Shown one piece after another: positions 1 through 29,261 of a stretch of 29,261 nt of DNA; the stretch's first letter is position 1; the number at the start of each line of letters is the position of its first letter. The DNA comes from a virus: IMG/VR virus record IMGVR_UViG_3300017783_000138, positions 1 through 29,261 of that record. The stretch is one strand, 5' to 3'. The notes under the pieces were generated by a model. It was not told the DNA's origin, did not search any database, and was given only the letters and a program-made list of their open reading frames with translations. A program made the position numbers and the translations under genes.

Positions 1-3000
1 TATATGACTTAGGTGATTCTCTTAATAAATTTAGAGACTTGTATATTTCAGGTACATCTGTTAATTTCGGTAGCCTTGTCATGTCTGAACACACAGGTCG
101 TGTTAGGTTTACAAACCATTCGACTGGTGCAGAAGTTAAACTTGCGGGTAGCAATATTAACCAACACTTGATAGATTCTACGGTTATATTAGATCTTATT
201 GATAATGACTATTTAGAGTCTAATTTACAAGTTTTAAATTATATGGACTCACAACAAATTAACAATCGTATCGACGTCTTTATTGACTCTGCGGTGTTAG
301 CAATTTTAGATAGTTCGTTCTACCTTGACTCTGCCTTAGGTAAACAAATGTTAGATGTGACTGGTCCGGTTCTAACATATAATAAAGGTACAGGTGTATT
401 TGGTACACAAACAGGTGATACTCTATATAGTAAATCTAGATTTGATTCTGACTTAAATGCAAAAAGCACAACTGAACTAAGTGAAGGTAATAATCTATAT
501 TATACAAGAGCTAGGTTTGACTCTGCACTAGGTACAATATCAACTACTGATTTATCTGAAGGTACGAGTTTATATTATAGTCAGACTCGTGTAGATTCGG
601 CTATTGATGCCAGAGTTACTGGTACATTTGTAGATGCATTAAATATAACAGCTGATGATACAGTTTTATTTAGAGGCCAAGATAGTGCATACTATCTAAG
701 CTATGACAATTTTACAAGTACTCCAAATGTATTAGACTCTACTAATGTAAAAAATATATTCAGTATAACTGGTGATGCTTTAAGTTATAATGCAACCACC
801 GGTGCTTTTAGTTATACACAAGGTACTACTGATAGTGTTACTGAAGGTTCGACTAATTTATATTTTACAGATGATAGAGCAATTGATGCCGTAGAAGGTA
901 CTAACCTTGATATGGGTAGTAATAGTATCACCACTACCGGTAAAATCATGTATTCAAACGTATATAATACAGAGGGTATGTTACCGAGTGCGTCGACTTA
1001 TCATGGTATGTTTGCTCATGTACATGGTACAGGAAAAGGTTACTTTGCACATGGCGGTAATTGGATTAAATTATTAGATGAAACATCATCAACAACCACA
1101 AATTTAACCGAAGGTACAAGATTATATTATACTCTTGGTAGATTCGACTCTGATTTTAATTTAAGAACGACTACAGATCTTACAGAAGGTACTAGTCTAT
1201 ACTATACGCAAGCAAGATTTGATTCGGCCTTTAGTGATAAATCAACATCTAATTTAACTGAAGGTAATAATCTATATTATACTCTTGGCAGATTCGATTC
1301 TGATTTTAATATTAGAACAACGACAAATCTCACTGAGGGCACTAATCTTTATTATACGCAGCTACGCGTTGATTCTGATATTGTATCAAAAGTAAATAAA
1401 GCCTTTGTAGATAACTTAGGTATCAATGCAACACATTTAGGCAGCCAATTACCTGGTCATTATTTAGACTATACTAACTTTACAAATACACCAAATGTTT
1501 TAGACTCTACTAATGTCAAAAATATATTTAGTACTGCAGGAGCAGTATTATCATATAATGCATCTACTGGTGTACTAAGTACAGTTCCAAATGCTTTATA
1601 CAATACAACTTATTTTGATTCTGATTTAGGTGAAAGAACGACTGATAATCTGTCAGAAGGTTCTACAAATAAGTATTACACTAGTGCACGTGCGGACTCA
1701 GATGCTAAACGAGCGATATCTGTCACTGATGCAGGTGGAGACGGATCATTAGCATATAATAATACAACAGGTGTTTTAACTTATACCGGTCCAAGTGCAG
1801 CTGAAGTGCAGGCACATATTACAGCTGGTAATGGTATAGCAATTGGATCTGGAGTCATATCCACAGATAGTTCAGCGAGTGTTGAGTTTGGACAATTAGC
1901 TATTAACGGTAGAACTATATTTGGTGGAACCCATGGTTCTGTAAATATTAATAAAAATAATCAACTTGGCGATAGTACAGTTTCAGTATTAGGTTATACT
2001 TCAGATGACTCAAGTAGAAATGCAGTATTTAACCTTGCAATTGATAATAGAACAAATGCAAATATTGGCTTAACTCTCAATAACGAATTTATATTCGGTA
2101 CAGAAAACGATGATCTAACATACAAATTTGTAAAGAGTACAGGCGTTAATCCTATTGACTTTACAAGTCCTAATACCTTATTTGAAATACAACCAACTGG
2201 CAATAGTAAATTCTTCTCAGGTGTCGATGCCACAAGTAAGACATCTGCTTCTCTTGTACTTGTTGGTGGTCTAGGTGTTGATAAGACTATTCGATCTAAT
2301 GATATAGTTGTTGTTAATAATGTTCAGGCTGGTACAAACGGAACTGGTAAATTTATCGGTAATGTTGATGGTACAGTAGATGATATATCAAATCATAGTA
2401 CAACAAATCTTGCCGAAGGTACAAACTTATATTATACAACTACGAGATTCGATTCTGATTTAGGTGCAACAACTACTGCACATCTGCCTGAAGGTAGTAA
2501 CAAATATTATACTACTGCAAGAGCAGACTCAGATGCTAAGAATGCAATAAGTGTAAACGATGCTGGTGGTGATGGATCACTGAGTTATAACCCTGTTAAT
2601 GGATTATTAACATACACAGGTCCAAGTGCTACTGAGGCAAGAGCTCATTTTTCAGGTGGTACAGGTGTAGATATTAGCGCCGGTGGTGTAATATCAATTG
2701 GTCAAGCAGTTAGTACTACAGACTCAGTTGAATACGGTGGCGGTCTCTTTACTGGTAATGTTACTATTCAAGGTGACTTAACAATTACAGGTACACAGTC
2801 TGCACAAGCGCAAGCTGATCTATCAGTCTCTAATGCTTATATTGTTGTCGCTGACTCTAACTTACAAGACCAAGTTGACATTGGTATTGTTGGTCAGTAT
2901 TCTGACGATGGTGGTACTACACGTAGGCACACGGGCTTCGTACGGGATGCATCTAACGGTGAGTGGTATGTATTTGACAATTTAGTACAAAATAATATTG

Positions 3001-3506
3001 ATAGTAGCCCAAGAGCACAAACGTTAAACCTTACAGACTCTACAGTAAATCTACCAACATGGAACTTCGGTGCATTACGTGGCCAGTATTTAGGATTTGA
3101 TTCAGACTTTACACAGTTCTCTACTAACTATCAAATTAAAGAATCTGACTTTAGCGCAGTAACAGCAAATCGTTATGCTGTTGATACAACAGATGGTCAA
3201 GTTGAGTGTACATTACCTGGTACTCCATCGACAGGAGATTACGTAAAACTTATAGATATCGGCAATTGGAGCGGAGCAAATACGGTTATAGTTAACCGTA
3301 ATGGTTCGACCATTGAGGGATATACAGATAACTTCGAATTAGATTTAGGTCAAAGCATAATCGAATTAATCTATATAAATAGCACATGGAACATATACAG
3401 TTCAATCGGTCAACGAGGTGAAAAAGGCGACAAAGGCGACTCGGCTGATTTAGGAAGTTTTGCGACTTCTTCTCAAGCGATTGCATTTGCCATAGGATTA
3501 GGATAG
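1..3506 (+). CDS. Repeat-built tail-fibre/virion structural protein (5' end outside window)
   Basis: The reading frame is already open at base 3 and encodes a fibre-like segment before the first internal TTG at 39, so the true start lies upstream and the protein exceeds 1,155 residues. It is built of about ten copies of a module of the form (T)LxEGxxLYYTxxRFDSD (for example near bases 471, 543, 1095, 1170, 1243, 1318, 1640, 2402 and 2472). There are also two copies of an NFTxTPNVLDSTNVKNIFS segment (about 708-765 and 1479-1533) and two copies of a DAGGDGSLxYN...LTYTGPSA segment (about 1728 and 2559). Near the C-terminus a short collagen-like GEKGDKGDS run precedes a hydrophobic end. Such stacked low-complexity beta modules are typical of tail fibres in marine T4-like phages. 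The exact fibre cannot be named. Confidence 0.85.
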   Translation, partial: YDLGDSLNKFRDLYISGTSVNFGSLVMSEHTGRVRFTNHSTGAEVKLAGSNINQHLIDSTVILDLIDNDYLESNLQVLNYMDSQQINNRIDVFIDSAVLAILDSSFYLDSALGKQMLDVTGPVLTYNKGTGVFGTQTGDTLYSKSRFDSDLNAKSTTELSEGNNLYYTRARFDSALGTISTTDLSEGTSLYYSQTRVDSAIDARVTGTFVDALNITADDTVLFRGQDSAYYLSYDNFTSTPNVLDSTNVKNIFSITGDALSYNATTGAFSYTQGTTDSVTEGSTNLYFTDDRAIDAVEGTNLDMGSNSITTTGKIMYSNVYNTEGMLPSASTYHGMFAHVHGTGKGYFAHGGNWIKLLDETSSTTTNLTEGTRLYYTLGRFDSDFNLRTTTDLTEGTSLYYTQARFDSAFSDKSTSNLTEGNNLYYTLGRFDSDFNIRTTTNLTEGTNLYYTQLRVDSDIVSKVNKAFVDNLGINATHLGSQLPGHYLDYTNFTNTPNVLDSTNVKNIFSTAGAVLSYNASTGVLSTVPNALYNTTYFDSDLGERTTDNLSEGSTNKYYTSARADSDAKRAISVTDAGGDGSLAYNNTTGVLTYTGPSAAEVQAHITAGNGIAIGSGVISTDSSASVEFGQLAINGRTIFGGTHGSVNINKNNQLGDSTVSVLGYTSDDSSRNAVFNLAIDNRTNANIGLTLNNEFIFGTENDDLTYKFVKSTGVNPIDFTSPNTLFEIQPTGNSKFFSGVDATSKTSASLVLVGGLGVDKTIRSNDIVVVNNVQAGTNGTGKFIGNVDGTVDDISNHSTTNLAEGTNLYYTTTRFDSDLGATTTAHLPEGSNKYYTTARADSDAKNAISVNDAGGDGSLSYNPVNGLLTYTGPSATEARAHFSGGTGVDISAGGVISIGQAVSTTDSVEYGGGLFTGNVTIQGDLTITGTQSAQAQADLSVSNAYIVVADSNLQDQVDIGIVGQYSDDGGTTRRHTGFVRDASNGEWYVFDNLVQNNIDSSPRAQTLNLTDSTVNLPTWNFGALRGQYLGFDSDFTQFSTNYQIKESDFSAVTANRYAVDTTDGQVECTLPGTPSTGDYVKLIDIGNWSGANTVIVNRNGSTIEGYTDNFELDLGQSIIELIYINSTWNIYSSIGQRGEKGDKGDSADLGSFATSSQAIAFAIGLG

Positions 3507-3515
3507 GAATAAAGA

Positions 3516-6455
3516 ATGGCTAAACATTTAATTAGAGATTATGTATTTACACCTGGAGCAGCGGGGGCAGGGACAATTATTGTGCCTGGTAGATTCTCTT
3601 TAGATAAATTATTATTAATTACAAACGTAACTGATAATGTTATCATCTATAACTTCGGCGATCCATCGTTTGCAGGAACGACAGCTGTATTTACAAAGGG
3701 TCCTAATGTAACACATTTTCCTACGGCTGATCAGTCAGAGAGTGGATATTCAACTATTACATTAGCCGCTAATACATCAGCTATGAGTAGTACAGATTTA
3801 TTACAAATTTATTCTGAAGGTATGGTTGAGCAAGGACAAGTTGTTAGACCTTATCAGTTTGGTACCGATGCTATTGAGCGACAACGAATGTCGACACCTC
3901 AGTCACTTATTGATGCTGACTTTGAATATGGATTACAGCCTACAAAGTGGGCAGGCTACGGTACAATTAAAGGTTACCCATCTACATTCGATGAACCTGG
4001 TGTTGACTTAACAGTTGATACAATTACAACAGATTATAATACCACAAGTACAACAAATAGTTTAATTAGTCTGAAGTTTGTAGAAGCTGCACATGACTTG
4101 GCTGCAGGTGATGTTGTTAACGTATCAGGTTTGAATGCTGGTACCGCAGGCTTTTCTCGTGCAGATGGTAGTTTTATTATCGAATCTATACCAACCTCAC
4201 AAAGGCTTACGTATTATGCTCGTGGTATTGTTGGTACATCTAATGGCCAAAGTTTAAAAACAGAAGAAACACTTGGTCGTAGAGGTGGTTTATATGCTAA
4301 CGCATCTATCCCAGTACAATCTGCAACATCAAACGGATCTGATCCAAGTTTAATTACACTTAACTTCGCTAATCCTCATGGATTAGTGCCAGGCTGTCCT
4401 ATCCATACTGTTGTCGGTTCTGGTACAAATAAAGCAAATGCTAGTGGACCATTCTTTATTAAGAAAACTCCTTCACTAACATCAATAGAATTTACAGCTA
4501 GGCCGGGTGCATCAGTTTCTAATCCTGCTAACGTGACCTTATTTGCAATTTCTAACTCTACTATCTTACACAGGCCATCAGATGGTGGTGTTATCTTATC
4601 TACAAAGACTCCGACATATGCAGCATCGGTTGTTCGTATGTCAAAACGATTCTTTAGATATCAGTCAGGTAAAGGTTTCTTATTTTCATCTGGTACATTG
4701 TTTGCCCCTAACTATGACTTACAAAGTATTTCAGCAGCTGGTACAGCCATAGGTTCTGATATTACTGTTAAAACTGATGACATCGATCACGGTTTACAGA
4801 TAGGTGCAGAAATAACTCTTGAAGGTGTAAAAACATCTGGATACGAAGATTCATATGTAGTGTCAGGAGTTATTGATGACTATACATTTAAAGTTTCGGC
4901 AAAATCAGTTTTAGGTGATACGACAGCAATTTTAAAAGAAAGATCTAAAGTATTCGTAAATGGATGGATTGGGTCTGCTGTACGTGCCGGATTGTTTGAT
5001 GAACAAAACGGTGTGTTCTTTGAATATGATGGTAACCAAATGTTCTGTTGTGTTAGATCATCAACTGATAACATTACAGGTACAATTTCAGCAACTGCAA
5101 ACAGTAGCTCTATAACTGGTAATAATACACGATTCTCAGAACAGCTTAGAGCTGGTGATAGAATAGTTGTACGCGGTATGACGCACTTTGTTACAAAGGT
5201 AGAGAGCAATACGACTATTTTTATAACGCCTGACTATAGAGGAATAACTCAAGCTGGTGTACGTGCACAGAAGATTACGGAAAAAAGAGTTCCGCAAGCT
5301 AAGTGGAACTTAGATAAAGCTGATGGATTAGGTTCATCTGGTTATCATTGGGACTTTAACAAAATGCAAATGATCGGCATAGAATACTCATGGTATGGTG
5401 CTGGTTTTATTCATTATATGGTTCGTGGCGATGATGGTAGATGGATTTATCTACATAGAATTAAGAACAACAACGTTAACAACGAAGCTTATATGAGATC
5501 TGGTAACTTACCTGTTCGATATTCGATTGAGAACGATTCACCTATTACATTTTTGACCAATGCCGTTGATAGTAATGCCACTAGTATTCCTGCAGATAAC
5601 TTACAAGAATTTGATGATACAGGTACGTTAATGATCGATAACGAAATCATTACATATACAGGTAGAAGTGTTACTGATGGATCTGGTAACTTTACAGGTT
5701 GTACGCGCGAAGCTTCTCTTACTCAGTATCTACAGGGTAATGTTAACAGCTTGACAGCCGGTGGTAAAGTACCGCATAGTACAAATACTGGTATTATTGA
5801 GATTTCTAACACATGCTCACCAACGTTATCACACTGGGGTTCGTCGTTGATTATGGACGGTAACTTTGACTTAGACCGTGGATATATCTTTAACTATAAA
5901 AATTCACACCAGTCATCGGGTGATAGGATCAGCGCGACTCCAATTACATCATTTATGGTTAGACTTGCGCCTTCGGTATCTAACTCATCAGTTGGTCGAC
6001 TTGGTGCAAAAGACTTATTAAACAGATCACAGCTCTTGATGAAAGAGTGTGCTGCAACTCTTGGTCGTGGTTCATCTACATCTGGTGAGGTGGTTATCCA
6101 AGGTATTATCAATCCAAAGAACTTTCAAGATGCTACATGGAAAAGCTTGAATAGATCCGACGATGGTGGACAACCATCATTTGCTCAGGTTGCAGATAAA
6201 GATGATATTACATGGACAACAGGTTCATATGCGATACCTGGAGAAAGGGTGTTTGCGTTTAACTGTGCTGCTTCTCGTGCCGACTCTCTAACGACGGTGC
6301 TAAACTTAGATGAGCTAAAAGAATTATCTGGTGCTCCACTCGGTGGTGACTTTAAATATCCTGATGGTCCAGATGTTTTAGCAATTAACGCGTTCTGTTT
6401 GGCTGGGGAAGTTAGAGGAACAATTCAGCTCCGATGGGGTGAAGCTCAGGCTTAA
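3516..6455 (+). CDS. Large virion structural protein, marine T4-like type
   Basis: This is a 979-residue protein starting 9 bases after the preceding fibre gene, with an AGGAATAAAG-like ribosome site. The N-terminal region carries a segment around residues 125-155 (RMSTPQSLIDADFEYG followed by QPTKWAGYG) that I associate with large structural proteins encoded beside tail fibres in marine T4-like phages. Near residue 625 there is an IEYSWYGAGFIHYMVRG segment followed by an R-x-IYLHRIKNNN stretch. No signal peptide, membrane segment or enzymatic motif is seen. Repeated SLITLNFANPHGL / LISLKFVEAAHDL-like beta units suggest stacked Ig-like or beta-sandwich domains. A baseplate-associated or fibre-attachment role is an inference from position and size only. 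Confidence 0.75.
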   Translation: MAKHLIRDYVFTPGAAGAGTIIVPGRFSLDKLLLITNVTDNVIIYNFGDPSFAGTTAVFTKGPNVTHFPTADQSESGYSTITLAANTSAMSSTDLLQIYSEGMVEQGQVVRPYQFGTDAIERQRMSTPQSLIDADFEYGLQPTKWAGYGTIKGYPSTFDEPGVDLTVDTITTDYNTTSTTNSLISLKFVEAAHDLAAGDVVNVSGLNAGTAGFSRADGSFIIESIPTSQRLTYYARGIVGTSNGQSLKTEETLGRRGGLYANASIPVQSATSNGSDPSLITLNFANPHGLVPGCPIHTVVGSGTNKANASGPFFIKKTPSLTSIEFTARPGASVSNPANVTLFAISNSTILHRPSDGGVILSTKTPTYAASVVRMSKRFFRYQSGKGFLFSSGTLFAPNYDLQSISAAGTAIGSDITVKTDDIDHGLQIGAEITLEGVKTSGYEDSYVVSGVIDDYTFKVSAKSVLGDTTAILKERSKVFVNGWIGSAVRAGLFDEQNGVFFEYDGNQMFCCVRSSTDNITGTISATANSSSITGNNTRFSEQLRAGDRIVVRGMTHFVTKVESNTTIFITPDYRGITQAGVRAQKITEKRVPQAKWNLDKADGLGSSGYHWDFNKMQMIGIEYSWYGAGFIHYMVRGDDGRWIYLHRIKNNNVNNEAYMRSGNLPVRYSIENDSPITFLTNAVDSNATSIPADNLQEFDDTGTLMIDNEIITYTGRSVTDGSGNFTGCTREASLTQYLQGNVNSLTAGGKVPHSTNTGIIEISNTCSPTLSHWGSSLIMDGNFDLDRGYIFNYKNSHQSSGDRISATPITSFMVRLAPSVSNSSVGRLGAKDLLNRSQLLMKECAATLGRGSSTSGEVVIQGIINPKNFQDATWKSLNRSDDGGQPSFAQVADKDDITWTTGSYAIPGERVFAFNCAASRADSLTTVLNLDELKELSGAPLGGDFKYPDGPDVLAINAFCLAGEVRGTIQLRWGEAQA

Positions 6456-6466
6456 GGTAAAATAAT

Positions 6467-8464
6467 ATGGTCGTAAAACTCAGTTCATTTTTAAGTACTT
6501 CACTTGCTGAAGGATTAGACTCAGCACTTGTTACAGGCATCATTGCAACTACAGACGTTGCATTAGATTCTGGTACATCTGGTAATTATGTTGCACAGAT
6601 AACAGGTGGTGCTGGTATTACAGCTTTGAATGCGGCAACTCATGAAGCAAATGCAATAGTAAAAGTTGATTCAGCAACTATACCAACTAATACAAATGTA
6701 GCTACACTTACGAATAAAACTATTAATCTGACAAATAATACAATGTCAGGTACTCTGGGTCAATTTAATGCTGCGCTAAATGGTTCGACATTTGCATCAT
6801 TAGACGGTGGAGAAACACTTACTAACAAAACTCTGACATCACCTACTATAAACACTCCTACAATTACTGGGCCAGGTTCATTTAGTAAGGTAACAACTCT
6901 AGGATTAAGAGATGTAAGTACTAATCAGTTTGATTTAAGACTCCTATCTAATAGTACTACAGCGTTAACAGATAATCGTACTTTAACATTTGATACAGAG
7001 AATGTAAACAGGTCAGTTAAACTTGGCGGTGATCTGACAATAGATAAAGATCTACGTACGGCCGGTGATTTTAACTTACTAATGAATCTAACTGATAGTA
7101 CTAAAATTACTTTGCCGACAACCGGTACAGTAATGCAATTTGATAGTAACGGTGCGTCAAGCATTACAGGTGCATTCACAGCTGGTACATTATCAGGTGT
7201 TTATCAAGGTGCTGATAGTGACATTACAGTTAAGGTTAACAAAGCTTTTGTCGACGCTCTAAATGTAGATGCGGCAACATTAGGTGGTAGAGATAGTGAT
7301 TACTTACTAGATTATAATAACTTTACAAATACGCCTTCGGGTTCAGTTGCTCTTGCATCTTTAGGAGTCAATCCTCCTAGTAGTCCATCTAATGGTCAAA
7401 TATGGTGGGATGATTCTGCTGGTAACTTATACATTTATTATGTTGATAGTGATGGTGATACACAATGGGTAGAAGCTGTACCACAACTTGCAGCTAATGA
7501 CTTTGTATCAAATGCCAATATTACTAATACTGCTACAGGTACAACCTTTGCTTCAAATTCTTATAACATTCTTAAGATTCAAACTGATAAAGATGATAAT
7601 GGAGGGGCAGATGCTCTTTTACAATTTACAGCTGGCTCATCGAATGCAGTAAAAGCCGAACTTAGATTTGATAATAGCTCTAGTACTTTCGAAATAGGCA
7701 GAGGCGACAACCAAAATCATTTTTCAATGAATGATAGTGGTATTGCTACGTTTAGTGAAAGATTGATAGTTGGTAATACTGATCAAGGTGTGTTTGTAGG
7801 GAACTTTGGCCTGGATGTTGCTGGCTCTACTAAAATTTCCGGAACAGGTATGTACAATGCCCTCACAGTAGAGAATACTTCTAGTGATTTTGAGGGTGCA
7901 AGAATTAGATTACGAGATGGTAACTCAACATCTGGTCAGCATTCTGCGTGGTATATGAACTCAGATGTTGTTTATTTTTATGCCAACAATAATAATATAG
8001 CATGGCAAACAAATTCAGCTGGTATTATGACGCAAGAGAATAAGCCTGCTATGTCTGGTAGAGCGATTCGTGATGTATCTGGAGGTCTAGTCGATGGATA
8101 TATTGCAACTGGACAGAATGTATATGTAAGCAGTTTAATATGTAATAATGGTAGTCATTGGAATAATACTACAGGAGTATGGACTTGTCCTGTAGAAGGA
8201 ATGTATTATGTGTCGGCTCATTGGTTAATAGATAATAATCATACATCAGCTACATTGGCCAGGTTTGCATTCTATCACAATGGAGTAGAAAGATATGTAT
8301 CCTATAACGGCGATAAATCAGGTACAACAAGCGAATATGGTGGCCAACACGGTACATCAGGAATACTTAGTTGTTCTGCCAATGATACAATAACTGTAAA
8401 AGCTACACATGGCAAGTGGCATGGAGGTAGCGAAAGTGCTTTTTCAATACATTTACTTAATTAG
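6467..8464 (+). CDS. Tail-fibre protein with C-terminal C1q/TNF-like head
   Basis: This 665-residue protein starts 11 bases after the previous gene with a TAAGGT ribosome site. The N-terminal half has fibre repeats (LTNKTINLTNNT and LTNKTLTSPTINTPTITGP, about residues 82-137). Near residues 255-290 lies an FVDALNVDAATLGGRDSDYLLDYNNFTNTP module also found in the first gene of the window. The last ~125 residues (GYIATGQNVYVSS... through WTCPVEGMYYVSAHWLI, ARFAFYHNGVERY and ILSCSANDTITVKA) read like a C1q/TNF-type jelly-roll trimer, a fold common at receptor-binding fibre tips. The C1q assignment rests on the strand pattern (G-x-YxVS, H/YxNG, GxLxCxANDTxxVKA) and was not tested by profile search. 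Confidence 0.8.
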   Translation: MVVKLSSFLSTSLAEGLDSALVTGIIATTDVALDSGTSGNYVAQITGGAGITALNAATHEANAIVKVDSATIPTNTNVATLTNKTINLTNNTMSGTLGQFNAALNGSTFASLDGGETLTNKTLTSPTINTPTITGPGSFSKVTTLGLRDVSTNQFDLRLLSNSTTALTDNRTLTFDTENVNRSVKLGGDLTIDKDLRTAGDFNLLMNLTDSTKITLPTTGTVMQFDSNGASSITGAFTAGTLSGVYQGADSDITVKVNKAFVDALNVDAATLGGRDSDYLLDYNNFTNTPSGSVALASLGVNPPSSPSNGQIWWDDSAGNLYIYYVDSDGDTQWVEAVPQLAANDFVSNANITNTATGTTFASNSYNILKIQTDKDDNGGADALLQFTAGSSNAVKAELRFDNSSSTFEIGRGDNQNHFSMNDSGIATFSERLIVGNTDQGVFVGNFGLDVAGSTKISGTGMYNALTVENTSSDFEGARIRLRDGNSTSGQHSAWYMNSDVVYFYANNNNIAWQTNSAGIMTQENKPAMSGRAIRDVSGGLVDGYIATGQNVYVSSLICNNGSHWNNTTGVWTCPVEGMYYVSAHWLIDNNHTSATLARFAFYHNGVERYVSYNGDKSGTTSEYGGQHGTSGILSCSANDTITVKATHGKWHGGSESAFSIHLLN

Positions 8465-8473
8465 GAGAAAATT

Positions 8474-8728
8474 ATGCCGGATATAACGGTAAGTTTAACA
8501 GATACAGAATTTAAAGCATTAGAGTTTGCGACAGTTTCTGTTCAAGACTGGGGCGATAATGCATTAAAGAACAGAGCTCGTATAGCTAAAGAAAAAATTA
8601 TAGAGATTAATACAGCTCATTGTAATACAAATAGTATTGCAATTGCAGTTGGTGAAGATGCACAAGTTACTCAAGCTTTTGATTTGGGAGTCGTAATACG
8701 AGCGGCAGATATAAGCGATAGCGCATAG
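8474..8728 (+). CDS. Small conserved phage protein beside fibre genes
   Basis: This 84-residue, soluble, mostly alpha-helical protein follows the C1q fibre gene by 9 bases and has a strong AGGAG ribosome site (AGGAGAAAATT-ATG). The segment ITVSLTDTEFKALEFATVSVQDW...RARIAKEKIIE is a helix-rich pattern seen in small proteins encoded between fibre genes of marine T4-like phages. Its biochemical role is not known to me. A virion-associated or fibre-assembly role is inferred from position alone. One cysteine and no catalytic motif are visible. Confidence 0.75.
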   Translation: MPDITVSLTDTEFKALEFATVSVQDWGDNALKNRARIAKEKIIEINTAHCNTNSIAIAVGEDAQVTQAFDLGVVIRAADISDSA

Positions 8729-8739
8729 AGAGAAATTAA

Positions 8740-10176
8740 ATGGCTAAACTAAATTTTCCAGCGAGTCCAAGTAACGGTGATACACATACCGTTAACGGTA
8801 ATACGTATACATTTGTAAGCGATCCCGGAGTATGGAAAGCTACAACATTTGGAGATGCCCCAACCGGTCCTTCAGGTACAATTGCTATTGGTACTGTAAC
8901 AACAGGACCAGCTGGTGGCAGTGCATCCGTTTCAAATACTGGATCTAGTACAGCCGCAACTTTAGATTTTACCATACCCGCGGGTGCAGCTGGGGGAGCA
9001 GGTCCTCCTGGTCCTACTGGTCCAGCATCAACAGTAGCAGGTCCTCCTGGTGGTTCAGGTCCGCCGGGTGGTGCAGGTCCTCCTGGCCCTGGTGGTCCTC
9101 CTGGTGGTAATGGTAGTCCAGGTTCTGCAGGTACGATTGCTATTGGTACTGTTAATAGTGTACCTAATAGTTCTCCGGCTGCAGTATCAAATACTGGTAC
9201 GTCGACAGCTGCTGTACTAGATTTTAATATACCAAAAGGTAACGATGGCGCGAATGGTCCTCCGGGGCCTACCGGTCCTGATGGCCCGACGGGCCCTCCA
9301 GGTGCAGGTGCAACTAACGCAGATACAGTTGATAACTTACATGCTGCTAGTTTTTTAAGATCTGATGCAGAAGATACAACTAATTCAAAGTTAAATCTGT
9401 CATTGAATTCGACTGATGTATTAAACTTTTCTTCTAACTCTACTAATGATGCTAGAGGAATATCTTTTAACGATCGTACTGCAGTATCAGCAGACTATAA
9501 TGACGGTTATTTGAGACTTAATCAGAATAGTGAATTTAGCAATGGTGTGTATTCTCCTGGTACTATTAGAGCTGACGGAACTTTTACTGGTTCTGTATTA
9601 CTAACTAGTAAAGATATCAGATCAAATGCTTCCTCAACTTGGACTGGCAATCCTGGCGCACAAGGTAAGATCCAATATCACTCAAACAGATGGTACATTG
9701 TTGCTGACAACTCTTCTAACAGGATTGTACAATTTAGACGAGATGGTTCGGATGTGTCATACGTCGATAACTCTGGAACTTACCAAGGTAGAGCAGCGTC
9801 TGCAAACTGGGCTGACCTTGCTGAGAAATATAATGCTGATGCTGTATATGAAGAAGGTGACTTAGTTGCAGTCGGAGGTGATAAGGAAATCACCTTGTTT
9901 CAAAAAGGAATGCCTCTTGCTGGTATAATTTCTGTTGCACCTGGTCTTAGAATGAACGTAACAGAAGAAAATATGGAAGATCCTTTATGGCCATACGTCG
10001 CTCTTAAGGGTAGATTGAAATGTAAAATAAATGGATCTGCAAAAAAGGGTGATTATATAGTTACTGATGATAATGGTAAAGCTAGAGTCGCTTGTTGTCA
10101 GTCTGAGATAAATATACTAAATTTAGTAGGACTTGCCTTAGAAGACGGCGAGGATCTTATAGAAGTGAAAGTATAA
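8740..10176 (+). CDS. Collagen-like tail-fibre protein
   Basis: This 478-residue protein begins with a phage-fibre N-terminus (FPASPSNGDTHTVNGNTYTF). It has two related beta repeats of the form IAIGTV...SNTGxSTAAxLDFxIP (about residues 47-80 and 137-166). Each is followed by a collagen-like Gly-X-Y tract rich in Gly-Pro-Pro (about residues 81-132 and 166-191). A predicted fibre shaft follows. The C-terminal ~110 residues begin with the WADLAEKYNAD motif seen at the ends of many phage fibres, where such domains sit beside intramolecular-chaperone or autoproteolytic (S74/G2-type) regions. No catalytic residues for self-cleavage could be confirmed. A CC pair sits in this terminal domain. It precedes the two CHTS-tailed genes by one base, so it is the likely fibre partner. 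The GPP tracts are also possible prolyl-hydroxylase targets. Confidence 0.85.
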   Translation: MAKLNFPASPSNGDTHTVNGNTYTFVSDPGVWKATTFGDAPTGPSGTIAIGTVTTGPAGGSASVSNTGSSTAATLDFTIPAGAAGGAGPPGPTGPASTVAGPPGGSGPPGGAGPPGPGGPPGGNGSPGSAGTIAIGTVNSVPNSSPAAVSNTGTSTAAVLDFNIPKGNDGANGPPGPTGPDGPTGPPGAGATNADTVDNLHAASFLRSDAEDTTNSKLNLSLNSTDVLNFSSNSTNDARGISFNDRTAVSADYNDGYLRLNQNSEFSNGVYSPGTIRADGTFTGSVLLTSKDIRSNASSTWTGNPGAQGKIQYHSNRWYIVADNSSNRIVQFRRDGSDVSYVDNSGTYQGRAASANWADLAEKYNADAVYEEGDLVAVGGDKEITLFQKGMPLAGIISVAPGLRMNVTEENMEDPLWPYVALKGRLKCKINGSAKKGDYIVTDDNGKARVACCQSEINILNLVGLALEDGEDLIEVKV

Positions 10177-10177
10177 T

Positions 10178-10558
10178 ATGGCAAGTTGGGCAACATTAAA
10201 CTCAAACGCACAAACTCAGTGTGGCAATCAGCTAAGAACATTTAGCAAAAGTGCTAATATGGCTACATCTGTATACACTAATGGTGCTGCTGGTATGGCA
10301 TCAGGTACAGCTACTCATAACTATACATATTCATACTCTGATGGTGGCGGTCCTAACAGTACATACAATGGAGATTTATATAGTAGTATATACACCGGTA
10401 GTGTTATAGATGCTAGTGATGTATACAATTCATTTGGTAATTGTGTACGTGGAACAGTAGATAGAATAGAAGCTGTAACCGGAAATAAATCATATAGTGC
10501 ATTAGTATGTCATACTAGTTGTCATACAAGTTGCCATACATCGAGAGGCAGACGTTAA
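10178..10558 (+). CDS. CHTS-tailed small protein 1 (candidate radical-SAM substrate / fibre-tip protein)
   Basis: The protein has 126 residues and starts one base after the collagen-like fibre stop. It has a ~110-residue N-terminal part, beta-rich in the middle (TSVYTN...ASG...YTYSYSDGG...STYNG) with a helical end (ASDVYNSFGNCVRGTVDRIE). It then ends abruptly in three exact CHTS repeats plus RGRR (residues 111-126). The stop overlaps the next start (TAATG). Length, a long front part and a short repetitive Cys/His/Thr/Ser tail resemble ribosomally made, modified peptide precursors, and radical SAM genes follow at once. Position behind a fibre gene equally suits a tail-tip adhesin, as T4 gp38 follows gp37. 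No homologue was recognised. Function is inferred. Confidence 0.8.
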   Translation: MASWATLNSNAQTQCGNQLRTFSKSANMATSVYTNGAAGMASGTATHNYTYSYSDGGGPNSTYNGDLYSSIYTGSVIDASDVYNSFGNCVRGTVDRIEAVTGNKSYSALVCHTSCHTSCHTSRGRR

Positions 10559-10938
10559 TGCCCATTTCAGTATCAGATATTAATAGTTATGTACAGTCTT
10601 ATGGTGGTCCTCAACTAAGAACCTTCGATAAAACCGTTACTTTTACCACAACAGTATATACTAATTCAGATGCTGTATTGGCATCAGGTCAAACTAGTGC
10701 CAGTACAAATCATAGATTTGAATATACAGGCGCAAATAATAACGTATATAATGGCTACTATGATGGCGGGATAAGCGCTGGAAGCCTAATATATGCACAA
10801 GATATTGTTGATACTATGGAAGATATTGTACGTCGTACAGTAGATGTTATTGAAGGAAGATATACTAATAGATCACAAAACCATCAGATATGTCATACAA
10901 GTTGCCATACAAGCTGTCATACATCGAGAGGAAGACGC
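10508..10938 (+). repeat. Paired 48-bp direct repeats encoding CHTSCHTSCHTSRGRR
   Basis: Two direct repeats at 10508-10555 and 10891-10938 encode identical 16-residue tails, followed in both cases by TAATG. They differ at several third codon positions (for example ACT/ACA, AGT/AGC, GGC/GGA, CGT/CGC) yet give the same protein. Within each, the 12-bp unit TGY-CAY-ACN-AGY/TCN occurs three times. The silent differences argue for selection on the peptide rather than a very recent copy. Confidence 0.9.
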
Positions 10939-10941
10939 TAA
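10558..10941 (+). CDS. CHTS-tailed small protein 2, tandem paralogue
   Basis: I start this at the ATG that overlaps the upstream stop (TAATG at 10556-10560), giving 127 residues. An upstream ATG at 10519 would only read the previous gene's repeat out of frame. It aligns along its length with its neighbour: QLRTF-K, T-VYTN, ASG, VYNG, I-AGSLI-A-D, VRRTVDVIEG. It ends in the identical 16 residues CHTSCHTSCHTSRGRR (residues 112-127). The body has diverged widely while the tail is kept exactly, so the tail is the constrained part. Its own stop overlaps the start of the first radical SAM gene by one base (TAATG), coupling substrate candidate and enzyme. It has no cysteine outside the tail. Confidence 0.82.
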   Translation: MPISVSDINSYVQSYGGPQLRTFDKTVTFTTTVYTNSDAVLASGQTSASTNHRFEYTGANNNVYNGYYDGGISAGSLIYAQDIVDTMEDIVRRTVDVIEGRYTNRSQNHQICHTSCHTSCHTSRGRR

Positions 10942-12107
10942 TGACTATGCAAAAATCATATTGCAAACAGATGAGGTACTCAGGACCTGAAAGTCTTGCT
11001 CCATCTGATGCATACAAATTCGATGTTTTGATTCAAATGGAAGTCCTGGCAGGATGTGATCATGGCTGTCTTGGATGTTTCGTAGATAAGAATATTGATC
11101 CTGATATGAATCAGGCAATTATTAATCGTGCCAAAGAATTGGCTGATGGGGTAAAGAGAACAGGGCTTAACCTACGTGAATTTGTTATCGGCCCGACTGA
11201 TTTCTTTACAGCCGAAAATACAAAAGCTGTATTAAATAATTCTGCAGTACAAGATATCATGCGTGAGCATACCGGTGCACGTATCGCAGCTCCGGCTAAA
11301 TTCGATAAAGTATCGATGGAGAAACTAAAAGAGATCTTTGCTGTACTCGATGACGAAGATAAGTACCGACGTGATATGATCATTGAGTTTATCATGCCGA
11401 TTGGGCGTGTGTCTGAGATGCTAGACGATGATGACTACTATAAAGAAGTTATGAAGAAAGTAGAATTTTTTAAGAATGATACACCAAAACAAATGGACTG
11501 GTCATGGACTCTACAGGCTTCTAATGTAGTTGGTAAGAAGATAGACAAAGAAACATATAACAGAATTATTGACAAATCTGTGAACGAATATGAAACAATC
11601 GTTGAGATGAATCCGGCTTTCTCACGTGCACGTAATCAGTTAATCAAGAGAAATAACTTGTTTGCATGGAATAATTTCCTAGGTAAAGTTATAGATAAAG
11701 ACAATGCTAACGAGACTGTAATGTCTATGGCAAATCTATATTGTAACTCTATCAACTTTGTAGGATTAACTATCGTACCAGGTGAGAATGGACCTACAAC
11801 TCATTTGAATGTAATGTTGCACGAACAAGCGTTCTTCTTAGAGAATAAGAACTTGGATGTAACAGGATTATCATTTGAAGAAATACTACAACGTAAGAAT
11901 GAACTCGTAACAAAGGGTATAAATAAATCATCACAAGTAAAAGATTGTTCAGATTGTCAGTTCGCAATTGCGTGTGCAAATAGATTAGTATTCGAAGCGC
12001 AAGATTCATTAAATGTAAATGGTTGTGTAATGAATAAAGACGTACTTGATCTATATAATCCGTATGACTTTACATGGAACGATGACGCAGAAAGGGCAAT
12101 GGCATGA
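10941..12107 (+). CDS. Radical SAM enzyme, IGPTD-type paralogue 1
   Basis: The start is taken at the ATG overlapping the previous stop, giving 388 residues. An ATG 51 bases upstream only reads the CHTS repeat in another frame. C39, C43 and C46 form the CX3CX2C loop that binds the SAM-ligating [4Fe-4S] cluster. The segment after the first helix reads VIGPTDFF (GPTD at 84-87), where SPASM-type enzymes usually have GGE. C336, C339, C345 and C362 form a CX2CX5CX16C set, enough for one auxiliary cluster of the twitch/SPASM kind. Together these suggest a peptide- or protein-modifying radical enzyme. Its immediate coupling to the CHTS-tailed proteins makes them its likely substrates (inference). It overlaps the next gene by ATGA. 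Confidence 0.87.
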   Translation: MTMQKSYCKQMRYSGPESLAPSDAYKFDVLIQMEVLAGCDHGCLGCFVDKNIDPDMNQAIINRAKELADGVKRTGLNLREFVIGPTDFFTAENTKAVLNNSAVQDIMREHTGARIAAPAKFDKVSMEKLKEIFAVLDDEDKYRRDMIIEFIMPIGRVSEMLDDDDYYKEVMKKVEFFKNDTPKQMDWSWTLQASNVVGKKIDKETYNRIIDKSVNEYETIVEMNPAFSRARNQLIKRNNLFAWNNFLGKVIDKDNANETVMSMANLYCNSINFVGLTIVPGENGPTTHLNVMLHEQAFFLENKNLDVTGLSFEEILQRKNELVTKGINKSSQVKDCSDCQFAIACANRLVFEAQDSLNVNGCVMNKDVLDLYNPYDFTWNDDAERAMA

Positions 12108-13192
12108 TTGGTCAAAATTTATATTATTTAAATAACAAAAAGTATTGTACAACATTCTCGAATCTTGATACAGTACTGCATGAATTTAATTCATTCTACC
12201 ATACATCTACTCCACGTAAAATGGTATTTGTACAAATGAAGGCGTCAAGAGAAAACGCAGGTAGTCTTGCAGAAGACAGTGTTATCACTACTGTACATGC
12301 TAGTGTGCCATCTGATCGTGTAGTCATAGAATTTAAACCATATGAAGATGTAGATAACATAGATTATTTACAAAATAGTGAGAAAGTTGTTTTATTATTC
12401 TGGGATGATTTTGATCAGCTTAGCGTGTTAGGTAGATATGTTGCTGGTCTGCTCAAGGCATCTAATTTTTATCCTAATCTTTCTAACGAAGAATTTAGTT
12501 CTATGGCCGGTGACTTTGTTCATAAAGTAACCGAAGCTGATTGGATGTTTAATTATATGAAAGTCAATGATGACTTAGTAAATGTAAGTGCTTATGTTCA
12601 ATCTGAGATAACAACTAATGGATTATATTCTAATACGTTTCAAAATGGTGCAAACTTTAGTTATGATTTATTATTTTATTTAAATGATTATCATACAAAT
12701 GCATCTGTTCAAGGATTAATTAAAGAGAAATTTGTGATTCATTCTAATACAATGGCTAAAGATGTGATGGAACACTTTACTTCACGTCGACATTACATGG
12801 CATATTTCTTATCAGTAATTGACTGGATGAATGCAAATAGTTATCCTGTTGATAAAGATGCATGGGTAAAAGAAACATATTTGAATCTTGCAAACAAAGG
12901 TCAATATACACAGGCATTCTATAAGATGGAAGAGCAATGGAATCGTGTAAAAGATGATGCAAACTTTATTACGGCTCATCAGTCTAAAGCAGATTCAGAC
13001 CCTGATGGCTGGGAATATATGGATTTATATACAGAATTTAAGAATGTATTTCCAATTGTTCGTAAAGTACTTCAACAAGATTACGATATGGATAATCTAA
13101 GTTCAGATATAAAACTAATCAATACAGATGTGCAATTCTTTTCAAGGAGACAAAATAGGATACCGTATTTAATTCACAAATACCCACTATAG
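12104..13192 (+). CDS. Unknown protein inside radical SAM operon
   Basis: This is a 362-residue protein starting in the ATGA overlap with the first radical SAM gene. It is soluble, mixed alpha/beta and rich in aromatic residues. It has a single cysteine (C15) and no cluster, nucleotide-binding or catalytic motif that I recognise. The N-terminal ~130 residues look like a degenerate Rossmann-like alternation of strands and helices (KMVFVQMKAS, DRVVIEFKPYE, EKVVLLFWDDFD). The remainder is predicted helical. It could be a partner or substrate-presenting subunit for the neighbouring radical SAM enzymes, or a diverged transferase. Neither is shown by the sequence. Confidence 0.75.
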   Translation: MIGQNLYYLNNKKYCTTFSNLDTVLHEFNSFYHTSTPRKMVFVQMKASRENAGSLAEDSVITTVHASVPSDRVVIEFKPYEDVDNIDYLQNSEKVVLLFWDDFDQLSVLGRYVAGLLKASNFYPNLSNEEFSSMAGDFVHKVTEADWMFNYMKVNDDLVNVSAYVQSEITTNGLYSNTFQNGANFSYDLLFYLNDYHTNASVQGLIKEKFVIHSNTMAKDVMEHFTSRRHYMAYFLSVIDWMNANSYPVDKDAWVKETYLNLANKGQYTQAFYKMEEQWNRVKDDANFITAHQSKADSDPDGWEYMDLYTEFKNVFPIVRKVLQQDYDMDNLSSDIKLINTDVQFFSRRQNRIPYLIHKYPL

Positions 13193-13200
13193 GATATATT

Positions 13201-13944
13201 ATGGCAGAAAAACTTTACACGTTACCTCTTGCTCCGCAAGACCTTGTAGCTATTTACAAAGAAAAAGATAAAACAGATAGCGATAAAGAGTTTTGTCTTT
13301 ATGTTGATTATGATAAGACAACTGAAAAACTTAGTGATCAACACATTCTCATTTATCTTGCAAATACAAATTTTAAAACCACTTTCGATAAAATAACACC
13401 TACATTACTTGTAGAGTTTATTAAATCTAATTTTTTAGTTAATGCTCCTATTCTAGCCAGAGTATTAACTATTGTTTTACGCCGATATTTAAAATACGAA
13501 TTGACTCCTCCGGAAGCAGTACTATCAAATTTAGTTTTTAATGAAGAGCAAATTAATGAATTTATAAAACTGAATGGAAATTTATTAGAAGATTTAATTA
13601 CTGCTATACAAGAAACGTTTTCTTTTGTGCTTTATAAAATAAATGAAATTACTGAAGAAGGTAAAGAACCTGAATTAGAAAACCTTATAAAAGAAATAGA
13701 GATAACTGATACGGCTAGTAATATAGGTCCAAACATTGCTAGACTAGTTACAGAATCAGTTGATGCAATGTATCTTGTTTTTCATGTACGTGGTATTCAG
13801 CCTTCGTTTAATAAACAGGTATTTAATGATAATCCTAAGTTTTATGGTAAAGATTTAATGTTTATTTTTACTCAAACAGGAATAACGGATGAAATCGTTA
13901 AGATGCTACCAGAAGGATTCTGGCATGATAGTAACGTTAAATAG
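13201..13944 (+). CDS. Unknown acidic helical protein inside radical SAM operon
   Basis: This 247-residue protein starts after an AGGAT ribosome site. It is acidic and mostly alpha-helical, with one cysteine (residue 32) and no recognised motif. The segment LVEFIKSNFLVNAPILARVLTIVLRRYLKYEL (about residues 75-107, shown here in pieces as LVEFIKSNF, APILARVLTIVL and RRYLKY) is an amphipathic-to-hydrophobic helical pair but not a convincing membrane anchor. It overlaps the following radical SAM gene by 20 bases. An accessory or recognition subunit is possible, but no evidence beyond position supports it. Confidence 0.72.
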   Translation: MAEKLYTLPLAPQDLVAIYKEKDKTDSDKEFCLYVDYDKTTEKLSDQHILIYLANTNFKTTFDKITPTLLVEFIKSNFLVNAPILARVLTIVLRRYLKYELTPPEAVLSNLVFNEEQINEFIKLNGNLLEDLITAIQETFSFVLYKINEITEEGKEPELENLIKEIEITDTASNIGPNIARLVTESVDAMYLVFHVRGIQPSFNKQVFNDNPKFYGKDLMFIFTQTGITDEIVKMLPEGFWHDSNVK

Positions 13945-14947
13945 CACTAATGCAGGATATTATACATATGATCCTGAGCTTTCACCCATAAACCAAGACT
14001 TTCTAAGAACCGAAATAAATTTAGATATTCTGCACGGATGCGATCAAATGTGTCCGGGTTGTTTCATTCCTCGTAAAAACTTTACGAAGGCAGATGATTT
14101 AGAAACATTATATAATCTATTAGCTGGAGGTCAATATCATCCTGACGAGATTGTTATTGGACCAACTGATATATTTGATGCACAAAACTTTGAGGAGATA
14201 ATGAACCATGAGTATATGTTTAAACTTTATGAAATTTCTGCAGTTGGATTCACGTCTACACTTCTACAACCATATTGGGTAATAAAAGAAAAACTAGAGA
14301 AGATCTGGAGTTTATACAGGCATATTAAAAGAATACCTGATATAGATTTTAAGATTGTCCTTGATGTAGACAAATATCTAAACGGCGAATTAGATGACTG
14401 GTATAAGAAACTAAAATTATTTGAACATGGCTCTGTACAGTTTAGAGTAAATTACTATAAAGGTGTCTTCGATAAGATTAGTTATAATGAATTATGTGAA
14501 AAGACATATGAAGACTTCAATGCACCGGTCGTTATAACACCATCATTTCTTACAGATAGAAATGCAAGAGGTAAAGTCAAACAGCACTTAGCTAATTTTC
14601 GTAAAGATCTCGTAGATCAAAAGATTGATTCAAAGTGGAGAAATTATTATACATTTTTCGATGCAAAGTTTAATGGACTAGGTTGTCAGAATTACAGTTT
14701 TTATGGCGGCAAATTGTATGTGAATCCGTTCTTGTATGATGCCATAATTCAGAGAACACCATTCTTCGAAACAACAATGGATGAAAACAAATTATATGAT
14801 AATATAGAATACGCACAACAAGTAGATGACTGTAATGGATGTGAGTTCATGATGAGTTGTGCTGAACGTAATGTGCACATGTATATGGAATCAAGAGACT
14901 TGACTAGTTGCGTAGCAATTAAAGAGTACATGCATGCCACTCATTAA
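13925..14947 (+). CDS. Radical SAM enzyme, IGPTD-type paralogue 2
   Basis: I prefer the ATG at 13925 (340 residues) over the one at 13889 because AGAAGGA at 13911-13917 sits 7 bases before it. It then aligns with the first paralogue so closely that C39, C43 and C46 fall at identical residue numbers. The motif after the first helix is VIGPTDIF (GPTD at 79-82). C303, C306, C312 and C329 give CX2CX5CX16C. The middle region (about 90-290) is strongly diverged from the other paralogues, as expected if each acts on a different site or substrate. The start overlaps the upstream gene by 20 bases and the end overlaps the next gene by 14. Confidence 0.87.
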   Translation: MIVTLNSTNAGYYTYDPELSPINQDFLRTEINLDILHGCDQMCPGCFIPRKNFTKADDLETLYNLLAGGQYHPDEIVIGPTDIFDAQNFEEIMNHEYMFKLYEISAVGFTSTLLQPYWVIKEKLEKIWSLYRHIKRIPDIDFKIVLDVDKYLNGELDDWYKKLKLFEHGSVQFRVNYYKGVFDKISYNELCEKTYEDFNAPVVITPSFLTDRNARGKVKQHLANFRKDLVDQKIDSKWRNYYTFFDAKFNGLGCQNYSFYGGKLYVNPFLYDAIIQRTPFFETTMDENKLYDNIEYAQQVDDCNGCEFMMSCAERNVHMYMESRDLTSCVAIKEYMHATH

Positions 14948-16091
14948 GAATAATCTTTACTATGAACTAACAAGTGAAACTCAAACTAAACCAGTATCAG
15001 CAGTAAAGGTTCAATTAGATGTTTTGGACGGTTGTCATCATAAGTGTCCTGGCTGTTTCGTACACCGAAGAGGCAATGCTAGTGATGAAAATGAGCTTCG
15101 AAGAGCAGAAGACTTTATTAGAACTATTACTAACCAAGGAATTTTAGTAGACGAGATACTTATCGGACCTACAGACTTTTTAGCTAGTGAGAATTTCTAT
15201 GAAGTAATGCCACAGTTAGAGCGCGTTATAAATGATAATTCCCCCATATTGGCTTTTGTTTCTACTCTTATTGACGGTGACATCGTGCGCTTTTGTGATT
15301 ACGTCACTAGGAGGATAAACATTGACACCGAAATAGAAATTGGTATTGCCACAAATCCACATAAATTTTTCGAAAAAAAGTATGTACAACACATCAAGGA
15401 TGTGCTAAAGTATATTGATGAAAACCTCGAACATGAGGTGACTTACACATTTGTTGTAAACATTAAAGACTATGGTTTAGACTATTCGGCCTTGCACGAT
15501 CAAGCAGTCAAACAGTTTAATACTATCCTAGACTTTATTCCTTCCGTATCACGTTCACATAAATCTAATATTATCCTTTCTACTCTTGATAAGTTCAATG
15601 AGTATTTTAATGTATTGAGTAAAGATACAAAGCTTAATAATATTATGGTCGACCATTCACATGGTGGCATGAATTATCAGGTTTTGAATTATAAGAAAGG
15701 CGAATGGTATATCAGTCCTTTTATGTATGAGAACATGGCAATATATGATGATATGTTTAAAATAAAATCATTCAATGATATAATACCAATAATAGAATCA
15801 CAACAATATCTGGCAAAAGGTACCGAATGTGAAACGTGTGAATTATATTTTTCTTGCTATAACAGGAAGATAATCTTACTCAGAGATTATTTAGGTGAAG
15901 ATAGGTGTATTGCTCCGAAAGAAAATATGATTAGAAATATAGATAACTATAACCAGGCCGCTCAAATAATGTATCAATGGGATGGCTATAGTGTCGACAA
16001 CGATAAGAAAGGTTATCGTAAAAAGTTTCTCGTTACAAAAGATAACGATCCTGAATTAGAAAGAATCAAGAGTATATCATATGTTAAGTAA
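14934..16091 (+). CDS. Radical SAM enzyme, IGPTD-type paralogue 3
   Basis: This protein has 385 residues and AAAGAG 7 bases before the ATG. C34, C38 and C41 form CX3CX2C in the context GCHHKCPGCFVHRRGN. LIGPTDFL follows (GPTD at 78-81). C299, C302, C308 and C325 form CX2CX5CX16C. After the last cysteine there is a ~60-residue charged extension absent from the other members (ending in a Lys/Asp/Glu-rich stretch), which might contact a partner or substrate. The CPGCFV-x-RRGN signature is shared with paralogue 4, which suggests a closer relation between those two. It overlaps the next gene by 11 bases. Confidence 0.87.
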   Translation: MPLIKNNLYYELTSETQTKPVSAVKVQLDVLDGCHHKCPGCFVHRRGNASDENELRRAEDFIRTITNQGILVDEILIGPTDFLASENFYEVMPQLERVINDNSPILAFVSTLIDGDIVRFCDYVTRRINIDTEIEIGIATNPHKFFEKKYVQHIKDVLKYIDENLEHEVTYTFVVNIKDYGLDYSALHDQAVKQFNTILDFIPSVSRSHKSNIILSTLDKFNEYFNVLSKDTKLNNIMVDHSHGGMNYQVLNYKKGEWYISPFMYENMAIYDDMFKIKSFNDIIPIIESQQYLAKGTECETCELYFSCYNRKIILLRDYLGEDRCIAPKENMIRNIDNYNQAAQIMYQWDGYSVDNDKKGYRKKFLVTKDNDPELERIKSISYVK

Positions 16092-16788
16092 CTATCCTCC
16101 ACTTACTACACCAGAAGAACAACATAGATGGGCTATGTTTGTTGAAGGTAATGCATACCGAGGAGAAGATGGTAGAACTTATAATCATATTGATGAGGAC
16201 GGTAATTACATCAGCACGTTTGTAAGTCAATACTCAGATATAATGCAGGAGAATCTTGAGCCAGGTGTTAAGGATGCTGTTCTTAAATTACATGAAAAAG
16301 GATATCTAACATTTACAAGTTGCCAAGGCCATGAGGATTCTAAGTACAGATACATAGGTGTATTATTTAATACAAATGAGCAAAAGCAAGAATTTATTAA
16401 AAACATAAATGCTTTAAGATGCAATATCCATTGGTATGATAACGTTATTAATTCATTAGAAAGACCATGTAAAGAATTTCCTAAATATGTTGAAGGTGCA
16501 ATAACTATACATGTAATATGGGATGATCAATCGTATCACGATACTACTCGAATAGAAAGAAGGAAAAGACCTTATACTGATCTTGAACTAACAAAGTTTT
16601 GGAATGTTCTAACTTGTAGAAACTATAATAATTACGAAGCGGTTATATTTTCATTTGGCTATAGAATGGTTGAAAGAAGTTTGGTCGAAGTAGCATGGAA
16701 ACATTTTTTTTATAAAGAGAATAAAGTTTCAGATGCATATAGTGACTTCTGTTCTAAGGTAGATGTATTACCGGAGTATCTTGCATAA
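16081..16788 (+). CDS. Unknown protein with SCQGH motif
   Basis: This 235-residue protein is wedged between two radical SAM genes and overlaps both (11 bases upstream, TAATG downstream). Residues ~66-105 read VLKLHEKGYLTFTSCQGHED-SKYRYIGVLF. The pattern 'helix, G-Y/F-x-T-x-x-SCxGH, strand' recurs in small uncharacterised bacterial and phage proteins and loosely resembles the TxSCSG loop of TYW3-type tRNA-modifying proteins, but I cannot assign a function. The Cys-x-Gly-His is a plausible metal or active site. A later aromatic and basic C-terminal half shows no known motif. Its role in the cassette is unknown. Confidence 0.72.
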   Translation: MLSNYPPLTTPEEQHRWAMFVEGNAYRGEDGRTYNHIDEDGNYISTFVSQYSDIMQENLEPGVKDAVLKLHEKGYLTFTSCQGHEDSKYRYIGVLFNTNEQKQEFIKNINALRCNIHWYDNVINSLERPCKEFPKYVEGAITIHVIWDDQSYHDTTRIERRKRPYTDLELTKFWNVLTCRNYNNYEAVIFSFGYRMVERSLVEVAWKHFFYKENKVSDAYSDFCSKVDVLPEYLA

Positions 16789-17933
16789 TGCTAAATGACG
16801 AATGGAAAAAGATTGTCATAGATGGTAATAGACTAGAAGAGTTTACTGCCGTATCGTCTATGACTCAATATAAGATTCAACCTCAGCTTGAGTTGCTAGA
16901 GGGTTGTGCCTATATGTGTCCAGGATGTTTTGTAAAACGTAGAGGCAATTGGAATCCATACTCGGTACATTTATTTTGGCGACTAGCAAATGAACTTGCA
17001 GGTAGAGAAGATATTGTATTAGATGATGTTGTGATTGGACCAACAGATTTCTATGGAGCAGAGAATTTAGATTCGATTATAGAAGATGTAAAGCTATCCG
17101 AAGGCATAGTAATGATGCCTGAAAATAATCGTAACATACAACACAACTGTTCTATACTTGGATCCTTGTCAGAGAAGGACATTGAGGGAAAGATACGCAA
17201 GATAGAAAGGTCGCTCCTGGGTAGTGTGGTCAAGTCTTGGGATGTACAGGTGGCGATAGATGTTAAACGTCTACTATACGACGAAGCATATAGAAAAGCA
17301 TTAGATAACAGAATTGAAACATTTAAAAACTCATCTATGAACTATGAAATATCAATGGCAACGAATATTGTAGATGGTATAGAGAATATTATATTTGATG
17401 CTATAGATCTGGTAAGAGATAAGTATGAAACTGTAATAGAGATTCTACCATCAGTTGTAAGATCTTTTGATTATAGTCCTAAGCATGGTGAAAAGTTATT
17501 TGAATGGAATGATATGCTTACTAAGCTTAGTGAAAACTCAGCTCGCTTTAAGAGTATATTTCATTTTTTGCAAGGTGATGTATCTCATAAAGCCTTTCAT
17601 TACTCGGTCATAAATATACACAATGGTAGAATCTTTATGGCACCGTTCATTTATGAAAATGGACAAATATATAATGAAGCCTTTTTAATAGACGTAGAAA
17701 AGGGTGGTGATATAGTCGATCATATATTATCATATAAAGAATGGATTGTAAACCACCAAATTAATAATAGTAAATTAACTGAATGCCACAGTTGTAAATA
17801 TTTAAATATATGTTCGCATAGATTGATACCTCGGGTTATGGAAACAGTATTTCAAAATAGAAAAGAGTGTATACTAAATAAAGATGTAATAGCATTGTAC
17901 GATGATGAGGCCTACAATGGGAATAGTTACTAA
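16788..17933 (+). CDS. Radical SAM enzyme, IGPTD-type paralogue 4
   Basis: This 381-residue protein starts in a TAATG overlap. C40, C44 and C47 form CX3CX2C in GCAYMCPGCFVKRRGN. VIGPTDFYGAEN follows (GPTD at 84-87). C333, C336, C342 and C361 form CX2CX5CX18C, two residues longer in the last gap than the other members. The central region contains EILPSVVRSFD, matching the (D/E)-x-(I/N)PSxxR segment found at the same place in paralogues 3 (DFIPSVSRS) and 5 (TLNPSFFRA) and, as EMNPAFSRA, in paralogue 1. This is a second family-specific motif, presumably in the late strands of the barrel. Confidence 0.87.
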   Translation: MLNDEWKKIVIDGNRLEEFTAVSSMTQYKIQPQLELLEGCAYMCPGCFVKRRGNWNPYSVHLFWRLANELAGREDIVLDDVVIGPTDFYGAENLDSIIEDVKLSEGIVMMPENNRNIQHNCSILGSLSEKDIEGKIRKIERSLLGSVVKSWDVQVAIDVKRLLYDEAYRKALDNRIETFKNSSMNYEISMATNIVDGIENIIFDAIDLVRDKYETVIEILPSVVRSFDYSPKHGEKLFEWNDMLTKLSENSARFKSIFHFLQGDVSHKAFHYSVINIHNGRIFMAPFIYENGQIYNEAFLIDVEKGGDIVDHILSYKEWIVNHQINNSKLTECHSCKYLNICSHRLIPRVMETVFQNRKECILNKDVIALYDDEAYNGNSY

Positions 17934-18933
17934 TAACAAAGCTCATGCTCAGGCTAGTGACGACTTTGATTTATCGTTTAATGATGGACATAAAGTAAAG
18001 GTACAATTTAATTGTGAGGTACTATCCGGCTGTGAGTTTAAATGCAAGGGCTGCTTCGTTAACAAACTAGGATCTAATGTAGGGTCCTTCGAGAAACTAA
18101 ACAACGCAATAGATTTATTTAAGAATAATGGTTATCACGTCTCTACTATCAATATTGGCCCTACTGACCTGTTTGGCAATAATAATATTATATCTCTTTT
18201 AGAGGATGAGGTCTTTAGAGAATGCTTATCAAAAGTAACTACGATACAGTTTGTTACTACACTAGAGAACGTTGATTTACAAGTTATCGATAAACTAAAC
18301 TCAATTAAAAAACGTGATGGCTTTATGTATGACTGTAATATTCAGTTACAGCCACCTGTCAATTGGGCAGACATAAAAGATAAGATGAGTGCACTAGATT
18401 TATTCTGGGATGATCTTAACTATTACTTCGTTTATAATATGGGTAATGATGATGAGTACAATGAGCAGGTACTCGATATGTCTTTAGTAACAGATAAAGT
18501 ATTCGATTCTATACTCACACTAAATCCATCATTTTTCAGAGCACAAAAATCTAAAGTACATAAACACCTAATCGAAAAATGGAAGAAATATGACTTTAGT
18601 GATGATCTATATCCAAAGACAATTGTAGACCAAGCCCAAGGTGGCAGCCTAGAATTAAATTATACTTATTGTAATGATAGATTCTTCTGGACACCATTCG
18701 TATATGATATAGTACTCATAGGTACGGATGAGTTTGAGGTTAAGGATCCGGCCGACTTAAATAGTTGGGAAGAACCTAAAACAAACATGTTTACAAAACA
18801 GTTAATGTATGATACAGAGAATTGTAGCGGATGTGTTAATCAGATGACATGTATAGACAAAGGTGTGCTTAGCTATATGCAACATCATGCTCTAACTGCA
18901 TGCGTGTTTCCTGGTGTTGTTGCTGATAATTAA
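17917..18933 (+). CDS. Radical SAM enzyme, IGPTD-type paralogue 5
   Basis: ATGs exist at 17902, 17905 and 17917. I choose 17917 (338 residues) because GAGG at 17907-17910 sits 6 bases before it, and because the CX3CX2C cysteines then fall at 39, 43 and 46, the same numbers as in paralogues 1 and 2. The motif is GCEFKCKGCFVNK (Lys where others have Pro or Leu). NIGPTDLFG follows (GPTD at 81-84). C303, C306, C312 and C329 form CX2CX5CX16C. It overlaps the previous gene by 17 bases. Its last 65 bases overlap, tail to tail, the end of a radical SAM gene on the other strand, with no room for a separate terminator. Confidence 0.86.
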   Translation: MGIVTNNKAHAQASDDFDLSFNDGHKVKVQFNCEVLSGCEFKCKGCFVNKLGSNVGSFEKLNNAIDLFKNNGYHVSTINIGPTDLFGNNNIISLLEDEVFRECLSKVTTIQFVTTLENVDLQVIDKLNSIKKRDGFMYDCNIQLQPPVNWADIKDKMSALDLFWDDLNYYFVYNMGNDDEYNEQVLDMSLVTDKVFDSILTLNPSFFRAQKSKVHKHLIEKWKKYDFSDDLYPKTIVDQAQGGSLELNYTYCNDRFFWTPFVYDIVLIGTDEFEVKDPADLNSWEEPKTNMFTKQLMYDTENCSGCVNQMTCIDKGVLSYMQHHALTACVFPGVVADN

Positions 18934-19945
18934 ACCACATTCTCATTACACAATCGGGTAGATCTCTTTCACGATTCTTCCAATCCCATTGTGTATAACA
19001 TCTAAATCCACATTTATTCCACCACTGACACGATAGACACCCGTGCTCATCCATGTACGCCTGCATCATAGAAGCGTTGTCACCTCTATTCAATGGAGTG
19101 TTAAAGTCTGTTTTAGTATAACGATTCCACCTACAATTTGATGTACTATTATTTGGAAATATGGTAACTTTATTGAGTGCCATACAATGCATATGGTTTG
19201 ATTCGTTCTTTATAAGGTCTGCCATAGGATTAATGTCAGGGTAATTATGGTAAACAAACTTAAGGAAATCAAGATATTGAGAATCAGATGGAATTAGATG
19301 GTCGAACCCCTTATCAGGTATATAGTCATCAAAATAGAAATTATCAAACTTATTATACAAATAGTGGAAATACTCATCATCATCTGCCATAAACCTCTGT
19401 ATAGACGGAACTGTTGCAACCATATTAATTGATGTAATATAGTCTGCAAAGTACTCAATGTTTCTTCCATAGGGTCCTTTTACTGGTCGGCCATCAAAGT
19501 CATATGAACAAATAATATAAGATGGGATGCTTGCTTCATTTAAATCATCTAATAGTTTTTGTACTCTTTCTTGTTTACTAAATTGAAATGATGTAACCCA
19601 TACGACTTTAATTTCCATATCATGTTCATCATATATCTTTTTAATCTCTATAAGCAAATCATAATAATCGTTATATGCCCAATGAGATATTCTATCTTGG
19701 AATAATTCTCCGCCGACCATATTGATCTGACAGGTCTTGACCATTCCAACCATTTTCTTTATATGAGCTTCTACGAGTGGTATCTTAGAGAACATATCTT
19801 CTCGTGATAATCCGACCGTAGATTTTTTGTCATGATGACAGAACGCACAATTCAAGTGACAGTTCTCAAACAAGGTAAGTTCAATCTCACCTAAGTTTGG
19901 TCTTTTGGTTTCTAATAGCGATTTTGTAAAATCAAAGTTGTCCAA
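18869..19945 (-). CDS. Radical SAM/SPASM-domain protein
   Basis: The protein has 358 residues if the TTG at 19945 is the start. A stop codon lies directly before it in frame and no ATG occurs before the radical SAM motif. AGAAGAG on the minus strand lies a few bases upstream. C29, C33 and C36 form CX3CX2C (ENCHLNCAFCHH), and NMVGGELF is the GGE motif. The C-terminus has C-x16-C, then CX2CX5CX3C (CLSCQWWNKCGFRC), then a final Cys: a full seven-cysteine SPASM domain able to hold two auxiliary clusters. SPASM enzymes typically modify ribosomal peptides or proteins. It is the last gene of the minus operon and overlaps the upstream gene by 14 bases. Confidence 0.85.
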   Translation of the reverse strand: MDNFDFTKSLLETKRPNLGEIELTLFENCHLNCAFCHHDKKSTVGLSREDMFSKIPLVEAHIKKMVGMVKTCQINMVGGELFQDRISHWAYNDYYDLLIEIKKIYDEHDMEIKVVWVTSFQFSKQERVQKLLDDLNEASIPSYIICSYDFDGRPVKGPYGRNIEYFADYITSINMVATVPSIQRFMADDDEYFHYLYNKFDNFYFDDYIPDKGFDHLIPSDSQYLDFLKFVYHNYPDINPMADLIKNESNHMHCMALNKVTIFPNNSTSNCRWNRYTKTDFNTPLNRGDNASMMQAYMDEHGCLSCQWWNKCGFRCYTQWDWKNRERDLPDCVMRMWFNYQQQHQETRMQLEHDVAYS

Positions 19946-20333
19946 TTAGCATCTCTTCTTCGTAATACTTTCTCACGTCTGGAACCATACCTTGTTCATT
20001 ATTTTTCCAGTTAGCATACCAAAGAATATCGTCATATATAGTTTGTTCTTCACTATAAACTTTAAAATGTGGATCATGAGGTAACAAATCTATATCATTT
20101 AATACATCAAGGAAGTTTTCATTAAAGTCATTAGCAATCCAGTTTGCGTAGCATATTGCCACAAAGTATGACTTAGCTGGGTAAATCCACTCATCTACTT
20201 TCTCATGAAAATGTAGTACGGCATCATCAACTATAGAATCAGGTTTCCATACTATATCTACCTGATTTAAATCATCTGTGTGTTCAGTCGCCATCAAGTG
20301 ATAAGCTTTAGACCTTGCCTTCCATTCTTGCAT
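19932..20333 (-). CDS. Unknown small acidic protein in minus radical SAM operon
   Basis: This 133-residue acidic protein is rich in Trp and Tyr and predicted mostly helical. AGGA lies 10 bases before the ATG on the minus strand. It overlaps the upstream radical SAM gene by 26 bases and the downstream one by 14. It has one cysteine and no recognised motif. Its size and position between two SPASM-like enzymes would suit a recognition protein or a substrate, but it lacks the wing-helix pattern I would expect for a clear RiPP recognition element and lacks a repetitive tail. The function is unknown. Confidence 0.7.
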   Translation of the reverse strand: MQEWKARSKAYHLMATEHTDDLNQVDIVWKPDSIVDDAVLHFHEKVDEWIYPAKSYFVAICYANWIANDFNENFLDVLNDIDLLPHDPHFKVYSEEQTIYDDILWYANWKNNEQGMVPDVRKYYEEEMLIGQL

Positions 20334-21222
20334 AATCTAGTAGTCCTTTATATCCATTACATCCGTTTATAAGATCTTTAACATATCTATAGTGTTCAGT
20401 TAAACATTTGCCATAATAATCACATGTTCTACAAATATCTGATACATTATCTTCTTTCTCTTTATGAGTCCATTTTATATAATCATTATACGTGTCTAAC
20501 TCTAAAAAGTATTCGTTATCATTCTTATCAAATTCTAATACGCCAAACTTACCGCTCGGTGTTATATAAACATGGTCATCACTAAATGCATTATAGTGGC
20601 CAAGTAAGCAATCAGTTATCCGAGCAGCGTTTTCGAAATGAAACGCAAATTGTGTAGGATGCTCAATCCATTTTATAACAAAATCCTCAAAGTCTTTATG
20701 ACTGACATTCTGTTGATTAGCTTGATTAGATGAGTATGGTTTTATTTCTACACTCTCTACATTTCTAATCATATTAAATGTGTGGACCATGAAGTCCACA
20801 TCCATCTCAATAACTTTCTTAGATGCAAGGACAAGAACTGCTAACTCTTTGTTAGCATCCATCATATTATTTAAGACATGCTGTTGTTTTTCTCTCGCAT
20901 CAAAGTCATAGGAAACGGATAAACTAATATCATCATCACGAAAAAAATCTGGGAATGCAGATAAGTTTGTGTTTATATTTATTTCATCGTCATAGTATTT
21001 ACGAATAATATCTTTCATAGCATAGAAATAATCTGGTTTAAGTAACCCTATTTCTCCGCCATATAAATCAACGTGATTTATCTCTGGTACTTCTGATAAC
21101 CTTTGGTCTAATACATCTAAGTCAATTTTATTTCTATCACCTAATTGTTCGGGTGTTAGATAACAAAAGTCACACCTAAAGTTGCAATAGTAAGTCGGAT
21201 TGATCGATAGATTCATCGACAT
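20308..21222 (-). CDS. Radical SAM protein, short SPASM-like
   Basis: This 304-residue protein has a start fixed by AAGGAG 9 bases upstream of the ATG at 21222 (a second ATG at 21216 is too far from it). C13, C17 and C20 form CX3CX2C (YYCNFRCDFCY). LYGGEIGL supplies the GGE motif. The C-terminal part has CX2CX5C (CRTCDYYGKC) and a later Cys, with a His where a full SPASM domain would have its CX3C partner. A single earlier Cys precedes a CLLGHYNAF stretch. It may therefore hold one or two auxiliary clusters in a reduced domain. It overlaps the upstream gene by 47 bases, meaning its start is embedded in the coding end of its neighbour. Confidence 0.85.
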   Translation of the reverse strand: MSMNLSINPTYYCNFRCDFCYLTPEQLGDRNKIDLDVLDQRLSEVPEINHVDLYGGEIGLLKPDYFYAMKDIIRKYYDDEININTNLSAFPDFFRDDDISLSVSYDFDAREKQQHVLNNMMDANKELAVLVLASKKVIEMDVDFMVHTFNMIRNVESVEIKPYSSNQANQQNVSHKDFEDFVIKWIEHPTQFAFHFENAARITDCLLGHYNAFSDDHVYITPSGKFGVLEFDKNDNEYFLELDTYNDYIKWTHKEKEDNVSDICRTCDYYGKCLTEHYRYVKDLINGCNGYKGLLDYARMEGKV

Positions 21223-22237
21223 ACGGTACTACTCCTTTAGGGTCCATTCCATTTAATTCTAAGATACGAGGTGCCATGTTTTTCATTTGACGACAATGTT
21301 TCTCTACTGTACCTTCTCGTTTCATATCTCGTACTGTCTTTTTACAACCATTACATATCTCAAACATAGGACATGTATAACAAGCCATTTTCATTGTCTG
21401 TATATTAGGATCGTTTTGCAATGGTGTTTGCATGTCACCATTCATTTCTTCTTCAAAATTAATAGGATAGTCTAGGTCATCAGCTAACGATCCACACGAA
21501 TAATAGTCACCGCCGGGATTAAATGCACGTATACCCTCATCACACTTACGGTTTTGTGGACAAGTTGTGAATCCTCCTTTAAGCCTTTTCATCATTTGCT
21601 TTGTGTTAAATTCCCAATGATATAAGTCAGCGTCATATACATCTAGATATATCTGATAAATTTTACTTAACTGATATGTTGTACCTTGTACTCCTGATGC
21701 CATAGCATAGTTTAGTTTACATTCAACGTTCATTTCTTTGGCCAGTTTGACGTTATCTAATGCACGATAATCATTCATATCTGTAAGAACTGCTATGAAG
21801 TCAGGTCGCTCACCACAATATTTTAACATTGCGTCTGACACATCCCAAAAGTCTTTCTCAGTAAATTCTGTAAAATCACCTTTAAGTCTGCCTCCACCAT
21901 ATTGAAATGATGTACAGATACCCATACGGGGGTGATTAAATAGATCTACCCATTTTTCTGGTTTTACATAAAACGGCCATAGGTTTGTAGTAAACGAAAT
22001 ATGTGCAGGATATCCATGATCGTCTAAATGCTTTATAATTTCCCAATAGTATTCCGGCTTCACCATTAATGGATCACCACCATTTATTATTAAAGAATTA
22101 GTATCAGGGTATCTTTTAAGAAATTTAAATATATAATTCAGATCTAATAGACCGGCATTATTCGGGTCTATTGCTGTTGAAGAACAGAAAGAACATTTAA
22201 AATTACAGGCCTCTGTAGGCTTTACAATTAAATCCAT
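21176..22237 (-). CDS. Radical SAM/SPASM-domain protein
   Basis: This 353-residue protein has AAGGA 6 bases before the ATG and overlaps the upstream gene by 10 bases. C11, C15 and C18 form CX3CX2C very close to the N-terminus (EACNFKCSFCSS). LIINGGDPLM is the SAM-binding GGE/D-P motif. The C-terminus has CPQNRKC, a Cys in DYYSCGSL, then CX2CX5CX2C (CYTCPMFEICNGC) and a late HC. This is a full SPASM set. The NPGGDYYSCGSLADD segment is the usual SPASM strand pair before the auxiliary cluster. The substrate is unknown. Peptide or protein maturation is the commonest role of this class. Confidence 0.87.
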   Translation of the reverse strand: MDLIVKPTEACNFKCSFCSSTAIDPNNAGLLDLNYIFKFLKRYPDTNSLIINGGDPLMVKPEYYWEIIKHLDDHGYPAHISFTTNLWPFYVKPEKWVDLFNHPRMGICTSFQYGGGRLKGDFTEFTEKDFWDVSDAMLKYCGERPDFIAVLTDMNDYRALDNVKLAKEMNVECKLNYAMASGVQGTTYQLSKIYQIYLDVYDADLYHWEFNTKQMMKRLKGGFTTCPQNRKCDEGIRAFNPGGDYYSCGSLADDLDYPINFEEEMNGDMQTPLQNDPNIQTMKMACYTCPMFEICNGCKKTVRDMKREGTVEKHCRQMKNMAPRILELNGMDPKGVVPYVDESIDQSDLLLQL

Positions 22238-23259
22238 CCCTTTTCCTTCGCAAGTGTTACCATTAATGTTTTAGGTGCTGGACACACATCATCCATCCAT
22301 CTTAATTGGTGGCAGTCAGAATGACAATAATTAAATACCGGACAATCATAACAACGTGGATCTCTATCATGTAACTCACAAGATATTACTTCCATGCGTT
22401 TTGGAGATGACCTTACTTCAGCAGCAGGTGTATCTATATGTCCATACCATTCTGTTGGTGCGGCATTCGGGCAGCCCGCAACCGTACCATCTGCATTTAT
22501 AGTATGTATCTTTTGTTCACAATCTCTACAAAACGTACCGTTAAAAAATTGATTTACATCAAACTTAGCATATACAGAATCGAGGAAGCCATTCTCTACT
22601 GGATGATGTTTAGTTTTTCTATGCATTTCCATCCACCATTTATCAAGGTCGGTGTTATGTGGAAATATATCTAAGTTTAATTCAGCATTACCATTATGCG
22701 TTAATCTTTCATATGATATCTCAGATATACCAAGTGAATGCATATAGTCAGCTATTTCTAATGGATCCATCTTTACCATATCTGTTGTGACTGATATAAA
22801 ACATTTTAATCTTATGCCTAGTCCTACTAATGTTTTTACGTTGTCTTCCCATAATTCTCGTTGTCTTTCATTTGCAAATCTTATATTAGGATCCCATGAT
22901 GTAGCTACATTACCACCATCTATACAATTGACAAAGAAGTCTATGTACTCTGGTCTTAACTTAAATGTCAGATTAGTTGTAATGCCATGTGTACATCTTT
23001 CACCCCAGTTTTTCTTTGTGATATTATAAAATTCCATAATATCTTTCATAGGTGCAAGCATAGGCTCTCCACCATGATACTCAAGGTGGATTAAATTATC
23101 TTTCGTATCTAATTGATTACACCAATCCGCAGTCTTTTTTGCATCAAAATATATTTTACGACCATTTTTTCCCGACGTAAAACAATGAAAGCAATTAAGA
23201 TTGCATGTCTCCGTTGTCTTCACGTATACGATCAAGTGTTTCTGTGTCGCTAATGCCAT
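22228..23259 (-). CDS. Radical SAM/SPASM-domain protein, maturase-like
   Basis: This 343-residue protein has C19, C23 and C26 as CX3CX2C (ETCNLNCFHCFTSG) and GGEP at 63-66. A full SPASM domain is present: C-x2-C-x15-C (FCRDCEQ...VAGCPNA) followed by CX2CX5CX3C (CYDCPVFNYCHSDC) and a final Cys (DVCPAP). The layout matches anaerobic sulfatase-maturase-like and related peptide-modifying enzymes. No sulfatase is in view, so that specific role is unlikely here. The start at 23259 lies 65 bases inside the upstream cupin gene with only a weak ribosome site. The first ~8 residues could be dispensable if an internal alternative start is used. Confidence 0.86.
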   Translation of the reverse strand: MALATQKHLIVYVKTTETCNLNCFHCFTSGKNGRKIYFDAKKTADWCNQLDTKDNLIHLEYHGGEPMLAPMKDIMEFYNITKKNWGERCTHGITTNLTFKLRPEYIDFFVNCIDGGNVATSWDPNIRFANERQRELWEDNVKTLVGLGIRLKCFISVTTDMVKMDPLEIADYMHSLGISEISYERLTHNGNAELNLDIFPHNTDLDKWWMEMHRKTKHHPVENGFLDSVYAKFDVNQFFNGTFCRDCEQKIHTINADGTVAGCPNAAPTEWYGHIDTPAAEVRSSPKRMEVISCELHDRDPRCYDCPVFNYCHSDCHQLRWMDDVCPAPKTLMVTLAKEKGWI

Positions 23260-23677
23260 GGGAAGCTATTAATGCCCTTTCATAATTCAGTGCTTTGTGT
23301 TCAGTGCCTGCACGTATAGACAGTTTATCGCCTGGAGTTAAAATAACCTCTATACCATCTACCCACATAGATTTAGACCCTGCTTTACATTCTATTATAA
23401 CATCAACTGGATCTGTGTGTTTTTCGAATGTCGGGCCAAATTTAGGATTATAGAATAAATGAATTGTTCGGTCGTCAAACTTCCAATGTTTTTCCATTTG
23501 TTCTATTTTAATTGTTACTTTACTCATTGCTAAATGTTCTGCCATGAGCGCACAATACGCATAATATTCTGTAGGTTCTACATAATGTTGTAATCCATCT
23601 TCATCAATTATAGAAACATCGTGTTCATTATAACATTGCCCCGACATTAAGAATTCCTCGAATTGCTCAAATGTCAT
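23195..23677 (-). CDS. Cupin-domain protein, first gene of minus operon
   Basis: This 160-residue protein has an N-terminal helical ~60 residues followed by a single small beta-barrel of the cupin type (about residues 71-140). GPTFEKHTDPVDVIIECKAG, then W-x-DGIEVILTPGDKLSIRAGTEHKA, gives the typical 'G-x5-H-x... PGD-x4-AGxxH' pattern with H87 and H127 as likely metal ligands. AAAGGAACTAAA precedes the ATG, and a late-promoter box lies 25 bases upstream of it. It may be a metal-dependent oxygenase or isomerase, or a binding protein. Operon position suggests a role with the downstream radical SAM enzymes. It overlaps the next gene by 65 bases. Confidence 0.78.
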   Translation of the reverse strand: MTFEQFEEFLMSGQCYNEHDVSIIDEDGLQHYVEPTEYYAYCALMAEHLAMSKVTIKIEQMEKHWKFDDRTIHLFYNPKFGPTFEKHTDPVDVIIECKAGSKSMWVDGIEVILTPGDKLSIRAGTEHKALNYERALIASHGISDTETLDRIREDNGDMQS

Positions 23678-23702
23678 TTTAGTTCCTTTATAGATAGTGT
23701 GT

Positions 23703-23710
23703 TATTTATA
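23703..23710 (-). promoter_or_regulatory. T4-type late promoter for minus cupin/radical SAM operon
   Basis: Read on the minus strand, the bases are TATAAATA, the late-promoter box of T4-like phages recognised through the phage sigma factor gp55 with gp33 and the clamp gp45. It ends 25 bases before the cupin ATG, a normal leader length. It mirrors the plus-strand box at 23750-23757. Confidence 0.85.
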
Positions 23711-23752
23711 ATACCACAAAAGGTTGAAAATGTACACCTTTATATGTGGTAT
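23711..23752. repeat. Imperfect inverted repeat between divergent late promoters
   Basis: ATACCACA (23711-23718) pairs with TGTGGTAT (23745-23752), and AAAGGT (23719-23724) pairs with ACCTTT (23736-23741). The arms are continuous on the left and have a three-base ATA bulge on the right, around an 11-base loop. The right arm runs into the plus-strand late-promoter box. It may be a binding site, a hairpin that affects transcription in both directions, or a by-product of the mirrored promoters. Confidence 0.6.
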
Positions 23753-23757
23753 AAATA
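23750..23757 (+). promoter_or_regulatory. T4-type late promoter for 2OG oxygenase genes
   Basis: TATAAATA lies 25 bases upstream of the ATG at 23783, with AAAGG as ribosome site between them. It is the plus-strand partner of the minus-strand late promoter at 23703-23710, with almost the same distance to its gene. Confidence 0.85.
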
Positions 23758-23782
23758 TTGTTATATTATAAAAGGTTATATT

Positions 23783-24349
23783 ATGGAATATAAAAATCTA
23801 TGGCCAACCGTTGTTGGTAAAGGTACATTTGATAGCTCAGATCTAGTTAACTATATTTTAACTAATATGGATATGAATAACTTGCAAGGTGAATTAAATG
23901 GATATAATATCTTTGAGAATGATTCGGAACCATTAAAGAATTTTAGAGAATTAGCTTTAAAATCTTTTGATGAGTATTTAATGTCTACTGTTAATAAACA
24001 GATTAAAGATTGGGGTGGTCATGAAATAAAAGGTTGGATCACCGGGCACTGTGATGATTATAACATGACTATTCATAATCATTCAGGAGCACAGCTTTCT
24101 GCAGTATTTTATGTAATGGCAGAAGATAAAAACTCTGGTGGAGATATAGTTTTTACAGATCCTAGAGCGAATGCTAATCGTGGATATGATGATTGGTTTA
24201 ATCCTATGTTTAGTCAATATAAACATACGCCTGGAACTGGAGATTATATGATATTTCCAAGTTTTACATATCACCATGTGAATCCTTATTTCTCAAGGAT
24301 GAGAATATGCATACCAGTAGATTTATATTTATATAGAGGTAAATCATGA
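23783..24349 (+). CDS. 2-oxoglutarate/Fe(II)-dependent oxygenase-like protein
   Basis: The longer open frame from 23663 would cross the promoter, so I start at 23783, where AAAGG lies 7 bases upstream (188 residues). The C-terminal half shows the double-stranded beta-helix pattern of a 2OG-FeII_Oxy_5-like enzyme: TIHNHSGAQLSAVFYV (H98, H100), GGDIVFTDP, then GDYMIFPSFTYHHVNPY (H164/H165) and R172 or R174 as the 2-oxoglutarate anchor. The usual HxD/E first pair reads HNH here, which is tolerated or typical in this subfamily but leaves the exact iron ligands open. Such oxygenases are common in marine T4-like phages. The substrate is unknown: fibre protein, or the CHTS products. It overlaps the next gene by 4 bases. 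Confidence 0.78.
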   Translation: MEYKNLWPTVVGKGTFDSSDLVNYILTNMDMNNLQGELNGYNIFENDSEPLKNFRELALKSFDEYLMSTVNKQIKDWGGHEIKGWITGHCDDYNMTIHNHSGAQLSAVFYVMAEDKNSGGDIVFTDPRANANRGYDDWFNPMFSQYKHTPGTGDYMIFPSFTYHHVNPYFSRMRICIPVDLYLYRGKS

Positions 24350-24903
24350 AAGAATTATGGATGATGTGGGAAGCAAAGGAAGCTGATAATGTTGATGACT
24401 GGAATATTTTAGCTGAGCAATACCCTCTCGTAGATGCGAAAATTGGTCAAGAGTCAAAAGGAAAAGCTAACGAACAAGTGAGACGTAGTCAATTAAGATG
24501 GATAAACGATGATCTTATAAAAAAGAGAATGTATGATTATGCAATAGTTGCTAATAGAAGCTTATGGAATTTTGATATTAATTATATGGAAGATGTACAA
24601 CATACTAGATATCACCATGAAGATCAGGGTCATTACAATTGGCATATTGATACATTTTGGGATAATAGAATGACTTTGTATGATAGAAAAATATCTGTTA
24701 TTATTCAACTAGCAGATGGTGATGATTATGAAGGTGGAGACTTTCTTATAGACCCTCAATACCCTGCACCTCCTCGAGATATATTAAGAAAGAAAGGTAC
24801 AGTATTTGTATTCCCATCTTTTATACGGCATAAAGTTGAACCTGTGACCGCAGGTACGCGAAAATCTTTTGTAACTTGGATAGAAGGACCGGCTTTTAGA
24901 TAA
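24346..24903 (+). CDS. Prolyl-hydroxylase-like 2OG/Fe(II) oxygenase
   Basis: This 185-residue protein carries the complete catalytic set of the prolyl-4-hydroxylase/PKHD-type family: H100 and D102 (YNWHIDT) and H162 (SFIRHKVEP) for iron, and R172 (GTRKSFVTW) for 2-oxoglutarate. In between lies the typical RKISVIIQLAD...YEGGDFLI strand pair. Fe(II), oxygen and 2-oxoglutarate would be used to hydroxylate a peptide side chain, often proline. It starts in an ATGA overlap with the preceding oxygenase. A collagen-like GPP-rich fibre encoded at 8740-10176 is a natural candidate substrate, though hydroxylation of another virion protein is equally compatible. Confidence 0.88.
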   Translation: MKELWMMWEAKEADNVDDWNILAEQYPLVDAKIGQESKGKANEQVRRSQLRWINDDLIKKRMYDYAIVANRSLWNFDINYMEDVQHTRYHHEDQGHYNWHIDTFWDNRMTLYDRKISVIIQLADGDDYEGGDFLIDPQYPAPPRDILRKKGTVFVFPSFIRHKVEPVTAGTRKSFVTWIEGPAFR

Positions 24904-24912
24904 AAAAATTAA

Positions 24913-24920
24913 TATAAATA
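24913..24920 (+). promoter_or_regulatory. T4-type late promoter for neck genes
   Basis: TATAAATA lies 28 bases upstream of the gp13 ATG, in the only sizeable gap (45 bases) after the oxygenase genes. It marks the return to core virion genes after the accessory cassette. Confidence 0.85.
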
Positions 24921-24936
24921 GAGTAAATAAACTCTA
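24919..24936 (+). other. Small hairpin in gp13 leader
   Basis: TAGAGT (24919-24924) and ACTCTA (24931-24936) form a 6-bp perfect stem around AAATAA, just downstream of the late-promoter box and before AGGATATTAAAATG. It lies near the expected 5' end of the late transcript, where it could protect the mRNA or affect translation. It lacks a T-run and is not a terminator. Confidence 0.45.
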
Positions 24937-24948
24937 TAGGATATTAAA

Positions 24949-25701
24949 ATGGCTATTCCAACAACGAGAGATACTTATATCGACTATTGCAAAAGAGCAC
25001 TAGGCGATCCTGTAATAGAAATAAATGTAGACGAAGATCAACTAGATGACCGAGTAGATCAAGCTTTAGAATATTACAGAGAATTTCACAACGATTCAAT
25101 GTTGCGTACTTACATACAGCATCAGTTAACAGCAGCTGATATAACAAACAAGTATATTACGGTGCCAGCTAATGTCCTACAAGTAAAGAGAGTTTTGCCA
25201 TTCCAGCTCTCATCTATGGGATCTAGCATGTTTGATGTAAAGTATCAATTGATGCTCCATGACATTACAAACATGACATCATTTCTAGGTGATGTTGGAT
25301 ACTTTAGTATGATACAACAATATACTCAATTGTTAGATATGACACTAAATGGTCATCCACAACATGATTATAATTATCATCAGCAAAGAGTTTATATACA
25401 TGGTGATTTCGAAGATGAAACACTAAAAGAAAATAAATATGTTGTAATAGAAGCTTTAATTAAGATTGACGAAAATGCACATACAAGTGTATGGAATGAC
25501 AAATGGTTAAAGCTTTATGGTACCCAATTGATTAAACAACAATGGGGTTCTAATTTGATAAAATTTTCAGGAATGCAACTTCCTGGTGGCGTGTCAATGA
25601 ATGGCGATGCTATATACGAATCGGCAACTCAAGAGATTTTACGATTGCAAGAGGAGTTAAGACTAGAACACGAAGACCCAGTATCGTTTTTCATAGGATA
25701 A
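24949..25701 (+). CDS. 13: Neck protein gp13 homologue (T4-like)
   Basis: The protein has 250 residues. The N-terminus AIPTTRDTYIDYCKRALGDP followed by VIEINVDEDQLDDRVDQALEYYREFHND is the signature I know from gp13 of marine T4-like phages. Helical middle segments and a C-terminal EILRLQEELRLEHEDPVSFFIG complete it. In T4, gp13 and gp14 form the neck that closes the filled head and joins it to the tail. This copy is shorter than the T4 protein (about 300 residues). It is followed at 4 bases by the gp14 homologue, as in T4, and is preceded by its own late promoter. Confidence 0.88.
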   Translation: MAIPTTRDTYIDYCKRALGDPVIEINVDEDQLDDRVDQALEYYREFHNDSMLRTYIQHQLTAADITNKYITVPANVLQVKRVLPFQLSSMGSSMFDVKYQLMLHDITNMTSFLGDVGYFSMIQQYTQLLDMTLNGHPQHDYNYHQQRVYIHGDFEDETLKENKYVVIEALIKIDENAHTSVWNDKWLKLYGTQLIKQQWGSNLIKFSGMQLPGGVSMNGDAIYESATQEILRLQEELRLEHEDPVSFFIG

Positions 25702-25705
25702 GAAT

Positions 25706-26299
25706 ATGCGCAATCTTTATTTCAGTGCTGGTGCAAGGTCTGAACAGAATTTATATGAAGATTTGATTATAGAGTCCATAAAGATTTATGGACAAGATTT
25801 ATATTATTTGCCACGTGATTTAGTGAATGTTGATGATGTTTTCAGAGAAGACCCTGTATCAAGTTTCAATTCTAATTATTTATTAGAAATGTATGTAGAC
25901 AACATCGATGGTTTCGATGGTGAAGGAGATCTATTTACAAAATTTGGCGTTGAAATAAGAGACCAAGTTACATTTACAGTTTCAAAACGTAGATGGCAAC
26001 AAACCGTTATGAGATATGATAATGAGATTCAAGGTATTCGTCCTCTTGAGGGTGACTTAGTTTTTACTCCGTTCTCAAAGAAAATATTTCAGATCATGCA
26101 CGTTGAGCATGAACAACCTTTTTATCAATTAAACAATTTACCAGTATTTAAACTGCAATGCGAATTATTCGAGTACAATGATGAAGACTTCGATGTTAAT
26201 AATGATGCTATCGAGCAACTAGAAATAGATGCCGCATATAGATATGACTTAACTCTTACGCAAGGTATTACTGCTGCAGCGAAAGTGGAGCTTGATTAA
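25706..26299 (+). CDS. 14: Neck protein gp14 homologue (T4-like)
   Basis: The protein has 197 residues. LYEDLIIESIKIYGQDLYYLPRDLVNVDDVFREDP, with a matching FEYNDEDFDVNNDAIEQLE region, is the conserved face of gp14 neck proteins (partner of gp13 in the head-tail connector). It is shorter than T4 gp14 (about 250 residues). Its stop overlaps the start of the next structural gene by one base (TAATG), so a C-terminal part that other marine phages carry in gp14 may here be encoded by the following gene. That is an inference from the gene junction. Confidence 0.87.
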   Translation: MRNLYFSAGARSEQNLYEDLIIESIKIYGQDLYYLPRDLVNVDDVFREDPVSSFNSNYLLEMYVDNIDGFDGEGDLFTKFGVEIRDQVTFTVSKRRWQQTVMRYDNEIQGIRPLEGDLVFTPFSKKIFQIMHVEHEQPFYQLNNLPVFKLQCELFEYNDEDFDVNNDAIEQLEIDAAYRYDLTLTQGITAAAKVELD

Positions 26300-29261
26300 T
26301 GGGTCATAGATGGAAAAGATTACGTCGAGTTAGCGTTACAAATAGTGGCGATCAATATGAAACACCACCGGCAGTTACAGTAGATCCACCAGCTGCTCCT
26401 AAACAAGAAGCTCAGGGTACAGCAACGTTATCTGGTACTTCTGTAAATACGGTTAACTTAGATAGTGGTGGTAATTATTATGCTACTGCGCCAGTAGTTA
26501 CTATAAGTGCACCAGATTCTGGTGGTACACAAGCTGTTGGTACAGCTACGATATCTAATGGTGAAGTTTCAGCCGTTAATATTACAAATCCTGGTACAGG
26601 ATATTCTAGCCCTCCTACTGTTACAATTGCAAAGTCTACTGATAATAAAAATGATTTTGCTGCTAAAGTAAGTTTAGAATTTGATTCTGCTTCTGGTACT
26701 GTTACAAAAGTAAATGTTATCGATAGCGGTAATTTCTATGATTCAGAGAATCCACCTGTTGTTACTATTGATCCTCCATTTAAAGCTGCAACATTTGAAG
26801 TAGGTGAAGATATTACCATAGCGGCAGATGCTAATGGAGCAACAGTTACTGGTGAAGTAGCTCAATGGATTGAGAGTAGCCAAACATTAAGTATTATTCA
26901 TACAGCAAATGATGATGGGACATTTATTGAACCAGGTGTAGGACTTTCTATTATAGGTTCAAATTCAGGTGCTGAAAGAAAAATTTCTAAAGTTACAAGG
27001 CCAAATATACCGGGAGATGTATCAGACGAATTTAATGATGAAGCAGAAGATTTCTTAGACTTTTCAGAATCTAATCCATTCGGAGAACCCGAGGTTGCAA
27101 CAATCGTTCAACAGGCTGCCGCTGCAGCAACAGCAGCTGCCGCTCCTTCTACTAAAATGACTGTTAGAGGTGCTGCTAATGATCCGTCATTCGTATACCC
27201 TAAAACATATAAAATTATTGCGAACGATATTACATATACATTTGTTGCTGATGAAAACGAGAAAAACTATATTGAAGGTGTAAGAGATTTAAATATACCT
27301 GGATTTGCTGTAAGCTCTCATCTTTCAGACAGCGGTGATACATCAATCCAAGTAACTTATACACCTCAAACAACAGGTGATAATCTAACATTAGCTGGTG
27401 ATGGATTTATACATTTAGGAATTGCTGAAGGTAATTACGAATTAAATACATCTAGTGAAATCGCACCAGTGAGTTCACCATTACAAGCAGGCGATAGTGC
27501 ACCAGTTAGAGAAGGTGATAGTGCTGACGCTGGATTTATGTCAGATACGTCATTTTCTAATCAGGTTGCCAAATCTGGAACATCAATGGTTTGGGATAGT
27601 GCACCGATTAATTTTGGTACAAGCATTGGATCAGTCAATTATATACGAAATTTCCCGCTTACACTTGCTGATGTGCCTGGACTCGCGGATCCATCAGGTA
27701 TAGTTTTTGGTGAAAATGGTAGAAGAGTTTATTATACTAATTTAAATTATGCTGATTCGAGTGCAATAGTATACGGAGCTAAATTAGAATCACCATATGA
27801 TATATCTTCAATATCAGATGGCGATGAAGAACGTGCAGATTTAAGTACTATATTCTCAAGAACCTTTTACAATACATCAGACTCTACAGATTTTAGAGGG
27901 GGCCAAAGATTATCGGCACTTGCATTTAATCCACAGGGTACAAAAATGTATACTGTTGAAGCAGATCAAGATGTATTAGGTCAGTTTGATTTATCTGATT
28001 CCTGGGATATTAGTACAGCTACATTCTCTAAAGCTATCACAAGTACAAGTGTGTCTGGATTTACTCATAACACGGATTATGATATTACATTTAATAGTAA
28101 TATGAATCTGAATAATACTTATTCTATGGAATGGTATGATAGCGGTCGTAAGATGGCAGTCGGTAAATTAGGTGTCAATGGACCGGTAGACGAATTAACA
28201 TTTACTACGCCTTATGATATTAGTACATTTAGCACAAGGTCTGGTCATACAAATAATATAGTAGACTCATCAGGAAAAATTAATATGTTCGAATATAAAC
28301 TTGCATTTACTGCAGGTTCTATGTTTAACTATGATGGTTCAAGAAGATACTTTTTACATAATCAATTCTCAGATTCTGATTATGATAGTTCACCTAGTGG
28401 TTACGGTAATGGTTTAAATGGTTGGAGAAAAACTTTACTCAGAACAGATCTTTCTACTCCTTATGACTTATCTACAATGGGTTATCATAGCCAAATAGAG
28501 TTAACAAACAGAGCCGACTCTGGTGCGCCAACTAAAATGGGTGTCAGAGGTGCCTTTGGTATGCATGCCGATGGATCTAAAATTTATGTATTAACTAATA
28601 CTATGGAAGATATTCCAGTAGATAGCGGTTGGTCTGGTACATCACAATTTAACATTGTTGAATTTGGTACAACTGGTGATAGTGCAGGTTCATCGTACAT
28701 TACATATCCAGATATTTCAGTTAAACCTATGGTACAAGCAGATAGTGCAGATGCTTGGGCCGAAGCATATATGACCAATGATGATTTATCGGCTTGGAAA
28801 CAAATCACACAAGCCGATCCTAATAGTCCACATTATGTTGCACCTCCACCGCCAGTTAGTAGTTCAGTTGCTTATAGCGTATCACTACTCGATAGTGAAG
28901 AAGATTATGAGCAAATAAAAACATTAGGTTATGAAAGCCAAATGCCTACAGCATTTAATGTAACGTTTTCTGGTGATGGTAATTACATGTATACATCAGG
29001 TAATGATTTACTAATTCAATATGGTCCTTTGAATAGTCCCTACGATATTACGACTTCTATGAGTAGCACGTCTGCTATTACATGGGGAGTAAATGGTAGT
29101 GGTTGGGATCATCACTCAAACGCAGGTATGATAGAACCTTATAAAGACACTGTATCATCATATAAAAATTATAGCGGTGGTCATGGTTTTTATTCTCCAG
29201 GTAAAGTGCATCCTAATATTATTAATACTACTGATGCAATGCAAAATTTTCCAAGGTATCA
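26299..29261 (+). CDS. Large structural protein with NPGxGYxSxPTVTI repeats (3' end outside window)
   Basis: The frame opens at the ATG overlapping the gp14 stop and stays open to the end of the window, so at least 987 residues are encoded. Near the N-terminus, two to three copies of a short beta unit occur (VNLDSGGNYYATAPVVTIS, VNITNPGTGYSSPPTVTIA, VNVIDSGNFYDSENPPVVTID). A GATVTGEV... segment and an Ala-rich link (about residue 275) follow. From about residue 470, propeller-like units with SPYDISS, GTKMYT, STPYDLST, GSKIYVLTN and GNYMYTSGND resemble WD40/lactonase-type beta-propeller blades. A neck-fibre or whisker-like or other virion appendage is likely from position; the precise role is unknown. 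It has very few cysteines. Confidence 0.8.
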   Translation, partial: MGHRWKRLRRVSVTNSGDQYETPPAVTVDPPAAPKQEAQGTATLSGTSVNTVNLDSGGNYYATAPVVTISAPDSGGTQAVGTATISNGEVSAVNITNPGTGYSSPPTVTIAKSTDNKNDFAAKVSLEFDSASGTVTKVNVIDSGNFYDSENPPVVTIDPPFKAATFEVGEDITIAADANGATVTGEVAQWIESSQTLSIIHTANDDGTFIEPGVGLSIIGSNSGAERKISKVTRPNIPGDVSDEFNDEAEDFLDFSESNPFGEPEVATIVQQAAAAATAAAAPSTKMTVRGAANDPSFVYPKTYKIIANDITYTFVADENEKNYIEGVRDLNIPGFAVSSHLSDSGDTSIQVTYTPQTTGDNLTLAGDGFIHLGIAEGNYELNTSSEIAPVSSPLQAGDSAPVREGDSADAGFMSDTSFSNQVAKSGTSMVWDSAPINFGTSIGSVNYIRNFPLTLADVPGLADPSGIVFGENGRRVYYTNLNYADSSAIVYGAKLESPYDISSISDGDEERADLSTIFSRTFYNTSDSTDFRGGQRLSALAFNPQGTKMYTVEADQDVLGQFDLSDSWDISTATFSKAITSTSVSGFTHNTDYDITFNSNMNLNNTYSMEWYDSGRKMAVGKLGVNGPVDELTFTTPYDISTFSTRSGHTNNIVDSSGKINMFEYKLAFTAGSMFNYDGSRRYFLHNQFSDSDYDSSPSGYGNGLNGWRKTLLRTDLSTPYDLSTMGYHSQIELTNRADSGAPTKMGVRGAFGMHADGSKIYVLTNTMEDIPVDSGWSGTSQFNIVEFGTTGDSAGSSYITYPDISVKPMVQADSADAWAEAYMTNDDLSAWKQITQADPNSPHYVAPPPPVSSSVAYSVSLLDSEEDYEQIKTLGYESQMPTAFNVTFSGDGNYMYTSGNDLLIQYGPLNSPYDITTSMSSTSAITWGVNGSGWDHHSNAGMIEPYKDTVSSYKNYSGGHGFYSPGKVHPNIINTTDAMQNFPRY

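Follow-up and report, generated by a model that had tools for sequence, protein, structure and literature searches.

Phage proteins with a conserved Cys-His-x-Ser tail, encoded behind a tail fibre and accompanied by radical SAM genes, as candidate substrates of virion protein modification

Why a virus should encode two adjacent proteins with the same Cys-rich C-terminus, directly between a tail fibre and a large set of radical SAM (rSAM) enzymes, is the question raised by a stretch of viral DNA of 29,261 nucleotides (IMG/VR record IMGVR_UViG_3300017783_000138, positions 1 to 29,261; in the following, the window). The two candidate substrates, proteins A (10178–10558, plus strand, 126 aa) and B (10558–10941, plus strand, 127 aa), are full-length paralogues for which relatives were found. 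The ORF of protein A begins one base past the gene of the tail-fibre-like protein, and TAATG overlaps join A to B and B to the first rSAM gene. According to translation and alignment, the last 16 residues of both proteins are CHTSCHTSCHTSRGRR (10508–10555 in A, 10891–10938 in B), and the 48 coding nucleotides differ at six positions, all of them silent. The first-pass annotation had described such a pair of paralogues with identical tails and silent DNA differences, placed directly behind a tail-fibre gene and coupled to an rSAM gene that is followed by eight more, and all of this agrees with the present analysis. Its remark that the bodies differ widely was too strong, as A and B are 47% identical over their full length and approximately 39% identical without the tail (counted by hand from the alignment). 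It is considered probable that the two are structural proteins of the adsorption apparatus and that SPASM-type rSAM enzymes of the phage modify their unfolded Cys/His/Ser tail.

The tail is far better conserved than the rest of the protein. Among 43 relatives of the A/B pair, the mean pairwise identity rises from 0.41 in the body to 0.87 in the tail, where the entropy is only 0 to 0.16 bit in 13 of the 16 columns (those of C, H, S, R and G); a chance origin of the shared tail is thereby excluded. The tail even stays unchanged over bodies with pairwise identities as low as 8%. Two architectures can be distinguished. Class A comprises paired proteins of approximately 127 aa each, while class B comprises single proteins of approximately 170–300 aa, whose genes usually come last after those of the fibre, the cupin and the T1 rSAM (a core family introduced below), in this order. 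The C-terminal 95 residues of both classes are related (hhalign probability 99%), and tail identity is 0.87–0.89 across the two classes, with body means of 0.41 and 0.31, respectively. Both architectures occur together in one contig of 151 kb, IMGVR_UViG_3300025138_000014, which also holds 13 rSAM matches.

Pfam contains no family for the CHxS-tail proteins. In silico modelling of a class B member with AlphaFold yielded a confident structure (pLDDT 87.6, pTM 0.81), in which most of the body exceeds a pLDDT of 90 and the last 10 tail residues reach approximately 50. The class A model is weaker (pLDDT 74.6, pTM 0.54), which limits the fold search of the PDB with this body. Neither the class A nor the class B body returned a PDB match. 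In a viral structure library, the matches were restricted to a small number of phage proteins without characterisation, including a 296-aa protein of Agrobacterium phage Atu_ph07 whose length is compatible with gp170, discussed below.

Nine IMG/VR contigs yielded direct relatives of protein B, and the gene order is kept wherever the contig is long enough. The DNA pattern for CHxSCHxSCHxS-RG detected at least 120 viral contig stretches. In 117 of the 118 readable stretches among the matches listed, which come from related contigs, the motif forms the exact C-terminus and ends in RGRR; tandem pairs account for 33 of the 118. The sole case with another ending is a 504 kb contig, IMGVR_UViG_3300028886_000026, where a variant tail with five repeats, CHTNCHSSCHSSCHSSCHGSSGGW, ends in SSGGW (positions 560–1141 of its stretch). 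Divergent rSAM genes lie near this variant.

The tail also occurs in isolated phages, namely the Burkholderia phages FLC6, FLC8 and S13, Pseudomonas phage DT01, Atu_ph07 and Sinorhizobium phage Phosso; the carriers thus include the jumbo phages Atu_ph07, FLC6, DT01 and Phosso. These proteins were reached only via the rSAM genes and by reading the gene neighbours, and tblastn searches of phage records gave no match for the tail protein, the 30-residue tail peptide or the 247-aa partner protein. A T1-type rSAM is present in seven phage records, and all of them belong to the isolated tail-bearing phages. Thirteen pattern matches were obtained in GTDB genomes. Ten are true tail proteins; each of them is located in a MAG or bin contig and accompanied by rSAM genes. 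The matches in Paraburkholderia and Ectothiorhodospiraceae do not correspond to tail-protein ORFs; the one in Sandaracinaceae lies inside a 530-aa ORF, without an RGRR end and without rSAM genes in the stretch. These 13 matches provide no evidence for a chromosomal version of the system.

The window contains nine rSAM genes, five on the plus and four on the minus strand. The iron-sulfur motif CxxxCxxC and C-terminal auxiliary-cluster cysteines, CxxCx5C...C, are invariant in all 20 aligned sequences (nine from the window and eleven from phages S13 and DT01). The plus-strand genes encode proteins of the IGPTD type, assigned by alignment and, for the first, also by the cluster survey: protein 1 (10941–12107), protein 2 (13889–14947, start uncertain, with ATG 13925 possible), protein 3 (14934–16091), protein 4 (16788–17933) and protein 5 (17902–18933). 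All five (10941–18933) carry IGPTD at the position of the GGE/GGD motif of the other enzymes, a motif which contacts SAM in other rSAM enzymes. The minus-strand genes encode the core families T2 (FExCxLxCxFC; 18869–19945), T4 (YYCNFRCDFCYLT; 20308–21222), T3 (CNFKCSFCSST; 21176–22237) and T1 (TETCNLNCFHCFTS; 22228–23259). All four were assigned by alignment and cluster survey, with Pfam in addition for T3 and T4 and the SPASM profile for T1. T3 and T4 belong to the radical SAM superfamily with PF04055 scores above the cut-off, and the IGPTD-type proteins score below it. The SPASM profile TIGR04085 (cut-off 27 bits) is passed by T1 with 30.0 bits and by its homologue in phage S13 with 31.9 bits; T3 stays under the cut-off with 18.3 bits. 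A combination of rSAM and SPASM domains is the architecture of peptide- and protein-modifying enzymes, as established for SPASM families.

Several further genes accompany the rSAM genes. A cupin (23195–23677, minus strand) is a core partner and, like a 247-aa protein of phrog_20767 (13201–13944, plus strand) and a small protein of 133 aa (19932–20333, minus strand), is common to the window and the isolated phages. Another conserved partner (12104–13192, plus strand), to which no function is assigned, has no recognised homologue in the isolated phages. Two 2OG-Fe(II) oxygenases (PF13759, 23783–24349; PF13640, 24346–24903; both plus strand) are frequent, not constant, partners. Within the rSAM clusters of phages S13 (stretch 14105–15282) and FLC6 (stretch 21316–22529), two genes are annotated as dihydrofolate reductase.

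How tightly the tail and the rSAM genes are linked was assessed in both directions. Among the matches listed, rSAM genes lie within 108 of the 118 readable stretches, and for the remaining ten and two further, cut stretches they are found elsewhere in the contig (12/12). The tail is hence accompanied by rSAM genes in 120 of 120 contigs among these matches, the contigs being related and the counts not independent. As a control, 47 T4-like contigs with a minimum length of 25 kb were picked via an unrelated structural protein. Three of them carry the tail, each with the rSAM cluster, while 42 of the 44 tail-less contigs are devoid of such an rSAM gene. The two exceptions are a contig with rSAM genes at its edge and one with a single weak match that belongs to the CTCNCNY/F system described below. 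The contrast corresponds to a hypergeometric p of approximately 6e-4, calculated by hand from contigs that are related and not independent. Conversely, the tail was found in 13 of 17 contigs, 15 of which had been selected by their T1 rSAM and two by a cut tail; the four tail-less ones are consistent with contigs ending short of the tail locus. Many tail-bearing genomes without rSAM genes nearby had been named as an observation that would speak against the tails as substrates, and rSAM genes were present in every contig tested.

It is the four minus-strand families that accompany the tail constantly. T1–T4 are present in 20–21 of the 21 clusters read far enough (13–14 of 14 single-tail and 7 of 7 paired clusters). 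The first-pass annotation had asked whether the tail always sits beside IGPTD-type genes; this holds for rSAM genes as such, but the IGPTD type occurs in only 5 of the 14 single-tail clusters and is absent from nine, including those of Atu_ph07 and Phosso. IGPTD-type enzymes are therefore ruled out as the key partner and are accessory. Since the T1 gene adjoins the tail gene in single-tail clusters, T1 is the best candidate for the modifier of the tail, as judged from gene order. The number of rSAM enzymes, four to nine, is large for one tail of 16 residues, and some may act on other proteins.

A second type of tail emerged from the control sample. In contig IMGVR_UViG_3300021961_000024, the same type of fibre is followed by a 177-aa protein (stretch 3542–4075) ending in CTCNCNF repeats, in place of a CHxS protein; three rSAM genes of other kinds come next, together with a 2OG oxygenase. 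A scan for the CTCNCNY/F motif detected 28 viral stretches, most of which have rSAM genes of other types nearby (TSTCNLACTYCSEG, TEKCNLGCPYCYVA, TNKCNLACTYCYED). Eight of these contigs, mostly those whose detected stretch has few or no rSAM genes, were searched over their full length, and such genes are present in all eight, in one of them only weakly. From their sequences, the CTCNCNY/F proteins look like a parallel tail-modification system. Two unrelated Cys-repeat tails are thus each paired, independently, with an rSAM set of their own, which speaks for the tails being the substrates. In Campylobacter phage CP220, an rSAM gene with a relationship to the CTCNCNY/F system is followed, approximately 7 kb downstream, by a sequence encoding the Cys-rich C-terminus CDYCYNCVICENCGECEDCDHCNNC (stretch 16842–17213).

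These pairings also bear on the possibility that the tail forms a metal-binding tip without being modified, with Fe or Zn held by Cys and His of several chains, and that the rSAM enzymes act on another target, such as the collagen-like fibre. Phage fibres have HxH tips, the Cys/His pairs of the tail are regularly spaced, and both a collagen-like fibre and 2OG oxygenases are present in the locus. However, the rSAM genes track the tail: tail-less T4-like relatives are without them, and the fibre-bearing control contig with a different Cys-repeat tail has different rSAM enzymes. Moreover, 2OG genes were not recognised in the clusters of Atu_ph07 and Phosso. An unmodified metal tip is thus rather unlikely.

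The fibre setting itself concerns the location of the tail proteins. The product of 8740–10176 (plus strand) matches PHROG tail-fibre families with an E-value of 1.7e-23, contains collagen-like repeats and has a Peptidase_G2-like C-terminus ending in EVKV. In most relatives, the gene after the fibre is that of the tail protein or the cupin. The collagen-like fibre and the two 2OG-Fe(II) oxygenases (23783–24903) share one locus, and hydroxylation of fibre proline or lysine by these oxygenases is possible.

For Atu_ph07, a virion proteome is available, in which most virion proteins derive from the clusters CDS 31-76, 170-215 and 284-329 (PMC6102473). The tail protein of this phage is gp170, the first gene of the cluster CDS 170-215 defined there by mass spectrometry, and the numbering agrees, since the record and PMC6102473 alike assign the major head protein to gp215. 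As the cluster starts exactly at gp170 and ends at the detected capsid protein gp215, this boundary strongly, though indirectly, suggests that gp170 was detected in the virion. The C-terminal tryptic peptide of gp170 ends in CHSSCHASCHNSR. The association with the fibre gene and, in Atu_ph07, with the virion-proteome cluster favours the earlier suggestion of a virion protein over a secreted peptide.

In a classical secreted RiPP pathway, the tail would be cleaved off, exported and directed against competitors or the host surface, for instance in superinfection exclusion. The long front part, the short Cys-rich C-terminal repeat and the SPASM enzymes do resemble RiPP precursors and their maturases. 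Nevertheless, neither a leader protease nor an export gene was recognised by Pfam among the cluster genes, and the body is predicted to be a large folded domain of 110–280 aa rather than a short leader. Its gene has a fixed position behind the tail fibre and, in Atu_ph07, lies at the edge of a virion cluster. A secreted RiPP is accordingly unlikely. That the rSAM cluster serves metabolism or counter-defence (by nucleotide chemistry or in a viperin-like manner) and lies near the fibre by chance is highly improbable, as the weak viperin similarity of the core rSAM enzymes (PADLOC, E 2e-8 to 7e-4) reflects the common rSAM core, prokaryotic viperin (NF038283/PADLOC pVip) is rejected with scores of at most 37.4 bits against a cut-off of 180, the C-terminal SPASM-type cysteines are invariant and the link to the tail is constant.

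The reading of modified adsorption proteins can be compared with known systems. The His-Xaa-Ser system (HxsA/B/C/D), reportedly described by Haft and Basu in 2011, likewise combines paired rSAM enzymes with a substrate that contains HxS repeats. PMC9062424 also mentions this system. In the present system, however, a Cys precedes each HxS, three repeats are followed by RGRR, and the setting is a phage fibre locus. Membership was rejected, as the window rSAM proteins reach 30.4 of 370 bits for HxsB (TIGR03978) and 24.6 of 267.9 bits for HxsC (TIGR03977). The rSAM and SPASM architecture is shared with the SPASM peptide maturases PapB, DynA and DarE and with sulfatase maturase. The best named matches are PapB for T1 (E 6.4e-12) and DynA for the phage S13 homologue (E 4.3e-13), but the scores of 45 versus 340 and 49 versus 450 bits are far under the family cut-offs. 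Unlike in ranthipeptides, the CHxS tails contain no CX3D motif and the substrate would retain a large folded body; an assignment to this class was rejected on the PapB model NF047865 (45.3 versus 340 bits) and on the absence of Asp and Glu from the tails.

On the virion side, the closest comparison is gp38, the tip adhesin on the tail fibre of T2- and S16-type phages. It is likewise a separate protein encoded directly behind the tail fibre, and it sits on the fibre tip. The tail proteins differ from gp38 in being without a fold match in the PDB, and gp38 is not known to be associated with rSAM genes or to have a Cys tail.

In the proposed mechanism, A and B would belong to the virion as components of the adsorption apparatus and be made beside the tail fibre. 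Each would consist of a body that folds and a C-terminal peptide that does not, (Cys-His-x-Ser)x3-Arg-Gly-Arg-Arg. This peptide would be the substrate of a dedicated phage rSAM/SPASM set consisting of T1–T4, the cupin and two conserved partners, with the IGPTD-type enzymes and the 2OG oxygenases as accessories. The enzymes would alter Cys and perhaps His or Ser, most likely by cross-linking or oxidation, and the product could be a rigid tip or one that binds metal or a receptor.

Groups of phage rSAM genes have been noted before. Several are located in the host-recognition cluster of pelagimyophages (PMC7029224) and among structural or host-recognition genes of the Aeromonas phage 332-Vera (PMC12390700) and of FLC6 (PMC8066314), and a T4-like TARA genome contains 12 (PMC5332604). 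In the portions of these reports available, and in that of PMC11898562, such genes are noted without a substrate or function, and the CHxS tail is not mentioned in those of PMC7029224, PMC12390700, PMC8066314 and PMC5332604. A literature search restricted to open-access papers returned none that describes the tail.

Many large phages encode one or two such tail proteins next to a fibre gene, with an rSAM set in every contig tested, which suggests a chemical modification of the particle tip by the phage itself; no earlier description of this was found in the open-access literature. The findings offer a concrete candidate substrate for the puzzling rSAM gene groups of jumbo and marine T4-like phages, and the system is testable in the cultured phages Atu_ph07, FLC6, S13, DT01 and Phosso. 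If the proposal is true, the enzymes would be a new source of catalysts for short C-terminal Cys-His-x-Ser tags on folded proteins and could become portable tools. A wider proposition, for which the chances appear evenly balanced, is that large phages run RiPP-like rSAM chemistry on their own virion proteins, where two or more Cys-repeat tails of unrelated type (CHxSx3-RGRR and CTCNCNYxn), each with its own rSAM set in the fibre locus, would give rise to chemically modified adsorption tips, a new class of virion maturation. Phages would then build post-translationally modified peptides into the particle, which would be new for both virion assembly and host recognition.
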